Positions 1 to 64,000 of a stretch of DNA of 64,000 nucleotides are shown here, in pieces. The stretch spans positions 1 to 64,000 of the forward strand of contig NZ_FQYT01000006.1 in the NCBI RefSeq assembly GCF_900141895.1. The letters run 5' to 3'. The notes beneath the pieces were generated by a model. It saw only the letters and a program-made list of their open reading frames with translations, searched no databases and was not told the DNA's origin. Each line of letters opens with the position of its first letter. Position 1 is the stretch's first letter. Both the position numbers and the translations under genes were made by a program. The stretch comes from Parasporobacterium paucivorans DSM 15970 (lineage in GTDB: Bacteria > Bacillota > Clostridia > Lachnospirales > Lachnospiraceae).

Positions 1-234
1 CATAGAATTAGGTGCATTTATTGGAAGCAATGGAAGAAAGTCAAAACGAGATTTAGTAACCTTAAGAAGTTAGATGTGGAAGAAGAAAAAGCATGGATCT
101 GTGCCAATATGCGAAATGGAAACTGGTATTGTAGTGGATATTTTGTGCTACAAACCGCATTTAACAACAAAAGACTCCGTGAGTTGGGATATATAACACT
201 CACGGAGCAATATCTGAAAATATGTGAAAACTAG
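1..234 (+). CDS. ltrA: Group II intron reverse transcriptase/maturase, C-terminal fragment
   Basis: Frame 1 is open from the window edge to a TAG at 232-234 and gives 77 residues. They contain RIRCIYWKQWKKVKTR, followed by KAWICANMRNGNWYCSG and a closing LRELGYITLTEQYL. This is the characteristic GIIM maturase domain and tail of bacterial group II intron proteins, which bind the intron RNA and help splicing and retrohoming. The reverse transcriptase domain lies outside the window. The intron domain V/VI hairpins follow the stop directly, as expected for an ORF housed in domain IV. Whether the complete protein is intact cannot be judged here. Confidence 0.9.
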   Translation, partial: HRIRCIYWKQWKKVKTRFSNLKKLDVEEEKAWICANMRNGNWYCSGYFVLQTAFNNKRLRELGYITLTEQYLKICEN

Positions 235-313
235 AGAACCGCCGTGTACCGAACGGTACGCACGGTGGTGTGAGAGGTCGGCTAGTCAACTAATGACTAG
301 CCTCCTACTCGAT
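235..313 (+). mobile_element. Group II intron 3' end (domains V and VI)
   Basis: Directly after the maturase stop, GAACCGCCGTGTACC pairs with GGTACGCACGGTGGT around a short GAAC loop. This is the catalytic domain V hairpin of the usual bacterial ORF-containing type. It is followed by domain VI (GGCTAGTCA / TGACTAGCC around an ACTAA loop that supplies the branch adenosine) and the usual ending CTACTCGAT near 313. The intron thus ends about 70 bases upstream of the phasin-like gene, in the same orientation. The 5' exon junction is outside the window, so the target site cannot be read. Confidence 0.85.
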
Positions 314-382
314 TGAGATTGAGTATGAACGTTGAGTATGTTAAAATTAACTGTAGATACAAATGAAAAGGAGGCGTGCATT

Positions 383-661
383 ATGGATATTTCCCTAAAG
401 AATATTATTCTTGCCGGAATTGGTTCAATGGCCTATTCCTATGAAAAAGGCACAGAACTGATTGAGAACATGATCAAAAAGGGTGAGATCAGTGTGGCCC
501 AGGGCATGGAAATCAATGAGGAGCTGAAAAGAAAAAAAGTAACACCGGCCGATAAGGATTCTGTCACGGCAGAACAGCTAAAGGAAATGCTTCTGAACCT
601 GGCAACAAAAGATGACATTAAAGATCTTGAGAAAAGAATCACAGAGCTGGAAAACAAATAA
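383..661 (+). CDS. Small phasin-like / coiled-coil protein (92 aa)
   Basis: The ATG at 383 sits about 10 bases after a strong AAAGGAGG; an upstream in-frame start at 332 lacks such a site. The protein has an N-terminal half with alternating hydrophobic residues (ILAGIGSMAYSYEKGTELI) and a charged helical C-terminus ending LEKRITELENK. This resembles the short phasin-superfamily proteins annotated next to AarF/UbiB in Clostridia. Its function is unknown; a helper or regulator of the adjacent kinase-like protein is an inference from gene order. It lies 26 bases upstream of ubiB and is probably cotranscribed with it. Confidence 0.7.
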   Translation: MDISLKNIILAGIGSMAYSYEKGTELIENMIKKGEISVAQGMEINEELKRKKVTPADKDSVTAEQLKEMLLNLATKDDIKDLEKRITELENK

Positions 662-687
662 TCGAAAATCCGAGGTAGAGCGACAGA

Positions 688-2283
688 ATGGGCATATCGA
701 ATGAAAAAGAACGGATGCGGCAAATCCTCTCGGTGTTTTTCAACCATGGCATAAAAAGAGGATTCAGAGGAGAAAATCTGCCGGTTGGTCTCAGGGAATC
801 ATTTGAAGAACTGGGGTCCACTTTTATTAAGATCGGTCAGATTCTTTCCACCAGGTCCGATCTGCTGCCTGACACTTTCACCACGGAACTGCAGAAGCTT
901 CAGGACAATGTACAGCCGGAAACATATACAGATATAATAAAAGTAATTGAGGATGCATTTGGAAAACCCGTCGGAGAAATGTTTTTGTGGTTTGACCGAG
1001 AACCGCTCGCAACGGCTTCCATAGCCCAGGTCCATCTTGCCTGCCTCAGAGACAACACAAAAGTTGCGGTTAAAATAAGGCGCCCCATGGTTGAACAGTC
1101 CATGATGAGCGATATAGCCATTTTGAAAAGACTGGCGGGGTTTGCCAGGCATACACCCCAATATAATATGATCGATTTCCAGAAAATTATTGGGGAACTG
1201 GAAATTTCGGCTAAAAAGGAGCTGGACTTTCTGAATGAAGCAGAGAATATCCGGACATTTCAGCGAAATAACCGAGATGTAAAATTCATAACTTCTCCGG
1301 CCATTTTTGAGGAATATACGTCAGACAGCGTTCTGGTAATCGGGTACGTGGATGGAATCAAGATATCCGATAAAAAAAAGCTGGATGAAGAGGGCTATGA
1401 CCGCAGCGAGATCTGCATAAAACTGGCAAACAACTACTTCAAACAGATATTTGAAGATGGTTTCTTCCATGCAGATCCCCACCCGGGAAATGTTTTTGTC
1501 AGCGAGGGGAAGATTGTCTATATAGATTTTGGAATGATGGGAACCCTTAAAGATCCTATGAAGAGGAAGTTTAATTCATTTTTATATGCCTTTGTATCTG
1601 CTGATCCGGATGAAATGAGCCGTGCGGTCCGGAGTATTTGTATTCAGAATGGCCCGTTGGATATGCAATCCTTTAAGGCGGATATAGAATCCATTTATAA
1701 TGAGTATATTGAGAACACTCTTGTCGATCTGAATCTTAGGAAGCTGATTGGGGATGTTCTGATTATATGCAGAAATAATCATCTGACCATGCCGGGAGAA
1801 ATCACAATGCTGACCAAGGGAATCATTACGATTGAATCTATCCTGGAGGAACTGGCCCCGGATGTGAAAATCATGGATATTCTGATCCCATATTTTAGGA
1901 ATCAGATGATCAAAAATATAGACATAAAGGAAGAGCTGAGTGAGTATATGATGAGCCTTTACCTGTCCGCCAGATCTCTTCCAAAAGTGTCCAGACAGAT
2001 TGTCAAAACAATAAACAACCTCTCCACCGGTAAGGCAAAAATTCAGATGGAGCACACCAATCTGGAACAGCCATTGGATCGTTTGAATCACATGGTCAAC
2101 AGGCTGGTATTCGCCATCATAATTGCTTCCATGATACTGGGATCATCCATGATGGCAGGCATGGAAGCGGGGCCCCGCCTTCATGGTGTATCTGTCATCG
2201 CTTTAATCGGATATTTTGTTGCAGTCCTGATGGGATTGTGGATGATTGTCCTGATTATCAGATCAGACAGAAAGAAAAAATAA
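688..2283 (+). CDS. ubiB: AarF/ABC1/UbiB kinase-like protein
   Basis: This 531-residue protein has the family hallmarks: the KxGQ motif (K48-Q51 in STFIKIGQILSTRSD), an AVKIRRP strand near residue 127, HADPHPGNVF with H261, and the DFG-like D280-F281-G282. Two hydrophobic C-terminal segments end in a basic tail and probably anchor it in the membrane. UbiB/COQ8 proteins are atypical ATPases that support ubiquinone synthesis and, more broadly, the handling of prenyl lipids. Its position just upstream of a polyprenyl synthase/MenA/MenG operon fits such a role, but the substrate is unproven. The ribosome site (GAGGTAGAG) is weak. Confidence 0.88.
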   Translation: MGISNEKERMRQILSVFFNHGIKRGFRGENLPVGLRESFEELGSTFIKIGQILSTRSDLLPDTFTTELQKLQDNVQPETYTDIIKVIEDAFGKPVGEMFLWFDREPLATASIAQVHLACLRDNTKVAVKIRRPMVEQSMMSDIAILKRLAGFARHTPQYNMIDFQKIIGELEISAKKELDFLNEAENIRTFQRNNRDVKFITSPAIFEEYTSDSVLVIGYVDGIKISDKKKLDEEGYDRSEICIKLANNYFKQIFEDGFFHADPHPGNVFVSEGKIVYIDFGMMGTLKDPMKRKFNSFLYAFVSADPDEMSRAVRSICIQNGPLDMQSFKADIESIYNEYIENTLVDLNLRKLIGDVLIICRNNHLTMPGEITMLTKGIITIESILEELAPDVKIMDILIPYFRNQMIKNIDIKEELSEYMMSLYLSARSLPKVSRQIVKTINNLSTGKAKIQMEHTNLEQPLDRLNHMVNRLVFAIIIASMILGSSMMAGMEAGPRLHGVSVIALIGYFVAVLMGLWMIVLIIRSDRKKK

Positions 2284-2300
2284 TACAAGAAGGGACCATC

Positions 2301-2645
2301 ATGAAAATATTTAAGGCCTCCAGTTTTAAATGTGCGTTTCGAGGTATCCTGTCTGCCGTAAAATCAGAAAGGCACATGAAGGTGCACGTGGCAGCCATGC
2401 TCGTTGTAATTGCTGCCGGATTTTTCTGCAGGCTCCGGCTGTGGGAATGGATTGTATGCATTCTTCTGTTCGGCATGGTGATTTCAGCTGAATTAATAAA
2501 TACTGCCATTGAAAAACTGGCGGACACTGTCATACCGTGGCAGGACGAAAGGATAAAATTTGTAAAAGATGTATCTGCCGGGGCAGTGCTTACAGTCTCG
2601 ATTGCAGCCGCTTTGATTGGAATTCTGATTTTTCTGCCTATATAA
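2301..2645 (+). CDS. dgkA: Diacylglycerol kinase-type lipid kinase (undecaprenol kinase family)
   Basis: The product is a 114-residue integral membrane protein with three hydrophobic segments and the family signature ELINTAIEKLADTV. Gram-positive members mostly phosphorylate undecaprenol, recycling the C55 lipid carrier for wall synthesis. The ATG at 2301 follows AGAAGGGA and lies 17 bases after ubiB, so the two are likely cotranscribed. An isoprenoid-lipid kinase beside ubiB and a polyprenyl synthase operon may be more than chance, but a housekeeping role is the simplest reading. Confidence 0.88.
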   Translation: MKIFKASSFKCAFRGILSAVKSERHMKVHVAAMLVVIAAGFFCRLRLWEWIVCILLFGMVISAELINTAIEKLADTVIPWQDERIKFVKDVSAGAVLTVSIAAALIGILIFLPI

Positions 2646-2698
2646 TTCGTGTGTTTTTCACATGAAAAAAATTCATTTTATTAAATCCCTTAACATAA

Positions 2699-2741
2699 TT
2701 GACAATTAGTTGTCAAAGTTGTATCATTTTGGTATACCAAA
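2699..2741 (+). promoter_or_regulatory. Promoter with two dyads before the Mo-enzyme operon
   Basis: A -35 TTGACA (2699-2704) and a -10 TATCAT (2722-2727) are separated by 17 bases, leaving a leader of about 70 bases. TTGACAA-N4-TTGTCAA (2699-2716) covers the -35 and the start of the spacer. A second, perfect 14-bp palindrome, TTTGGTATACCAAA (2728-2741), covers the expected start of transcription. This layout is typical of repressor operators. No regulator gene is adjacent, so the binding protein is unknown. Confidence 0.6.
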
Positions 2742-2803
2742 TGAATACAAATGGAATATTTAAAAAACACCTATATTGTATATTTACGAAAGGGCGGTAG
2801 GAA

Positions 2804-5800
2804 ATGGGTAGGAAAGCTGATAAAGGTCTTGAGATTTTTGACAAAACAGTTTTAGGAGGCACACTGTTTGCACTCGACAAAACATTGAATGCGTTGGCGC
2901 TGGCATTCCCGGAATTCAAAATGGAACTCAGAAAGAAGAATATCACTGTTCAGATGAAGCTCAGGGATGAAAGTTTTGGGCGGCTTCTGAAATTCAAGGA
3001 TGGTTTTGTGACCAGCAATAATGGTATTTTCAAAGATGCCGACGTTGAGATGGTTTTTGAAGATGAGAATGTGGCAAGAAAAGTCGTGGCGCTGATTCGC
3101 GACCAGGCAGAATTCGTTAATGCGGCTAAATCCGGATCACTGGCGCTGAACGGCCCGGATGAAGAAGCTATGTGGTTTTCGGCTCTCCTGCTGAAAGTTT
3201 TTGCTTTCGACGTATTATATGCCAAGAACTACGGAACTAAAATGCCTAACGGTGAGAAGCGTTATGTGACTGGAACCAATGGCGGACCATTGTTTGTATA
3301 TGTAAAGGACGACAAGATCGTGCGGGTGACTCCAATCGATTTTGACGAAGAAGATGCAGAGCCCTGGACCATTACTGCCAGAGGGAAAAAGTTCTCGCCT
3401 CCGAAAAGAACTACAGCTGCTCCCTACGCCATGGGATGGAAGTCCATGGTTTATTCACCGGACCGGGTCCTTTACCCGATGAAGCGTGTGGATTTTGATC
3501 CAGACGGAGAAAGGAATTATGAAAACCGGGGTGTCTCCGGATATGAGAGAATATCATGGGACGAAGCTCTGGACATCGTATCCAGGGAAATCATCCGAGT
3601 ACGGCAGACCTATGGTGCAGGAGCAGTATTTCATACTTCCGGATCCCATCATACCTGGGGTAACTGCGGATACTATCTGAGTGCGGCAAAGCGGTTCTTC
3701 AACTGCCTTGGCGCTACTAATGCAGCCCTGAATCCGGACAGCTGGGAAGGTTTTGCCTGGGGTGCCACCCATCATTATGGCGGAAGCGCACGTAACGGAG
3801 GATGTGAGCCATATTCAACAGTGGAAGACTGCATGCAGAATTCTGAAATGATCGTATTCTGGTCATCCGATCCGGAATCCACTGCCGGCGTGTACGGAGC
3901 CCAGGAAGGTACCATCCGACGAGAATGGATTAAAAAGCTTGGAATTCCTGTAGTGCATATCGATCCTTACTTTAACAGCACAGCAGCTTTTATGGGCGGA
4001 AGATGGATAGCTCCTTATCCAGGAACGGATGCTGCCCTTGCGCTGGCCATTGCAAACGTTTGGATGAATCAGGGAACCTATGATAAGGAATACGTAGCTG
4101 ACCGTACCAAAGGATTTGAAAAATGGGAAGAGTATGTCATGGGCAAAACTGATGGAGTTCCTAAAACACCAGAGTGGCAGGAAGAGCATACCGGAGTTGC
4201 AGCAAGAACCGTAAGGGCGCTGGCAGAAGAGTGGGGAAGAAAGAAAACCTATCTGGCCTGTGGCGGCATTACTTCATTCGGCTGTGCCGGCAGGACAGCC
4301 TTCGGAACAGAATGGGCGCGTGCCATGGTGTGCCTTATAGCAATGCAGGGTCTTGGAAAACCAGGGGTAAACTTTGGCGGACTGCAGTATGGAACGCCGC
4401 TGGATACCCGATTCTTTTTCCCTGGCTATGCAGACGGAGGATTTTCCGGCGACTATATGGGAACCGGTGCAGGTGTAAACATATATAACCGTATGCCTCA
4501 GTCCCCTTCCGTAAATTCTGAAACGCAGCTGATTCCACGACTTCGCATACCTGAGGCCATTATGGATGGAAAGACGGAGGCCAACCATATGGGCGTTTAT
4601 TCTGTACAAGCGCAGTTTGCCAAAATCAAATATCCGGCGCCGGGACACAGCACCGTCAAGATGTATTATAAATATGGAGGTTCCCATATCGGAACACAGC
4701 CTGATTCCAAAAGATTTGCCAGAATGTACCGCTGTGACAGCCTGGAGTTCGTGGTGAACCAGTCTATCTGGATGGAAGGCGAAGCCAAATTTGCCGATAT
4801 TATCCTTCCGGCCTGCACCAACTTCGAGAGATGGGATATTGCAGAATCGGCCAATTCCGGCGGTTACATCGACAAAACCTACCTGCAGAACAACCACAGG
4901 GTAGTTTTTGTGCAGCATAAATGTATTGAACCATTAGGCGAGTCAAAATCCGATTTTGACATATTCCAGGCGGTTGCCAATAAACTGGGACTGTGGCAGG
5001 TGTTCTCGGAAGGAAATTCTGAGTATGACTGGGCAAAAAGATACTTTGAGTGTACGGATCTTCCGAAAAAAATATCCTGGCATAAACTTTTGAAAAAAGG
5101 ATATTACGTGGTTCCACCATTGCCTGAAAACCGCAGGGATCCCGTAGCATTTAACTGGTTTGCCAAGGGAATCAAAAAGGATACGCCGGAGCTTTCCCCA
5201 CTTCCATCAGAGCATTATGGAAGGTACAATGAAGGACTTCAGACGCCATCCGGAAAATTTGAATTTGAAGCACAGACTTTGAAAATGTTTGATCCAAATG
5301 ATGAAGAACGTCTTCCAATCTGCACCTACATTCCTTCCTGGGAGGGAAGGGACGCAAAGGAATTGTATAGCAGATTTCCTTTGCAGCTCATATCTCCGCA
5401 TGTGAAGTACAGCTTCCATACCATGGGAGACGGAAAAGACTCCAATATCAATGACATTGAAGAGCATCGTAAACTGGTGGATGGATTCCGGTACTGGATT
5501 TTCAGAATGAACCCAGAGGATGCCCAGAAACGCGGATTAAAGGAAAATGATGTTATTGAAGTATACAACGACCGGGGAAGCGTACTGTGCGCTCTGGAGG
5601 TTACCCAGAGGCTGCCAAAAGGAATCGTACATTCCTTTGAAGCCTGTGCGGATTACAAACCACTTGGAGAACCCGGATATGCGGTTGAAAAAAATGGCTG
5701 TATCAATAACCTGACACCTAGCCGTTTCATTACAAAGAACGCACACGGACTGGCAGTCAATTCCTGTCTTGTGGAAGTACGGAAATGGGAAGGAGAAAAC

Positions 5801-5806
5801 AAATAA
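2804..5806 (+). CDS. SCP2-domain fused molybdopterin enzyme, pyrogallol-phloroglucinol transhydroxylase (AthL)-like
   Basis: This 1000-residue cytosolic protein has no Tat or Sec signal. Residues 1 to about 138 form an SCP2-like (sterol carrier/lipid-binding) domain. From about residue 145 it follows the DMSO-reductase-superfamily large subunit AthL of Pelobacter transhydroxylase. It lacks an N-terminal Cys cluster motif, as AthL does. NPDSWEG puts S313 where AthL has its molybdenum-ligand Ser175, with D312 matching Asp174 and H282 in SHHTWGN matching His144. The register is constant at +138, and Y290 matches Tyr152, but AthL Arg153 is Y291 here. AthL moves a hydroxyl group between polyhydroxybenzenes. 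The SCP2 fusion and neighbouring quinone-lipid genes suggest a lipidic aromatic substrate; this is inferred. The alignment was made from memory of the family. Confidence 0.85.
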   Translation: MGRKADKGLEIFDKTVLGGTLFALDKTLNALALAFPEFKMELRKKNITVQMKLRDESFGRLLKFKDGFVTSNNGIFKDADVEMVFEDENVARKVVALIRDQAEFVNAAKSGSLALNGPDEEAMWFSALLLKVFAFDVLYAKNYGTKMPNGEKRYVTGTNGGPLFVYVKDDKIVRVTPIDFDEEDAEPWTITARGKKFSPPKRTTAAPYAMGWKSMVYSPDRVLYPMKRVDFDPDGERNYENRGVSGYERISWDEALDIVSREIIRVRQTYGAGAVFHTSGSHHTWGNCGYYLSAAKRFFNCLGATNAALNPDSWEGFAWGATHHYGGSARNGGCEPYSTVEDCMQNSEMIVFWSSDPESTAGVYGAQEGTIRREWIKKLGIPVVHIDPYFNSTAAFMGGRWIAPYPGTDAALALAIANVWMNQGTYDKEYVADRTKGFEKWEEYVMGKTDGVPKTPEWQEEHTGVAARTVRALAEEWGRKKTYLACGGITSFGCAGRTAFGTEWARAMVCLIAMQGLGKPGVNFGGLQYGTPLDTRFFFPGYADGGFSGDYMGTGAGVNIYNRMPQSPSVNSETQLIPRLRIPEAIMDGKTEANHMGVYSVQAQFAKIKYPAPGHSTVKMYYKYGGSHIGTQPDSKRFARMYRCDSLEFVVNQSIWMEGEAKFADIILPACTNFERWDIAESANSGGYIDKTYLQNNHRVVFVQHKCIEPLGESKSDFDIFQAVANKLGLWQVFSEGNSEYDWAKRYFECTDLPKKISWHKLLKKGYYVVPPLPENRRDPVAFNWFAKGIKKDTPELSPLPSEHYGRYNEGLQTPSGKFEFEAQTLKMFDPNDEERLPICTYIPSWEGRDAKELYSRFPLQLISPHVKYSFHTMGDGKDSNINDIEEHRKLVDGFRYWIFRMNPEDAQKRGLKENDVIEVYNDRGSVLCALEVTQRLPKGIVHSFEACADYKPLGEPGYAVEKNGCINNLTPSRFITKNAHGLAVNSCLVEVRKWEGENK

Positions 5807-6651
5807 TGGAAAAGTGGCATATCGTAGTAGATATTGAAAAATGTGTTGGCTGTTTTAACTGTATGCTTGCCTGTAAGGATGAACATGTAGGCAACAAATG
5901 GCTTCCCTACACGGATGAGCAGCAGAAACATGAAAATAAATGGATCAATCCCGAAAAGCATGAGAGGGGATCCGTTCCCTTTACGGAAATTTGTTTTGTT
6001 CCCCATATGTGTCAGCACTGCGACGAGGCACCCTGCGAGAAGAAATTCCCGGATGTGGTGACGAAAAGACCGGACGGTATCGTGCTTCTGGATGTGAAAA
6101 AAGCCAAAGGAAAAAAAGAGCTGGCAGACGCATGTCCTTACGGAGCCATTGTCTGGAACGAGGAATTAAAGACGGCCCAGAAATGCACCCTTTGCGCCCA
6201 TCTGCTGGATGATGGATGGACAGAGCCCCGGTGCGTACAGTCTTGTCCGCTCAGGGCCCTAAGCATTGTACACTGCGAGGATACGGAGTTCGAAAAGCTG
6301 GCGGACAAACAGAATCTCAAACCAATCACGAATGGGAGCAATCAGCCCCGGGTGCTGTATAAAAACCTGTATAAATTCAACAAGGTATTCGTTGCAGGCG
6401 CCCTGGCATTCCTGGACGGGGACATCGAGAAAGCGGCCGTGGATGCCCGGATTTCCCTGAGCCTCAACGGGAAGAAGCTGCTGGAACAAAAAGCGGATTT
6501 CTTCGGGGAATTCAAATTCGACAAGCTGCCGAAAAACAGCGGAACGTTTACAGTGGAATGCCTTATGGAAGGGTATAATCCAATCCGCCAGGAAGTAACC
6601 GTGGGAAATGAATGCGTAAAGATGGAACTGATGACTTTCGAAGGAAGATAA
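5806..6651 (+). CDS. AthS-like iron-sulfur subunit with C-terminal transthyretin/CarboxypepD-type domain
   Basis: The ATG shares its A with the TAA of the Mo-enzyme gene (TAATG), so the two are translationally coupled and most likely form a heterodimer. The 281 residues begin with a ferredoxin-like domain carrying CVGCFNCMLAC, CQHCDEAPC, a CPYG Cys and KCTLCAHLLDD with a later CVQSCP, enough for three [4Fe-4S] clusters. From about residue 195 there is an Ig-like beta domain including FFGEFKFDKLP. This order is that of transhydroxylase AthS. The subunit carries electrons to or from the Mo site. No membrane subunit is encoded nearby, so the enzyme looks soluble. Confidence 0.85.
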   Translation: MEKWHIVVDIEKCVGCFNCMLACKDEHVGNKWLPYTDEQQKHENKWINPEKHERGSVPFTEICFVPHMCQHCDEAPCEKKFPDVVTKRPDGIVLLDVKKAKGKKELADACPYGAIVWNEELKTAQKCTLCAHLLDDGWTEPRCVQSCPLRALSIVHCEDTEFEKLADKQNLKPITNGSNQPRVLYKNLYKFNKVFVAGALAFLDGDIEKAAVDARISLSLNGKKLLEQKADFFGEFKFDKLPKNSGTFTVECLMEGYNPIRQEVTVGNECVKMELMTFEGR

Positions 6652-6652
6652 T

Positions 6653-7078
6653 ATGATGAACAAAAGGAATTTGCAGGAAAAGCTGGAAGCTCTGCTGTCA
6701 GACGGCTACGGGATGATGGCGGAGATGGGCATGGAGCCTTTCGGAGAAGAGGAGAGAAGCCTGACGGCAGAGATATTTTGTACGTATCCGGATATAGAAA
6801 AGGGCCTGAACCTGGCGGCTGCCGGGCAGTGCTTCTACTGCTTCTGCAGCCTGCATAACCGGATCGAGGAGAATGAAACGGCGGCGACCCTGCTGGGAGA
6901 TTACTTCTTCAGCCGCTTTTCCCATTTCCTGATTCCCCTGGACAGCCGCCAGCTGATTGAAGAGTTTTCCCTTTATCTGCAGGAAGAGTCCAAGGACGGG
7001 GTAGACGGCAACCGGATCTTCGATACAGAAAAATATCGGATATTCCTGAACCACATTTCCTCCGAGGTGGAAGTATGA
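6653..7078 (+). CDS. Probable small (HepS-like) subunit of polyprenyl diphosphate synthase
   Basis: This 141-residue soluble helical protein overlaps the next gene, a polyprenyl synthase, by ATGA. The segment TAATLLGDYFFSRFSHFL recalls the GDYxxSxxY motif of the B. subtilis HepS regulatory subunit, which pairs with HepT to make the C35 chain. HepS is much longer (about 250 residues), so this would be a reduced version. The alternative is a TorD-type chaperone for the Mo enzyme encoded just upstream, since helical proteins of similar size act that way. The motif and coupling to the synthase favour HepS. Confidence 0.5.
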   Translation: MMNKRNLQEKLEALLSDGYGMMAEMGMEPFGEEERSLTAEIFCTYPDIEKGLNLAAAGQCFYCFCSLHNRIEENETAATLLGDYFFSRFSHFLIPLDSRQLIEEFSLYLQEESKDGVDGNRIFDTEKYRIFLNHISSEVEV

Positions 7079-8094
7079 CAGAGACAATTGCCGGATTGGA
7101 AGTCCGAAAGAAAATAAAAGAGAACGTAGCCCTGCAGGAACTGACCGGGGAGCTGAACCGGCTGGAAGCCCTTCTTGTGAAGGCCTGTGGCAGCGATAAT
7201 GCCATGTTGACAGAGAACCTGAAACGGATCATCCTGTCGGGAGGCAAGCGCCTGCGGCCTTCCCTTGCGTACCTTTGCCACGGCCTGGCCGGATACGCCG
7301 GTGGAGACCGGAAGAAAAGGGAAATCCTTCCCCTGATGTGCATGTTGGAGCTGATGCATACCGCCTCCCTGATCCATGACGACGTGATCGACCATTCGGA
7401 TGAGAGAAGAGGGGTCATCACCATACACAAGGTCATCGGAAGGCACTCCGCAATCAAGAGCGGGGATTATCTCCTTGCAAAAGCCATGGAACATATACCG
7501 GCTTATCATGGTACCGGCATCAGTGAGGTGCTGGCGGATACCGCTGCCCAGATGTGCCTGGGAGAAGTCCAGCAGATGCGGACGGCTTTCAGCAGAGAAA
7601 AACAGACCTATGAGAATTATATTCTTCAGATAAAGAGAAAGACAGCCTATCTTCTGGCGGCAAGCTGCTACACGGGAGCTGTCGCCGGCGGATTTACACT
7701 GGAAGAAGCCAAATCCCTTCGCTCCTATGGGGAGAATATAGGGATAGCCTTCCAGATCAAGGACGATATCCTGGATTTCAAAGGCAGCCGGAAGCTGGGA
7801 AAACCTTTGGGGCAGGATCTGCGCAAGGGAATATTCACCCTTCCCCTCATGAAGGCATTGGAAGCGGAACAGGATGCAGAAATGCTGAAGCTCGCCTGTG
7901 CGGAAGAAAAATCGGAGACGGATATAGAAAGGCTGATACGTTTTGTGGTCGGTACAGGCAGTATCGGTTATACCGAAAACAAGGTCAGGGAATACAGCCA
8001 GAAGGCAATATGGGACCTGGAAACATTTCCGGAGAGTCCCCAAAAAGCGGCCCTTACCGACCTGGCAGAGGGTCTGGCAGAAAGAAAACTCTGA
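7075..8094 (+). CDS. hepT: Long-chain polyprenyl diphosphate synthase
   Basis: The 339-residue protein is a trans-prenyltransferase that condenses isopentenyl diphosphate onto an allylic primer. Both aspartate-rich motifs are present: DDVID (D102-D106) followed by HSDERRG, and DDILD (D230-D234) with KPLGQDLRKG after it. The residue five places before the first Asp is small (A97 in HTASLIHDD), as in enzymes that make long chains (about C30-C50) rather than farnesyl diphosphate. The expected product is the side chain for the MenA-type enzyme encoded 6.6 kb downstream in the same operon. The exact chain length cannot be read. Confidence 0.9.
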   Translation: MTETIAGLEVRKKIKENVALQELTGELNRLEALLVKACGSDNAMLTENLKRIILSGGKRLRPSLAYLCHGLAGYAGGDRKKREILPLMCMLELMHTASLIHDDVIDHSDERRGVITIHKVIGRHSAIKSGDYLLAKAMEHIPAYHGTGISEVLADTAAQMCLGEVQQMRTAFSREKQTYENYILQIKRKTAYLLAASCYTGAVAGGFTLEEAKSLRSYGENIGIAFQIKDDILDFKGSRKLGKPLGQDLRKGIFTLPLMKALEAEQDAEMLKLACAEEKSETDIERLIRFVVGTGSIGYTENKVREYSQKAIWDLETFPESPQKAALTDLAEGLAERKL

Positions 8095-8133
8095 CGGATG
8101 AAGCCACATCCGGCAGTGTGAAGGAGGAACAAA

Positions 8134-8694
8134 ATGGATGATTGCTTGAACGAAAAAAGCGGAAAAAATCTTATAAAGCAGATCACCCGGGAGACCGGCG
8201 TGGTTCTGCACGACTGCTACCAGTGCGGCAAATGCAGTGCAGGCTGCCCCATGGCCCATGCCATGGACCTGATGCCTCGGGAGGTGGTCCATTATATGCA
8301 GCTGGGCATGATGGATGAGGTGTTGAAATCGAAGACCATATGGCTGTGCGCCACCTGCCACACCTGTGTGGACCGGTGCCCCAACGATATCGATATACCT
8401 TCCCTTATGGAGAAATCCAGGCAGGAAGCCAAGAGGCGGGGTCTGGTTGCCGTGAAGGAAGTGGACCGGTTCAATGATATCTTCATGGAAAACGTGAAGC
8501 TGTTCGGAAAGTCCCAGGAGGTCATCCTGGAAGGGCTGTATAACGTCTCCACTGGGCATTTCATTCAGGATATGGAGAATGTGCCCCATATGCTGAGCCA
8601 TAAGCTGATCGGGATCAAGCCGGTCATGATAAGGGACAGAGGTGCTGTGCAGAAGATCATTCGGAAAACAATGAAGGATAAAAAGAAGAAATGA
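8134..8694 (+). CDS. hdrC: Heterodisulfide reductase subunit C-like iron-sulfur protein
   Basis: This 186-residue soluble protein has two four-Cys motifs, CYQCGKCSAGCP and CATCHTCVDRCPNDIDI, each with the fourth Cys followed by Pro. These bind two [4Fe-4S] clusters that wire HdrA to HdrB. There is no membrane helix, so this is the cytosolic HdrABC form and not HdrDE. The start follows AAGGAGG. The C-terminus is strongly basic (KDKKKK). The 39-base gap from the synthase gene is the largest inside the operon. Confidence 0.9.
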   Translation: MDDCLNEKSGKNLIKQITRETGVVLHDCYQCGKCSAGCPMAHAMDLMPREVVHYMQLGMMDEVLKSKTIWLCATCHTCVDRCPNDIDIPSLMEKSRQEAKRRGLVAVKEVDRFNDIFMENVKLFGKSQEVILEGLYNVSTGHFIQDMENVPHMLSHKLIGIKPVMIRDRGAVQKIIRKTMKDKKKK

Positions 8695-8705
8695 GGTGAG
8701 GGCTG

Positions 8706-9599
8706 ATGCTCAGATATGCATACTATCCGGGATGTTCTATGGACTCGACCGGAGCTACCTATAAAAAATCCATCGAATTCGTGGCGGAAAAGATCGGACT
8801 GGATCTGCGGGAGATCAAGGACTGGAACTGCTGCGGCGCCACCGCAGCCCACACGAAGGATGAAATGATGGCCCTGGCCCTGCCGGCGAGGAATCTGGCC
8901 CTGGCAGAAAGCGAGGATCTTGGCCTGGATATCGCCATTCCCTGTGCGGCCTGCTATTCCCGGATGAAATATTCCCTGCATGCCGTACGCACCGATGAGG
9001 AGAAGAAAGAGCAGATCCAGGAAATCATTGAGATGCCGTATGAAGGCAAAAATGATGTCCTGTCTTTTCTGGATATCTTCAGTACCGAGGAGGCCATGGA
9101 GGCCTGCCGGTCCAAGATGGTCCGCACCTTAAGCGGCCTCAAGGTCGCGTGCTATTACGGCTGCCTTCTTTCCCGTCCCCATGAGGTCACCGGAGGGGAA
9201 GATACAGAGAACCCCATGGATATGGACCGAATCGTCGCCCTGACGGGAGCGGAGCCGGTGGACTGGTCCTTCAAGACAGAGTGCTGCGGAGCCAGCCATC
9301 AGGTGGATGTGCCGAAGGAAGCCAGACCCTTATTGGACAGGATACTCAGAAATGCCCAGGCAAACGGGGCCCAGGCCATCGTGACGGCCTGTCCGTTGTG
9401 CAATATGAACCTGGACATGCGTCAGGCGGAAATCAACGAAAAAATGGAAAAAAAATATAATCTGCCGGTATATCAGTTCACGGAGCTGCTGGCTGTGGCC
9501 ATGGGAGCCGGTGCAAAGGAAATAGGCCTCCACAAGCATTTCTTTCCAGCTTTCGAGCTGATGAAAAAATACGCAAAGAGAGCAGGTGAGAACGGATGA
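8706..9599 (+). CDS. hdrB: Heterodisulfide reductase subunit B-like protein (two CCG domains)
   Basis: The 297 residues hold two complete Cys-rich CCG domains: YPGCSMDS...NCCGATAAH...IPCAACY and YYGCLLSRP...ECCGASH...ACPLC. These bind the two noncubane [4Fe-4S] clusters that cleave a disulfide such as CoM-S-S-CoB in methanogens. Every cluster Cys is kept, so the subunit should be active. The natural high-potential acceptor in a bacterium without CoM/CoB is unknown; DsrC is a proposed partner in sulfate reducers, and no dsrC is present in this window. It lies 11 bases after hdrC and overlaps hdrA by ATGA. Confidence 0.9.
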   Translation: MLRYAYYPGCSMDSTGATYKKSIEFVAEKIGLDLREIKDWNCCGATAAHTKDEMMALALPARNLALAESEDLGLDIAIPCAACYSRMKYSLHAVRTDEEKKEQIQEIIEMPYEGKNDVLSFLDIFSTEEAMEACRSKMVRTLSGLKVACYYGCLLSRPHEVTGGEDTENPMDMDRIVALTGAEPVDWSFKTECCGASHQVDVPKEARPLLDRILRNAQANGAQAIVTACPLCNMNLDMRQAEINEKMEKKYNLPVYQFTELLAVAMGAGAKEIGLHKHFFPAFELMKKYAKRAGENG

Positions 9600-11578
9600 G
9601 CCGAACAGGAGTAATCATCTGCCACTGCGGCACAAACATAGCCTCCATGGTGGATGTGGAAAAAGTAGCGGAAGAAATAGGAAAAATACCGGGCGTGGTC
9701 TACTCCGTGACGAACAAGTATACCTGCTCCGAACCGGGTCAGCAGATGATCAAGGATGCCATCGAGGAACACAGCCTGGACCGCATCGTGATTGGAGCCT
9801 GCACCCCCCGGATGCATGAGACAACCTTTCGCAAGATGCTCAAAGGGACGAAAATCAATCCCTACATGCTGGAGATTGCCAATCTGCGGGAGCAGTGCGC
9901 CTGGGTCCATACCGATAAAGAAAAAGCCACCGAAAAGGCCATCTCCCTTGTACGGATGTCCGTTGCCAAGGTAGGCAGCAATAAGCCTCTGTTCACCTCC
10001 TTCATCCCAATCCATAAGAAGGCCCTGGTCATCGGCGGCGGAATTGCCGGCATCCAGGCGGCTCTGGATATTGCGGATGCAGGACATGAAGTGACGCTTG
10101 TAGAAAGAGAGCCATCCATCGGAGGCAAGATGGTCATGCTGGACAAGACCTTTCCGACCCTGGACTGTTCTGCCTGCATCAGCACCCCGAAAATGGTGGA
10201 CGTCAGCGCACACCCCAACATTACGCTGAAAACCTCCTGTGAGGTGGAAGCGGTAACCGGATACGTGGGGAATTTCGAGGTGACCATCCGACAGAAGGCC
10301 CGTTATGTGAACCATGACATCTGTACCGGCTGCGGATTATGCGAGACAAAATGCCCTTCCAAAATATCCGATGAATTCAACCAGGGAATCGGAGAACGGA
10401 AAGCCATCTATAAGCTGTTTCCGCAGGCGGTGCCGGCCAAACCGGTCATCGACGCACAGAACTGCCGGAAACTGAATGGCTCAGCCAAGTGCGGGGTCTG
10501 CCAGATCGTCTGCCCCCTGCAGTGCATCGATTTTGAGGACAAGGACCAGCTAATCACGGAAACCTATGGAGCCATCGTGGTAGCTACCGGATATGAACTG
10601 ATTGATTGGACGAAGCTGTACGGAGAATACGGAAGCGGCCGCTATGCGGACGTTATCAGCGGTCTGCAGTTCGAACGCCTGGTCAACGCCTCCGGTCCTA
10701 CGGAAGGCCATATTCTGAGGCCTTCTGACCAGAAGGAACCCAAGGATGTAGTCATCGTCAAATGCGTGGGTTCCCGGGATGAGAAAAAAGGGAAAAGCTA
10801 TTGTTCCCGTGCCTGCTGTATGTACGGAGCCAAGCACGCCCATCAGATCCTGGAGAAGATCCCCGGATCGAATGTATATATATTCTATATGGATGTGAGA
10901 ACCCCCGGAAAAGGATACGAGGAATTCTACAACCGGACCCGGGAGGACGGAGCAACCTATATTAGAGGTCGTGTGGCCAAGATCTACAAAGAGGGGGACA
11001 AGCTCATCTGCACCGGAGAAGACACTCTGATTGGAAAACCGGTAACCGTAAAAGCGGACATGGTCATCCTGGAAACGGCCATGGTGCCTGCCAGGGGAGT
11101 GGAGGAAATCGTCAGCAAACTGGGCATCTCCATGGATGGGGACCACTGGGTACAGGAAGCCCATCCGAAGCTTCGGCCGGTGGAGACCCAGACAGCCGGA
11201 ATATTCCTGGCAGGCACCTGCCAGGGCCCCAAAGATATCCCGGATACCGTAGCCCAGGCCTCTGCGGCAGCCGTAAAGGTCTGCGGGGTGTTTAGCAAGG
11301 AACAGATGGAAACCTCCCCGATGATCAGCCGGGTCAACGAAGAAAAATGCTGCGGATGCGAGTTCTGCGTAAAATGCTGCCCTTACAGCGCGATTGCCAT
11401 GAAGGAAATCGACGGAAGGGAAGGCAACCGAAAAATCAAACGAATGGTAGCCACTGTCAATTCCGGACTCTGCCAGGGCTGCGGAGCCTGCACGGCAGCC
11501 TGCCGCACCGGCGCCATCGATCTTCTGGGATATACCAATGACCAGATACTCAAGGAGGTGGATGCACTATGTCTGTAG
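9596..11578 (+). CDS. hdrA: Heterodisulfide reductase subunit A-like flavin bifurcating core
   Basis: This 660-residue protein has an N-terminal Cys-containing domain (CHCGTN, then YTCSEPGQ). The FAD-binding motif VIGGGIAGIQAALDIA starts at V145, followed by DCSACISTPKM. An inserted ferredoxin pair carries CTGCGLCETKCP and CGVCQIVCP. A C-terminal ferredoxin pair carries CCGCEFCVKCCP and CQGCGACTAACR. The FAD of HdrA is where electrons from NAD(P)H or H2 are split between ferredoxin and the HdrB disulfide. In this operon it is flanked by hdrCB and flxDCBA, which fits the soluble FlxABCD-HdrABC complex known from Desulfovibrio. Confidence 0.92.
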   Translation: MSRTGVIICHCGTNIASMVDVEKVAEEIGKIPGVVYSVTNKYTCSEPGQQMIKDAIEEHSLDRIVIGACTPRMHETTFRKMLKGTKINPYMLEIANLREQCAWVHTDKEKATEKAISLVRMSVAKVGSNKPLFTSFIPIHKKALVIGGGIAGIQAALDIADAGHEVTLVEREPSIGGKMVMLDKTFPTLDCSACISTPKMVDVSAHPNITLKTSCEVEAVTGYVGNFEVTIRQKARYVNHDICTGCGLCETKCPSKISDEFNQGIGERKAIYKLFPQAVPAKPVIDAQNCRKLNGSAKCGVCQIVCPLQCIDFEDKDQLITETYGAIVVATGYELIDWTKLYGEYGSGRYADVISGLQFERLVNASGPTEGHILRPSDQKEPKDVVIVKCVGSRDEKKGKSYCSRACCMYGAKHAHQILEKIPGSNVYIFYMDVRTPGKGYEEFYNRTREDGATYIRGRVAKIYKEGDKLICTGEDTLIGKPVTVKADMVILETAMVPARGVEEIVSKLGISMDGDHWVQEAHPKLRPVETQTAGIFLAGTCQGPKDIPDTVAQASAAAVKVCGVFSKEQMETSPMISRVNEEKCCGCEFCVKCCPYSAIAMKEIDGREGNRKIKRMVATVNSGLCQGCGACTAACRTGAIDLLGYTNDQILKEVDALCL

Positions 11579-12024
11579 AAAAGAACTGGGAACCGAAAAT
11601 CATTGCCTTTACCTGCAATTGGTGCACCTATACCGGAGCGGATCTGGCCGGCCTGAACCGGATGAAATATCCGGAAAACGTACACCTGGTACGTGTGCCA
11701 TGCTCCAGCCGCGTCAATCCGCAGTTCATCCTGCGGGCCTTCCAGAAGGGCTGTGACGGCGTAATGGTGTGCGGATGCCATCCGGGAGACTGCCACTATG
11801 CCACGGGCAACTATTTTACCAGAAGAAGGTTCATGCTCATGAAAAGATTATTGGAATATAACGGAATCGACCCACAGCGTTTCCAGGCCCGGTGGATTTC
11901 CGGCTCTGAAGCGGCCAAATTCAGGGATACCATGACACAGGTTACGGCACAGATCCGGGAGCTTGGACCAAACAGCAAGTTCCAGGAGAAGTGGTATCAG
12001 GAAGGAGGCCCGGAGAATGAATGA
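11569..12024 (+). CDS. flxD: MvhD/FlxD-type hydrogenase iron-sulfur subunit
   Basis: The 151 residues carry the conserved Cys pattern FTCNWCTYTGAD, RVPCSSRVN and CGCHPGDCHY, which binds the [2Fe-2S] cluster of MvhD. MvhD passes electrons from the input module to HdrA. The gene overlaps hdrA by 10 bases and the following iron-sulfur gene by 8, so the three are translationally coupled. No NiFe hydrogenase large or small subunit is present, so the input module here is the downstream FlxCBA set and not Mvh hydrogenase. Confidence 0.9.
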   Translation: MSVEKNWEPKIIAFTCNWCTYTGADLAGLNRMKYPENVHLVRVPCSSRVNPQFILRAFQKGCDGVMVCGCHPGDCHYATGNYFTRRRFMLMKRLLEYNGIDPQRFQARWISGSEAAKFRDTMTQVTAQIRELGPNSKFQEKWYQEGGPENE

Positions 12025-12880
12025 CACATTGGAGATAAAAAGGGAAGCACAGCTCAGGGAAACGGCCCGCAGGCTTCTCGAAGACGGAACGGTAGGCTAT
12101 ATCATCGGCTGGGGAACGACCCGCTTTGAAGACAAAACGGCCCCCCTGTTCGCAGCAAAACCAGAGGAGGCGGACAGACTGGTATGGAATGAATACTGCA
12201 TCAACAGCCTGGCCAAATATTCCCTGGATGACAAGTACCCGGAGAAGAAGATCGGCATCTGCGTGCGGGGATGCGACTCCCGGGCCGTGAACCGCCTGGT
12301 CAACGACAAACAGATCGAAAGGGAGAACCTGTTCCTGATCGGGATGCCCTGTTCCGGCAAGGAAAACAGTGTGTGTGAGGGTTGTTCCCATAAGAACCCG
12401 GTCGTCTATGACATCCTCATTGGGGAACCGGTAGAAGAAAACACAGAGGAAAAGGCCAGCGCAGAAAGATTCCGGGAAATCGAGGAGTTTGAAAAGATGT
12501 CCCCGGATGAAAGATATGAATTCTGGGCGAAGCAGTATGACAAATGCATCCGCTGCTACGCATGCCGCAACATCTGCCCGGCCTGCAGCTGCAAGGAATG
12601 CTACGCAGACCAGTACATGGTAGGATGGCAGGGCAAGCAGAACAACCGGGCCGAAAGCCAGGTGTACGGTCTGACCAGAGCCTATCACGTGGGGGACCGC
12701 TGCATCGAATGCGGCGAGTGCGAACGGGTATGCCCCATGGGGCTGCCCATCATGCGCCAGACCAAGAAGATGCTCAAGGATATCAATGACCTGTTTGGAA
12801 ACTATGAGTGCGGCGTGGAGAGCGAACGGGCGCCGGTTCTGGGTGAATATGACCTGACAGACAGGGACGAATTTATGTAG
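12017..12880 (+). CDS. flxC: Iron-sulfur protein with FrhB-like N-terminal half (FlxC position)
   Basis: The chosen ATG at 12017 follows GGAGGCCCGGAGA; an upstream in-frame start lies inside flxD. The 287 residues have an N-terminal domain with CVRGCDSRAV and Cys-rich PCSGKENSVCEGCSHK. The C-terminal ferredoxin pair is CIRCYACRNICP (with CSCKEC) and CIECGECERVCPMG. Desulfovibrio FlxC is a smaller ferredoxin, so this is an enlarged form of that position. Its N-terminal part resembles the matching region of the next gene product (GIRPCDVKSI), suggesting an old duplication. Its likely role is electron relay between FlxB and FlxD. Confidence 0.75.
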   Translation: MNDTLEIKREAQLRETARRLLEDGTVGYIIGWGTTRFEDKTAPLFAAKPEEADRLVWNEYCINSLAKYSLDDKYPEKKIGICVRGCDSRAVNRLVNDKQIERENLFLIGMPCSGKENSVCEGCSHKNPVVYDILIGEPVEENTEEKASAERFREIEEFEKMSPDERYEFWAKQYDKCIRCYACRNICPACSCKECYADQYMVGWQGKQNNRAESQVYGLTRAYHVGDRCIECGECERVCPMGLPIMRQTKKMLKDINDLFGNYECGVESERAPVLGEYDLTDRDEFM

Positions 12881-12890
12881 GAGGTACAGG

Positions 12891-13889
12891 ATGCAGTTAG
12901 ATAAATCGGATTTACAGGAGGCATTGCGGATCCTGTCCGCGGAGGCAGGCGTCTTCGTACCCTCCGTGGTGGAGGGCGTATCCAGGTTCGCACTGTGGGA
13001 TGGGGAAAGCAGCATCGATCTTTCCCGGGTCAATACGGAGCTTCCGCCTAAGGATATCCTGTTTCCCCAGACGGAGAAGATGTACTCCTATAAGATGGGA
13101 AAAAATATAGAGATCAAAGAAATAATAGACAACCCGAAGCAGGTGGTCTTCGGAATCCGCCCATGCGATGTGAAGAGCATCGGCTGCATGGACAAGGTAT
13201 TCCTGGAGAAGACCTATGTGGACAGCTTCTATGCGGGAAAACGGGAGAACCTGACGGTGATATCCGTGGGATGTACCCAGACTGACAGGACCTGCTTCTG
13301 CGATTCCATGGGTCTGAGCCCTTCGGACGCACCGGGAGCGGATGTAATGATGAATGATACCGGCGATACCTTCGTGGTGGAAGCCTATACAGACAAGGGC
13401 AAACAGGTGATGGAAGCCTGGAAGCCCCTGCTGAAGAAGGGCGGGAAAAAGCCCGCTGCCCCAGAATGTACGCTTAAGGTAAAGATGAGTCCGGAGATTT
13501 CCGTGAAGCTGTCGAAGATGTTCGAACATCCCATTTGGGAGGAGGTCTCCCGGCCCTGCATCGGGTGCGCCACCTGTACCTATGTCTGCCCTACCTGCTA
13601 CTGCTTTGACATGAATTCGGACAATCACAGCAGTGAAGGCACCAAGTTCCGGTGCTGGGATTCCTGCATGTTTTCGGACTATTCCAGGATGGCCGGAGGC
13701 CACAATCCACGTCCGGGCAAAAAGGAGCGGGTGCGCAACCGCTATATGCACAAGCTGTCCTATTTCAATGAAAGATATGAAACTTCCCTGTGTGCCGGAT
13801 GCGGAAGGTGTGCGGATAAATGCCCGGCCCACATGGATATAACCGCCTTTATCGACAGGGTGGCAGAGGAGGAAATGGAAAATGCATAG
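12891..13889 (+). CDS. flxB: FlxB/AsrA-type 4Fe-4S dicluster protein
   Basis: This 332-residue protein belongs to the family of sulfhydrogenase beta subunit, anaerobic sulfite reductase A and FlxB. The N-terminal domain contains VVFGIRPCDVKSIGC and VGCTQTDRTCFCDSMG. Two ferredoxin motifs follow, CIGCATCTYVCPTCYCFDM and CAGCGRCADKCPAHMDI. It relays electrons from the flavin subunit encoded next, which overlaps it by 8 bases. No sulfite reductase catalytic subunit (AsrC) follows, which argues against an asr operon. Confidence 0.85.
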   Translation: MQLDKSDLQEALRILSAEAGVFVPSVVEGVSRFALWDGESSIDLSRVNTELPPKDILFPQTEKMYSYKMGKNIEIKEIIDNPKQVVFGIRPCDVKSIGCMDKVFLEKTYVDSFYAGKRENLTVISVGCTQTDRTCFCDSMGLSPSDAPGADVMMNDTGDTFVVEAYTDKGKQVMEAWKPLLKKGGKKPAAPECTLKVKMSPEISVKLSKMFEHPIWEEVSRPCIGCATCTYVCPTCYCFDMNSDNHSSEGTKFRCWDSCMFSDYSRMAGGHNPRPGKKERVRNRYMHKLSYFNERYETSLCAGCGRCADKCPAHMDITAFIDRVAEEEMENA

Positions 13890-14730
13890 TATAAACCATG
13901 AATGCACCTGCAGCAGCAACCCGCTGATTCCCCATGTCTGCCAGGTGACCGCCATCAAACAGGAAACCCCGGATGTGCAGACATACCGGATCCAGACCCT
14001 GGATGGCCAGAAGCCCTTTTCTCCGATGCCCGGCCAGCTGGCCATGATTTCCCTGCCGGATGTGGGGGAAGCCATGTTCTCTATAACGGCCCAGGGGGAA
14101 GACTATATAGAATCCGCCATCAAGAATGCAGGCCAGCTGACACAGGCCTTTCATGAAATGACTCCCGGCCAGCAGATTGGGGTGCGGGGTCCTTACGGAA
14201 ACCACTTCCCGGTGGATGACCTCAAAGGAAAGGACCTGCTCTTTATCGGAGGCGGCATCGGGCTGGCCCCGGTCCGCTCCCTGATCCGCTACTGTTTTGC
14301 GAACCGGGAGGATTTCGGCCATATCGATATCCTCTACGGCGCCCGCTCTCCGGAGGACCTGGTATTCAAGGAAGACCTGTCCCTAAACTGGCCGAAAGAA
14401 AAGGATACCACGCTCCATGTGACCGTCGACCGGGGGAATGAGACTTGGGAAGGCAACGTCGGTTTCGTGCCGGCCTACCTGGAGGAGCTGGCCTTTTCGC
14501 CGGTCGGCCGGAAAGTGATCTTGTGCGGTCCTCCCATCATGATCAAGTTCGCCTCTCAGTCGCTGATGAAAATGGGATTTGCCAAAGAAGACGTCATCAC
14601 AACCCTGGAGATGCGCATGAAATGCGGTATCGGAAAGTGCGGACGCTGCAACATCGGAAGCAAATATGTGTGCCTGGACGGCCCGGTATTCACTCTGGCG
14701 GAGCTGGACGAGCTGCCGGACGAGAATTAG
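13882..14730 (+). CDS. flxA: FlxA/AsrB-type FAD/NAD(P)-binding subunit
   Basis: The 282 residues form a ferredoxin-NADP reductase-like fold. There is a FAD-binding barrel (GVRGPYGNHFP), a nucleotide-binding domain (FIGGGIGLAPVRSLI, later VILCGPPIM) and a C-terminal [2Fe-2S] Cys set (MKCGIGKCGRCNIGSKYVC). It oxidises NAD(P)H and feeds electrons via FlxB, FlxC and FlxD to HdrA. The start ATG is inside the end of flxB. In the Desulfovibrio complex the order is flxABCD-hdrABC; here it is exactly inverted, hdrCBA-flxDCBA. Confidence 0.88.
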   Translation: MHSINHECTCSSNPLIPHVCQVTAIKQETPDVQTYRIQTLDGQKPFSPMPGQLAMISLPDVGEAMFSITAQGEDYIESAIKNAGQLTQAFHEMTPGQQIGVRGPYGNHFPVDDLKGKDLLFIGGGIGLAPVRSLIRYCFANREDFGHIDILYGARSPEDLVFKEDLSLNWPKEKDTTLHVTVDRGNETWEGNVGFVPAYLEELAFSPVGRKVILCGPPIMIKFASQSLMKMGFAKEDVITTLEMRMKCGIGKCGRCNIGSKYVCLDGPVFTLAELDELPDEN

Positions 14731-14743
14731 AAAGAGGCAGGAT

Positions 14744-15670
14744 ATGAAGGAATACAGCAGACCAACCATCAAGTCCGTCATGGAACTGGCAGCACCCCAT
14801 ACCTGGCCGGCAAGCGTTGTACCGGTCGTTCTGGGAACGGTGCTGGCCTACGCACTGGAAGGAAGATTTGATGCCGGAATTTTCTATTCCACCCTTCTTG
14901 TAGCCGTTTTCCTGCAGTGTGCGGTCAATACCATCAATGATTATGCAGACTTCGTCAAGGGGACGGATACGGTGGAAAACTCCATCGATCCCACGGATGC
15001 CTCCCTGGTATACAACAACATGAATCCGAAGACGGCACTGAAGATTGGAATCGGATTCATCGTCCTGGCTGCCCTGTCTGGGATCTACACGCTATGGATG
15101 GCTGGATGGACACCCCTGCTGTTCGGGGCCGTGGGCGTGGCGGTCCTTGCCCTGTATTCCCTGGGGAAACTGCCTATATCCCACCTGCCCCTGGGGGAAG
15201 CGGTTTCAGGATTCACCATGGGTATTCTGATCACCGTGGCCTGCCATTACGTGCAGGCATCCCGGCTGGATATGCGTGTGGTTCTGTTTTCCCTGCCTGC
15301 ATTCCTGACGATCGCGCTGATTATGATGGTGAACAATACCTCGGATATCGAGAAGGACGAGACATCCGGAAGGCGGACGCTTCCGGTCATCCTGGGGAGG
15401 TCATCTGCCCAGAAACTGATCCGGGGAGCCATCCTTGCAGCTATTGTGCTTATTCTTATTGCGGCATATGTCTGGTTCCGGTCAGGAATGTTCCTTGTTC
15501 CCCTGATGCTTTTCATGACCGCGCGAGCCGCCTTTCCTTTGTTTAAAAATCCGGTGGATCCGGCTGCGAGGATGCGGTCAATGGCAGCCGTTGTTCGGAC
15601 GCACACGATATCAAATGCATTTTTCATAATCATGATTGCGGTCCATGCGATGTTGGGAGGACAGATGTGA
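14744..15670 (+). CDS. menA: MenA-type polyprenyltransferase (UbiA superfamily)
   Basis: This 308-residue membrane protein has about eight hydrophobic segments and both Asp-rich motifs of the superfamily. The first is N62-D69 (NTINDYAD, then FVKGTD) and the second NNTSDIEKD (N197-D205), followed by RTLPVILG. The form of both motifs is that of MenA, which joins a polyprenyl chain to 1,4-dihydroxy-2-naphthoate, not UbiA of ubiquinone synthesis. The start at 14744 follows AGAGGCAGG, 13 bases after flxA. No DHNA-forming men gene is in the window, so the aromatic acceptor could be scavenged DHNA or a different ring. It overlaps the methyltransferase gene. Confidence 0.85.
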   Translation: MKEYSRPTIKSVMELAAPHTWPASVVPVVLGTVLAYALEGRFDAGIFYSTLLVAVFLQCAVNTINDYADFVKGTDTVENSIDPTDASLVYNNMNPKTALKIGIGFIVLAALSGIYTLWMAGWTPLLFGAVGVAVLALYSLGKLPISHLPLGEAVSGFTMGILITVACHYVQASRLDMRVVLFSLPAFLTIALIMMVNNTSDIEKDETSGRRTLPVILGRSSAQKLIRGAILAAIVLILIAAYVWFRSGMFLVPLMLFMTARAAFPLFKNPVDPAARMRSMAAVVRTHTISNAFFIIMIAVHAMLGGQM

Positions 15671-16371
15671 AAAAAGAAACAAAAGTCCACAAAATTTTTG
15701 AAAACATCAGTTCCAGATATGATATAATGAACGATATAATCAGTTTTGGAATGCACCGTCTTTGGAAACTGCGTCTTATTTCTGAGGTGACAAGGCAAAA
15801 TCCCGAAAAGATTCTGGATGTCTGCTGCGGAACGGGAGACATTTCCCTGCTGGCGGCCCGGATGAATCCGAATGCCAGCATTTATGGTCTTGATTTTTCG
15901 GAAAATATGCTGAAAATCGCAAACCGGCGCAAGAAAGAAGCAGACCGGAAGAATACCCATAGTGTTAGGTTTCAAAAAGGGGATGCAATGAATCTTCCTT
16001 TCGAGGACGGGTTTTTTGATGCAGCTGTTATTTCTTTCGGGCTCAGAAATGTGTCTGACTATGGCCGGGTAATCCGGGAAATGACCCGGGTGGTAAGGCC
16101 GGGCGGCAGGGTATACTGCCTGGATTCCTCGTATCCTGAATCCTCCCGCATCAGACCTCTGTTCGGACTGTATTTCAAATCCATCATGCCGTTTCTGGGA
16201 TGGATAATTGCAGGAAGCAGAAATGAGTATAAGTGGCTTAATGAATCTACGGAAAGATTTGTTTCAAAGGGCCGGCTCTGTAAAATATTTTCACAATCCG
16301 GTCTTAGTGATACAGGCTGCTATTCCCATCTGTTTGGGGTGGCTGCTTGCCACCGGGGAACAAAAACTTAA
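15667..16371 (+). CDS. menG: MenG/UbiE-type quinone C-methyltransferase
   Basis: The 234 residues start at a GTG that overlaps the menA stop by four bases, after GGGAGGACA. The N-terminal ENISSRYDIMNDIISFGMHR is the family signature. ILDVCCGTGDISLL is the SAM-binding loop, followed by YGLDFSENML. The end (GVAACHRGTK) is that of MenG. These enzymes methylate the prenylated ring, for example demethylmenaquinol to menaquinol. As the last enzyme of the operon it completes a prenylate-then-methylate pair with MenA. Confidence 0.88.
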   Translation: MKKETKVHKIFENISSRYDIMNDIISFGMHRLWKLRLISEVTRQNPEKILDVCCGTGDISLLAARMNPNASIYGLDFSENMLKIANRRKKEADRKNTHSVRFQKGDAMNLPFEDGFFDAAVISFGLRNVSDYGRVIREMTRVVRPGGRVYCLDSSYPESSRIRPLFGLYFKSIMPFLGWIIAGSRNEYKWLNESTERFVSKGRLCKIFSQSGLSDTGCYSHLFGVAACHRGTKT

Positions 16372-16390
16372 ATTTTAGGAGGATACCACC

Positions 16391-16618
16391 ATGAAGAAAA
16401 ACTTAGAAGTTCCAGAGAGAAGAAACAAACTGGGAATAATCATAGGCATTCTTGCCGTACTCAGTGTGCTTGCTGCTGTGGCTCATTTTGCCTACAAATA
16501 TTTTACCAGCGAAGATAAATATGAAGAATTTGATGATATTTATGACGATGGAGTATTCGATGAGTTCGATGAGGAAGAGGATTTGGAGAAGAAGATCAAG
16601 GCAGCTTCAGCAAAATAG
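16391..16618 (+). CDS. Small single-span membrane protein with acidic tail
   Basis: The start follows a strong AGGAGG. The 75 residues show a basic N-terminus (VPERRNKLG), one hydrophobic helix of about 20 residues (IIIGILAVLSVLAAVAHFAY) and an Asp/Glu-rich tail (EEFDDIYDDGVFDEFDEEED). The tail should lie outside the cell by the positive-inside rule. I do not recognise the family. It sits 19 bases after menG and may be the last gene of the big operon. Confidence 0.7.
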   Translation: MKKNLEVPERRNKLGIIIGILAVLSVLAAVAHFAYKYFTSEDKYEEFDDIYDDGVFDEFDEEEDLEKKIKAASAK

Positions 16619-16634
16619 TATATTTTGAGAGGAA

Positions 16635-17447
16635 ATGAGTGGAATGAACGAACATTTATATGATCCAATCCCAGATGTCGATGTATACCTGAAGCGTATC
16701 AATCTTATCGGCCCTCTGGAACCGGATAAAGATAATCTGGACAGGGTTATCTATGCACATCAGTGCGCCATACCCTTTGAAAATCTGGATGTGTGCCTTT
16801 ATAAAAAGGAAATCAGCCTGGGAATCAACGATTTATATAATAAAATCATATTAAAAAAAAGGGGCGGATACTGTTTTGAGATGAACAATCTGTTTCTTGC
16901 GTTCCTCAAAGCCCTCGGATATGATGCCCACGCCTGTCTGGCAAAGGTATGGAAGGAAGGGGCAGCTAACGTACCGGCTCTGCACAGAGGCAGTATAGTT
17001 AACCTGGACGGAGACCTGTATTACTGTGATGTGGGTTTTGGCGGACCTGTTCCGGGCGGAGCAGTAAGGCTGGAAGAGGATGTCCTGCAGAATATTCACG
17101 GGGAAAAGTTTCGCTTTATCAAAAAGGGGAACTGGTGGGAACTGTCTCGCATAACCAATTTGGGAGATGTGGAAACTTTGATTTCCGTAAACCCGAATCC
17201 AGCTGAACTGGAGGATTTCGTGGCGTTAAGTCATTACTGTTCCTGCCATACCCAGCGGGATTTCAATGTATTCACAGATAATCTTATGGCCAACATCCGG
17301 GTGCCAAATGGACATTATTCTATCAATAACGACGTTCTGATCAAAAAAGTCAACGGAATCCGTGACGAGGTCCTCATTAAATCCAAACAAGAATTAGTGC
17401 AGATTCTCAATGATTATTTTCACATTGAAATGGAAGACCTGGATTGA
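16635..17447 (+). CDS. nat: Arylamine N-acetyltransferase
   Basis: The 270-residue protein carries the NAT catalytic triad with the right spacing: C80 in RGGYCFEMNN, H117 in ALHRGSIV and D132 in YYCDVGFGGP. NATs move an acetyl group from acetyl-CoA to aromatic amines, hydrazines or hydroxylamines; in gut bacteria they act on drugs such as 5-aminosalicylate. The ATG at 16635 follows GAGAGGAA. It lies 16 bases downstream of the small membrane protein gene, and a terminator follows it, so it may be read through from the upstream operon. Confidence 0.9.
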   Translation: MSGMNEHLYDPIPDVDVYLKRINLIGPLEPDKDNLDRVIYAHQCAIPFENLDVCLYKKEISLGINDLYNKIILKKRGGYCFEMNNLFLAFLKALGYDAHACLAKVWKEGAANVPALHRGSIVNLDGDLYYCDVGFGGPVPGGAVRLEEDVLQNIHGEKFRFIKKGNWWELSRITNLGDVETLISVNPNPAELEDFVALSHYCSCHTQRDFNVFTDNLMANIRVPNGHYSINNDVLIKKVNGIRDEVLIKSKQELVQILNDYFHIEMEDLD

Positions 17448-17469
17448 CATGACCTGAGAAAAATGCTAG

Positions 17470-17514
17470 AGTCTGTTGTGTGCTGTCAGACATCACACAT
17501 CAGACTTTTTGTTT
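17470..17514 (+). terminator. Intrinsic terminator after nat
   Basis: AGTCTG-T-TGTGTG pairs with CACACA-T-CAGACT around an 11-base loop, followed by a T-rich run. It ends the transcript that begins at the Mo-enzyme promoter, or a local one. Confidence 0.75.
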
Positions 17515-17530
17515 TAAAGGGAGAGCTAGC

Positions 17531-18451
17531 ATGCAGAAAGCTTTAGTTGAAATTGTTATACTTTTTATCATTATGTTTTTTGGATTCATCTTGGGCAAGG
17601 TTAATATTGTAGACGAAAAGATGTCAAATAAGCTGAGCACGTTTGTTTTATCAGGTACATTTCCGGCGCTGATCATTACATCCATGGACAGGGATTTTGC
17701 CATAGACACGCTTAAGAATTCCGCATATCTGCTGACTGCCACTATAATTCTCAGCGTTATCATTATTATATTTATTGAAATTGAAGTAAGGGTCAGAAAG
17801 AATCCCGAGAAGGAAATGACGGCAAGACACTTTCTCATGCTTTTTGGCAATACCAGTTTTATGGGAATCCCTGTCTTAAATGCCTTGTATGGAAATGACG
17901 GAGTTTTTTACATTTCAATGATGAGTATTGTCTTTAATTTCCTTATGTTTTCCTATGGGGTATTTATTCTGTCACGAAATGAGAAAGCAAACTTCCGTAA
18001 GATATTTCTGAATCCGGGCTTTATTGGAACGCTTATTGGCTTTATTATCTTTATTACTCCAATATCCCTTCCTTACGTTATATTCAGGCCATTGGAATGG
18101 TGCGGAAGCATGACGATACCCCTTGCACTGATTGTTGCAGGAAGTATTATCAGCAGGAATAAACTCAGTGAGATTATCAGGCCGGCCAGTGTGTGGACTA
18201 CTTCCTTGATCAGGCTTATTCTGTTTCCGGTCATACTGATACCAGCATTACTTTTTTTGAAGACGGATATTTTCCTGATGAGTATTCTTGTAATCATATT
18301 TGCAACCCCGGCACCCCTTACAGCTGGTGCTTTCGTAGGAAACTACGGTGGAGACGGTTACTTTGCAAGCAAGGTTGTGGTGCTTTCAAATCTGCTGTCC
18401 CTGGTAACAATGGCCGTAATGATCTGGATTTTCACCGCTGTCATTGTGTAA
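17531..18451 (+). CDS. AEC-family (auxin efflux carrier type) permease
   Basis: This 306-residue protein has about ten hydrophobic segments in the two-half AEC layout, with LSTFVLSGTFPALIITSM in the first half. The second half has the corresponding FATPAPLTAGAFVGNYGGDG. Bacterial members export or exchange small organic acids (malate, malonate); the substrate cannot be read here. The ATG at 17531 follows AAAGGGAGAG directly after the terminator. The gene is A+T-rich (19 G+C of 60 at 17761-17820), unlike the upstream operon. Confidence 0.82.
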   Translation: MQKALVEIVILFIIMFFGFILGKVNIVDEKMSNKLSTFVLSGTFPALIITSMDRDFAIDTLKNSAYLLTATIILSVIIIIFIEIEVRVRKNPEKEMTARHFLMLFGNTSFMGIPVLNALYGNDGVFYISMMSIVFNFLMFSYGVFILSRNEKANFRKIFLNPGFIGTLIGFIIFITPISLPYVIFRPLEWCGSMTIPLALIVAGSIISRNKLSEIIRPASVWTTSLIRLILFPVILIPALLFLKTDIFLMSILVIIFATPAPLTAGAFVGNYGGDGYFASKVVVLSNLLSLVTMAVMIWIFTAVIV

Positions 18452-18459
18452 ACGGACAC

Positions 18460-18503
18460 AAGGCCCCCCGCATCACCTGATATCGGGTGACGCGGGGGGC
18501 CTT
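18460..18503. terminator. Bidirectional terminator hairpin
   Basis: AAGGCCCCCCGC-ATCACC pairs with GGGTGA-CGCGGGGGGCCTT around a short loop, giving a very stable stem between two converging genes. The T-run is poor on both sides, so termination efficiency is uncertain. Confidence 0.7.
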
Positions 18504-18533
18504 AGGTTTCGTACTGGAGAAGTTTGTCTGGAA

Positions 18534-18716
18534 TTAATCCGTCGGCTGTTCAGTATCTCCGTCATATTCCTGCAACACTAGTTCGATTCCCCTGTCAATA
18601 AGCCGCGACATAGGGATTTTGCTTCGTTCGGATAGATCCTTAAGCTGTTCCGACAGACGGAAATCAATCGAAGTGGAGAATGACACCCTGTTTTCATGAT
18701 CTTTGTCAGCAGACAT
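18534..18716 (-). CDS. Ribbon-helix-helix type DNA-binding protein
   Basis: Read on the minus strand, AGGAGGTG is followed six bases later by ATG (18716), giving 60 residues; a GTG nine bases upstream overlaps the ribosome site and is rejected. The core RVSFSTSIDFRLSEQLKDLS, then RSKIPMSRLIDRGIELVLQE, matches a ribbon-helix-helix fold (an antiparallel beta strand then two helices). Such proteins are antitoxins or small repressors. No toxin gene is adjacent, so this is an orphan. The acidic C-terminus (EYDGDTEQPTD) lies outside the fold. Confidence 0.75.
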   Translation of the reverse strand: MSADKDHENRVSFSTSIDFRLSEQLKDLSERSKIPMSRLIDRGIELVLQEYDGDTEQPTD

Positions 18717-18811
18717 ATTAATCACCTCCTGTATCTTATTTTATGATAACATATCCTGGAATTACAGGCAATTCAAGGATAAGAAAAGGGTGTATTTTAT
18801 TCTTGTTCCTA

Positions 18812-18820
18812 TGGTATAAT
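18812..18820 (+). promoter_or_regulatory. Extended -10 promoter for the aldo-keto reductase
   Basis: TGGTATAAT is an extended -10 element about 45 bases before the start codon. No good -35 is visible. Confidence 0.55.
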
Positions 18821-18864
18821 TCTTTAAAGAATCTATGGAGGAAGCAGTTTGCAGGAGGTACTCT

Positions 18865-19968
18865 ATGTATTATAAACAATATGGAAACACAGGCATGAAG
18901 GTTTCTGCCATTGGGCTGGGCACAATGCGGTATGATAAAGAGGATATAGCGGCCGGAAGATTTGAAAAGTGCGCACAGATTCCGTTGTATGCCCTGGAGA
19001 AAGGGATAAATTATTGGGACACGGCTCCATTTTATTGTGAGGATAAAAGTGAAATCGTGACGGGTATTGCCTTGTCGCAGGTCAAGAGAAGTGAGGTATT
19101 TGTTACTTCCAAAACCAATTTAAATACATTGGAAAACGATGTGAGCCGTGATGCTTTTTTCAGGCGTCTGGATCTTTCTTTAAGCCGTTTGAAAACCGAT
19201 TATCTGGATTTTTATCATATGTGGTGTATGCTGAGCCTTGATTCCTGGGAGAAACATATGGAGACCATTTATGGCTTTTTTGAAGAAGCCAGAAATCAGG
19301 GTCTCATACGGAATATAGTGTTTTCCTCTCACATGCAGGGAAATGAGATAGAAAAGGTAGTGGCTTCAGATAAATTCAAAGGTATGCTTATCGGTTATAA
19401 TGCGTTGAATTACCAATTCAGACAAAGCGGAATAGAGGCAGCTTACAAGAAGGGGATGGGAGTAGTGGTCATGAACCCCCTGGGAGGCGGCATGATTCCC
19501 CTGAACCAGGAGGCATTCTCGTATTTGACGGAAGGTACAGGTCTGACCGTTCCGCAGGCAGCCATACGCTTTGTTGCCTCCCACAGAGAAATTACAGTAA
19601 CGCTGGTGGGATGCACCGCCAAGGAACATGTGGATGATGCGGTCCGGGCTGTGGAGGGATTGCATGAGCTTCCTGCAGAAGAAATTGTCCGGAATTACCA
19701 GAACAAGGGAGTGTCTCTGGATAGTCTGTGTACCAGCTGCGGATATTGCAAAGGATGTCCGCAGGATATTGAAATACCGAAATATATGGATGCCTATAAC
19801 CAGAAGATTCTTACCGGGAAGGACGGTGCCATCGAAGACCGTCTGTATATGCACTGGGATATAACCCCGGAGGCTGCGGGAACCTGTATCGAATGCGGCA
19901 AATGCGAGGAGCTCTGCACCCAGCACCTGCCCATCATATCAAGACTGAAAGAAATAGCGGGTAAATGA
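18865..19968 (+). CDS. Aldo/keto reductase with C-terminal 4Fe-4S domain
   Basis: The ATG at 18865 follows GCAGGAGG; an in-frame ATG ten codons upstream lacks such a site. The 367 residues form a TIM-barrel AKR (GNTGMKVSAIGLGTMRYD, INYWDTAPFY) followed by CTSCGYCKGCPQDIEI and CIECGKCEELCTQHLPI, the paired ferredoxin motifs of the clostridial iron-sulfur AKRs. Substrates of these proteins are mostly unknown; the clusters suggest ferredoxin-linked rather than only NADPH-linked chemistry. It is followed four bases later by a membrane protein gene. Confidence 0.88.
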   Translation: MYYKQYGNTGMKVSAIGLGTMRYDKEDIAAGRFEKCAQIPLYALEKGINYWDTAPFYCEDKSEIVTGIALSQVKRSEVFVTSKTNLNTLENDVSRDAFFRRLDLSLSRLKTDYLDFYHMWCMLSLDSWEKHMETIYGFFEEARNQGLIRNIVFSSHMQGNEIEKVVASDKFKGMLIGYNALNYQFRQSGIEAAYKKGMGVVVMNPLGGGMIPLNQEAFSYLTEGTGLTVPQAAIRFVASHREITVTLVGCTAKEHVDDAVRAVEGLHELPAEEIVRNYQNKGVSLDSLCTSCGYCKGCPQDIEIPKYMDAYNQKILTGKDGAIEDRLYMHWDITPEAAGTCIECGKCEELCTQHLPIISRLKEIAGK

Positions 19969-19972
19969 TTAT

Positions 19973-20515
19973 ATGAATACGAAAAAAATGGTTTATGCAG
20001 GCCTGCTCACTGCAATCGGTATCGTTCTGCCGCAGGCATTTCATATCTTTGGGGAGGCCTCCGGAGGGACGTTCCTCCCAATACACCTGCCTGTACTGAT
20101 GGCCGGACTTATGCTGGGGCCGTGGTATGGGGCTGCCCTTGGAGTGGCTGTACCTTTGTTGGGCAGCCTTCTGACAGGAATGCCCGCCATCCCGAGACTG
20201 TATTTCATGGTTTTTGAACTGGCGGCTTACGGACTGTTTGCAGGAATTCTGATAAAAAAATTCAACGTGTATATTGCATTGATTTTATCCATGATACTGG
20301 GCAGGATTGTTTACGCCTGTATACTTTATGCGAGTATCGGCCTGTTTCTCTTTCAGGCACCCTTTGCGAACAGGGCGGCTTTCCTGACGGGGATAATCAC
20401 AGGAATCCCGGGAATGGTCATACAGATAATGCTGATTCCTGTTCTATACCGGGTACTTAAGAAGGGAGGATATCTGTTTGAAGAAAAAATTAAATCGGGC
20501 AATCAGAATACTTAA
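19973..20515 (+). CDS. Small ECF-S-like / Gx-type membrane transporter component
   Basis: This 180-residue protein has five or six hydrophobic segments. It opens with MVYAGLLTAIGIVLPQAFHIFG and continues with LPIHLPVLMAGLMLGPWYG, the pattern of substrate-binding S components of energy-coupling-factor transporters. No T or A component is adjacent; the EcfT and EcfA of the B12 operon lie 6 kb downstream and could serve it if shared. The ligand is unknown. Its 3' end overlaps the next gene by 38 bases. Confidence 0.7.
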   Translation: MNTKKMVYAGLLTAIGIVLPQAFHIFGEASGGTFLPIHLPVLMAGLMLGPWYGAALGVAVPLLGSLLTGMPAIPRLYFMVFELAAYGLFAGILIKKFNVYIALILSMILGRIVYACILYASIGLFLFQAPFANRAAFLTGIITGIPGMVIQIMLIPVLYRVLKKGGYLFEEKIKSGNQNT

Positions 20516-20924
20516 GGATCAGGACGCCGGATGCGTGATATGTTGGAACGATCAGGAGGCTTTAGTCGAAAATGAAATAGGAATCAAAACGCTTATGAAT
20601 TGCCTGCGAAAGGATAAAAACGCATTTGCAGGCGGAGCCGTTGCGGACAGGGTCATTGGAAAGGCCGCCGCACTTCTGATAGTGCTTGGAGGAGGCGAGG
20701 CCGCTTATGGGGAGCTTATGAGCGAAAAAGCTGTGGAGGTATTCCGGAAGCACGGCATACTGTACGAGTATGGGACGCTCGTACCTTTTATTGAAAACCG
20801 GACTCAGACAGGGTGCTGCCCCATGGAGGAAACGGTTTGGGATATCGGAAATCCCGAGGAGGCCTTTGATGCGCTGGAGAGAACCATTTCCAGGCTGATG
20901 CAGGCAAAGAAAACAGCCCTCTGA
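20478..20924 (+). CDS. DUF1893 protein
   Basis: TTG at 20478 is the best start, seven bases after GGGAGGA, although it lies inside the preceding gene. The 148 residues contain DAGCVICWNDQEALVENEIG, then GGAVADRVIGKAAALLIVLGG, typical of the DUF1893 family, which has a cytidine-deaminase-like fold of unknown function. A late extension, TGCCPMEETVWDI, has two adjacent Cys. Coupling to the membrane protein upstream suggests a shared task. Confidence 0.78.
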   Translation: MKKKLNRAIRILKDQDAGCVICWNDQEALVENEIGIKTLMNCLRKDKNAFAGGAVADRVIGKAAALLIVLGGGEAAYGELMSEKAVEVFRKHGILYEYGTLVPFIENRTQTGCCPMEETVWDIGNPEEAFDALERTISRLMQAKKTAL

Positions 20925-20962
20925 TTCAATCAGCGGACTGTTATTTTTTTGTCAAAAAAAGA

Positions 20963-20991
20963 TTGACATATAAATCACAATATCGTAATAT
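20963..20991 (+). promoter_or_regulatory. Promoter of the arsR/CoADR operon
   Basis: TTGACA (20963-20968), 17-base spacer, TAATAT (20986-20991). The spacer and the bases just downstream are rich in ATAT repeats and could hold the ArsR operator, but no clean palindrome stands out. Confidence 0.6.
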
Positions 20992-21028
20992 ATAAATATA
21001 GAATCGTACAAATGAAAGGAGATTCCGA

Positions 21029-21328
21029 ATGGAAAATGATTATCAAAAATATAGTGAAACTGCGGAAATGCTGAAAGTTTTGGCACATCCGGTGAGACTG
21101 TGCATTGTGAACGGTCTTCTGAAAAAAGGCGAATGCAATGTCACATATATGCAGGAGTGCATGCATATCCCGCAGTCCACGGTTTCACAGCACCTTCAGA
21201 AACTTAAAGCTGCGGGAATTATAGAGGGCAGAAGAGATGGCCTGGAAATTCATTATAGAATTGTTGACCGAAAAATGGAAAAATTTATAAAAGTTCTTAT
21301 TGATAGGGAGGAAACAGAAGATGAGTAA
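21029..21328 (+). CDS. ArsR/SmtB-family regulator, candidate thiol sensor
   Basis: The 99-residue winged-helix protein has AEMLKVLAHPVRLCIVNGLL and the recognition helix region PQSTVSQHLQKLKAAGIIEG. Cys residues at 25, 36 and 44 cluster around the second and third helices. The classic arsenic motif (CVC) and zinc motif are absent. It overlaps the downstream multidomain sulfur protein by eight bases, so it very likely controls that operon in response to a sulfur species such as persulfide, as BigR/SqrR do; this is an inference from context. Confidence 0.85.
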   Translation: MENDYQKYSETAEMLKVLAHPVRLCIVNGLLKKGECNVTYMQECMHIPQSTVSQHLQKLKAAGIIEGRRDGLEIHYRIVDRKMEKFIKVLIDREETEDE

Positions 21329-23792
21329 AAAAGTATTGATTGTAGGCGGTGTGGCAGGCGGTGCGTCTGCGGCGGCAAGACTCAGAAGACTGGATGAAGA
21401 AGCCCAGATCATTATGTTCGAAAGAGACGAATATATTTCATTTGCAAACTGCGGACTGCCTTATTATATCGGAGAAAATATTAAGGATAGAAGCAAACTG
21501 CTGATTCAGACCCCTCAGGCAATGAAGGAAAGGTTTAACATCGACGTAAGGATCAACAGTGAGGTTACGGCTGTGGATACCGAAAACAAGAAGATTACCG
21601 TCCGTAGCAGAGAAAAAGGTGTTTATGAAGAGACGTATGACTACCTGATCCTTTCCCCAGGTGCACGTGCAATCAGGCCAAATATCCCAGGAATTGACAG
21701 CAACAAAGTGTTTGTTGTGAGAAATATCCCTGATACGGATGCAATCAAATCTTATGTAGATAAAAAAGGTGTACAGAGTGCCATAGTTGTCGGCGGGGGC
21801 TTTATCGGAGTCGAAATGGCAGAAAACCTGAAAGAAAGAGAACTGGATGTTACACTGGTGGAAGCGGCTCCTCATATCCTGCCTCCATTCGATTCAGATA
21901 CTGTTGTGCTTGCTGAGAAAGAACTTTCTGATAACGGAGTCCAGCTGATACTCAAAGATGGAATCAAAGCATTTGAAGAAATTGGCAGCCAGATTGAAGT
22001 CACTCTGGCAAGTGATACAAAACTGACAACAGATATGGTGATTCTGGCAATCGGTGTTTCTCCAGAAACCGCTTTTATTAAGAACAGCGGCATTGAACTG
22101 GGACCGAAAGGACATATTGTTGTCAACGAGAGAATGCAAACAAATAAAGAGGGCGTTTTTGCTGTCGGCGATGCTGTGGAAGTAGTGGATTTCGTGTCGA
22201 AGCAGAAAACGGCGATTCCTCTGGCGGGTCCGGCCAACAAGCAGGGAAGAATTGCGGCTGACAACGTTGCAGGACTCCAAACTGAATATAAAGGCACTCA
22301 GGGAACGTCCATTTTGAAAATATTCGGTCTGACTGCCGCAAGCACGGGCAGCAACGAGAAGAATCTCAGAAAAGCAGGCATTCCATATAAGGTATTAACG
22401 CTTCATCCTGCTTCTCACGCCTCATACTATCCGGGAGCCTTGCAGATGACATTGAAATTACTGTTCAATGAGGAAGGCAGAATCCTCGGAGCCCAGATAA
22501 TCGGGTATGATGGTGTGGATAAACGAATAGATGTTATTGCCACTGTATTGCGTTTAAATGGTACCGTGGAAGATCTGACGGAACTGGAACTGGCCTATGC
22601 ACCTCCGTTTTCTTCAGCCAAGGATCCAGTGAACATGGCCGGCTATGCAGCCCAGAATGTTCTGGAAGGAAGAAGCAGCACAGTAACCTGGTTTGGTTAT
22701 CTGCGCATGGATAAAAGCGATTTTGTGCTTGTCGATGTCCGCAGTAAAATTGAATATGAAAATGGACATATTGAGGGCGCCATTAATATTCCGGTTGATG
22801 AGCTGAGAGACAGGCTTGGAGAGCTGGATAAGAATAAGAAGATTGTTGAATACTGTCAGGTCGGCTTGAGAGGCTATGTTGCTGAGCGTATTCTGAAACA
22901 GAATGGATTTGATGTCCTGAACGTGACGGGCGGATACAGATCAGCAGCAGCCCTGAATTTCAAGCCGGAAAAAGTACTCAGTGCGACTAAGCAGAGGGTT
23001 ATCCTGGAGCCGGATACACAGGCGGTCAGACCGGATACTAATAAGGATGACAGCTACGACAGGGCACTGGATGCCTGCGGACTGTGCTGCCCGGGACCGC
23101 TTATGCAGGTAAAGGCAAACCTGGATGAACTGGAAGCTGGACAGGTGTTGAAAGTAACTGCAACGGATGCCGGATTCTTTGAGGATATCAAGGCCTGGTG
23201 CAAACGTACCAACAACGAGCTGATGAGTCTTAATAAATCTCCGGGAGAAATAATCGCATTTATCCGAAAAGGCATGGGAGATAATCCGAAAACGGAAGCA
23301 ACGATTACCGAAACATCCGCAAAAGATAATAAAACCATGGTGGTATTCAGCGGTGAGCTGGACAAGGCTATTGCCTCCTTCATAATAGCCAACGGAGCGG
23401 CATCCATGGGCAAAAAAGTGACCATGTTCTTTACCTTCTGGGGCCTCAACATTTTGAGAAGGCCGGAAAAAGTTGATGTAGATAAGAGTTTTATTGGAAA
23501 GATGTTCAGTGCCATGATGCCAAGAGGCAGCCGGAAGCTGAAATTATCGAACATGAACATGATGGGAATGGGAGCAAAGATGATCCGCGGCATCATGAAG
23601 AACAACAATGTACTGTCTCTGGAGGAATTGATTCAGTCCGCAATAGACAGCGGTGTGGAACTGGTTGCCTGTCAGATGTCTATGGACCTGATGGGAATTA
23701 CGGAGTCTGAATTGATTGACGGAGTCAAGCTGGGCGGAGTCGGCTACATGCTGGGTGAAGCTGAGGATTCCGATGTGAACTTTTTCATCTAA
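21321..23792 (+). CDS. Four-domain sulfur protein: CoA-disulfide reductase-rhodanese-TusA-DsrE
   Basis: This is an 823-residue fusion. Residues 1 to about 445 form an FAD/NAD disulfide reductase with VGGVAGGASAAARLRRL and the single redox Cys C44 in FANCGLPYYIGE, as in CoA-disulfide reductase and NADH oxidase. About 455-550 is rhodanese with the persulfide-forming C512 in CQVGLRG. About 580-650 is TusA with CGLCCPGP (C586, C589, C590). About 665-823 is DsrE-like, including FFTFWGLNIL and ACQMSMDLMGI. All catalytic Cys are kept. The chain suggests hand-over of persulfide sulfur from domain to domain with NAD(P)H-linked reduction. The start at 21321 follows GGGAGGAAA. Confidence 0.92.
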   Translation: MSKKVLIVGGVAGGASAAARLRRLDEEAQIIMFERDEYISFANCGLPYYIGENIKDRSKLLIQTPQAMKERFNIDVRINSEVTAVDTENKKITVRSREKGVYEETYDYLILSPGARAIRPNIPGIDSNKVFVVRNIPDTDAIKSYVDKKGVQSAIVVGGGFIGVEMAENLKERELDVTLVEAAPHILPPFDSDTVVLAEKELSDNGVQLILKDGIKAFEEIGSQIEVTLASDTKLTTDMVILAIGVSPETAFIKNSGIELGPKGHIVVNERMQTNKEGVFAVGDAVEVVDFVSKQKTAIPLAGPANKQGRIAADNVAGLQTEYKGTQGTSILKIFGLTAASTGSNEKNLRKAGIPYKVLTLHPASHASYYPGALQMTLKLLFNEEGRILGAQIIGYDGVDKRIDVIATVLRLNGTVEDLTELELAYAPPFSSAKDPVNMAGYAAQNVLEGRSSTVTWFGYLRMDKSDFVLVDVRSKIEYENGHIEGAINIPVDELRDRLGELDKNKKIVEYCQVGLRGYVAERILKQNGFDVLNVTGGYRSAAALNFKPEKVLSATKQRVILEPDTQAVRPDTNKDDSYDRALDACGLCCPGPLMQVKANLDELEAGQVLKVTATDAGFFEDIKAWCKRTNNELMSLNKSPGEIIAFIRKGMGDNPKTEATITETSAKDNKTMVVFSGELDKAIASFIIANGAASMGKKVTMFFTFWGLNILRRPEKVDVDKSFIGKMFSAMMPRGSRKLKLSNMNMMGMGAKMIRGIMKNNNVLSLEELIQSAIDSGVELVACQMSMDLMGITESELIDGVKLGGVGYMLGEAEDSDVNFFI

Positions 23793-23805
23793 AAACATTA
23801 TCAGG

Positions 23806-23833
23806 TTGACTATTCTCTGTAATGTTTTATAAT
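23806..23833 (+). promoter_or_regulatory. Promoter of the cobalamin-riboswitch operon
   Basis: TTGACT (23806-23811) and TATAAT (23828-23833) are separated by 16 bases, just upstream of the riboswitch. Confidence 0.7.
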
Positions 23834-23844
23834 AGTAATGTAAA

Positions 23845-24012
23845 TATCGGCGGGGAATATGGTGAAAGTCCATAACAGCTCACTCTACTGTAATTAGTTA
23901 CGAAACCTGAAGAACCACTGGCGTATCATATTTTGGCCGGGAAGGTCGGGGAGTAGGCTTGAAGCTAAGAGTCAGGATATCTGTCAGGTATGATTTATCA
24001 TTCGGTGAGGAA
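23845..24012 (+). ncRNA. Cobalamin riboswitch
   Basis: The leader has the conserved blocks in order: GGGAA-TAT-GGTGAAAGTCCA, CTACTGTAA, CCACTG, GGGAAGGTCGGGGAGTAGGC, and the B12-box-like AAGAGTCAGGATATCTGTC. The region 23793-24115 has no gene and is filled by this aptamer and a terminator. Cobalamin binding should favour the terminator and switch off the transport operon. Confidence 0.9.
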
Positions 24013-24068
24013 CTGTCTATATGAAAATATTTGGCACTTATATTCAGGTTCCAAATCCATTAGATGTA

Positions 24069-24101
24069 ACCCCCGTGATGATTTCACGGGGGTATTTTTT
24101 T
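24069..24101 (+). terminator. Riboswitch expression-platform terminator
   Basis: ACCCCCGTGA pairs perfectly with TCACGGGGGT around a five-base loop, followed by a run of seven T. It lies between the aptamer and the first gene, as expected for transcriptional control. Confidence 0.88.
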
Positions 24102-24115
24102 GAAGGAGGAAGTTT

Positions 24116-25291
24116 ATGAAAAAGAAGTTACTTGCATTTTTTGTAGCCATGTTTCTTTTGGTGGGAACATCAACGGTTAACGTAATGGCTGCGGAACCGA
24201 CACAAGGGGAGGTTGACGCAAAAGCTCAGACAGCAGCTGAGTATTTGACATCGACATATGCCGGAACGGTTACTCCAGACCAGTATTTATATGTATTTTT
24301 AATTGCTGCGTCAGGAATCGATTCTAGTACTATTTCTCAGGAATTTTTAGATTCTGTGAAAAATAATATTGATACTAATGGAAAATTGATGACTGTAGGA
24401 GATAATCCGACAGAAACACCTGAGTTTTATGGCAGCATCATCATGACATTAAAAGCTTGTGGGATTGATCCTACGAATGTGGCCGGAAGGAATCTCCTGA
24501 CAGATTTAACGGAGAGTCTTGCGTCATCTGATTTTACCCAGTATACAGGAAATCCTTATGAATTAGTTTATCTTATGAGCACTCTTCAGTATTACAAAAC
24601 CGACATTGAAGGTGCAGAGGGATATATTGAATCTGTTAAGGAAGCCATAATGTCCTTTTATTATGAAGACGAATATTCAGGACAGGATTATGTGGAAGAT
24701 CCTGTTGGAAGCGGCAACTGGGTTATGCAGGATGTAACAGTTCAGGGCACTGGTTTTTATCACTATGGTTTTAGTGATGATACAAACGCAAAAATGATAA
24801 GCGCATTAAAGATGTACTATGAATCCGATAGTGAAATCAAAGCTATTGTAGATACGCTTATTGCAAACATGAAGAAATCTGCAAATGAACAATATCAGGT
24901 GGATGGTTATGGATTTGGATACAATTCAGATTCAACTGGACTTGTGCTTTCCGCACTTTCAATATACGGGGATCAGGAAGCTGCCAATTATTATAATGGG
25001 CTTCTGAAATTCGAGTCTCCAGACGTACAGGGGGCGTATCTGTACGATGAAGTTTCAACGGAACCAGATGCAGTTTATGCAACCAGGGATGCACTGGAAG
25101 GTCTTATTTCTTTTGAAAGGATGCTGACAGGAAATGAGTCAATTTATGACCTGTCTTCATATGATGTAGTAGCGGATGACGAAGTCCAGAAGACAGGCAT
25201 AGACCCGGTAGTCATCGTTGCCATAGTGGTTGTCGTTATCGTAATACTTGCTACACTTTTGGTTAAAACAAAGAAAAAGAAAAACAAATAA
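24116..25291 (+). CDS. Surface-anchored transcobalamin N-domain-like alpha-toroid protein
   Basis: The 391 residues begin with a Sec signal (KKKLLAFFVAMFLLVG, cleavage near VMAAEP). They end with one membrane helix and a KTKKKKNK tail, so the body is held outside the cell. The middle is helical, with prenyltransferase/squalene-cyclase-type repeats such as DGYGFGYNSDSTGLVLSALS. This alpha6/alpha6 toroid fold is the N-terminal domain of human intrinsic factor and transcobalamin. It is the first gene behind a cobalamin riboswitch and is followed by a DUF4430 lipoprotein. A role in catching corrinoids at the surface is inferred. Confidence 0.75.
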   Translation: MKKKLLAFFVAMFLLVGTSTVNVMAAEPTQGEVDAKAQTAAEYLTSTYAGTVTPDQYLYVFLIAASGIDSSTISQEFLDSVKNNIDTNGKLMTVGDNPTETPEFYGSIIMTLKACGIDPTNVAGRNLLTDLTESLASSDFTQYTGNPYELVYLMSTLQYYKTDIEGAEGYIESVKEAIMSFYYEDEYSGQDYVEDPVGSGNWVMQDVTVQGTGFYHYGFSDDTNAKMISALKMYYESDSEIKAIVDTLIANMKKSANEQYQVDGYGFGYNSDSTGLVLSALSIYGDQEAANYYNGLLKFESPDVQGAYLYDEVSTEPDAVYATRDALEGLISFERMLTGNESIYDLSSYDVVADDEVQKTGIDPVVIVAIVVVVIVILATLLVKTKKKKNK

Positions 25292-25293
25292 AA

Positions 25294-25333
25294 AGTATGT
25301 TCCAGTTCCATGTACATGGGACTGGAACATACT
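25294..25333 (+). other. Long intercistronic palindrome
   Basis: AGTATGTTCCAGT-T-CCATGT is followed at once by ACATGG-G-ACTGGAACATACT. It is a 20-bp stem with only one G-T wobble and almost no loop. It has no T-run after it, so it is more likely an RNA stability or processing element than a terminator. It separates the toroid gene from the DUF4430 lipoprotein gene. Confidence 0.6.
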
Positions 25334-25350
25334 CTTACAGGTGAAATATT

Positions 25351-25881
25351 ATGAAAAAATTATTTTTAGCGGTTGTCCTGTTTTTAGTTCTTTGTATGAC
25401 AGCATGTGGTTTAGAGTCTGTGGACCAATATGAATCAAAAATTGAAGATGAAGCACAAAAAATTCGAGATATGCAGGAAGCACCGGGAACGGATGGGAAT
25501 ATTTCTATAACACTGACAGTCCGGTGTGATAGGGTAATGAAACACCCATCACTCAATACAGATGCAGTCATTCCGGATGATGGCTTCTGGATAAATGAAA
25601 AGAAGATAGTTGTCAAAGAAGCAAGCAGTGTATATGATGTAATGATTGCGGCCAGATATTTGGAACTTCTTGATTTTAAGGATGGAAGCAACGGTGGTCA
25701 CACAACTGGATACATATCCAATATTAATAATCTGATTGAAAAAGAATGCGGTCCGGAAAGCGGCTGGAAATTTGCAATAAATGGTGAATTGGCACCAATG
25801 GGTTGTAAACAAGTGAAGGTCAAGGATGGTGATGAAATTGTCTGGTTCTATGCCATAACCGCTAATGACACATTGAATTAA
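25351..25881 (+). CDS. DUF4430 lipoprotein, transcobalamin C-domain-like
   Basis: The 176-residue precursor has a lipoprotein signal with lipobox MTAC. The body from about residue 50 matches the DUF4430/transcobalamin-like C-terminal beta domain: ASSVYDVMIAARYLELL, GYISNINNL, ESGWKFAINGELAPMGC, and VKDGDEIVWFYA. In human transcobalamin and intrinsic factor this domain closes over B12 bound to the helical toroid. Here the two halves are separate proteins encoded by adjacent genes. The pairing is inferred from fold resemblance and the riboswitch. Confidence 0.82.
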   Translation: MKKLFLAVVLFLVLCMTACGLESVDQYESKIEDEAQKIRDMQEAPGTDGNISITLTVRCDRVMKHPSLNTDAVIPDDGFWINEKKIVVKEASSVYDVMIAARYLELLDFKDGSNGGHTTGYISNINNLIEKECGPESGWKFAINGELAPMGCKQVKVKDGDEIVWFYAITANDTLN

Positions 25882-25890
25882 GAGGTCCAA

Positions 25891-26787
25891 ATGAGCAGAT
25901 ACTCCAATTTTTTTGGCGATTATCATCCGGTAGTCGTGTTTATCTATTACATGTCCATATTTGTGTTGCTGATTACTATAACCCATCCGGCATTTCTTTT
26001 GGTGAGTCTTTTTGTTCTTCTGCTGTACTCCCTGCTGCTGGATGGGATAAAATCACTTTTGAAATCACTGGTCTACATGATTCCGATGGTTTTGTTCATA
26101 GCGGTCATCAATCCCTTTTTCAACCATTACGGCGAAACACCCCTTTTTTATATGAATAACAGGCCGGTAACCCTGGAAGCCCTTCTTTTTGGAGTCTTTA
26201 CGGGAGTCCTGATTATCGGTCTCATATTTTTGTTCAAAAGCTTCAGCCGGTGTATCGACTCCCACCGGTTTATTTATCTGTTCGGAAAAATTCTGCCGAC
26301 GATTTCCCTTATGATTACGATGGTCATGCGGTTTATGCCGTATTTGAAAAGAAAACTCAGTGCTATAAGCCAGACCCAGGCAACATTAGGCGTGTCTGTG
26401 AATGAAGGAAGAATTAAAAAACGTCTCCAAAGCGGGGCGAATATCCTGTCCATACTTATTTCCGTTTCACTGGAAGGGACCATTGATACGGCCGATTCTA
26501 TGAAGGCCAGAGGGTACCAGCTGAAGGGAAAGACGCATTACAACACTTTTGTATACACATCCAGGGATTTTGTACTTCTGGTATCCACTGTGATTTTAGA
26601 TATATTTTTTGCAATTGTCGTTATTCGCGGAAGCTACGCATTTGAATTTTATCCGCGTCTGACGGAAGTATCTTTTAATTCCATAACCATCTTGATTCTG
26701 GTTGTGAATTGCCTTTTTATGGGGCTGCCGATTATTGTTAATATTGTGGAGGAAGTCAGATGGAAGTTATCAAGACGAAAAATTTAA
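25891..26787 (+). CDS. ecfT: ECF transporter transmembrane (T) component
   Basis: This 298-residue protein has several hydrophobic segments and a long cytoplasmic coupling region. The region contains TISLMITMVMRFMPYLKRKL and the DSMKARGYQLKGKT box, whose Ala-Arg-Gly is the typical contact to the ATPases. It starts nine bases after the lipoprotein gene and overlaps the ATPase gene by 28 bases. EcfT couples ATP hydrolysis to the toppling of the S component. Confidence 0.88.
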   Translation: MSRYSNFFGDYHPVVVFIYYMSIFVLLITITHPAFLLVSLFVLLLYSLLLDGIKSLLKSLVYMIPMVLFIAVINPFFNHYGETPLFYMNNRPVTLEALLFGVFTGVLIIGLIFLFKSFSRCIDSHRFIYLFGKILPTISLMITMVMRFMPYLKRKLSAISQTQATLGVSVNEGRIKKRLQSGANILSILISVSLEGTIDTADSMKARGYQLKGKTHYNTFVYTSRDFVLLVSTVILDIFFAIVVIRGSYAFEFYPRLTEVSFNSITILILVVNCLFMGLPIIVNIVEEVRWKLSRRKI

Positions 26788-28436
26788 CATTTCAGTATAG
26801 AAATAATCCAAAATCCATTCTGAATGATATTTCCCTGGATATCTACGAGGGAGATTTTATACTGCTTTGCGGCCCTTCCGGCTGTGGGAAGACGACGCTG
26901 CTGAAGCATTTAAAGCATCTGATTGCCCCGGTAGGCGACCTGAGTGGGGATATATTTTTTAATGGTGTCAACATTAAGGAAGTGCCGGAAAGAAGCCTCG
27001 TATCGGAAATTGGATTCGTGTTCCAGAATCCGGAGAATCAGATTGTTTGTGATAAGCCATTTGAAGAAATGGCGTTTGGTTTGGAGAACCTCGGACTCCC
27101 TTCCAACGAAATAAGACGCAGGGTCGCGGAAATGGCCAGCTTTTTTGGCATAGAAAAATATTTTGAAAAGGATATCCACACCCTTTCCGGCGGCCAGAAG
27201 CAGCTTCTGAATCTGGCATCCATCATGGTGATGCAGCCGAGCGTCCTGCTTTTAGATGAACCTACCTCCATGCTGGATCCGGTAGCAACGGGAGAATTTT
27301 TCTCCATTCTGAATAAAATCAACAAAGAGCTGGGACTTACTGTAATCATATGTGAACATCAGCTGGAAGCCATCTACCCCATTGTGGACAAGGTCTGCTA
27401 TATGGAAAATGGCAGGGTGGCTGCCTTCGACAATCCCAATAATGTGGCAAAGAAAATCATCGTAAGTGGAAGCAATATGACGTACGCACTGCCGACTCCT
27501 ACCCGGATTTTCACTGAATTGACCAGAGATTATATTGCAGAGATGGATCCCATGAGTATTCCGCTGAATGTACGTGACGGGCGAATCTGCCTGAAGTATT
27601 ATGTGGAAAAGAACGAAATTGGGCCGGAGAGACTGGTGAAGCCCGGAGCCGATTTGGAAAGCTTGAAACGAAAGGACGAAGATACAGCGCTTAAAGCGGA
27701 GGGCATCTATTTCCGTTATAAAAAAGCATCGCCGGATATTTTAAAGAATATAAGCTTTAGGACATACAGAAGTGAAATTTTCTCCATTTTGGGCGGTAAC
27801 GGGGTGGGGAAGACGACACTGCTTTCAATACTAAGCGGTATAAATAAACCATACCGGGGCAAGGTGAAGAGCCTCATGACGGATTCCAGGAAGAAAATCG
27901 CCTATCTGCCGCAGAATCCGGAGATAATGTTTGTAAAGGACAGCATTCGGGAAGACCTGGAATTTCTGGCTGAAACGAACGACCTTCCAGTCAGCATAAT
28001 TGAAGAGACCGTGAACAAATATGATTTTTTTGCAAATGTACCGGAATTCTTTGATTCCAATCCACTGGATTTAAGCGGGGGTGAGAAGCAGAAGATGGCT
28101 TTCCTGAAGCTGATGCTGCTGGATCCCGAAATCATTCTTCTGGACGAACCCACTAAGGGCCTGGATGCATTTTCCAAGAAAAATCTGGCGGATATTCTGA
28201 ATACCCTCACGGGAAAAGGGATTTCCGTCGTTATGGTAACTCATGATCTGGAATTTGCTGCAAGGCATTCCGACCGGTGTGCCCTGATGTTTAATGGGGA
28301 AATAGTATCCGTCGATATACCGGAGAGATTTTTCTCCAACAATCATTTTTACACTACTGCTACATCCAAAGTAACCAAGAGGATACTGGAAAATACCATC
28401 ACGGTGGATGATGTCCGGGAGCTAATGTACATATAG
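26760..28436 (+). CDS. ecfA: ECF transporter fused double ATPase
   Basis: The 558 residues contain two complete ABC ATPase domains. The first has Walker A GPSGCGKTT, signature LSGGQKQL and Walker B SVLLLDEPTS. The second has GGNGVGKTT, LSGGEKQKM and EIILLDEPTKGLD. Both sites look competent. In many Firmicutes these domains are separate EcfA1 and EcfA2 proteins; the fusion occurs in dedicated ECF systems. It is translationally coupled to ecfT. Confidence 0.92.
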   Translation: MEVIKTKNLTFQYRNNPKSILNDISLDIYEGDFILLCGPSGCGKTTLLKHLKHLIAPVGDLSGDIFFNGVNIKEVPERSLVSEIGFVFQNPENQIVCDKPFEEMAFGLENLGLPSNEIRRRVAEMASFFGIEKYFEKDIHTLSGGQKQLLNLASIMVMQPSVLLLDEPTSMLDPVATGEFFSILNKINKELGLTVIICEHQLEAIYPIVDKVCYMENGRVAAFDNPNNVAKKIIVSGSNMTYALPTPTRIFTELTRDYIAEMDPMSIPLNVRDGRICLKYYVEKNEIGPERLVKPGADLESLKRKDEDTALKAEGIYFRYKKASPDILKNISFRTYRSEIFSILGGNGVGKTTLLSILSGINKPYRGKVKSLMTDSRKKIAYLPQNPEIMFVKDSIREDLEFLAETNDLPVSIIEETVNKYDFFANVPEFFDSNPLDLSGGEKQKMAFLKLMLLDPEIILLDEPTKGLDAFSKKNLADILNTLTGKGISVVMVTHDLEFAARHSDRCALMFNGEIVSVDIPERFFSNNHFYTTATSKVTKRILENTITVDDVRELMYI

Positions 28437-28451
28437 AAGGATGGGATCAGA

Positions 28452-29069
28452 ATGTCAAATTATATATTGATTACCGCGCTCATTGCTCTGGCAATCTGTG
28501 CTGTGTTTCTCTTTGCGTTTGAGAGGAAAAGACCAAGCGCCCGGGATATTCTTCCTATTGTGATCATGTGTGTCATTGCTTCTGTGGGGAGGGTCATATT
28601 CTCCTTCCTGCCGGGCATACAGCCGGTAACGGCCATCGTCATTATCATGGGGGTGTGCTACGGACCCCAGACGGGATTTGTTACAGGAGCCCTCTGTGCG
28701 CTGATTTCAAATGTATTCATAGGTCACGGACCATGGACGCCCTGGCAGATGCTGGCGTGGGGCCTCATTGGGATAATCGGTGCCGGAATAGCCCACTTCA
28801 GATGGGGGAGAAAAACGTATGTCCTGGCTGCGTATGGAGTCCTGGCCGGTTTTTTATACAGCATGATTATGGATATCTGGACGGTTTCTACGCTGGCATC
28901 AGGACTTACCCTGCCGATAGTCCTCTCGGTATACGGCGCCGGGCTGTTGTACAATATCGGGCATGCCATTGGAAATGCCGTGTTCATTGTGCTTTTATAT
29001 AAGCCGCTCTCAAAAAAACTTTTGCGATTGAGAAGCAAATACGGTATATTGGAAAAAGAGATCAAATAG
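28452..29069 (+). CDS. ECF transporter substrate-binding (S) component, probably for cobalamin
   Basis: The 205 residues have six hydrophobic segments. The segments VTAIVIIMGVCYGPQTGFVTGALCALISN and GPWTPWQMLAWGLIGIIG are the typical S-component core that faces the ligand. The B12 riboswitch and transcobalamin-like surface proteins upstream make a corrinoid the most likely ligand. It lies 15 bases after the ATPase gene. Confidence 0.82.
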   Translation: MSNYILITALIALAICAVFLFAFERKRPSARDILPIVIMCVIASVGRVIFSFLPGIQPVTAIVIIMGVCYGPQTGFVTGALCALISNVFIGHGPWTPWQMLAWGLIGIIGAGIAHFRWGRKTYVLAAYGVLAGFLYSMIMDIWTVSTLASGLTLPIVLSVYGAGLLYNIGHAIGNAVFIVLLYKPLSKKLLRLRSKYGILEKEIK

Positions 29070-29096
29070 ACGTGTCCCTAATAGGAGGAACTAAGT

Positions 29097-29459
29097 ATGC
29101 GTAGAAGCAAAGCCCGGGTACTGACCCTTGTACTGACGATTATCATCGGGATTTTACTGGGATTTTTTGGCGTTTTCGTGTCGGTTTTTGCGGACGGGGG
29201 AACAAGGGAACGCACCATTACCATCGCGGTGATATTGTTTATTTACTGGCTTCTGGGATGTGTTCTGGGACTCATCTTTCCGGAGTATTCCTGGAAATGG
29301 GGGATTGCGCTGGGCGGACCCGGTTTCATAATTCTGGTTCTGTATATGATAAAGGAATTTAATCCCCTCTACCTTCTGTATCTGATTGGAATCGCGGTTT
29401 TTTCCATCGGGAGCACCTGGGGATGCAGCTATTACCGGAACAGAACGAAAGAGAACTGA
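29097..29459 (+). CDS. Four-span membrane protein of the B12 operon
   Basis: The 120 residues contain four hydrophobic helices and short polar loops, and the start follows AGGAGGAAC. I do not recognise a family; it ends in a basic segment (YYRNRTKEN). It is the last gene before the terminator and is probably cotranscribed with the transporter. Confidence 0.65.
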   Translation: MRRSKARVLTLVLTIIIGILLGFFGVFVSVFADGGTRERTITIAVILFIYWLLGCVLGLIFPEYSWKWGIALGGPGFIILVLYMIKEFNPLYLLYLIGIAVFSIGSTWGCSYYRNRTKEN

Positions 29460-29460
29460 A

Positions 29461-29507
29461 AAACAGGAGGACATCTTCATCATGCGAAGACGTCCCCCTG
29501 TTTTTTT
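29461..29507. terminator. Terminator between converging operons
   Basis: AAACAGGAGGACATCTTC pairs with GAAGACGTCCCCCTGTTT (two mismatches that become G-U pairs on the minus strand), followed by seven T on the plus strand. It serves the B12 operon and possibly the converging GntP gene. Confidence 0.8.
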
Positions 29508-29523
29508 GCGCAAAAACTGATAA

Positions 29524-30894
29524 TTAATTTAGCCCTGGAGCTGCGATACTTATTACAACGGCTGCTAAGGCAGCTACGGTTGTCCAGACGACAGTCTGCC
29601 AGAAATACGGCATATAGGACTGTTTGTGGTTTGTATGATTGATTTTCTGCATCAGCAGGATTGTTCCGTTCCATGGAAGCGATTCAAATGTTATGGACGT
29701 TAATACTGCGATACGAAGGATAAGGTGTGGATTGATATCCAGACCCTTTGCTGCGGCAATGCCTACAATCATTGGCAGGGAAATCATGAGGGCAGCGGGT
29801 GGGGAAGATGTAAATAATACAATGATTGCGACAGCAACAAACGCGAGCATCATGATATTTATCTGGAGCGTGCTCAGTCCATGAACCATGGAACCGAATG
29901 CCTGCGTGGCTGTGATTACGCCGGCGAATGCTGCAGGTGTACCGATCATCATCATCGCGCCAGGATAGTTATCCGCACCGAAGTTCAATGAGTTTCTGAT
30001 AGCGGCGATGCCGGTGATTTTCTGTCCGCGCTCCGTACGTGGGATGTACTGCTGCATCAGAACGAGATTTATAAGGATTCCGATAGTGAGTGCAATGGCG
30101 ATATTCCAGTGAATGATTGTATAGCATACAAAAACGGCAATCAGTGGAAGAAGAGCCAGGATGAAAGGAGGCAGTTTACGTCCTTCTTCATGCGGGATAG
30201 CAGGAACATCTCCCATTTCAAAGCCAAGTGAGTTCTTTTTGTCTTTCATAATCATGACGAGCAATGTGAAGTAACCGCCGACCGCGATGATGACTAAGGC
30301 AACAAGACCCGGTATGAGTCCAGAGGTAGAGGACACTTCGGTGAAGCCTGCACCCTGCATTGCATGTACGGCAAGAACGTTCATAATCTGAGGTGCACCG
30401 GGTGCAGCAACAAAGGCACAGTTCAATGTAATCATTCCAGGGACAAAACGCCTTGGGATGTTGCAGGCCTCTGCGATGATGAGGGTAACCGGGAATAGAG
30501 TGAATACCTGGATGTAAGCATCGATTCCGCCCATCGTGCACAAACCGCCAAAGATGAGAAGAATTAACAATCCAATAACGACTTTCTTCTTTTCTGACTG
30601 GCCGTCTTTAATAAATGTTTTAATCAGAGTATTTGCTATGGAAGCTGCGGCACCAGTATCGGTGAAGAGTTTTCCGAGGATTGCACCCAGGAAAATGATT
30701 GCAAACAATGATGTGATAATTTCAACAAGTCCGGTGACATAGTTAGTGGAAAAAGCCGTCAGAGGATTAATGCTGTTTGTCACTGCAACAATGACTGCGC
30801 ATATAACGGAGACGTAAAAAGTCGAAAATCCCTTGTAAGTAAGTAACAGGAAAATAACCAAAGCAATAATGATACCAATTAAACCAATTGACAT
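29524..30894 (-). CDS. GntP-family permease
   Basis: The 456-residue protein has about 12 hydrophobic segments. Family features include FAIIFLGAILGKLFTDTGAA, GGIDAYIQVFTLFPVTLII and a C-terminal SSPPAALMISLPMIV. Members import gluconate, 3-hydroxybutyrate or related hydroxy acids with protons; the substrate is not evident. Its transcript runs away from the LysR gene located directly upstream in the same direction, with a 133-base gap. Confidence 0.85.
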   Translation of the reverse strand: MSIGLIGIIIALVIFLLLTYKGFSTFYVSVICAVIVAVTNSINPLTAFSTNYVTGLVEIITSLFAIIFLGAILGKLFTDTGAAASIANTLIKTFIKDGQSEKKKVVIGLLILLIFGGLCTMGGIDAYIQVFTLFPVTLIIAEACNIPRRFVPGMITLNCAFVAAPGAPQIMNVLAVHAMQGAGFTEVSSTSGLIPGLVALVIIAVGGYFTLLVMIMKDKKNSLGFEMGDVPAIPHEEGRKLPPFILALLPLIAVFVCYTIIHWNIAIALTIGILINLVLMQQYIPRTERGQKITGIAAIRNSLNFGADNYPGAMMMIGTPAAFAGVITATQAFGSMVHGLSTLQINIMMLAFVAVAIIVLFTSSPPAALMISLPMIVGIAAAKGLDINPHLILRIAVLTSITFESLPWNGTILLMQKINHTNHKQSYMPYFWQTVVWTTVAALAAVVISIAAPGLN

Positions 30895-30986
30895 TTCAAA
30901 AAACCTCCCTATTTTTAATAGCAGAAAACAATAGTAAAAAAATGAACGGAACTCCTTTCTGTCTATATTTATATGGAAAGAATATC

Positions 30987-31003
30987 ATATATTATATATA
31001 ATG
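30987..31003. promoter_or_regulatory. Shared 17-bp AT element, copy 1 (before gntP)
   Basis: On the minus strand this reads CATTATATATAATATAT, identical to the copy upstream of the LysR gene at 32005-32021. Its core ATTATATATAAT is a palindrome, so it is a candidate LysR-type operator. Confidence 0.5.
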
Positions 31004-31027
31004 TCCAATTTGATAATTGCATCCAGG

Positions 31028-31924
31028 TTATTCATTATATAAATTGTTGAAAAATTCCGTCAATAATGGGGCTGCTGGATTCAAATTGTCTTTTTTCCAT
31101 ACGGCATAGATATCCAGGGAAGACACTTCCTTATCCAGAGGCAGAATTTCAAATCCATCGTTTTCGGAGGGGGTGAATATCAGAGGATCCACAAATGCAA
31201 ACCCGTTGCTCAGCCGGACGTTCAGCTGCACGGATTCAAAATATTTGTAAGTGGCTATTCGGAAATCCGGGATTTCATAATGGTCTGTTATGTCTGAAAG
31301 CATTTGTTTAAGCGGATCACCTATGGCACTGTTGGTGGTGATATAGGTCTCGTTTTGGAAATCCCGGAAGCTTAAGTCTTTTTTTGAGGACAAGGGATGG
31401 TTGCTGCTGAACATCACCTGAATGTTCGTTGAGTGAATTTTTACGAAATCAAAAAGGGATGCATCCGGAAGATCGAAGGCGTAAAATATGGCCAGGTCGA
31501 TGTCGTTTTTTTCGAAACCCTGGGAATAGTCTCCGGTAGGATAGCAGTTGTACAGCAGTTCAATATTCGGATAGGCTCTTTTGAAGGCCTCCAGATGAGG
31601 CGTCAGGAAAAGATCCAGTTTCATGTCTTTGAGCAGACCGATGGAGAGAGAACCGTTCTTGCCAAGGCTCGTTGCCCTGGCAATCTTTAATTGTTCCAGA
31701 TAGACCCTGCGCATATTCCGAAAGGCTGGATGCATTATCAGGCCTGCAGGCGTAAGGCGCACCTGGTTGTTGCTGCGGTCGAAGAGTTCAAAGCCCAACT
31801 CCTCTTCCAGAAGACTGATCTGCCGGCTGATCGTAGGCTGGGATGCAAATAAAAGTTTTCCGGCCTGGGTGAAGTTCAAACAGTCTGCGACTGTCAGGAA
31901 ATATTCAATCTGTTTTGAAGTCAT
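31028..31924 (-). CDS. LysR-family transcriptional regulator
   Basis: On the minus strand AAAGGAGGT precedes an ATG at 31924; longer in-frame starts lack a site. The 298 residues start MTSKQIEYFLTVADCLNFTQ. The helix-turn-helix region is ASQPTISRQISLLEEELGFE, followed by FDRSNNQVRLTPAG and a periplasmic-binding-like effector domain. It most likely controls the GntP permease gene 133 bases downstream, and itself, through the repeated AT element. Confidence 0.9.
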   Translation of the reverse strand: MTSKQIEYFLTVADCLNFTQAGKLLFASQPTISRQISLLEEELGFELFDRSNNQVRLTPAGLIMHPAFRNMRRVYLEQLKIARATSLGKNGSLSIGLLKDMKLDLFLTPHLEAFKRAYPNIELLYNCYPTGDYSQGFEKNDIDLAIFYAFDLPDASLFDFVKIHSTNIQVMFSSNHPLSSKKDLSFRDFQNETYITTNSAIGDPLKQMLSDITDHYEIPDFRIATYKYFESVQLNVRLSNGFAFVDPLIFTPSENDGFEILPLDKEVSSLDIYAVWKKDNLNPAAPLLTEFFNNLYNE

Positions 31925-32004
31925 TGTGACCTCCTTTTGGATTTTTAAAAAAATAAACCGGCAGTTCAAATATTAGTATGTCTGCCGGGAAGTTAAGTAT
32001 AATG

Positions 32005-32021
32005 CATTATATATAATATAT
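32005..32021. promoter_or_regulatory. Shared 17-bp AT element, copy 2 (before lysR)
   Basis: CATTATATATAATATAT on the plus strand, 81 bases upstream of the LysR start codon, matches copy 1 without mismatch. Confidence 0.5.
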
Positions 32022-32146
32022 TATAATAAAATGAAAAATATATGTCAAGTTATACGCAAAGAAGTTATAATAATAAAAAGATGCAAGATACAGCCAAATC
32101 AGGTGTATAAGTTATCGAAGTATGTTTCAGAAAGGAGGCAATAGAC

Positions 32147-32728
32147 TTGAAGGATGAAAAAATCATCAAATTGCTGAAAAAAAGAGATGAAAAGGGCTTA
32201 CAGGCTATTTCTGAAAAATACGAAAGACTACTGACCTATATTGCCTCTTCCATATTGGGAAGCCGGAGCCTCGATATTGAGGAGTGCGTAAATGACACGT
32301 ACTTTAAAATCTGGAATAATATTGAAAGATATGACTTTAAAAAAGCGTCTTTTAAGACATATCTGAAGATTATTGTGCGTAATACGGCATTAAACAGAAT
32401 CAGGGATATAAGCCGGACAGAGCAGGTGATGCTCAATGCCGATATGGATGAAGTGCTGATGGATTATATTGATTATTACCAGAATCCTGAGAAGAAAATC
32501 ATGGACAGAGAAGGTGTGAAGCTTCTGGAATCCATTATACATGATTTGAATTCTGTAGATAAGGAACTGGTTGTCAGACGTTATTTCTATTTTCAGGGGT
32601 CTGTAGAAATATCGCAGCTTATGGACATGAGCGTAACAGCTATCGACAGCCGTCTGTCCAGGTTAAGGAAGAAAATTAAAAAAGAATATGAAAGGAGAGA
32701 ACATGATGAGGGAAGGGTTCGTGGCTGA
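32147..32728 (+). CDS. Sigma-70 family (ECF-like) RNA polymerase sigma factor
   Basis: A TTG start lies eight bases after AAAGGAGG. The 193 residues hold region 2 (DIEECVNDTYFKIWNNIERYD, TYLKIIVRNTALNRIRD) and region 4 (VDKELVVRRYFYFQGSVEIS, then MSVTAIDSRLSRLRKKIKKEY). There is no region 1 or 3, as in extracytoplasmic-function sigma factors. The next gene, a small membrane protein, overlaps its end and may hold it in check. Its target promoters are unknown. Confidence 0.9.
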   Translation: MKDEKIIKLLKKRDEKGLQAISEKYERLLTYIASSILGSRSLDIEECVNDTYFKIWNNIERYDFKKASFKTYLKIIVRNTALNRIRDISRTEQVMLNADMDEVLMDYIDYYQNPEKKIMDREGVKLLESIIHDLNSVDKELVVRRYFYFQGSVEISQLMDMSVTAIDSRLSRLRKKIKKEYERREHDEGRVRG

Positions 32729-32927
32729 TTTAATAGGAATGTTAGACGCTGCAATGCTGGATGATGATTATGTTGAAGAGGATTTAGAAATTCACAGGGA
32801 CAGATCACATGTCAGGCTCTTTGCAGGGATTACTGCCGGTTCCATAATTGCTGCAGGAGGGATATTCCTTGCCCTGAAACTGCAAGGGAAAGGAATTTTG
32901 AATCCGTTACTGAAAAGTAAAGCTTAG
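32703..32927 (+). CDS. Small membrane protein coupled to the sigma factor
   Basis: The ATG at 32703 lies inside the sigma gene after AAAGGAGAG. The 74 residues have an acidic N-terminal half (MLDAAMLDDDYVEEDLEIHRD) and one hydrophobic helix (LFAGITAGSIIAAGGIFLAL) with a basic tail. The gene order is that of sigma/anti-sigma pairs, but no anti-sigma motif (such as HxxxCxxC) is present, so the role is a guess. Confidence 0.65.
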   Translation: MMREGFVADLIGMLDAAMLDDDYVEEDLEIHRDRSHVRLFAGITAGSIIAAGGIFLALKLQGKGILNPLLKSKA

Positions 32928-32951
32928 AAAACATGGAAATGGAGTGATAAT

Positions 32952-34184
32952 TTGAAGAGAGTAGTGATTACGGGGATGGGAGTCATCACACCCATTGGAA
33001 ATGATATGAAAACCTTCTGGAATAATATAAAACAGGGGAAGATCGGAATTGATCTGCTGGACCGCTTTGATACAAGCGATTTCAAGGTTAAGCTGGCTGC
33101 CCAGGTGAAGGATTTTGATCCATTGCAGTACATGGATTTTAAATCAGCCAAGAGAATGGAATTGTTCTGTCAGTACGCGGTGGCGGCAGCCGGAGAGGCC
33201 ATAGGTAATTCCGGATTGGATCTTTCGAAGGAGGATCTGACTCGAATCGGTGTCTCGGTAGGGTCCGGAATCGGAAGCCTGCAAGCCATCGAACGGGAAT
33301 ATGATAAATTGAAAGAGAGGGGACCTGGGAAAGTAGCTCCTCTTTTGATTCCACTGATGATTTCCAATATGGCTGCGGGAAACGTAGCTATTCAATACGG
33401 ATTAAAAGGAAAATGCACCAACATTGTAACTGCATGTGCAACCGGAACGCACTCCATAGGGGATGCCTGCCGTTATATTCAGTGCAACGAGGTGGATGTA
33501 ATGGTTTGCGGAGGAACGGAAGCAGCCATTACCCCCACCTGCATCGGAGGGTTTGGAGCCCTGACAGCACTTAGTACCGCAACGGAGATAAAGAGAGCAT
33601 CTATTCCATTTGACAGAGAGCGCAGCGGATTTATAATGGGTGAAGGAGCTGGGGTTGTGGTCCTGGAGTCTTTGGAACATGCACTGAACAGAGGGGCCAA
33701 AATTCTTGGAGAACTTGCAGGATATGGTGCGACCTGTGATGCATACCATATCACATCGCCTGCGGAAGATGGAGAAGGTGCTGCGCGCGCTATGGATGCG
33801 GCCGTCAGGGAAGCCGGTATCAGGCCGGAAGAAGTGGATTATATCAATTCCCACGGAACCAGTACGAAGCATAATGATTTATTCGAAACCAGGGCTATAA
33901 AGAAGGTTTTTGGCAAACATGCATATGACTTGAATATTAATTCAACAAAATCCATGACAGGACATATGCTGGGAGCTGCCGGTGCAGTGGAATTCATAGT
34001 CTGTGTGAAATCCATTATGGAGGATTACATCCATGCAACGGTTGGTTACCAGGTACCTGATGATGAAATGGATCTGAATTACACAAAAGATCCGGTAGAA
34101 AGAACTGTGAACTACGCTATAAGCAACTCCTTCGGATTTGGTGGACATAATGGGAGCCTGCTGGTAAAAAAATATATCGGCTAA
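32952..34184 (+). CDS. fabF: 3-oxoacyl-ACP synthase II (FabF-type)
   Basis: A TTG start follows TGGAGTGAT. The 410 residues carry the condensing-enzyme triad: Cys in VTACATGTHSIGDAC, His in NSHGTSTKHND, and His in KSMTGHMLGAAGAVE. It elongates acyl-ACP by two carbons with malonyl-ACP. It stands next to a FabK-like flavoprotein gene and not in a full fab cluster, so it may be a second copy for special acyl chains. Confidence 0.9.
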   Translation: MKRVVITGMGVITPIGNDMKTFWNNIKQGKIGIDLLDRFDTSDFKVKLAAQVKDFDPLQYMDFKSAKRMELFCQYAVAAAGEAIGNSGLDLSKEDLTRIGVSVGSGIGSLQAIEREYDKLKERGPGKVAPLLIPLMISNMAAGNVAIQYGLKGKCTNIVTACATGTHSIGDACRYIQCNEVDVMVCGGTEAAITPTCIGGFGALTALSTATEIKRASIPFDRERSGFIMGEGAGVVVLESLEHALNRGAKILGELAGYGATCDAYHITSPAEDGEGAARAMDAAVREAGIRPEEVDYINSHGTSTKHNDLFETRAIKKVFGKHAYDLNINSTKSMTGHMLGAAGAVEFIVCVKSIMEDYIHATVGYQVPDDEMDLNYTKDPVERTVNYAISNSFGFGGHNGSLLVKKYIG

Positions 34185-34205
34185 AGGAAGGGACAGGAGA
34201 ACTAT

Positions 34206-35261
34206 ATGCAGAAAACTTTAACTATTGGAAATCTTACAGCAAAAATCCCCATCATTCAGGGAGGCATGGGAGTTGGAATTTCATTAAGTTCCCTGGCGGG
34301 CGCCGTTGCGAGGGAAGGTGCAATCGGAGTGATTTCCGCTGCGCAGATTGGCTTTATGGAATCGGATTTCAGTACAAATCCTTTGGGAGCGAACTTGAGG
34401 GCCTTGAAAAAACATATTGCCAAGGCAAAGAATATTGCCCCTGGCGGGATAATCGGAGTCAATATCATGGTGGCGACGAAAAATTATGCCCAGTATGTGA
34501 AGGCTTCCATTGAAGCGGGGATCGATTTGATAATATCGGGAGCCGGCCTTCCGTTTGAATTGCCGTCTCTTGTCAAAGGTACCGGCACAAAACTCATTCC
34601 AATCGTTTCTTCTTTGAGAGCTGCACAAATCATCCTGAAAATGTGGATGAAGAAGGACGGTGTGCTTCCGGATGCCATTATTATTGAGGGACCATTAGCG
34701 GGCGGGCATCTGGGATTTAAAGAAGAGGAACTTACGCGTGGAATCGAGACAAGTGAATATGAAGAGGAAATCCGTAAAATCATCGGATACGTAAATGAAT
34801 TTGCCGGAACGCACAACAGCAGCATTCCGGTCATAACAGCCGGCGGCATCAGTACAAAAGAGGAATATCAGAGACAGTTTGAACTGGGAGCTTCCGGGGT
34901 GCAGATTTCCACGAAATTTGTGCCGACTTTTGAATGCGATGCCCATGAGAATTTCAAAAAAGCGTATTTGGAATGTGAAAAAGAGGATATTATTATTGTG
35001 AAAAGTCCTGTCGGAATGCCTGGGCGTGCCATAAGGAACAAATTCACAGAACTGGTCAGCAAAGAAAAAATTCCTATAAAGAAATGCCGGGACTGCATCA
35101 TTACCTGTAATCCGGCGACTACCAGATACTGCATCACAGATGCCCTTATCAACGCAGCCCGTGGAAATATGGATGAGGCTCTGATATTTTGCGGGGCAAA
35201 GGCCTACGAGGAAACTGAAATCCGGCATGTTAAAGATGTAATAAATGACTTTATTCTCTGA
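34206..35261 (+). CDS. Nitronate monooxygenase / FabK-like flavoprotein
   Basis: The 351 residues form an FMN TIM barrel with IPIIQGGMGVGISLSSLAG, then AREGAIGVISAAQIGF and GPLAGGHLGF. These are shared by 2-nitropropane dioxygenase and the FabK enoyl-ACP reductase. A C-terminal extension has four Cys (CRDCIITCNPATTRYC). An oxygenase reaction is unlikely in an anaerobe; with fabF 21 bases upstream, an enoyl-reductase type role is possible. The precise substrate is not readable. Confidence 0.82.
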   Translation: MQKTLTIGNLTAKIPIIQGGMGVGISLSSLAGAVAREGAIGVISAAQIGFMESDFSTNPLGANLRALKKHIAKAKNIAPGGIIGVNIMVATKNYAQYVKASIEAGIDLIISGAGLPFELPSLVKGTGTKLIPIVSSLRAAQIILKMWMKKDGVLPDAIIIEGPLAGGHLGFKEEELTRGIETSEYEEEIRKIIGYVNEFAGTHNSSIPVITAGGISTKEEYQRQFELGASGVQISTKFVPTFECDAHENFKKAYLECEKEDIIIVKSPVGMPGRAIRNKFTELVSKEKIPIKKCRDCIITCNPATTRYCITDALINAARGNMDEALIFCGAKAYEETEIRHVKDVINDFIL

Positions 35262-35302
35262 TAAATCAAATTGACACCGCTATTTCGGAAATGTTAAAAT
35301 TG

Positions 35303-35311
35303 TGGTATAAT
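35303..35311 (+). promoter_or_regulatory. Extended -10 promoter
   Basis: TGGTATAAT lies 58 bases before the LEA-like gene start. TTGACA at 35271 is too far (29 bases) to be its -35. Confidence 0.55.
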
Positions 35312-35368
35312 AAAACGAGATAAAGGAACAGTACCGTTAACCTTGCATTAAGATTGGAGGCTTGTAAA

Positions 35369-35704
35369 ATGGATAAATTCAAGAATACCTTCGGTAAAAT
35401 TTTCGATTCCGCAAAGGACAAAGCGGAAGAACTCAAGGACAAGGTGGAAGATAAGGCGGAAGAATTGAACATCAAGGAAAAAGCGGAAAGCCTGAAAGAA
35501 AAGCTGGGAGACAAAGTTGAGGATATTTCTGAAGCTGCCAAGGAAAAAGCGGGAGACCTGAAAGATAAGATTCTGGACCGTGATGAAGATGACAAAGCTG
35601 AAGATGTTGCAGACACTGCCAAGGAGAAAGCCGAAGATTTAGCGGATGCTGCCAAGGACAAAGCGGGAGATGTTGCCGGCGCCGTCAAAGATAAAACGGA
35701 ATAA
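35369..35704 (+). CDS. LEA/apolipoprotein-like charged helical repeat protein
   Basis: The ATG at 35369 follows TTGGAGG. The 111 residues are made of imperfect 11-residue amphipathic repeats rich in Lys, Glu, Asp and Ala, such as AKDKAEELKDKVEDKAEELN and AADAAKDKAGDVAGAVKDK-like stretches. There is no signal or membrane segment and no Cys. The composition is that of late-embryogenesis-abundant and CsbD-type stress proteins, which are soluble and often disordered until they meet membranes. A stress role is an inference from composition only. Confidence 0.75.
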   Translation: MDKFKNTFGKIFDSAKDKAEELKDKVEDKAEELNIKEKAESLKEKLGDKVEDISEAAKEKAGDLKDKILDRDEDDKAEDVADTAKEKAEDLADAAKDKAGDVAGAVKDKTE

Positions 35705-35712
35705 TATTATAT

Positions 35713-35766
35713 AACAGACCCCTGAGATGGTGTGCGTTGATTCGTGCATTGTGCCGGGGGTCTGTT
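35713..35766. terminator. Hairpin after the LEA-like gene
   Basis: AACAGACCCC pairs with GGGGTCTGTT across a loop that contains a weaker inner stem (GTGCG / CGTGCA-like). No T-run follows on the plus strand, so efficiency is doubtful. Confidence 0.5.
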
Positions 35767-35799
35767 GCAAAAAAACGACTCAATACCAGGAGGTAGTCT

Positions 35800-36612
35800 A
35801 TGTCGGGAAAAGTGAATATCACAATGTTGAAAGTAATTACAGCCGTAACATTTCTTGTGATGGTTATTGTTAATGCTCTTGCAAACGCCCTTCCACTGAA
35901 CGGGATTACGACCGGCGCCGTGTCGGACTCTTATCCGAATCTTTTCGCTCCGGCTGGTCTGACTTTTGCCATTTGGGGTGTGATTTATCTTTTTCTGGCA
36001 ATGTATACGGTTTACCAATTTGAACTCTTCGGGGTAGTGAAAAATCCGGAAGTGGGAAGCCTTATGAGCAGGATAGGAATATTTTATTCAATATCCTCTG
36101 TTGCAAATACTGTTTGGATTTTTGCCTGGCATTTCAAGCAGATTCAGTTCTCCATGTTTTTAATGGCAATCATTCTGATATGTTTAATCGTGATCAATAT
36201 GATGACCCGCAATAAGGAATTCTCCAATATTGAAAAAATATTTATAAGGATTCCTTTCAGCGTGTATTTCGGCTGGATCACAGTGGCCACCATCGCAAAC
36301 GCGACAACCCTGCTTGTAAGTCTTGAACCGAAGGATTATGGCCTGCCAGAGTCCGTATGGGCAATAATAATCCTTCTGGTAGGTATGCTGATCGGGTGTG
36401 CTGCCATGATTGTAAACAAGGATATAGCTTATGGGCTTGTTCTTATTTGGGCATATTTTGGGATACTGATCAAACATGTGTCCAGCAGTGGATTCGCGGG
36501 TCGGTATCTGTCCGTGATAACAGTGGTTGTTATTTGCATCGTATTATTCATCGTAGCTGAACTTTATACTCTGGTTTCCATTTTGAAAAAGAAAAAAATA
36601 TTCAAGGGATAA
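35800..36612 (+). CDS. TspO/MBR-like tryptophan-rich sensory membrane protein
   Basis: This 270-residue protein has about eight hydrophobic segments. The N-terminal region with YPNLFAPAGLTFAIWGVIYL, and later SSVANTVWIFAWHF, resembles the longer TspO-related proteins of Firmicutes. TspO binds porphyrins and other hydrophobic ligands; the role here is unknown. The start follows CCAGGAGG. Its 3' end overlaps the converging dipeptidase gene by 11 bases. Confidence 0.75.
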   Translation: MSGKVNITMLKVITAVTFLVMVIVNALANALPLNGITTGAVSDSYPNLFAPAGLTFAIWGVIYLFLAMYTVYQFELFGVVKNPEVGSLMSRIGIFYSISSVANTVWIFAWHFKQIQFSMFLMAIILICLIVINMMTRNKEFSNIEKIFIRIPFSVYFGWITVATIANATTLLVSLEPKDYGLPESVWAIIILLVGMLIGCAAMIVNKDIAYGLVLIWAYFGILIKHVSSSGFAGRYLSVITVVVICIVLFIVAELYTLVSILKKKKIFKG

Positions 36613-37324
36613 AATCTGTATACTCATATGATTGGGAATCGGTGTAATCCCACCATTCTCCCTTATATCCGGTGAACCCGCAACTGTACATTATGCTTTC
36701 CAATAAAAGGGCATTCTGGGCAGCCTGATAACTGACATCGCTGTAATCCCTGTCTGCCAGCAACGAAAAATCGTCAAATGCCGTGGGCATATATATTTCG
36801 GTTCCGTCCGTATTTACAAGGGTGACATCAATACAGTTGCCCATGTTATGTCCGGAGGGACCTTTGCGCGGATCAGCCACATAGGTTGGATCAGGAACGG
36901 CTGTCCATAAGGCGTATTGTGCGTCCAAAGGCCTGTAAGCATCCCAGATTTTCAGGGAATATCCCTGCAATCTGGCTGTTTCCTGGGCCTTTTTTGTTTT
37001 TTGTACAGTTCCATAACGAAGGTAGGCATCCGAAAAGCCGTAGATGACCTGTCCGGTGAAATTATCTACTGTGGCATATTTCAAATCAATAAAAATTGAC
37101 GAAACATACTCTGTGACTTTGACATATTCACTGTCCCCGGGAAGAGAGGAGGTAGTTGTGGCAGGCGGCAGGCTGGTGGTTTCGGAAGGAATTTGTTCAG
37201 TTGCCGTGGTGGATAGTGTTTCGGCTTCTTGACTGGTGGATTCTTTCGGGTTGGTCAGGGTTCCTGAGCAGGCGGAAAGAGAAAGTATCATCAATATTAT
37301 ACACAAGGTAAATGCTTTTTTCAT
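36602..37324 (-). CDS. VanX-type D-Ala-D-Ala dipeptidase lipoprotein
   Basis: The start at 37324 follows AAAGGAG on the minus strand. The 240-residue precursor has a lipobox LSAC (C19), then a Ser/Thr/Pro-rich linker of about 40 residues. The M15D peptidase domain carries YATVDNFTGQVIYG, LKIWDAYRPLDAQ, the zinc motif SGHNMGNCIDV and EWWDY. Cytosolic VanX removes D-Ala-D-Ala for vancomycin resistance; this exported lipoprotein more likely trims wall-derived dipeptides outside the cell. There is no vanHA nearby. It is divergent from an L,D-transpeptidase gene. Confidence 0.88.
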   Translation of the reverse strand: MKKAFTLCIILMILSLSACSGTLTNPKESTSQEAETLSTTATEQIPSETTSLPPATTTSSLPGDSEYVKVTEYVSSIFIDLKYATVDNFTGQVIYGFSDAYLRYGTVQKTKKAQETARLQGYSLKIWDAYRPLDAQYALWTAVPDPTYVADPRKGPSGHNMGNCIDVTLVNTDGTEIYMPTAFDDFSLLADRDYSDVSYQAAQNALLLESIMYSCGFTGYKGEWWDYTDSQSYEYTDFIP

Positions 37325-37409
37325 AAGGCTCCTTTGTAAAGTGGTCATGATATGGCACACAGGAATAAAGCGTGCTATAATATCAGAAAATTGTCGGAGG
37401 TTGATGGGG

Positions 37410-38258
37410 ATGAATAAAATAATCGTTTTGATCATAACGGTCGGCGTAGCGCTGTCTGTGGGTCTGGCGGTATTATATGCTCTGAACACAAACGGGAAGG
37501 AAAGCCCCAGGGAAAGTTCCGCACAAAAAGAGACCTCTTTGGTTGAGGAAAGCATGCAGCAAACGGAGGAGACAACTCCGGTCAGCCAGGAAATAGCGTC
37601 TGAAACGAAAGAGCTTTATGTTGCAGAGACCACGTCCGTGGCGGAGGCGTTTTCCGAAACAGAAAAAAAGGATTTCGTGGAGAATATGAGAATTGCTGCC
37701 TCCGTATCCCAGATGATCGTGGTATCAGCCCAGGGGAGCAGTGCAGTCATAAGTATGCACGAAAAGTCTGTTGATGGTTCCTGGAAAGAAATACTGAGCA
37801 CCAATGGCTGGGTAGGCGAAAACGGTGTAGGCCAGGCAAGCGAATATGATACCAAAACGCCGTCGGGAATTTATTCGTTATCCTTTGCATTTGGAATCAA
37901 GGAAAAGCCGGTAACGGAATTATTCTATACAAAAGTTGATGATTCTTATTACTGGGTGGATGATGTGGATTCGTCCTTCTACAACAAGTTTGTGTCCTTG
38001 AATGAAGTGGTGAAGGACTGGGACAGCGCGGAACACATAATCGAATGCGGAAAGGCGTATAATTATGTGATTCCAATAGACTACAATCTGGAACGTGTAC
38101 CAGGGAATGGTTCTGCCATGTTCCTCCACGTGTCCACAGGGGAGCCTACGGGAGGATGCGTATCCGTTCCAGAAAGCGATATGCTGTTCATTCTTCAGAA
38201 TATCCACAGTGGATGCATCATCCTGATTGACCGGCAGGAAAACATTTTGAACTACTAA
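37410..38258 (+). CDS. L,D-transpeptidase (YkuD family)
   Basis: Of three nearby starts, the ATG at 37410 is nine bases from GGAGG; the ATG at 37404 is too close. The 282 residues have one N-terminal membrane helix (KIIVLIITVGVALSVGLAVL), a long Ser/Glu/Thr-rich linker, and a C-terminal YkuD domain. H240 and C250 lie in HVSTGEPTGGCVSVP. These enzymes make 3-3 peptidoglycan crosslinks or attach proteins to the wall. The opposite gene encodes a D-Ala-D-Ala dipeptidase, so both act on wall peptides. Confidence 0.88.
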   Translation: MNKIIVLIITVGVALSVGLAVLYALNTNGKESPRESSAQKETSLVEESMQQTEETTPVSQEIASETKELYVAETTSVAEAFSETEKKDFVENMRIAASVSQMIVVSAQGSSAVISMHEKSVDGSWKEILSTNGWVGENGVGQASEYDTKTPSGIYSLSFAFGIKEKPVTELFYTKVDDSYYWVDDVDSSFYNKFVSLNEVVKDWDSAEHIIECGKAYNYVIPIDYNLERVPGNGSAMFLHVSTGEPTGGCVSVPESDMLFILQNIHSGCIILIDRQENILNY

Positions 38259-38875
38259 TTCCGGATCAGGTCATACTGGGCAATCAGTTCAACAGCGGAA
38301 CGGGCGATATGAGCAGTCATTCCCCAAATTATCTGGTCTTCGTACATGTAAAACATTATATCGTAGATGCCTTTTGCCCAGGGATATTTTTCTCCGCCCG
38401 GAATGCGCTCGTAGGGAAAGTCTTCCGTAGGAACATTCATAAGACAGTTATGATATATTTCGGGCACTGTTGTCATGAAATACTGCAGAGGCACAAGCAG
38501 GATTTCTGCCACTTCGTCTCTGCTGAACGTTTTTTTGTAATCTTTAACATAACCGATATAGGGATGTATCACCAGATTAAAAGGGGATATGTAGAGGTCG
38601 CCGGGACCGAGGATTTCAATCTGATCCTCACTTATGAGCAGCTCTTCCGCCGCCTCCCGGACGGCACATTCCAGAAGGGACTCGTCCGGCTCCAGCTTCC
38701 CACCTGGAAAACAGATTTCATCCGGCTGGTGGTTGAGGTTGTTGGCGCGTTTTTCAAAGAGGAGCGCAGGTCCGGAATCTGTTTCCAGGATCGGGATAAG
38801 AACGGCATATTCCTTGTTGCGTTCACTTCCGATTATCCCAGGTATTCTCCGTTGGAATTCTTCTATTTGCGGCAT
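38255..38875 (-). CDS. Nudix hydrolase, CoA pyrophosphatase-like
   Basis: The ATG at 38875 follows AAAGGAG on the minus strand. The 206 residues carry LLFEKRANNLNHQPDEICFP, then the Nudix box GGKLEPDESLLECAVREAAEEL, of the type seen in CoA-diphosphatases. These cut CoA derivatives to phosphopantetheine and 3',5'-ADP. It overlaps the converging L,D-transpeptidase gene by four bases and shares its upstream region with the HcpR-like gene, so the palindrome at 38920 could touch both promoters. Confidence 0.82.
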   Translation of the reverse strand: MPQIEEFQRRIPGIIGSERNKEYAVLIPILETDSGPALLFEKRANNLNHQPDEICFPGGKLEPDESLLECAVREAAEELLISEDQIEILGPGDLYISPFNLVIHPYIGYVKDYKKTFSRDEVAEILLVPLQYFMTTVPEIYHNCLMNVPTEDFPYERIPGGEKYPWAKGIYDIMFYMYEDQIIWGMTAHIARSAVELIAQYDLIRN

Positions 38876-38919
38876 AATTACTCCTTTATTTCCTGTGGCT
38901 TTGGTTAAGTGCAACAGTA

Positions 38920-38941
38920 AAATGTTGCAGTTGCAACATTT
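38920..38941. promoter_or_regulatory. HcpR-type palindrome, copy 1 (before hcpR)
   Basis: AAATGTTGCA-GT-TGCAACATTT is a perfect 10-bp inverted repeat. Its core ATGTTGC-N4-GCAACAT occurs again before hcp. It overlaps the presumed -35 region; an extended -10 TGGTATAAT follows at 38950-38958. This fits autoregulation by the Crp/Fnr-type protein. Confidence 0.8.
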
Positions 38942-38989
38942 GATTTTTTTGGTATAATAATTATAGTACAAATTTATGGAGGTTGCCAC

Positions 38990-39649
38990 ATGGGAATTGA
39001 TTTTGACAAAATAACAAAGTATCCGATTTTTGAAAAGATAGACAGCGGGGACATGGGAGGGTTATTGACCTGCATGCAGGCCCATGAAGTTTTCTACAAA
39101 AAAGGGAGCTTCATAGCGCTTAATGGCGAGATAATTAAAAGCATCGGGCTGGTATTAGAAGGAAAAATCCAGATGATAAAGGAAGACCATTGGGGAAATA
39201 AAGCTATCTTTGCCGTAATGAACGAAAGCGATCTGTTTGGGGAAAGCTTCATTTTCAGTAAAACGGCTGCCACGACAGTTTCCTTTTTTGCCCCAGTGGA
39301 CTGCCGGGTGCTGTATCTGTCCTTTGGAGCCTTGATGCATACGTGTTCTAAAACCTGTGCTTTTCATCAACAGCTTATCGAAAACATGGTTATGCTGATT
39401 GCAAAAAAAAATCTCCAGTTCATTGATAAATTGGAAATCACTTCCAAAATGACACTTCGGGAAAAGATTCTGACATTTCTTTCCCAGCAGGCACAGGCCG
39501 CGGGGACATCCTATTTTACGGTTCCGATGGGAAGGCTGGAAATGGCGGAATATCTTTGTGCGAACAGGAGCGCTCTGACCCGGGAGCTCACCAATATGCA
39601 GCAGGAAGGAATAATTGACTACGACAAAAATACTTTCCGGCTGCTGTAA
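38990..39649 (+). CDS. hcpR: Crp/Fnr-family regulator, HcpR-like
   Basis: The 219 residues have an N-terminal cyclic-nucleotide-binding-type barrel (LNGEIIKSIGLVLEGKIQMI, ESDLFGESFIF) and a C-terminal winged helix (MGRLEMAEYLCANRSALTRE). There is no N-terminal Cys cluster like that of FNR. It stands directly upstream of the hybrid cluster protein gene and the same palindrome precedes both. HcpR proteins in anaerobes activate hcp under nitric oxide or nitrite stress, in some cases through a heme. The role is inferred from order and sites. Confidence 0.85.
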   Translation: MGIDFDKITKYPIFEKIDSGDMGGLLTCMQAHEVFYKKGSFIALNGEIIKSIGLVLEGKIQMIKEDHWGNKAIFAVMNESDLFGESFIFSKTAATTVSFFAPVDCRVLYLSFGALMHTCSKTCAFHQQLIENMVMLIAKKNLQFIDKLEITSKMTLREKILTFLSQQAQAAGTSYFTVPMGRLEMAEYLCANRSALTRELTNMQQEGIIDYDKNTFRLL

Positions 39650-39669
39650 GAAACGCTGGCAACAACAAA

Positions 39670-39687
39670 ATGTTGCGTATGCAACAT
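39670..39687. promoter_or_regulatory. HcpR-type palindrome, copy 2 (before hcp)
   Basis: ATGTTGC-GTAT-GCAACAT lies 86 bases before the hcp start codon, in the gap after hcpR. It shares both arms and spacing with copy 1 and differs only in the four spacer bases, so it is the likely activator site for hcp. Confidence 0.8.
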
Positions 39688-39772
39688 ACATATTTGGCGC
39701 TGTCGATTAGAATGAGTTTATTCAAGAAATTGAAATTGAATATCATGAAAATCAGGAAAGCAGAGGATAATT

Positions 39773-41413
39773 ATGGAAAACAAAATGTTTTGTTATCAGT
39801 GTCAGGAAACAGCAGGATGTCAGGGCTGCACAGTATCAGGAGTCTGTGGGAAATCACCGGAGGTCGCTAATGGTCAGGATCTGCTTATTTACGTGACAAA
39901 GGGGCTCAGCGAGGTTACAACGGCGCTCAGGAAGCAGGGTGAAACAGTTTTGCCTGAGGTTAACAGCCATATCACTTTGAATTTGTTTACAACTATAACG
40001 AATGCAAACTTTGATAATGATGTCATTTATCAGAGGGCATTGGATACACTCCGCATCAAAGATGAATTATTACAGAAGATTGAGAATAAAGAAGGGCTTC
40101 ATGAGGCTGCTGTATGGACTGCGTCCGACAGAAATGAAATGGAGAGGAAAGCTCCGGCCGTGGGGGTTCTTGCTACGGAAAATGAAGACGTGAGAAGCCT
40201 CAGAGAATTGATCACATATGGACTGAAAGGTCTTTCTGCTTATATGAAACATGCAAATGAACTGGGGTATGACAGTGACGATATAAATGCTTTTGTACAG
40301 CGTGCCCTTGCAGCTACCCTGAATGATTCACTGGGTGCGGATGAACTGGTTGCTCTGACGCTGGAGTCAGGAAAATTCGGCGTGGACGGAATGGCATTGC
40401 TGGATTCCGCAAATACCGGAACGTATGGAAACCCTGAACTGACAAGGGTAAATATTGGAACAGGTAAAAATCCAGGCATATTAATATCAGGCCATGATTT
40501 GAAAGATTTGGAGCTGCTGCTCGAACAGACAAAGGGAACTGGCGTAGACGTATATACGCATTCTGAGATGCTTCCGGCCCATTATTATCCGGCATTCAAG
40601 AAATATGATAATTTTGTTGGAAACTACGGAAATGCATGGTGGAAACAGAAAGAGGAGTTTGAAAGTTTTAACGGACCCGTACTCATGACCACAAATTGTA
40701 TTGTCCCTCCGAAAGATTCCTATAAATCCAGAGTTTTCACCACGGGTGCATCCGGATTTCCAGGTTGCGTTCATATCGAAAAAGCCGAGAACGGTAAAAA
40801 AGACTTTTCTCAAATCATAGAGTTGGCAAAAACATGTGAACCTCCAAAGCAGATTGAAGAAGGAGAAATCATTGGAGGATTTGCCCACAATCAGGTGCTG
40901 GCGCTGGCGGATCAGGTGGTTGATGCTGTCAAAACCGGAGCCATTAAGAAATTCTTTGTTATGGCAGGCTGTGACGGACGTCAGAGATCCAGAGAATACT
41001 ATACGGAGTTTGCACAGGCCATTCCTGCTGATGCGGTAATACTTACGGCAGGCTGCGCCAAATATAAATATAATAAACTGAACCTGGGAGATATCAATGG
41101 AATTCCGAGAGTGCTGGATGCGGGACAATGCAATGACTCATATTCTCTGGCAGTGATTGCACTGAAACTCAAGGAAGTATTCGGACTGGAGGATATAAAC
41201 GACCTTCCGATAGCTTTCAATATAGCATGGTATGAACAGAAGGCAGTCATCGTTCTTCTTTCCCTGTTATACCTGGGAGTGAAAAATATCCATTTAGGAC
41301 CAACGCTGCCGGCGTTCCTCTCTCCGAACGTGGCTAATGTACTGGTAGAGACATTCGGTATTGCTGGAATCGGTACCGTGGAAGACGATATCCAGTTATT
41401 CATGGGAGAATAA
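39773..41413 (+). CDS. hcp: Hybrid cluster protein (hydroxylamine/NO reductase)
   Basis: The 546 residues start [12 protein letters not shown]. Cys at 7, 10, 19 and 25 give the C-X2-C-X8-C-X5-C spacing of class I enzymes that hold a [4Fe-4S] cluster in place of the [2Fe-2S] of enterobacteria. Further conserved blocks are [19 protein letters not shown] and [12 protein letters not shown]. Hcp removes nitric oxide or hydroxylamine formed during nitrosative stress, using a 4Fe-2S-2O-type hybrid cluster. It is controlled with hcpR through the shared palindrome. Confidence 0.95.
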
Positions 41414-41485
41414 TTATGAGCAAGCCATCTATATCCGGAATTTTGACCGGTTACGGATGGCTTGCTGTATGAGTGTGATAAAAAC

Positions 41486-41514
41486 TTGAAGAAACGAAAT
41501 TACTATGATAAAAT
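41486..41514 (+). promoter_or_regulatory. Possible promoter before the cation facilitator
   Basis: TTGAAG (41486-41491), 17-base spacer, TAAAAT (41509-41514). It lies upstream of a terminator-like hairpin, so it could drive a short attenuated leader. Confidence 0.45.
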
Positions 41515-41528
41515 ATTCGGAACATCAG

Positions 41529-41557
41529 TCAGGTGCGGAAATGCACTTGATTTTTTT
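41529..41557 (+). terminator. Intrinsic terminator / leader attenuator
   Basis: TCAGGTGC pairs with GCACTTGA (one G-U) around GGAAAT, followed by seven T. It ends the hcp transcript or attenuates a leader of the next gene. Confidence 0.7.
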
Positions 41558-41633
41558 CTAAGTGAATTTGTCCATTGGAAATTTTATTGGAAAGCATGAA
41601 CGTTTTATAAAACGGTTATTACGGGGGAGAGAC

Positions 41634-42809
41634 ATGACCGGTTTGTTGGTTAAACTATTTATTCGAAATCACGATGAAGTCCAAAACAGTGATGTACGTA
41701 CCGCTTATGGAATGCTGGCAGGTATGGTGGGGATCATCTGTAATATATTATTATTTGCCGTAAAGCTTTTTATCGGAATATTTATCAACAGTATTTCTGT
41801 TATGGCGGATGCTTTTAATAATCTGTCGGATTCTGCCTCATCCGTTGTCGGGGTAATGGGCGCGAAGCTAGCGGGGAGGTCTCCGGACAAGGAGCATCCC
41901 TTTGGACACGGCAGGATCGAGTATATTTCTGCGCTTATTGTGGCATTCCTTATACTCTATGTGGGAATAACCCTTTTGAAGACATCCTTCGCTAAGGTAA
42001 TCCATCCGGAGAAACTTGGATTCAACTGGGTAATCGTTCTGGTTCTGTGTATATCGGCGTTGGTTAAGGTGTGGTTATCCCTGTTTAACCGGATGCTGGG
42101 GGACCGTATTAACTCCAATGTCCTGAAGGCGACATCCACGGATGCAAGGAATGACGTAGTCGTAACATCTGTCACGATACTTTCCATAGTTTTCGAAAAG
42201 ATATCCGGGATTACAATCGATGGCTGGGCGGGTCTGGCAGTGTCCATATTTGTGCTGTTTTCGGGCTTCAATATTGCCCGAGAGACACTGATGCCGCTGT
42301 TGGGAGAGGCTGTTGACAAGGATGTCTCCGAACGAATAATCCGAAAGGTGGAAAGCTACGAAGGAATACTCGGCACCCACGACCTTATAGCCCACAACTA
42401 CGGACCATCCCGTATAATGGCTACAATCCATGCCGAGGTTCCCAACAATATGGATATGGAGGATATTCATGATGTTGTTGACTGTATTGAGAGGGATGTC
42501 CTGCGGGAGCAGGGTATATTTCTTGTCATTCACATGGACCCCGTGGAGGTGCAGGATCAAAAATATATGGAAAGAAAAGATATGGTAGGACATCTGATAC
42601 AAGGACTGGAGCCAGAGGCAACCATACATGATTTTCGGGCTGTTGAGAGGGATATGAACATCAAATTTGTATTTGATCTGGTTGTTCCGCATTCCTTCAG
42701 CGAAACAGATAAAGAGGAGCTGGTGGAAAATATTACGGTGGGTCTTTTGGGGACACACCCCGGATGCTGCTGTGTAATTACGATTGAAAACAGTTTTATG
42801 GCTGAATAG
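41634..42809 (+). CDS. Cation diffusion facilitator family transporter
   Basis: The ATG at 41634 follows ACGGGGGAGAG; an upstream GTG in frame lacks a site. The 391 residues have six membrane segments with the metal-site motifs ADAFNNLSDSASS and HPFGHGRIEY in the first half and STDARNDVVVT in the fifth helix. A long cytoplasmic C-terminal domain is about twice the usual length (residues 200-391), with a duplicated-looking metal-binding fold. These proteins export Zn, Fe or Mn; the metal cannot be assigned. Confidence 0.9.
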   Translation: MTGLLVKLFIRNHDEVQNSDVRTAYGMLAGMVGIICNILLFAVKLFIGIFINSISVMADAFNNLSDSASSVVGVMGAKLAGRSPDKEHPFGHGRIEYISALIVAFLILYVGITLLKTSFAKVIHPEKLGFNWVIVLVLCISALVKVWLSLFNRMLGDRINSNVLKATSTDARNDVVVTSVTILSIVFEKISGITIDGWAGLAVSIFVLFSGFNIARETLMPLLGEAVDKDVSERIIRKVESYEGILGTHDLIAHNYGPSRIMATIHAEVPNNMDMEDIHDVVDCIERDVLREQGIFLVIHMDPVEVQDQKYMERKDMVGHLIQGLEPEATIHDFRAVERDMNIKFVFDLVVPHSFSETDKEELVENITVGLLGTHPGCCCVITIENSFMAE

Positions 42810-42810
42810 G

Positions 42811-42843
42811 AAAGAGAAACCTGATTGAAGCAGGTTTCTCTTT
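42811..42843. terminator. Bidirectional terminator
   Basis: AAAGAGAAACCTG pairs perfectly with CAGGTTTCTCTTT around a seven-base loop, between the converging transporter and ferredoxin genes. Confidence 0.75.
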
Positions 42844-42855
42844 CGTCTGTAGATA

Positions 42856-43044
42856 TTATTCCACGGTGATGGCGCTGACTGGACAATCATCTCTTGCTGA
42901 AAGAACAGCACTCTCTAATTCTGCCGGTATTTCTTCCACAAAAACCTCTGATTTTCCGTCTGCCCCAATCTGGAATACTTCCGGACATGTTTCCGTGCAT
43001 AATCCGCAGGAAATGCATTCATCTTTATTGACACTTGCCTTCAT
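42856..43044 (-). CDS. Single-cluster 4Fe-4S ferredoxin
   Basis: The 62 residues, started after AAGGAGGA on the minus strand, hold one cluster site: CISCGLCTETCP plus the distant C54 in DDCPVSAITVE. This is a Thermotoga/Desulfovibrio-type monocluster ferredoxin, an electron carrier. The acidic surface fits. It is monocistronic. Confidence 0.92.
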   Translation of the reverse strand: MKASVNKDECISCGLCTETCPEVFQIGADGKSEVFVEEIPAELESAVLSARDDCPVSAITVE

Positions 43045-43148
43045 TGGAGTTCCTCCTTGTCAGTATTCTGTTTTAAGCTTAACATCTTGAAAACTTATAG
43101 TCAATATGCGATAATGTGTGAAATTCAATTTATAGATCAGGAGAAAAA

Positions 43149-43751
43149 ATGGAATTATATATTGTAAGACACGGTCAAACGGACTGGAATAAAGAAAAGA
43201 AAATGCAGGGAAGGGCAGACATGCCCCTTAACGAAGAAGGAAGGGCACAGGCTGAAAGGGTTGGTCGGGCTTTGAAAAATATTAATTTTGATGCGGTATT
43301 TGCCAGCCCACTGCAGCGTGCCCTGGACACGGCCTCTATAATAGCGGGACATAACGACATAATTGTGGATGAGAGAATATATGAAATCGCACTGGGGAAA
43401 CTGGAAGGACTCGTATACCGGAACCTGGAAAAAGCTGGCGGGGAATTGTACGAAACAGTTCAGGCCTTCTTTATGAGTCCGGATAAATATATTCCCACAG
43501 AGGGTGGGGAAAGCTACCAGAATCTTCTTGCCAGGACGGGAGAATTTCTGGAGAATCTCCCCAAAAGCCATCCCGACCAGAAGATTCTGCTGGTATCCCA
43601 TGCCACCAGCATACATGCAATGCTTGCCTACATAAAGAAAACACCTTTAAAGGATTTATGGCTGGTCCCGATTGTGAACGGGTCCGTCACCAGAGCCGTT
43701 TATGGAGAAGAAGGCTATATTATCCTGGATGAAGGACTCGTCCTGGATTAG
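43149..43751 (+). CDS. Histidine phosphatase family protein
   Basis: The 200 residues start MELYIVRHGQTDWNKEKKMQ, followed by GRADMPLNEEGRAQA. The RHG catalytic His opens the protein and the second conserved His is in LLVSHATSIH. Members include phosphoglycerate mutase-like and alpha-ribazole phosphatases; the substrate is not readable. The start follows CAGGAGAAA. It converges with the PHP phosphatase gene with only five bases between. Confidence 0.88.
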   Translation: MELYIVRHGQTDWNKEKKMQGRADMPLNEEGRAQAERVGRALKNINFDAVFASPLQRALDTASIIAGHNDIIVDERIYEIALGKLEGLVYRNLEKAGGELYETVQAFFMSPDKYIPTEGGESYQNLLARTGEFLENLPKSHPDQKILLVSHATSIHAMLAYIKKTPLKDLWLVPIVNGSVTRAVYGEEGYIILDEGLVLD

Positions 43752-43756
43752 TGGCT

Positions 43757-44557
43757 CTAGAGTCCTATGAACACGGGCGATCTCTGCCTGAATATATTAT
43801 AGTGTCTAAATCCGCTGTTTTTCAGGGTGGCAGCTGCCAGGTCGAAGTTATATCCTATGTAATCGGGGGTATGGGCATCTGAGCCGATTGTTATGATGTC
43901 GCCTCCAAGCTGGCGGTATCTTTTGATTATGTCCTGGGATGGATTGGTGTCATTGAGCTCATACCGGTATCCGCCCGTATTCACTTCGATTCCTTTGTCC
44001 ATGCGAATCAAGGTCTTTAGTATTTCATCAAGATAATCTGCATAATCGGCGTAGCTGTAGTTGGCATTTTTCTGGGGAGCATATCGTACGATATAATCCA
44101 AATGGCCATAGACGTCAAAATCCTTGTTTGCATTCAGATTATCCAAAATAGACGTGAAGTATTCTGCAAAGGCTTCCCGCTCTGTTCTTCCGTCAAAATA
44201 ATCCGGATAATAAGGATCGTGCCCGTTCACCAGATGGGAAGAGCCTATTATGAAATCAAAAGGGACGAGTCCTGTAAAATCCCTGATTTTCTTTTGCAGT
44301 CCTGGCTCCAGACCGGTTTCCACTCCGATAAGAAGCTCGATTCTCCCGGCATATTTTTTGCGAAACTTACAGAGTGTCTCATAATATTCGGGTAAATCAA
44401 GGTCGAAAAAAAGATGTGGAACGGGGTAGTCAAAATCCTGATGATCCGTGATGCAGATATGCTTCATATCCAATGAAAGAGCTTTTTGTATAATCTCTTC
44501 CAGATCTGCATCGGAATCAGGGGAGAAGCGGGTATGGATATGTGTGTCGGAATACAT
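43757..44557 (-). CDS. hisJ: Histidinol-phosphatase (HisJ-type PHP family)
   Basis: The 266 residues show the PHP metal motifs in order: DTHIHTRFSPDSD, ITDHQDFD, GVETGLEPG, and GSDAHTPDYIG. HisJ removes phosphate from histidinol phosphate in histidine synthesis, with a trinuclear metal centre. No other his gene is in the window. The start on the minus strand follows CAGGAGGC. Confidence 0.82.
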   Translation of the reverse strand: MYSDTHIHTRFSPDSDADLEEIIQKALSLDMKHICITDHQDFDYPVPHLFFDLDLPEYYETLCKFRKKYAGRIELLIGVETGLEPGLQKKIRDFTGLVPFDFIIGSSHLVNGHDPYYPDYFDGRTEREAFAEYFTSILDNLNANKDFDVYGHLDYIVRYAPQKNANYSYADYADYLDEILKTLIRMDKGIEVNTGGYRYELNDTNPSQDIIKRYRQLGGDIITIGSDAHTPDYIGYNFDLAAATLKNSGFRHYNIFRQRSPVFIGL

Positions 44558-44640
44558 GGCAGCCTCCTGGTAAAATATTTCAATATATAAAAATAATAAT
44601 GCAACGTTAAATAGTTGTCAAACAACTTGCAAAGAATACC

Positions 44641-44669
44641 TTGAAATTTTCAACTAAAAACTGTAGAAT
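44641..44669 (+). promoter_or_regulatory. Promoter of gap
   Basis: TTGAAA (44641-44646), 17-base spacer, TAGAAT (44664-44669), leaving a leader of about 45 bases. Confidence 0.65.
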
Positions 44670-44721
44670 GTCAATAGGTTTTAAAAAAATAAGTAATTCA
44701 ATATCAGGAGGAAAAATTATT

Positions 44722-45735
44722 ATGGCAGTAAAAGTTGCAATTAACGGGTTTGGACGCATTGGGCGCCTGGCATTCAGACAGATGTTCGGTGCAGAAGGTT
44801 ATGAGGTTGTTGCAATAAATGACTTGACAGATCCTAAGATGCTTGCGCATTTGCTTAAATATGATTCGGTACAGAAGCGATATGAAAAAGGGGAAACAGT
44901 TGTTGCAAAAGAGTCATCCATTGAGGTGGAGGGAAAAGAGATTATTATTTACAAAGAAGCAGATGCAAAGAATCTGCCATGGGGAGAGATTGGCGTAGAC
45001 GTCGTGCTGGAATGTACCGGCTTCTATACATCAAAAGCAAAAGCCCAGGCCCATATCGATGCAGGAGCAAAGAAAGTGGTTATTTCGGCACCGGCCGGAA
45101 ATGATCTTCCAACAATCGTATTTGGAGTGAATGAGAAAATCCTTACTAAAGAAGACACCGTTATATCAGCGGCTTCCTGCACAACAAACTGCCTGGCTCC
45201 AATGGCAGACACCCTTAATAAATTAGCTGGAATAGAAAAAGGATTCATGACCACAATCCACGCATATACTGGGGATCAGATGGTTCTGGATGGTCCACAT
45301 AGAGGTGGCGATTTGAGGAGAGCCCGCGCAGCAGCTATTAACGTAGTACCAAATACTACCGGAGCAGCCAAGGCAATCGGAAACGTAATTCCTGAATTGG
45401 CTGGAAAACTCGATGGCGCAGCACAGAGGGTTCCGGTACCATCCGGCTCACTTACAGAATTAGTCAGTGTTGTAAAAAAGGAAGTAACGGTTGCTGAAGT
45501 AAATGCAGCTATGAAGGCGGCAGCTTCTCCTTCTTTCGGATATACAGAAGAAGAGATCGTGTCTTCTGATGTTATTGGAATCACATACGGCTCTCTGTTC
45601 GATGGTACGCAGACAAGGGTTACCCCTCTGGAAGGCGGAAAGACTCTGGTCAAATCCGTTTCCTGGTATGACAATGAGAATTCCTACACCAGCCAAATGG
45701 TTAAAACGATAAAATATTTCGCAGAACTGGCATAA
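44722..45735 (+). CDS. gap: Glyceraldehyde-3-phosphate dehydrogenase
   Basis: The ATG at 44722 follows CAGGAGGAAA; an upstream in-frame start is not supported. The 337 residues have [14 protein letters not shown], the catalytic C153 in [12 protein letters not shown], and VAINDLTD, whose Asp favours NAD over NADP. It converts glyceraldehyde 3-phosphate to 1,3-bisphosphoglycerate. A terminator lies between it and pgk, so it can be expressed above the rest of the operon. Confidence 0.97.
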
Positions 45736-45750
45736 TTGATTGAAAATAAT

Positions 45751-45791
45751 GGGGGTCCATCCTATAGCAATATAGGAGGCCCCGGTTTTTT
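45751..45791 (+). terminator. Terminator between gap and pgk
   Basis: GGGGTCCATCCTATA pairs with TATAGGAGGCCCC around GCAA, followed by GGTTTTTT. Partial read-through to pgk is likely, since no strong promoter is visible before pgk. Confidence 0.8.
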
Positions 45792-45816
45792 GCGTTGAAT
45801 GGAAAGGAGCAGGAAA

Positions 45817-47007
45817 ATGCTTAATAAAAAAACTTTGGATGATATTGATGTTAAAGGTAAAAAAGTTCTCGTCAGGTGTGACTTTAACGTGCCCATACAA
45901 GACGGCAGAATTACGGATGAAAACCGACTGACACAGGCACTTCCCACAATAGAGAAGCTGACAGCGGACGGCGCGAAGGTGATTCTCTGTTCACATATGG
46001 GAAAACCCAAGGGCAAACCGGATCCGGCCCTGTCTCTGGCTCCAGTAGCAAAAAGGCTTTCGGAAATGCTGGGCAAAGAGGTTGTCTTTGCAGCAGATGA
46101 TGAGGTGGTTGGGGAAATGGCCAGAAAGGCTGTTGCCGCAATGAAAGAGGGGGATGTCGTCCTCCTGGAAAATACCCGATTCCGCCCGGAAGAGGAAAAA
46201 AACGAAGATACATTCAGCAAGGAACTGGCTTCTCTGGCAGATGTTTTTGTGAACGATGCGTTCGGAACCGCCCACAGGGCACACTGTTCAACGGCAGGCG
46301 TAGCAAAATTCATGGAAACTTCCGTTATCGGGTACCTTATGGAGAAGGAAATCATGTTTTTGGGAAATGCCCTTGAAAATCCAGTGAGACCATTTGCGGC
46401 AATACTCGGGGGATCCAAGGTTTCATCCAAGCTTTCCGTAATCGAGAAACTTCTTGATAAGGTGGATATTCTTATCATAGGAGGCGGTATGTCCTACACT
46501 TTCGCTAAGGCGGAGGGCAAAGAAATCGGTAAATCCCTGGTTGAAGACGATTACCTGGAATATGCAAAGAAAATGGTGGAAAAAGCAAAACAAAAGGGAG
46601 TCAAGCTGTATCTCCCCGTGGACGTCGTAGTCACAAAGGAGTATGCGGAAAATGCACCCAGCAGAGTCATAGAAAAGAGCATGGACAAAGATGAAATGGG
46701 TATGGATATAGGGCCGAAAACGAGAGAGCTCTTTACGCAGGCAATCCGTGATGCAAAAACCGTATTGTGGAATGGCCCTATGGGAGTATTTGAAATGAAG
46801 CCTTTTGCCGCAGGTACAGAGTCTATAGCAAAAGCACTCTCAGAAATGGATGCCATCACCATCATTGGCGGAGGAGATTCTGCGGCAGCTGTCAACCAGA
46901 TGGGATATGGGGACAAGATGACACATATATCCACAGGCGGCGGAGCTTCCCTGGAATTTCTTGAAGGACGTGTACTACCCGGTATTTCAGCGGTAAATGA
47001 AAAATAA
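45817..47007 (+). CDS. pgk: Phosphoglycerate kinase
   Basis: The ATG at 45817 follows GAAAGGAGC at good spacing; the ATG at 45799 precedes that site. The 396 residues start [20 protein letters not shown] and contain [18 protein letters not shown] and a C-terminal [10 protein letters not shown] with [13 protein letters not shown]. It makes ATP from 1,3-bisphosphoglycerate. It is followed by tpiA after 11 bases. Confidence 0.97.
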
Positions 47008-47018
47008 GGAGCAATAAA

Positions 47019-47762
47019 ATGAGAAAAAGAATGGCGGCAGGAAACTGGAAAATGAACAAGACAGCTACCGAAGCAAGAGCTTTAATCGAGGAACTTAAGC
47101 CATTAGTGGCTAATACGGATGTGGATGTCGTATTCTGTGTACCTTTTATTTCTATTATACCTGCGGTACAGGCAGTTGCCGGAACCGGAATTTCCATAGG
47201 AGCCCAGAATATGTACTTTGAGGAAAACGGCGCGTATACGGGTGAAATCGCGCCGAATATGCTGACAGATGCTGGAGTAAAGCATGTAATAATCGGACAT
47301 TCGGAGAGAAGGCAGTACTTCGGGGAAACGGATGAAGATGTTAATAAAAAGGTTCTGAAGGCTTATGAGCATGGAATCACGCCGATCATCTGCTGTGGGG
47401 AAAGCCTTGTACAGAGAGAACAAGGTATTACTATAGATTGGATCAGACAGCAGGTTAAAATTGCGTTTCAGGAAGTTACGCCACAACTGGCAAAATTGGC
47501 CGTTATTGCCTATGAGCCGATCTGGGCTATTGGAACCGGAAAGGTAGCCACCACAGAGCAGGCGGAAGAAGTCTGCAGGAAAATACGGGAATGTATCGAA
47601 GAAATCTATGATGTGTCTGTCGCAGAGGAAATAAGGATACTGTATGGAGGAAGCGTTTCAGGAGCCAATGCGGCGGAACTCTTTTCCATGCCGGATATTG
47701 ACGGAGGTCTTGTTGGAGGGGCATCCCTGAAAGCTGATTTCGCAAAAATCGTAAATTCTTAA
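47019..47762 (+). CDS. tpiA: Triosephosphate isomerase
   Basis: The 247 residues contain [10 protein letters not shown] (catalytic Lys), [13 protein letters not shown] (catalytic His), [15 protein letters not shown] (catalytic Glu and loop) and [13 protein letters not shown]. It interconverts dihydroxyacetone phosphate and glyceraldehyde 3-phosphate. It lies between pgk and gpmI in the usual clostridial order. Confidence 0.97.
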
Positions 47763-47785
47763 AATAGCGGCGAGGAGAAAACCGA

Positions 47786-49324
47786 ATGAAAAGCAAACCA
47801 GTGGTCCTTATGATATTAGATGGTTTTGGATTGGCGGAAAATAAAAAAACAGACTTTCCGGAACGAACTGATACTCCGGAAATTGACAAACTTATGAAAA
47901 CATATCCTTTTGTGAAAGGGTATGCCAGCGGAAAAGCGGTCGGTCTTCCGGAAGGACAAATGGGTAATTCTGAAGTTGGACATTTGAACATTGGAGCCGG
48001 AAGAGTTATATATCAGGATCTTACCAAGATAACAAAGGAAATAGATGAAGGCAGTTTTTTTGAAACTCCGGAGCTTCTGGAAGCCATTGACAACTGCAAA
48101 AGAAAAGGCAGCAATCTTCATTTGATGGGACTTCTTTCCGATGGAGGCGTGCACAGCCATAATACACATGTATATGCACTTCTGGAACTGGCAAAAAGAG
48201 AGAATTTTGACAGAGTATTTATTCATGTGTTCTTAGACGGACGTGATACATCCCCTTCGTCCGGCATCTCATTTGTCAGAGAGCTGGAAGAGAAGACGGT
48301 TGAGCTGGGAACAGGACGGATTGCAACTGTGATGGGAAGATACTATTCCATGGACCGGGACAACAGATGGGATAGGGTGAAGCTGGCCTATGATGCCCTT
48401 GCCCTGGGTGCAGGGATTCCAGACGTGTCTGCAGCAGAAGCAGTTGAAAAATCATATAATGCGGGCGTGACGGATGAATTCGTCAAGCCGGTGATCATAT
48501 GGGAGAATGGAAAACCGTTGGCATCCATCCGGGATGATGATTCGGTCATATTCTTCAACTTCCGTCCTGACCGGGCGAGAGAGCTCACGAGGGCATTCTG
48601 TGATGAGGAGTTTTCAGAATTTGAGAGGGCTGCAAGGGTCAGGACAACATACGTATGTTTTACGGACTATGACGTCACCATTCAAAACAAACTGGTCGCT
48701 TTTAAGGACAAAGACATAACGAATACCTTTGGAGAGCTGTTGGCAGAAAACCATCTGAAACAGCTGAGACTTGCTGAAACGGAAAAATACGCCCATGTAA
48801 CCTTTTTCTTCAATGGAGGCAAAGAGGTGCCTAACGAAGGAGAAGACCGGATTCTGATCAGTTCCCCTAAGGTTGCCACATATGACCTGCAGCCGGAGAT
48901 GAGTGCAGTTCAGGTTTGCGATGCACTGGTGGAAGCCGTACAGTCTAATGTGTATGATGTGATTATCGTGAACTTCGCAAATCCGGACATGGTGGGACAT
49001 ACCGGTGTACAGTCTGCCGTGTGGAAAGCCCTGAAAACAGTGGATATCTGTGTGAAAAGAGCCTTCGATTCCATCAAGGAGGCAGGGGGAATCCTGTTTA
49101 TCTGTGCAGATCATGGGAATGCTGAAAAGATGATAGATGAAAAAACAGGGGAATGTTTCACAGCCCATACCACCAATCCAGTTCCTTTTATATTATGCAA
49201 TGCCAATCCAACTTATAAACTGGCGGAAGGCGGAGCTTTGTGCGACATTGCACCGACTCTGATTGACCTGATGGGATTGGAAAAGCCGGAGGAAATGACG
49301 GGAAGATCCCTGCTGGTCAGATAG
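47786..49324 (+). CDS. gpmI: 2,3-bisphosphoglycerate-independent phosphoglycerate mutase
   Basis: The 512 residues have MILDGFGLAE, the nucleophile Ser in MGNSEVGHLNIGAGR, FLDGRDTSP, and the metal motif ICADHGNAEKM. It is a manganese-dependent alkaline-phosphatase-superfamily mutase that turns 3-phosphoglycerate into 2-phosphoglycerate. The start follows GCGAGGAGA. It is the last glycolytic gene here; enolase is not in the window. Confidence 0.97.
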   Translation: MKSKPVVLMILDGFGLAENKKTDFPERTDTPEIDKLMKTYPFVKGYASGKAVGLPEGQMGNSEVGHLNIGAGRVIYQDLTKITKEIDEGSFFETPELLEAIDNCKRKGSNLHLMGLLSDGGVHSHNTHVYALLELAKRENFDRVFIHVFLDGRDTSPSSGISFVRELEEKTVELGTGRIATVMGRYYSMDRDNRWDRVKLAYDALALGAGIPDVSAAEAVEKSYNAGVTDEFVKPVIIWENGKPLASIRDDDSVIFFNFRPDRARELTRAFCDEEFSEFERAARVRTTYVCFTDYDVTIQNKLVAFKDKDITNTFGELLAENHLKQLRLAETEKYAHVTFFFNGGKEVPNEGEDRILISSPKVATYDLQPEMSAVQVCDALVEAVQSNVYDVIIVNFANPDMVGHTGVQSAVWKALKTVDICVKRAFDSIKEAGGILFICADHGNAEKMIDEKTGECFTAHTTNPVPFILCNANPTYKLAEGGALCDIAPTLIDLMGLEKPEEMTGRSLLVR

Positions 49325-49404
49325 TCGTATTTAATAAAACTATTGATAAGTGTGGTTTTGTATGTTACCATATTATATAAATGTGGGCCTGGAGGTGTGT
49401 TAAT

Positions 49405-49644
49405 TTGCTCAAATTAATTTTAAGCATTATTTTAGTTGTTGTAAGCATCGTTCTGATAGTAATTGTCCTGCTGCAGGAGGGAAAATCCGCCGGGCTGACG
49501 TCAACCATTACAGGAAGCTCTGATACCTACTGGAGTAAGAACAAGGGTCGTTCCGTAGAAGGAGCTGTAGAAAAATCAACAAAGTTTTTAGCATTGGCTT
49601 TCATGGTTCTAGCGATAGTGTTAAGCATGGGCTTTCTGCAATAA
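49405..49644 (+). CDS. secG: Protein translocase subunit SecG
   Basis: A TTG at 49405 is nine bases after CTGGAGG; an ATG eight codons upstream lies before that site. The 79 residues have two membrane helices flanking LLQEGKSAGLTSTITGSSDT, the conserved SecG loop. SecG assists SecYEA export. The order secG-rnr-smpB is common in Firmicutes. Confidence 0.93.
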   Translation: MLKLILSIILVVVSIVLIVIVLLQEGKSAGLTSTITGSSDTYWSKNKGRSVEGAVEKSTKFLALAFMVLAIVLSMGFLQ

Positions 49645-49653
49645 GAAATTTTA

Positions 49654-49685
49654 AACACTCTCAGACTTTAATGAGGGTGTTTTTT
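49654..49685 (+). terminator. Terminator after secG
   Basis: AACACTCTCA pairs with TGAGGGTGTT (one G-U type mismatch) around GACTTTAA, followed by six T. The rnr gene follows at once, so read-through is likely. Confidence 0.7.
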
Positions 49686-49710
49686 AATCCGTAAAGAAAA
49701 GGTGGATAAT

Positions 49711-51864
49711 ATGGATGAGAGATTGATACAGATAAGGAAGAAACTGATTCTGGATCTGGTAAATAATGAAAAGTATGTACCAATGAAAATAAAGGAAATA
49801 GCGATCCTTCTCAATATTCCGAAAGATGAGAGAAAGGACCTGGAGGCCGTCCTGAAACTCCTGGTCAAGGAAGGCCTGATAAGCCTCTCCCAAAAAGGAA
49901 AATACGGCAAACCCGAAGAAAATAAAAAAGAGGGAATCTTTACCGGAAATGCAAGAGGCTTCGGATTTGTGTCCATCGAAGGGGAAGAAGAGGACATATT
50001 CATACCTGAAAATGCTACTGGAACTGCCATGAACAATGACCGTGTAATCGTTGTCGTAAGACCCGGAAGAAATGGGAAGAGGCAGGAAGGGGAAGTTATC
50101 AAGGTACTGGAGCGGTCTGCCACGGAAGTCGTAGGTCTCTATCAGGAAAGTAAAAATTTCGGATTTGTCGTGGCGGATAATCCGAAAATCTTTAAAGACA
50201 TATTTATCCAGAGGAAAAAATCCATGGGAGCGATTAATGGGCACAAGGTAATCGCGAAAATTATCGATTATGGAAAATCCGGGCAGAATCCGGAAGGCGA
50301 AATCATCCGTATTATTGGCCATATCAATGATCCGGGGGTGGATATCCTTTCTATTGTCCTGGACAAGAACATTCCCATGGAGTTCCCTCAGGAGGTCATG
50401 GAACAGGTCAAAGATGTGCCGGAGAAAGTGACAGAGGAAGAATATGCTGGACGGATGGATATCCGGAGCTGGAAAACGGTTACGATTGATGGAGAAGATG
50501 CAAAGGACCTGGATGATGCCATAACACTCAGCAGTGAGGGCGGCCGCTACACTCTGGGCGTCCATATTGCGGATGTAACCCATTATGTAAGAGAAAATTC
50601 TCCCCTGGATGAAGAGGCTCTGATCCGCGGAACCAGCGTATATCTGGCAGATAGAGTTATCCCTATGCTTCCCCATAAGCTTTCCAATGGAATCTGTTCT
50701 TTGAATGAAGGACAGGACAGGCTGGCCCTGAGCTGCATAATGGAAATCGACAGCGAGGGAAAGGTTACTTCCCATAAAATTGCGGAAACCGTGATTCATG
50801 TGGACCGCCGGATGACCTACACCAGCGTTAAGAAGATACTCGAGGATGAAGATCCTGAGGAGATTTCAAAATACATCGATCTCGTTTCCATGTTTAAGGA
50901 GATGAGAAGCCTGGCACAGATTCTGAAAAAGGTGCGAAGAGACAGAGGCTCCATTGATTTCGATTTTCCGGAGACCAAAATTATCCTCAATCCGAACGGA
51001 AAGCCAATCGAAATCAAGCCGTATGACAGAAACATTGCAACCAAAATCATCGAGGACTTTATGCTGATTGCCAATGAGACAGTGGCAGAAGATTTTTTCT
51101 GGCAGGAACTGCCCTTTGTGTATAGAAGCCATGAGGCACCGGATCCGGATAAAGTGCTGAAACTGGGGATGTTCATAAATAATTTCGGACACAGCATCCA
51201 TGTGGGACAGCAGGAGATGCATCCCAAAGAAATGCAGAAACTTCTTGACCGGATTGAGGGATCCGATGAAGAAATGATGATAAGCCGCCTGATGCTTCGA
51301 TCCATGAAACAGGCGAGATATTCTACCACTGAGACCACTCATTTCGGCCTGGCAACAAAATACTACTGTCATTTTACTTCCCCCATCAGGAGATATCCGG
51401 ATCTGCAGATACACCGGATTATCAAGGAAAATCTCTCGGGAAGGCTTAATGAGAGACGGATAACCCATTATGAATTTGTACTGCCGACTGTTGCCTCCCA
51501 GTGCAGTGTTACGGAGAGAAGGGCAGAAGAAGCTGAAAGAGAGACAATCAAACTCAAAAAAGTCGAATATATGCAGCAGTTTGTCGGAGAAGAGTTTGAT
51601 GGTGTCGTATCCGGGATTACCAAATGGGGAATGTACGTGGAACTGCCCAACACGGTGGAAGGCATGGTTCACATTTCGGCCATCCCAGGAGATTATTTTG
51701 ACTACGATGAGGAACATTATGAAATGGTGGGAAAAGCCACCAACAAAAGATATAAACTGGGACAAAATGTCCGGGTGAAGCTGGTCAAAGCGGACAAGCT
51801 TCTGCGCAACATTGATTTTGAGTTGACAGAAGGAGGAGAGGACAGTGGCGAAGGAATCGTTTAA
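49711..51864 (+). CDS. rnr: Ribonuclease R
   Basis: The ATG at 49711 follows AAAAGGTGGA; the GTG at 49702 is inside that site. The 717 residues hold an N-terminal helix-turn-helix-like segment, cold-shock domains ([20 protein letters not shown]), the RNB catalytic core ([14 protein letters not shown] with the metal Asp residues) and a C-terminal S1 domain ([18 protein letters not shown]). It is a 3' to 5' exoribonuclease for structured RNA and works with tmRNA/SmpB on stalled mRNAs. It overlaps smpB by 20 bases. Confidence 0.96.
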
Positions 51865-52312
51865 ACTCATTGCCAATAATAAAAAAGCGAGATTTGACTA
51901 TTTTATAGAGGAAACCTTTGAAACAGGAATCGTGCTGCATGGAACAGAGGTCAAATCCCTTAGAATGGGTAAATGCAGTATAAAGGAGTCATTTATTAAA
52001 ATTGAAAGGGGTGAAATGTATATTTATAATATGCATATAAGCCCATATGAGAAAGGCAACATCTTCAATAAAGACCCCCTGCGGGTAAAAAAGCTGCTTA
52101 TGCACAAATATGAAATCCGGAAAATCGCATCCTCCATGGATCGGGACGGATACACAATTGTGCCGCTTCAGGTCTATTTCAAGGACGGAAAAGTAAAACT
52201 GGAAATAGGACTTGCAAAAGGCAAGAAGCTGTATGACAAACGACAGGATATTGCAAAGAAAGACCAGAAAAGAGAAGCTGAAAAGGATTTTAAAGTCAAA
52301 AACCTGAACTGA
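51845..52312 (+). CDS. smpB: SsrA-binding protein SmpB
   Basis: A GTG start at 51845 follows GGAGGAGAGG inside the end of rnr. The 155 residues have [20 protein letters not shown], then [20 protein letters not shown], and the C-terminal [19 protein letters not shown]. SmpB carries tmRNA into stalled ribosomes. The tmRNA gene, which often follows, is not in the 174 bases downstream. Confidence 0.97.
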
Positions 52313-52314
52313 CA

Positions 52315-52340
52315 AAAATGGACCGGATAGGTCCTTTTTT
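52315..52340 (+). terminator. Terminator after smpB
   Basis: AAAAATGGACC pairs with GGTCC(TTTTTT) around GGATA; a short stem with an A-tract and a T-tract that add to it. Confidence 0.65.
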
Positions 52341-52430
52341 GTTATAAATGTACAGGCAGAAGCCCTTTAGGTACATCAAAGATGTCATTATAAAAGTTAT
52401 AAATCATGGAGACATTTATAGAGATTTTTG

Positions 52431-52437
52431 GTACAAT
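52431..52437 (+). promoter_or_regulatory. Weak extended -10 before iorA
   Basis: TGGTACAAT (from 52429) lies about 50 bases before iorA. No convincing -35 is seen. Confidence 0.4.
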
Positions 52438-52486
52438 AGTCGGATGATAATATTAGCTGTGTTACAGAAAGGACGGATATTGATAA

Positions 52487-54226
52487 ATGGTCAAAAGAAA
52501 ATTGATGTTGGGCAACGAAGCGATAGCCAGAGGTGCCTATGAGGCAGGAGTCAAAGTCTCTGCTGCCTATCCGGGGACCCCGAGTACAGAAATAAGCGAA
52601 AGTATCGCACAATATGATGAAATATATGCGGAATGGTCTACAAATGAGAAGGTTGCCATGGAAGTGGCTATTGGTGCCTCCATCAGCGGCGTAAGAGCGA
52701 TGGCATCCATGAAACACGTAGGCGTAAATGTGGCTGCCGATCCTTTGTTTACAGCGGCCTACATGGGCATCAACGGAGGGCTTGTCATTGTTGCCTGTGA
52801 TGACCCTGGTCTGTACAGCTCCCAAAACGAGCAGGACAGCAGGGCGGTTGCCAGGGCGGGCCAGGTACCTGTTCTTGAACCAGCCGACAGTCAGGAAGCA
52901 AAGGAATTTATGAAGTTCGCTTTTGAAGTCAGTGAAAAATATGAATGCCCAGTAATGTTAAGGACAACTACAAGACTTTCCCATTCGCAGGGACTTGTTG
53001 AGGAGCAGGACAGGGTCGAGGTGGACGATAAGCCTTATGAAAGAGATATCAGCAGACTGGTTATGATGCCGGCTATGGCTAAAAATAGACATATCGCTGT
53101 AGAAGAGAGAATGAAGGCTCTTGCTGCGGATGGCTGTGATTTTAAGGTGAACCGGACGGAGTACAGGGATAAATCCATTGGCGTCATTACCTCAGGGATT
53201 CCATATCTTTATGTGAAAGAAGCCCTGCCGAATGCTTCTGTTTTAAAGATTGGAATGGTACATCCTCTGCCAAGAAAACTGATTGAGGAGTTCGCGGCAA
53301 GCGTGGATAAACTCTACATTGTGGAAGAGCTTGAACCGGTTATGGAAGAGCAGATCAAGTCCTGGGGAATCCAGGCGGTCGGCAAAGATATCTTAACTGT
53401 TCAGGGTGAATACAGCGCCAACATGATCAAATCTGCAGTACTTAGAGAGAAGATAGAACTTACACAGCCAGCGGATGTACCGGCAAGACCACCCATTCTC
53501 TGCCCGGGATGTCCCCACAGAAGTGTGTATTCGGTCATGTCCAAGCTGAAAATCCATGCAGCAGGCGACATCGGCTGTTATACCCTGGGAGCCCTGGCTC
53601 CACTGAGCGTACTGGATACCAGCATCTGTATGGGCGCCAGTATCAGTTCCTTACATGGAATGGAAAAAGCAAAAGGAAAGGACTATGTCAAGAACTGGGT
53701 AGCCGTAATCGGCGATTCCACTTTTTTCCATACCGGCATCAATTCCCTCATAAACATGGTTTATAACCAGGGGACCGGAACAGTTGTGATCCTGGATAAT
53801 TCCATCACAGCTATGACAGGCCATCAGGATAATGCCGCCACCGGGAAGACTCTTAAAGGAAAAGCGACTGCGTCTATCAGCATTCCGGATTTCTGCAGAA
53901 GCATAGGCGTTAAGAATGTCATGGTTGTGAATGCCTTTGACCTGAAGGGGCTGGAGGCTGCGTTGAAGGAAGAAACGGCAAAAGAAGAGCTTTCCGTTAT
54001 TATAGCAGTTGCACCTTGTGTCCTGCTGGATAAATCCCCTTGTACTGTACAGGCAAAGGTTGTTCCGGGAAAATGCAAGAAATGTGGAGCATGTCTGAAA
54101 CCCGGATGTCCTGCCATTACAAAACAGGCGGACGGTACGGTTGCAATAAATGATACTATGTGCAATGGCTGTGGTCTCTGCGTGGACCTGTGCAAGTTTG
54201 GGGCACTAGAGAAAGCAGGTGTGTAA
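52487..54226 (+). CDS. iorA: Indolepyruvate ferredoxin oxidoreductase, alpha subunit
   Basis: The 579 residues begin with a pyrimidine-binding domain (GNEAIARGAYEAGVKVSAAY, PGTPSTEI). A thiamine diphosphate domain has ILCPGCPHRSVYSV, GDIGCYTLGALAPL and VIGDSTFFHTGI. A C-terminal ferredoxin pair is CKKCGACLKPGCP and CNGCGLCVDLCK. It oxidises aryl pyruvates from Trp, Tyr or Phe to aryl-acetyl-CoA and reduces ferredoxin. It forms an operon with iorB, an aryl-CoA ligase and an ACT protein. Confidence 0.95.
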   Translation: MVKRKLMLGNEAIARGAYEAGVKVSAAYPGTPSTEISESIAQYDEIYAEWSTNEKVAMEVAIGASISGVRAMASMKHVGVNVAADPLFTAAYMGINGGLVIVACDDPGLYSSQNEQDSRAVARAGQVPVLEPADSQEAKEFMKFAFEVSEKYECPVMLRTTTRLSHSQGLVEEQDRVEVDDKPYERDISRLVMMPAMAKNRHIAVEERMKALAADGCDFKVNRTEYRDKSIGVITSGIPYLYVKEALPNASVLKIGMVHPLPRKLIEEFAASVDKLYIVEELEPVMEEQIKSWGIQAVGKDILTVQGEYSANMIKSAVLREKIELTQPADVPARPPILCPGCPHRSVYSVMSKLKIHAAGDIGCYTLGALAPLSVLDTSICMGASISSLHGMEKAKGKDYVKNWVAVIGDSTFFHTGINSLINMVYNQGTGTVVILDNSITAMTGHQDNAATGKTLKGKATASISIPDFCRSIGVKNVMVVNAFDLKGLEAALKEETAKEELSVIIAVAPCVLLDKSPCTVQAKVVPGKCKKCGACLKPGCPAITKQADGTVAINDTMCNGCGLCVDLCKFGALEKAGV

Positions 54227-54227
54227 A

Positions 54228-54806
54228 ATGATGACAAAGAATATTATGATTGTTGGTGTGGGCGGACAGGGCACACTGCTGACGAGCCGGATCCTTGGCG
54301 GAATTACCCTTAAGGCCGGATACGATGTAAAACTGTCTGAAGTGCATGGCATGGCCCAGAGAGGCGGCAGTGTTGTTACTTTTGTACGATATGGCGAAAA
54401 AGTTTATGAACCAATCGTGGAAGAAGGACAGGCAGATGTGCTGATTGCGTTTGAAAGACTGGAAGCATTAAGATATGCGCATTACCTGAAAAAAGACGGA
54501 GTGATTATCCTGAATGACCAGCGGATTGATCCGATTACCGTGGTCACCGGAGCAAGGGAATATCCGGAAGGTATTGTTGAAACTCTCAAGAAAAAATACA
54601 AGGTTCTGGCGGCAGATGCGTTGGAAGAGTCCAAAAAACTTGGAAATACAAAGGTTTTCAATATTATCATACTGGGACTGGCTGCAAGGTTTATGGACTT
54701 CAAGAAAGAGGACTGGCTTCAGGTGATTGAGGAAATGGTACCCAAAAAGACTGTGGAAATAAATAAGAAAGCATTTGAAACCGGGTATTCGGGACTTCAA
54801 TTGTAA
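54228..54806 (+). CDS. iorB: Indolepyruvate ferredoxin oxidoreductase, beta subunit
   Basis: The 192 residues form the gamma-type domain of 2-oxoacid:ferredoxin oxidoreductases: IMIVGVGGQGTLLTSRILGG and SEVHGMAQRGGSVVTFVRYG. It binds the CoA/thiamine site region with IorA. The ATG at 54228 lies one base after the iorA stop, so the two are coupled. Confidence 0.95.
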   Translation: MMTKNIMIVGVGGQGTLLTSRILGGITLKAGYDVKLSEVHGMAQRGGSVVTFVRYGEKVYEPIVEEGQADVLIAFERLEALRYAHYLKKDGVIILNDQRIDPITVVTGAREYPEGIVETLKKKYKVLAADALEESKKLGNTKVFNIIILGLAARFMDFKKEDWLQVIEEMVPKKTVEINKKAFETGYSGLQL

Positions 54807-54824
54807 TAGAACCGGAGGCATATC

Positions 54825-56123
54825 ATGATTTGGAATGAAACGAAAGAATGCATGAGCAGAGACCAGATGTATACGCTGCAGAGTGAACGTCTTAAAAAGA
54901 TGGTGAAAAGAGTCTACCATAATGTTGAATTTTACAGAAAAAAAATGCAGGAAATGGGGATAGAGCCAGGTGACGTCAAAGGCCTGGAAGATCTCAGAAA
55001 ACTGCCATTTACGAACAAAAACGATTTGAGGGATAATTATCCTTTTGGCTTGTTTGCCGTACCTCAATCCGAAGTGGTCCGCCTGCACGCATCGAGCGGA
55101 ACGACCGGAAAAGCTACAGTTGTTGGATATACCAGAAGGGATATTGAAATCTGGCAGGAATGTGTGGCAAGGGTTATTGCCATGGCTGGTGTTACCAAAA
55201 AGGATATAATACAGATTTCATATGGATACGGGCTTTTTACAGGAGGCCTCGGTATGCACTATGGAGCCGAAAACCTTGGAGCAACCGTGGTTCCTATCTC
55301 CACCGGCAATACAAAAAAACAGATTACCATGATGCAGGATTTTGGAGTGACCTGTATGGCCTGTACACCATCCTATCTTCTGCACATTGCAGAAGCTTTG
55401 GAAGATGAAGGTGCTATCGGCAAGATCAAGCTGAAGTCTGCTATTTTAGGCGGGGAGCCTTGGACGGAAAATATGCGTAAAGAGATTGAACAGAAGCTCA
55501 ATATCAAAGCGCATGATATCTATGGACTGAGTGAGATTATGGGACCGGGTGTTGCCGCGGATTGTGAGTTCCACAGTGGAATGCACGTATACGAAGACCA
55601 TTTTATTCCGGAGATAATATCCCCTGAAACTCTGGAGCCCCTTGCCCCGGGAGAAACAGGAGAATTGGTATTCACCTCCATGACCAAGGAAGCCCTTCCA
55701 CTGCTCAGATACCGCACAAAGGACCTGACAAGCATCACTTACGATAAATGCGAATGCGGGAGGACCCTTGCCCGTCTCTCCAGATTTAAAGGGCGTTCAG
55801 ATGATATGCTGATTATCCGCGGAGTCAATGTGTTCCCATCTCAGGTTGAAACAGCCCTTCTGGAGATGGCGGAGACGAGTCCTCACTATCTTATGATTGT
55901 TGACAGGATTGACAATTGGGATTCCCTGGAGGTCTGGGTAGAGGTGGAGGAGAGATTCTTTTCAGATGAAATCAAGAATCTGGAAGGTCTGACAAAACGG
56001 ATTGCCCACACTCTGCAGCAGGCATTGGGACTTGCGGTAAAGGTTAAGCTTGTGGAACCGAAAACACTCGAAAGAAGTGAAGGCAAGGCAAAACACGTTA
56101 TAGACAAGAGAAAACTTATATAG
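54825..56123 (+). CDS. paaK: Phenylacetate-CoA ligase family protein
   Basis: The 432 residues contain the adenylate-forming P-loop [29 protein letters not shown], and [14 protein letters not shown], then YRTKDLT and [20 protein letters not shown]. It links aryl acetates to CoA with ATP, or run in reverse makes ATP from aryl-acetyl-CoA made by IorAB. The latter gives energy yield in amino-acid fermentation; direction is inferred. It lies 18 bases after iorB. Confidence 0.92.
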
Positions 56124-56139
56124 CGGGAGGAGAAGGAAA

Positions 56140-56574
56140 ATGTGTATTAAACAATTAGCCGTATTCATGGAAAACAGAGAAGGCAGACTGGACAATGTCA
56201 TTAAGACCCTTCATGAAAACCAGGTAGATATCATATCCTTCAGCCTGGCGGATACCACAGAGTATGGAATGCTCCGGATGGTAGTATCAGATCCGGAAAA
56301 AGCGAGACTTGTCCTTAAAGAAAATGGATTTTCCTCCATGCTTACAGATGTTCTTGCGGTCAAGATGAGCGACTATTTCAGAGATCTGAACAAACTGCTG
56401 GAAGCGGTTTCAGGTGCCGGACTTAATATTGAATATATGTATGTTTTATCCACGGTTAAGGGTGGCTCAGCTATTATAACCAAGTTCTCGGATGCACAAA
56501 AGGCGTTGCAGATTCTGGATTCGAATAATATTACAGTATATACTTTTGAGGAAATAATGAACCTTGGAAAATAG
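56140..56574 (+). CDS. Tandem ACT-domain protein
   Basis: The 144 residues hold two ACT-like units: IKQLAVFMENREGRLDNVIK, and later LLEAVSGAGLNIEYMYVLST. ACT domains bind amino acids, and this one follows paaK in many anaerobe iorAB-paaK operons. It probably senses an aromatic amino acid or related ligand. The start follows GGGAGGAGAAGG. Confidence 0.88.
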   Translation: MCIKQLAVFMENREGRLDNVIKTLHENQVDIISFSLADTTEYGMLRMVVSDPEKARLVLKENGFSSMLTDVLAVKMSDYFRDLNKLLEAVSGAGLNIEYMYVLSTVKGGSAIITKFSDAQKALQILDSNNITVYTFEEIMNLGK

Positions 56575-56601
56575 AGATTGATTTATTGACAAAAACCGTT
56601 A

Positions 56602-56607
56602 TATAAT
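56602..56607 (+). promoter_or_regulatory. -10 element before the manganese riboswitch
   Basis: TATAAT at 56602-56607 sits just before the riboswitch. TTGATT at 56578, 18 bases upstream, could be the -35; the better-looking TTGACA at 56586 is too close (10 bases). Confidence 0.5.
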
Positions 56608-56617
56608 ACTAAGGTTA

Positions 56618-56711
56618 ATAAAAGGGAGTAGCATGCGTTAAATACGCTAATTATTCGTCAATACGGAGAAATCCCGGATAATTATTAAATTGCCAGACTT
56701 TTAGACTGTAA
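56618..56711 (+). ncRNA. yybP-ykoY manganese riboswitch
   Basis: The leader has AAAGGGAGTAGC, a small GCG-TTAAATA-CGC helix, TAATTAT pairing with ATAATTA around CGTCAATACGG and CCCGG, and closes with TTGCCAGACTTTT, which pairs back to AAAAGG. These are the conserved blocks of the yybP-ykoY family (L. lactis has GGGGAGTAGC, CGTCAATTCG and AGCAAGACCTTT). The region 56575-56841 has no gene. The downstream gene is a P-type cation ATPase, a classic target, so Mn2+ should switch it on. Confidence 0.82.
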
Positions 56712-56750
56712 AAAGAAAAACTAAAGGTCTTTAGATTAGCATGCCGGATT

Positions 56751-56785
56751 GGGGACAGCCCCGTATAATGGCTGTCCCCTTTTTT
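56751..56785 (+). terminator. Riboswitch terminator
   Basis: GGGGACAGCC pairs perfectly with GGCTGTCCCC around nine bases, followed by six T. A competing helix (AGACTTTTAG with CTAAAGGTCT) lies between aptamer and terminator. Confidence 0.88.
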
Positions 56786-56841
56786 ATTATTTACAAATAA
56801 ATAATGGCAGGCATGTAATCAGGACAAGGAAGGAGCTAATT

Positions 56842-59499
56842 ATGTTTTACAATCAGGAAATCGAAGAAGTAATACAGCAGCAGCAGACAGACGCTGCGAA
56901 GGGCCTGAGTAACGCTGAAGTACAGACTAGAAAAGAAAAGTACGGACCCAACAAGCTTGAGGAAGGCAAGAAAAAAAGCCTTGTCGTACTTTTTCTACAA
57001 CAGCTGAACGATCCGCTTATTTTCATCCTGATTATCGCTGCAATTGTTTCGGGTATACTGGGAGAGCTGAATGATACAATTATTATTGCCCTCGTAGTAA
57101 TATTAAATGCGATACTCGGCTTGTCACAGGAAGCAAAGGCGGAAAAAGCCATGGAAGCTCTCCAGAAACTCACATCTCCAAAAGCTTACGTCGTCCGGGA
57201 TGGGGAGACAGTAGAAGTGGATTCTGTTGAAATCGTACCCGGCGATATTGTTGTGCTCGACGCCGGAAGATATATTCCCTGCGATATAAGGCTTATAGAA
57301 AGCATCAATATGCAGGTGGAAGAATCTGCACTTACTGGGGAATCTGTTCCTGTCCACAAAAACGCAAAGCTCGTAATCAGTGATGAGAATATACCTCTGG
57401 GCGACAAAAAGAATATGGCGTTTTCTTCCACTCTGGTAACAAGCGGAAGAGGTATGGGTGTTGCGATTGCCATCGGTATGGAGACGGAAATTGGACATAT
57501 AGCAAATATGTTGAAGCAGCCGGATCAAAAGACTCCCCTGCAGAAAAAACTTGCCGATATTGGAAAAATTCTTGGATTCATTGCTCTTGGGGTCTGCCTT
57601 GCCATGTTCCTGATTGCTGTTTTCCAGCATAGGGATATATTCCAGATGTTTATGATAGCCATTTCGCTGGCAGTGGCTGCCATTCCGGAAGGAATGCCCG
57701 CCATCGTATCCATCGTTCTTGCAATCGGTGTGCAGAAAATGGTCAAGAAAAATGCAATCGTGCGCAAGCTTCCGTCTGTTGAGACACTCGGCGCCGTAAC
57801 GGTCATATGCTCCGATAAGACCGGTACGTTGACCCAGAATAAAATGACGGTTCGTAAATTCTATGTAAATAAAAAGGTTGTCGCCGCAGAGGAAATGGAC
57901 ATCAATGAAATGACCCAGCGTCTTCTGATAGAAAATCTGGTACTGTGCAGCGATGCGACTTCCAATAAGGAAGGAAGTACCGGAGATCCGACAGAAATAG
58001 CATTGATCAATATCGGCAATCACTATGATATCAGAAAAGAAGCACTGACTGCTGAACACCAGAGGATACATGAGGCTCCTTTCGATTCCGACAGAAAGCT
58101 CATGTCCACAATCAACCGTTATGGGGATAAATACTATGTAATGACCAAAGGAGCAACGGATAATCTGCTTCATAAATCCGTAAAGGCTCTTATCAATGGG
58201 GAAGTGGTTCCTATGACCGACGAAATCCGCAAGGATTTCAATGATGCGGCCGGAAAAATGTCCGATGATGCGCTCCGTGTCCTTGGAGCAGCGTGCAAGG
58301 AAACCATGGAGACAGACCTGGATATGGAACAGATGGAATCCGACTTGATTTTCCTCGGTCTGGTTGCAATGATCGATCCACCAAGGCTTGAAGTAAGGGA
58401 TTCTATTTCCACATGCAGGAATTCCGGCATTATTACGGTCATGATAACCGGAGACCATCAGAAAACAGCCTTTGCCATCGCTAAGGAGCTTGGAATTGCG
58501 GACAGGCCCGAACAGACGATGGCTGGTATGGAACTCGATAAATATTCCGATGAAGAGCTTGTAGAAAAAGTTAAAGATATCCGTGTATTTGCAAGGGTTT
58601 CTCCTGAACATAAGGTTAGAATCGTTACTGCATACAAAGGCGGCGGAAACATCGTATCCATGACCGGTGACGGAGTAAATGATGCTCCTTCTCTGAAAGC
58701 GGCAGATATTGGCGTTGCCATGGGCATAACGGGAACCGATGTGGCAAAGGGTGCTTCCGACCTTATCCTGACAGATGACAATTTCTCCACAATTGTGGCG
58801 GCCGTCGAAGAAGGGCGTAATATTTATGCCAATATCAAAAAATCGGTTATGTTCCTTCTTTCCTGTAACATTGGTGAGATCGTATCCCTTTTCTTTGCGG
58901 TACTGCTTGGATGGGCAACTCCGCTGCAGTCTATTCACCTTCTGTGGGTGAACCTGATTACAGACAGCTTCCCCGCTCTTTCTTTAGGCGCGGACCCAAG
59001 CGACCCGACCATCATGAAAGAGAAGCCGAGAAGTTCAAAGGAAAGCCTTTTCAGCGGCAGAGGTGCATTCCTTGTGATAAATGGTGTAGTTATAGGATTT
59101 ATCACACTGGCGGCGTTCTGTATTGGCGGCATGGAATACACCGGTGTGTGGAACCTTTCAGTTCTGCATGAAGGAAACATGACGGAGGATGTGCTGAGGC
59201 ACGCCCAGACCATGGCATTCGTTGTGCTGAGTGTTTCCCAGTTATTCCATGCTCTGAACCTGAGAAGCGAAAAGAGAAGTATCTTCCAGGTAGGGCTGTT
59301 CACCAACAAGTGGCTGGCGCTGTCCATTGTTGCAGGCATACTGATTCAGCTGATAATCATTTCTGTACCGGCTCTGGCAGCTGTGTTTGAGGTGCATGCA
59401 CTGAGTGTGGCGGACTGGGCGCTGGTTATCGGCCTTTCCCTGGTTCCTCTGATTCTTAACGAAATTGCAAAACTCATAAGAAGAATGAGAAGTAAATAA
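56842..59499 (+). CDS. P-type cation-transporting ATPase (Ca2+/Mn2+ type)
   Basis: The ATG at 56842 follows AAGGAAGGAGC. The 885 residues carry LTGES, PEGMPAIVSIVLAIG in the fourth membrane helix, the phosphorylated D325 in DKTGTLT, KGATD, and TGDGVNDAPSLKAADIG. There are about ten membrane segments. It is of the PMCA/SERCA-like subfamily, whose bacterial members export calcium or manganese. The manganese riboswitch upstream argues for Mn2+ efflux. It appears monocistronic. Confidence 0.93.
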   Translation: MFYNQEIEEVIQQQQTDAAKGLSNAEVQTRKEKYGPNKLEEGKKKSLVVLFLQQLNDPLIFILIIAAIVSGILGELNDTIIIALVVILNAILGLSQEAKAEKAMEALQKLTSPKAYVVRDGETVEVDSVEIVPGDIVVLDAGRYIPCDIRLIESINMQVEESALTGESVPVHKNAKLVISDENIPLGDKKNMAFSSTLVTSGRGMGVAIAIGMETEIGHIANMLKQPDQKTPLQKKLADIGKILGFIALGVCLAMFLIAVFQHRDIFQMFMIAISLAVAAIPEGMPAIVSIVLAIGVQKMVKKNAIVRKLPSVETLGAVTVICSDKTGTLTQNKMTVRKFYVNKKVVAAEEMDINEMTQRLLIENLVLCSDATSNKEGSTGDPTEIALINIGNHYDIRKEALTAEHQRIHEAPFDSDRKLMSTINRYGDKYYVMTKGATDNLLHKSVKALINGEVVPMTDEIRKDFNDAAGKMSDDALRVLGAACKETMETDLDMEQMESDLIFLGLVAMIDPPRLEVRDSISTCRNSGIITVMITGDHQKTAFAIAKELGIADRPEQTMAGMELDKYSDEELVEKVKDIRVFARVSPEHKVRIVTAYKGGGNIVSMTGDGVNDAPSLKAADIGVAMGITGTDVAKGASDLILTDDNFSTIVAAVEEGRNIYANIKKSVMFLLSCNIGEIVSLFFAVLLGWATPLQSIHLLWVNLITDSFPALSLGADPSDPTIMKEKPRSSKESLFSGRGAFLVINGVVIGFITLAAFCIGGMEYTGVWNLSVLHEGNMTEDVLRHAQTMAFVVLSVSQLFHALNLRSEKRSIFQVGLFTNKWLALSIVAGILIQLIIISVPALAAVFEVHALSVADWALVIGLSLVPLILNEIAKLIRRMRSK

Positions 59500-59508
59500 T
59501 AAATCATA

Positions 59509-59564
59509 TTGACAAACCTCCGGATATCGGGTATTATGATATTAAGGTAATGATAATCATTATC
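59509..59564 (+). promoter_or_regulatory. feo promoter and Fur box
   Basis: TTGACA (59509-59514), 17 bases, TATTAT (59532-59537). GGTAATGATAATCATTATC (59546-59564) matches the 19-bp Fur consensus at 18 positions and lies just downstream of the expected transcription start, where bound Fur-Fe would block the operon. Confidence 0.88.
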
Positions 59565-59603
59565 AATACCAAAACTGATAGCTTGAAATATGGAGGGAAA
59601 TAT

Positions 59604-59822
59604 ATGACATTAAAAGATTTAAAGCCTGGAGAAAAAGGCATTATTTCCTATATCGGCCATCAGGGACCTTTTCGAAGAAGAATCATGGATATGGGCCTGA
59701 CGCCGGGAACATCCGTGAAAGTCATAAAGATGGCGCCTTTGGGAGATCCCATTGAGATCAACATACGCGGGTACGGGTTAAGCCTTAGAAAACAGGAAGC
59801 GGAAAATATTCTAATTGTATAG
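59604..59822 (+). CDS. feoA: Ferrous iron transport protein A
   Basis: The ATG at 59604 follows TGGAGGGA; a longer in-frame start falls in the Fur box. The 72 residues form an SH3-like FeoA domain (MTLKDLKPGEKGIISYIG, RRIMDMGLTPGTSVKVI, IEINIRGYGLSLRKQEAENI). FeoA assists the FeoB transporter. A terminator separates it from feoB. Confidence 0.93.
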   Translation: MTLKDLKPGEKGIISYIGHQGPFRRRIMDMGLTPGTSVKVIKMAPLGDPIEINIRGYGLSLRKQEAENILIV

Positions 59823-59849
59823 AGATGCTTTGTAAAGTATAAGTAATAA

Positions 59850-59890
59850 CAGACTGGGACCCGGCGTATGCCGGCCCAGTCTGTTTCTTT
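59850..59890 (+). terminator. Terminator between feoA and feoB
   Basis: CAGACTGGG-CCGGC pairs with GCCGG-CCCAGTCTG around GTAT, followed by TTTCTTT. It should lower feoB expression relative to feoA. Confidence 0.75.
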
Positions 59891-59920
59891 ATCCGAAAAT
59901 TATGCTTACAGGAGGAAATA

Positions 59921-61927
59921 ATGGCCATAACAATTGCATTAGCTGGAAATCCGAACAGTGGAAAGACAACGCTGTTCAATGAATTGACCGGTTCAAAACA
60001 GCACGTAGGCAACTGGCCGGGTGTTACTGTTGATAAAAAAGAGGGGAAATACAAAAAGGATGAAAATGTACTCATACTGGATCTTCCCGGCACCTATTCC
60101 CTTTCACCCTATTCGGCGGAAGAAATAATTGCAAGAGATTATTTGCTTAAAGAAAAGCCGGATGCAGTAATTAATATTATAGACGGATCAAATATTGAAA
60201 GAAATCTTTATCTGACGTTACAGATTGCGGAAACCAAAATACCGATGCTGGTAGCCGTAAATATGATGGATGAGGTCAGGGCAAATGGGGACAGGATAGA
60301 TTTTGCCCGGTTGTATGAAGAAACTGGAATCCGTTTCCTGCCTATTGTGGCACGCAGCTACGAGGGCGTGGATGAACTGATGAAAGAAGCCCTGAAAATT
60401 GCCGGGGAACAAAAAAAAGTGGCCGATTTGCCGGTACTGGATGAAACAATCAAAGAGGCAGCGGACAGATTGACCCAGGTGCTTGGCCTGCAGGATGATG
60501 AGAGCCGGCTGTGGAAGGTCCTGAAGGTCCTGGAAGGTGATAAGGAGGCCCTCGGAGAACTGTCGAGGGAGCAGATCGTTCAGGCGAAAAATATTATAGA
60601 AGAAACTGAAAATAAAGTCGGGACAGATATGGAAGCCAGACTGGCGGACCTGCATTACAAATATATCGGGTATTTGGCTGCAAGTGCAGTCACAAAAAAA
60701 AGAGAAGAGCATGCTGAAACCAGGTCCCAGAGAATAGATAAGGTGCTGACAAACAAATATCTGGCTCTGCCGGTTTTTGCGGTAATTATGTACCTGCTTT
60801 TTGCCATTACTTTCAGTGAAAACTTTCTGTTTATTCACGGACTTCCAAGTCCGGGAATCTGGATGTCGGGGCTGGTGGAAACTGCCTGGACGTCCCTAAC
60901 GGCCTTAATATCTTCGGGACTTGGAGCTGCAGGAGCTTCTGCCTGGGTGTTTTCCCTGGTGATTGACGGTATAATGGCGGGTATCGGTGCTGTGGCAGGA
61001 TTTCTGCCCCTGGTTCTGGTCTTGTTTGTACTGTTGTCATTTCTGGAAGACAGTGGATATATGTCCAGAGTTGCGTTTGTAATGGATCGGATATTCAGAA
61101 AGCTCGGTCTTTCCGGCAGATCCTTTATTCCCCTGTTGATGGGATTTGGGTGTTCGGTGCCGGCAATCATGGCTACGAGGACGCTGGAAAGTGAGAGAGA
61201 CCGCAGAATAACCATGATGATAATTCCATTTATGTCTTGCGGTGCGAAACTGCCTGTGTATGCAATGTTTGCAGCCATGCTGTTTGAAGGGTATAATAAG
61301 ACATTGATAGTTTTCAGCATGTACATCCTTGGACTTATAGTTGCGGTTATAAGTGCCACCATTTTGGATAAATTCTTCTTCAAAACAGGAGAATCCAATT
61401 TTATTATGGAGATGCCCCAGTACAGACTGCCGACTCTGAAGAGCATAGGCATCCATGCCTGGGATAAGATAAAAGATTTTGCGATAAAAGCTGGAACTGT
61501 GATTTTTGTTTCTACAGTATTTATCTGGATCCTGGCTAATTTCAACTTCTCAGGTATGTGTGACATGGAAGACAGTTTCCTGGCGTCCATCGGGAATGTC
61601 ATCAGAATAGTCTTCATTCCGCTGGGATTTGGAGACTGGAGGGCAGCCGTAGGCATAATCACCGGGTGGATTGCAAAGGAAAATATCGTGGCAACCCTTG
61701 GACAGCTGCTGGGTTCACAGCAAGAGATGAAAAGCGTATTTACAATGGTTTCAGCATATGCCTACATGGCGTTCAACCTGTTGTGCATGCCTTGTTTTGC
61801 AGCGGTGGGAGCACTTAGAAAAGAGATGGGTTCCTGGAAGTGGACGCTGAGGGCAATAGCCTTTCAAATGATCACAGCCTACATTGTCGCACTGATAATA
61901 AATGTCGTCGGCAACCTGATATTTTGA
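59921..61927 (+). CDS. feoB: Ferrous iron transport protein B
   Basis: The 668 residues start with the G-protein domain: G1 GNPNSGKTT, G3 DLPGTYSLSPYS, G4 NMMDE. Then come a helical spacer and membrane segments with the FeoB core motifs GLSGRSFIPLLMGFGCSVPA and MSCGAKLPVYA. It imports Fe2+. Its length is near that of other Firmicute FeoB proteins. The start follows CAGGAGGAAA. Confidence 0.96.
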   Translation: MAITIALAGNPNSGKTTLFNELTGSKQHVGNWPGVTVDKKEGKYKKDENVLILDLPGTYSLSPYSAEEIIARDYLLKEKPDAVINIIDGSNIERNLYLTLQIAETKIPMLVAVNMMDEVRANGDRIDFARLYEETGIRFLPIVARSYEGVDELMKEALKIAGEQKKVADLPVLDETIKEAADRLTQVLGLQDDESRLWKVLKVLEGDKEALGELSREQIVQAKNIIEETENKVGTDMEARLADLHYKYIGYLAASAVTKKREEHAETRSQRIDKVLTNKYLALPVFAVIMYLLFAITFSENFLFIHGLPSPGIWMSGLVETAWTSLTALISSGLGAAGASAWVFSLVIDGIMAGIGAVAGFLPLVLVLFVLLSFLEDSGYMSRVAFVMDRIFRKLGLSGRSFIPLLMGFGCSVPAIMATRTLESERDRRITMMIIPFMSCGAKLPVYAMFAAMLFEGYNKTLIVFSMYILGLIVAVISATILDKFFFKTGESNFIMEMPQYRLPTLKSIGIHAWDKIKDFAIKAGTVIFVSTVFIWILANFNFSGMCDMEDSFLASIGNVIRIVFIPLGFGDWRAAVGIITGWIAKENIVATLGQLLGSQQEMKSVFTMVSAYAYMAFNLLCMPCFAAVGALRKEMGSWKWTLRAIAFQMITAYIVALIINVVGNLIF

Positions 61928-61949
61928 AGTAGTATAGAAAGGAAGAACT

Positions 61950-62111
61950 ATGATAGATTATATTGTGGCAGGGATAGTAGTATTGATTATTGCCCTTGCA
62001 TTCTGGCGTTATTTTAAGAGGCGTAAAAAAGGGGAAGGCGGTTGCGGCTGCAGCGGCTGTACCGGATGTTCCTCTTTCCCCACCTGCAATAAGGACGAGA
62101 AGAAAGAGTAA
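61950..62111 (+). CDS. FeoB-associated Cys-rich membrane protein
   Basis: The start follows AAAGGAAG, 22 bases after feoB. The 53 residues have one membrane helix (YIVAGIVVLIIALAFWRYF), a basic KRRKKGEGG and six Cys in GCGCSGCTGCSSFPTC before KDEKKE. This is the small protein often found behind feoB in Firmicutes. The Cys may bind iron on the cytosolic side; the function is not established. Confidence 0.88.
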   Translation: MIDYIVAGIVVLIIALAFWRYFKRRKKGEGGCGCSGCTGCSSFPTCNKDEKKE

Positions 62112-62128
62112 GTTAATGCGGAGGAATT

Positions 62129-62485
62129 ATGGCGTATACATATATCATAAAATGCAGGGATGACACTTATTATACAGGTATAGCAAAAGACATATATAAC
62201 AGGATGGAAGAACACTGGACGAAATCGAAAAAATGTGCAAAATATACAAGAGCAAAGGGAATAAAAAGCCTGGAAATACTATGGGAGTCAAAAAGCATAT
62301 CGGATGCTGCGAAACTGGAAACCCAGATAAAAAAGCTGACAAGATTGAAAAAAATTGAACTGATTATGAATCCGGATCGATTCGAAAAATATTTTGGTCA
62401 AAAGCTTGATTGCGCCAACTACTTCAACTGCCCCGGAATTACGTTGGAATACTGTCTGCAACAATGTCAAAATGTGCAAAAGTAA
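62129..62485 (+). CDS. GIY-YIG domain protein (YhbQ/UPF0213-like)
   Basis: The 118 residues start YTYIIKCRDDTYYTGIAKDI, followed by YNRMEEH, with WTKSKKCAKYTRAKG and the conserved KLETQIKKLTRLKKIELI. It is a stand-alone GIY-YIG nuclease-like domain with a Cys-rich end (LDCANYFNCPGITLEYCLQQC) not usual in the family. The substrate is unknown. The start follows CGGAGGAAT. Confidence 0.85.
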   Translation: MAYTYIIKCRDDTYYTGIAKDIYNRMEEHWTKSKKCAKYTRAKGIKSLEILWESKSISDAAKLETQIKKLTRLKKIELIMNPDRFEKYFGQKLDCANYFNCPGITLEYCLQQCQNVQK

Positions 62486-62517
62486 CAAATGCTGGTTCTG
62501 TGATATTTTTTGACATT
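62463..62517. promoter_or_regulatory. Inverted repeat flanking the pucR-like promoter
   Basis: AATGTCAAAA (62463-62472) and TTTTGACATT (62508-62517) are a perfect 10-bp inverted repeat 35 bases apart; the right arm covers the -35. It is a candidate operator, or the weak terminator of the GIY-YIG gene. Confidence 0.4.
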
Positions 62518-62538
62518 TTGTGCATGTTATACTATAAT
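62510..62538 (+). promoter_or_regulatory. Consensus promoter of the PucR-type regulator
   Basis: TTGACA (62510-62515), 17 bases, TATAAT (62533-62538): a full match to the housekeeping sigma consensus. Confidence 0.82.
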
Positions 62539-62577
62539 AATTAGCATATAAATAAAACGGAATGCAAGAGGTGTCAT

Positions 62578-64000
62578 ATGAAAATCAGTATGTGGATTCT
62601 GGCTGACTGGCTGAAAAAATACAAGCCTGACATAGATATTAAGAAAGGCGACCTGTGCTTAAAAGACGTTCGTATTTTTTCGCAGGACTGTGTCATTGAA
62701 AACAAGTATGTTTATCTGGGACGTGCCAAAGATTTCTTTTCAAACAAAAAAAATGAAATCATCGTAGTAAACGGTGTTGACCTGATGCTCCTGCAAAGTA
62801 CCGATATCGATGAGGTGTTCAACTCGGTTTTATCTGCCTTTGAATTTTACAGTGACTGGTATGAGTCCCAGGTCGAACTGATCAACAAAGGGTGCAGTCT
62901 TGCTGGTATTATTTCCAGAAACCAGCTTCTACTCAAAAGCACGATTGCCGTACTGGATACCAATTACAGGGTTACGGCCATAGTGCCGGAAGAGACAGAC
63001 GGGCTGAATGATGAAGGCATCAGTTACATGGTAAATGAAAAATCCCTTCCGATGAACTGGATTATAGATAGCAGGAAACAGGTTCAAAGAATGCATGGAA
63101 GCAGGGATTCTTTCCTGATTCAGGTAAAGGAAGAGGAGAATCCGTTTATTTTCATGAACCTGTACCTCAGGGGACGACATTATGGATGGCTGATGGTCAT
63201 AACCGGCGGAGATAAGATTCCTGAATTCACAAGACAGCTGAGCGGATACTTTGGACGTTTTATAGAATCCTGGATCCAGAAGAATGAAGAGAGCATGGAT
63301 TTGCAGGACTTTTCCAATACAATACGTCGGTATCTGGATGGAGAAGAGAGTCTGATCGGTGAAATCAACAGGTATTTTGAAATTATTGGCTGGCATTCGG
63401 ACGAACCAAAGGCTGTCATTGCCTTGTCATCCTCGAATTCATCCTTCAGTCTGACAGAAACTATGATTTCGTTCATATCCAGTTCCATGGAAAACTGCTA
63501 TGTAATGGCTTACCAGGATAAGATTCTTATTATCAACAATCTGAAAATTATTCATGATGAAGAATTTTTCAGGATATTGAAGCCATGGATGGTTAAGGGG
63601 AAATTCAGATGCGGCGTAAGCTTTCAGTTTACAGACTTTAAATTTTTACGGCAGAGCTTTCAGCAGACGCAGATAGCGTTAAAATATGGAAAACAGAAAG
63701 TAGAAGACGTCAACTACTGTAAAGATTATGTCCTTCACTATATTGTTCAGCTGCTGGAAAAAGAAAACAATATGGACATTATCACACACCCGGCATTGAA
63801 ACAGCTGATATTGTTTGACTGCAGCAACAATGCGGATTTGTATCACACCTTAAGCAATTATATCAGCAATGACTGCAATCAGATAAAGACGGCGACGGAT
63901 TTAAACCTGCACCGCAATTCACTGATTTATCGGATCAAGAAGATTCAGGAGATTACCGGTATTGATTTCAAGGATCCGGCAACAAAGGCACATCTGCTGA
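62578..64000 (+). CDS. PucR/CdaR-family transcriptional regulator (cut by window end)
   Basis: An ATG at 62578 after AAGAGGTG opens a frame that runs to the window end, 474 codons. The N-terminal half has no clear motif; a GGDEF-like/PucR middle region includes GWHSDEPKAVIALSSS and QTQIALKYGKQKVEDVNYCK. The C-terminal helix-turn-helix is KTATDLNLHRNSLIYRIKKI, followed by QEITGIDFKDP. These regulators often control purine or organic-acid use. Only a few residues after DPATKAHLL should be missing. Confidence 0.88.
   Translation, partial: MKISMWILADWLKKYKPDIDIKKGDLCLKDVRIFSQDCVIENKYVYLGRAKDFFSNKKNEIIVVNGVDLMLLQSTDIDEVFNSVLSAFEFYSDWYESQVELINKGCSLAGIISRNQLLLKSTIAVLDTNYRVTAIVPEETDGLNDEGISYMVNEKSLPMNWIIDSRKQVQRMHGSRDSFLIQVKEEENPFIFMNLYLRGRHYGWLMVITGGDKIPEFTRQLSGYFGRFIESWIQKNEESMDLQDFSNTIRRYLDGEESLIGEINRYFEIIGWHSDEPKAVIALSSSNSSFSLTETMISFISSSMENCYVMAYQDKILIINNLKIIHDEEFFRILKPWMVKGKFRCGVSFQFTDFKFLRQSFQQTQIALKYGKQKVEDVNYCKDYVLHYIVQLLEKENNMDIITHPALKQLILFDCSNNADLYHTLSNYISNDCNQIKTATDLNLHRNSLIYRIKKIQEITGIDFKDPATKAHLL

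Follow-up and report, generated by a model that had tools for sequence, protein, structure and literature searches.

An open reading frame that joins an SCP2-like domain to a molybdenum subunit of the AthL/PgtL family was identified in the window, a 64,000-nucleotide stretch of the Parasporobacterium paucivorans DSM 15970 genome (contig NZ_FQYT01000006.1), where it precedes genes for prenyl-quinone tails and for an Hdr-Flox electron-transfer system (Table 1). The fusion, an AthS-like subunit, a heterodimeric polyprenyl-diphosphate synthase and the HdrCBA-FlpD-Flox proteins are encoded in an operon that is conserved in five genomes, which span more than one family and retain the gene order. The reading favoured here, tentatively and somewhat short of an even chance, is that of a polyphenol hydroxylase whose electron exchange with an NADH/ferredoxin-bifurcating Hdr-Flox complex runs by way of SCP2 and a prenyl-quinone; the system may link polyphenol breakdown to energy conservation in a gut-type anaerobe.

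Table 1. Features of the locus, with window positions, strand and supporting evidence.
Feature	Position	Strand	Evidence
Promoter-like site ahead of fused gene	2699..2727	+	consensus scan; TTGACA-17-TATCAT, 11/12
Fused SCP2-Mo ORF	2804-5806	+	open from ATG, 1000 aa
SCP2-like domain, ~residues 1-143	2804..3232	+	AF2 model, Foldseek, VIA-align; PF02036 below cut-off, relatives only
AthL/PgtL-type bis-MGD molybdenum subunit, residues 153-1000	3260..5803	+	phmmer vs 4v4c 1.5e-295; PF21423, PF00384, PF01568
AthS-like Fe-S subunit	5785..6651	+	PF13247 1.3e-21; PF13715 0.025; start perhaps ATG 5806
Probable HepS-like small subunit, heterodimeric polyprenyl-diphosphate synthase	6653..7078	+	AF2 pLDDT 87.9; VIA rows
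Polyprenyl-diphosphate synthase, large subunit	7075..8094	+	PF00348 9.7e-63; TIGR02748 HepT best NCBIfam, 232 bits, below 456.55
HdrC-like Fe-S protein	8134..8694	+	TIGR03290 7.2e-24, sub-cut-off
HdrB-like protein, two CCG motifs	8706..9599	+	PF02754; PDB HdrB 3.2e-43
HdrA-like flavoprotein	9596..11578	+	NF040770 HdrA2 798 bits vs cut-off 1100
FlpD/MvhD-like (FloxD-type) subunit	11569..12024	+	PF02662 2.4e-53
Fe-S electron-transfer protein, Flox-type by position	12017..12880	+	4Fe-4S matches; in-frame ATG 12017
AsrA/HydB-like Fe-S protein (Flox-type)	12891..13889	+	PF17179; TIGR02910 1.6e-52, sub-cut-off
AsrB/HydG-like FAD/NAD-binding protein (Flox-type)	13882..14730	+	PF00175, PF10418; TIGR02911 2.5e-66, sub-cut-off
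MenA-like UbiA-family prenyltransferase (MenA')	14744..15670	+	PF01040
MenG/UbiE-type methyltransferase	15667..16371	+	NF001243 255.1 vs cut-off 235; TIGR01934 245.3 vs 158.35

The fused protein

Residues 153-998 of the fused protein were aligned by phmmer with the full length of AthL (PDB 4v4c chain A, residues 6-870; E 1.5e-295), and the AhtL-like_1st domain (PF21423) was detected at residues 161-215 (5.5e-33; 112.8 bits against a cut-off of 27), together with the Pfam Molybdopterin and Molydop_binding domains. With PF21423 above its cut-off and full-length homology, the protein is assigned by sequence to the AthL/PgtL family. AthL is its best solved relative, the match to acetylene hydratase being far weaker (9.5e-13); a PADLOC scan of the protein gave no match. 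The constant offset to AthL described in the first-pass annotation was confirmed as 138 residues (H282/H144, Y290/Y152, Y291/R153, D312/D174, S313/S175, Y542/Y404), with a shift to 128 for Y688/Y560. AthL H144, D174, S175, Y404 and Y560, the residues with assigned roles in the family, are all retained. Arg153 is Tyr, as had been stated; it is replaced in all 20 fused rows of the tree described below and retained in three of the nine unfused ones. In common with AthL/PgtL are the Ser ligand, the His/Asp/Trp/Tyr active-site residues and a neighbouring Fe-S partner, whereas the N-terminal SCP2 domain, the Tyr and the quinone-tail and Hdr-Flox genes of the operon are differences.

Retention of the AthL active site would suit a redox-neutral, AthL-like transhydroxylase, in which the SCP2 domain is a structural add-on and the neighbouring Hdr-Flox and quinone genes signal nothing beyond co-regulation. 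This explanation is very improbable in view of the uniform replacement of Arg153, the operon order kept across families and the two unfused AthL-like enzymes that the genome already has.

The N-terminal domain was recognised from its predicted fold. When residues 1-151 were modelled with AlphaFold2 (pLDDT 81.7), the first eight Foldseek rows were UbiJ-SCP2 structures (6h6p_A, E 1.2e-6), whereas VIA-align placed animal sterol carrier proteins on top (1pz4, Z 11.1, rmsd 2.8, 108 aligned) and UbiJ below them (6h6p_D, Z 9.5, rmsd 3.9, 115 aligned); the resemblance to UbiT/UbiJ is a fold match only. No usable Pfam match, SCP2 included, was found in the N-terminal part of the window protein. PF02036 (gathering score 21.3) was matched below cut-off in three of the six sequences first aligned (best E 0.0019) and in five of ten further relatives (best of the ten, 19.0 bits); no NCBIfam match was found in this part of four relatives, and a profile of the N-terminal alignment gave three weak matches to PDB sequences, none of them SCP2. 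The SCP2-like N-terminus proposed earlier, to be sought by profile or fold, is thus borne out by fold: according to the model, residues ~1-143 have an SCP2 fold, and hydrophobic-ligand binding is putative. UbiJ, which shares this fold and tops the Foldseek list, is reported to bind ubiquinone intermediates, and one UbiT-UbiU fusion is reported (both PMC6747719). UbiJ and UbiT are accessory proteins that serve other enzymes, whereas in the present case, found in anaerobes and in some proteobacteria, the domain forms one protein with a molybdenum catalytic subunit.

The operon

All genes from 2804 to 16371 are on the + strand, with intergenic gaps of at most 39 bases. The promoter-like site separates the fused gene from upstream genes for a UbiB-like ABC1 kinase (688-2283), a phasin-like protein and DgkA; since four such sites were found in the region against 2.0 expected, the site alone is not evidence. 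The three upstream genes were rejected as members of the system, and tblastn detected none of them in the sequence read near the fused gene at L028/L036, L037/L080, L038 and L077.

The AthS-like subunit contains 4Fe-4S domains, 14 Cys within residues 1-164 and a weak carboxypeptidase-regulatory-like C-terminal match. Its 141-aa neighbour had no Pfam match and no Foldseek match at E <= 0.001, and its VIA-align rows, in which helical folds inflate Z, are mostly isoprenoid synthases (including 9kp1_A, 3aqb_A and 5h9d_C); at locus L037 a homologue, recognised by a weak alignment of 19% identity, is fused to the large subunit. On the basis of the AF2 model, the VIA-align rows and this fusion, a TorD chaperone assignment was dropped, and the product is probably the HepS-like small subunit of the synthase. 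The polyprenyl synthase, MenA and MenG listed in the first-pass annotation do lie downstream on the same strand: MenG passes the curated TIGR01934 test of the MenG/UbiE family, and MenA' falls below the curated MenA cut-offs (NF004749, 184.2 against 277 bits; TIGR00751, 83.1 against 102.15 bits).

The Flox-HdrABC system of sulfate reducers consists of HdrA, HdrB, HdrC and FlpD/MvhD with Flox-type Fe-S/FAD and NAD(P)-binding subunits. Counterparts of the whole set, including the NAD(P)-binding Flox-type protein, are present in the operon, with all NCBIfam Hdr models below cut-off; the HdrB-like protein scored almost equally with NF042965 SdhE (186.7 bits) and TIGR03288 HdrB (185.7 bits). Unlike the system of sulfate reducers, this one is tied to a molybdenum enzyme and prenyl-quinone genes, and none of the operon's products was recognised as a membrane-anchor subunit.

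The fused clade and the quinone ring

In a midpoint-rooted tree of 29 rows, of which own_C14 and L013 were flagged as long branches, the SCP2-fused enzymes form a single clade (20 rows, support 100/100), within which the five quinone-operon rows form one group (100/100). L012 and L018 (in-frame stops), L020, L021, the partial L047 and L052 and eight plasmid homologues stand outside the tree; among the loci, L036, L040 and L043 duplicate G707, G598b and G598a. The clade is broader than the quinone operon, and the window protein is mostly 58-62% identical to relatives outside that operon (54% to L049). Phloroglucinol-degradation-type genes adjoin the fused gene at 6 of 19 loci and in G327, and neither quinone nor phloroglucinol context was seen at nine of the 19. 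The fused relatives of Moorella, Gracilibacter and G327 are among those beside phloroglucinol-pathway genes, and no quinone genes lie next to such relatives in the stretches read. All three annotated plasmid loci inspected have aromatic-catabolism-like surroundings (a fourth is unannotated), and proteobacterial relatives adjoin VOC-family and fumarylacetoacetase-type genes, as well as genes for acyl-CoA synthetase and for OmpW or another means of outer-membrane transport. The window's genome itself encodes two AthL paralogues that are not fused, along with a set of phloroglucinol-type genes; phloroglucinol-type runs occur in G000, G707 and G827, whereas the sets of G826 and G828 are partial.

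These contexts bear on the overall reading of the first-pass annotation, hydroxyl transfer on a prenylated aromatic ring, of which the SCP2 fold and the prenyl-quinone tail kit are supported, and action of the molybdenum enzyme on the prenylated ring is not supported. A soluble, non-lipid substrate for the clade, named there as contrary evidence, is indicated by gene context only.

In none of the five operon genomes was MenD or MqnC, the markers used for the two known routes to the menaquinone ring (o-succinylbenzoate and futalosine), matched above cut-off. A ring-pathway marker was found in 8 of the 14 fused-bearing genomes, and MenA' is in the operon of four of the other six; G833 carries the fusion with neither MenD nor MqnC above cut-off. 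Since the pathway is also present in four of seven genomes with unfused AthL-type enzymes (G405, G479, G392 and G636, three of them with 37-38% relatives), the capacity to make quinone is no distinguishing mark of the fusion, and a rule equating SCP2 fusion with a quinone-bearing genome was rejected. Late menaquinone genes without a ring pathway are also found in Porphyromonas pasteri, a DHNA scavenger with the genes from DHNA to menaquinone (PMC9704088). In contrast to such scavengers, MenA' sits in redox operons and is without two Arg that are otherwise conserved among the MenA-like enzymes compared; these include a sample of 30 loci (L115 and L121 duplicating MK_G327 and MK_G545) that, being best TIGR00751 matches, is biased to canonical enzymes.

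An adjacent MenA-like prenyltransferase was found in four of the five operon genomes, apparently not in G828, and MenG in two. A search of the G828 genome returned nothing closer than a 24% match, on a different contig; the contig that bears the operon runs 2,688 bases past the stretch read, space for MenA' in the usual order, and no continuation of the L038 contig was found among 20 contig starts of that genome. A related prenyl cassette occurs in three other genomes of the family; in two of these (G750 and G963) it adjoins FixC-like genes and LdhH, a quinone-linked lactate dehydrogenase (over its cut-off), which points to an electron carrier.

That the molybdenum enzyme hydroxylates or dehydroxylates an SCP2-held prenylated ring, as a step toward a quinone whose ring arises outside the MenD and futalosine pathways, would be consistent with the lack of MenD and MqnC matches, the missing Arg pair, the Foldseek rank of UbiJ and the operon linkage. 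It is unlikely, given that fused enzymes also occur without adjacent tail-kit genes, several in phenol-catabolism loci; that no SCP2 or fused Mo gene was seen in the stretches read of the three genomes with the related tail kit; that the G828 operon has no close MenA'; and that the whole protein remains so similar to relatives outside quinone operons.

Proposed electron route and its implications

In the favoured reading, a cytosolic Mo enzyme of the AthL/RhL type would add a hydroxyl to a soluble plant polyphenol or, in reverse, remove one, and the fused SCP2 domain would dock a prenyl-quinone for which the operon itself supplies the tail kit (the two-subunit synthase, MenA' and MenG). Two electrons released at Mo would reach HdrBC by way of the bound quinone, the AthS-like Fe-S subunit or both; being of middle potential, they would then be balanced against ferredoxin and NAD(H) by HdrA-FlpD-Flox, through flavin-based bifurcation or confurcation. 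The polyphenol substrate, the electron route, the docking of quinone by SCP2 and the direction of the reaction are all inferred; hydroxylation is modestly preferred because of the VOC-family and fumarylacetoacetase-type neighbours in proteobacteria, where dehydroxylation would make little sense. Counted for this reading were the AthL alignment with its kept residues, the SCP2 fold with UbiJ at the head of the Foldseek list, the support for the clade and for the quinone-operon group, the conserved operon, the phenol-catabolism contexts, the phloroglucinol-type gene sets, the unfused AthL/AthS pair at L037, the ring markers or MenA' of most fused-bearing genomes and the related tail kit beside LdhH; counted against it were the VIA-align order, the ring pathway of genomes with unfused enzymes, G828 without a close MenA', G833 without a ring marker, the nine loci with neither context, the lack of an anchor subunit and the phloroglucinol-context relatives without quinone neighbours.

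It is unlikely that SCP2 instead holds the hydrophobic tail of a phenolic substrate (alkyl-resorcinol, acyl-phloroglucinol or the like), with quinone as downstream acceptor only: the transport and acyl-CoA synthetase genes of the proteobacterial loci would fit, but the phloroglucinol pathway beside the Moorella, Gracilibacter and G327 relatives implies a polar substrate, and no tail-degrading genes were recognised in the quinone operon. A bolder proposal, rather improbable, is that a prenyl-quinone not yet described is both produced and used by the operon, with a ring drawn from dietary polyphenols and not from the o-succinylbenzoate or futalosine route: MenA' would prenylate a polyhydroxybenzene, SCP2-Mo would adjust hydroxyls on the lipid, and the quinone would couple polyphenol use to Hdr-Flox bifurcation.

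If the favoured reading is true, plant-polyphenol breakdown in gut and termite-gut anaerobes would be coupled with a lipid quinone and with electron bifurcation, in those bacteria where no quinone-ring route was found, and the SCP2 domain would gain a role inside a catalytic enzyme. A MenA-like subfamily is also flagged in genomes without MenD or MqnC, and the identity of its prenylated ring becomes directly testable.

Other near systems were compared by description only. DbhL is a 3,5-dihydroxybenzoate hydroxylase. RhL, a resorcinol hydroxylase, is Ser-coordinated like the fused protein, is grouped with PgtL and feeds anaerobic respiration (PMC10100899). Gut catechol dehydroxylases (Cdh) are placed near acetylene hydratase (PMC7028382), whereas the fused protein is nearest AthL among solved relatives. 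At L037, an unfused AthL/AthS pair adjoins the fused operon divergently, with a PucR-type regulator between them.

Fold and active-site residues of the fused protein

The fused gene encodes an uninterrupted protein of 1000 residues, of which residues 153–998 form an AthL-type molybdenum (Mo) part that aligns in sequence with residues 6–870 of PDB 4v4c (E 1.5e-295); AthL is the large subunit of pyrogallol-phloroglucinol transhydroxylase. The first-pass annotation had paired H282, Y290, D312 and S313 with AthL H144, Y152, D174 and S175 and had noted the replacement of AthL Arg153 by Tyr (Tyr291); the alignment confirms these positions and additionally equates Y542 with AthL Y404 and Y688 with AthL Y560, two residues that we take to have active-site roles. 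All 20 aligned fused rows retain H282, Y290, D312, S313, W314 and Y542, and all but one retain Y688. Position 291 is occupied by Trp (10 rows), Tyr (six), Phe (three) or His (one), with Tyr in all five rows of type Q (fused genes with a quinone-tail and Hdr-Flox operon); Arg is found at the equivalent position in 3 of 9 unfused rows, which are AthL-like proteins without the SCP2 domain.

No usable Pfam match was obtained for the N-terminal part of the window protein and no NCBIfam match for this domain of four relatives, and Pfam SCP2 scored below cut-off in three of six relatives of one set and in five of ten of another. The SCP2-like N-terminus proposed at first pass is borne out by fold: in a Foldseek search with a predicted model built from six homologues (pLDDT 81.7), the first eight rows were UbiJ-SCP2 (best E 1.2e-6), and VIA-align matched the model to an insect SCP2 with Z 11.1 (2.8 Å, 108 residues) and to UbiJ with a lower Z of 9.5. 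On the predicted model, the SCP2 fold is considered established; a special kinship to UbiJ is at most putative, as is ligand binding by the domain. A limited search of the open literature found no published description of an SCP2-molybdoenzyme fusion among the papers listed.

Spread and phenol-type surroundings of the fused enzymes

The Mo part was placed in a 29-row tree, where all 20 fused rows fall into a single group (support 100/100), within which the type-Q rows form one group (100/100) whose sister comprises the copies of G545 and Gracilibacter (100/99; G and L numbers denote other genomes and DNA loci read, respectively). With the whole fused protein, none of the 294 other genomes of the order reached E 1e-200, and 11 of 398 genomes of the phylum passed E 1e-100, SCP2-fused copies being present in four, including the window's genome; a search of the family with the N-terminal domain was positive in 2 of 150 genomes, again including the window's. 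Scanning species-representative contigs with the N-terminal alignment yielded 19 loci in Bacillota, betaproteobacterial, deltaproteobacterial and actinobacterial records. Any match was found in 181 plasmid records; among the best 15, eight have a homologue (50–54% identity), and in seven of these the match begins at residue 8–17. Three fused copies in the scan belong to Moorella sulfitireducens.

By context, four scan loci are of type Q (L035–L038), six carry phloroglucinol-type genes (L040–L043, L045, L048), as does G327, and nine carry neither. This context denotes at least three of SDR, cyclase, 3-hydroxyacyl-CoA-dehydrogenase-like, beta-keto-acid cleavage enzyme, thiolase and small cupin genes; names were given to the reference genes by eye, and Pfam on homologues in the window's genome concurs for four families. 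The cyclase of G327 is 88% identical to the Moorella cyclase, and the neighbour-gene set of the six loci and G327 matches the gene cluster described for Clostridium scatologenes (PMC10470551). A URO-D-family gene lies near four Sporomusa loci and type-Q locus L038 (by Pfam for L038 and L044; by similar sequence starts for L045, L047 and L050). On Burkholderia, Ensifer and Salipiger plasmids, the neighbours of the fused gene and of the gene for its Fe-S partner include VOC, fumarylacetoacetase-like, acyl-CoA-synthetase or outer-membrane transport genes.

The window's genome encodes two unfused AthL-like proteins at 53–54% identity and another at 38%, and its contig 19 (L139) carries a run of cupin, SDR, 3HCDH, cyclase, BKACE, thiolase and CoA-transferase genes. 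Similar runs occur in G707 (L140) and G827 (L142), and partial sets within the stretches read of G828 (L137) and G826 (L136); an extra AthL-like gene of unfused length is found in L135 (G827) and L136. By this gene content, the window's genome resembles one from a polyphenol user, its SDR being a putative phloroglucinol reductase at most.

The type-Q operon and its proposed quinone

In five genomes (the window's, G707, G826, G827 and G828), the fused gene stands first in a long operon, as checked by tblastn, followed by genes for an Fe-S subunit, polyprenyl synthase, HdrC, HdrB, HdrA, FlpD, two Flox-type Fe-S proteins, an FNR-type protein and MenA', a MenA-like UbiA-family prenyltransferase. 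The polyprenyl synthase is encoded by small- and large-subunit genes, which form a single fused ORF in L037; an unfused AthL/AthS pair (AthS being the Fe-S partner) and a PucR-type regulator lie upstream of the operon of L037 on the opposite strand. The FNR-type gene and MenA' were observed in the window, G707, G826 and G827, and MenG directly follows MenA' only in the window and G707; the G826 contig stops 132 bases past MenA', and the next gene in G827 is on the opposite strand. The stretch read of G828 stops within the second Fe-S gene, and its contig runs 2,688 bases further, long enough for both FNR and MenA'; G828 is counted as an apparent exception to the type-Q MenA' linkage because a search of its genome with MenA' gave just a 24% match, on a different contig.

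As markers of the ring route, the two genes MenD (TIGR00173) and MqnC (TIGR03699) were sought in 14 fused-bearing genomes. MenD exceeded the cut-off in three (G327, G545, G834) and MqnC in five (Moorella, three Sporomusa and the actinobacterium); neither did so in the five type-Q genomes (completeness 97.5% for the window's and 92% for G707) or in G833. Of 299 genomes of the family, five have MenA' relatives at E 1e-20, namely two type-Q genomes and G750, G963 and G911; the latter three likewise have no MenD or MqnC over cut-off, and their tail-kit genes (polyprenyl synthase, MenA' and MenG) lie together. The cassettes of G750 and G963 neighbor LdhH, a quinone L-lactate dehydrogenase (over cut-off), and a FixC-like gene; these neighbours were identified by scan in G963 and by eye in G750, which also has a FixX-like gene, below cut-off. 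The Arg of NNxRD is missing in all seven MenA' but retained in 32 of the 33 remaining rows (30 of 31 once duplicates are removed). That of the RPxT-like first motif is missing in all six MenA' with that stretch but retained in every one of the 29 other rows that have a residue at this position; UBIAD1 (PDB 8djk), unlike MenA', retains NNTRD. Since MenD and MqnC stay below cut-off and MenA' lacks both arginines, either DHNA is scavenged by these bacteria, as described for Porphyromonas pasteri (PMC9704088), or the ring is something else.

Proposed electron transfer

The quinone is read as an electron carrier because the tail kit is also present next to another quinone-linked enzyme, and the substrate is read as a soluble polyphenol because the fused clade is partly tied by context to phenol catabolism. 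In the proposed mechanism, for which we infer the substrate, the SCP2 dock and the direction of the reaction, the fused enzyme would act on a soluble polyphenol with a prenyl-quinone as electron carrier, and SCP2 would provide this soluble Mo enzyme, which has no recognised membrane subunit, with a docking site for the quinone; UbiJ SCP2 is reported to hold quinone intermediates (PMC6747719). Hdr-Flox would exchange the electrons of the fused enzyme with NADH and ferredoxin. EtfABCX, an enzyme other than Hdr-Flox, is known to bifurcate electrons from NADH to ferredoxin and menaquinone, the potentials being about -450, -320 and -74 mV (PMC10734219). RhL is described as a Ser-coordinated hydroxylase that supplies anaerobic respiration (PMC10100899).

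Coordinates of the fused gene, tail-kit cassettes (L088–L090, in G750, G963 and G911) and additional observations
Feature	Sequence	Positions	Remarks
Fused gene	window	2804-5806 (+)	
Tail kit	L088	11405-18500	
Tail kit	L089	10023-16752	
Tail kit	L090	1-2586	
Inverted repeat TTGACAAttagTTGTCAA	window	2699-2716	overlaps promoter-like site of operon; possible operator (by eye)
Arylamine N-acetyltransferase-like gene	window	16635-17447	after MenG (by eye)
Gene like PucR-type regulators of L037, L038	window	62578-64000	at window end (by eye)
UbiX-like flavoprotein gene (Pfam Flavoprotein)	L030 (window's genome)	3241-3825	few kb from unfused AthL paralogue; might suit gallate-type decarboxylation
Second ring-cleavage-like locus	L135 (Family XIII)	4554-12403	cyclase, 3HCDH, unfused-length AthL-like enzyme, old-yellow-enzyme-like gene (last by eye)
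Second ring-cleavage-like locus	L136 (Family XIII)	2111-12000	as for L135
Glycyl-radical enzyme (PFL-like)	L025 (M. sulfitireducens)	7558-9951	near fused Mo gene
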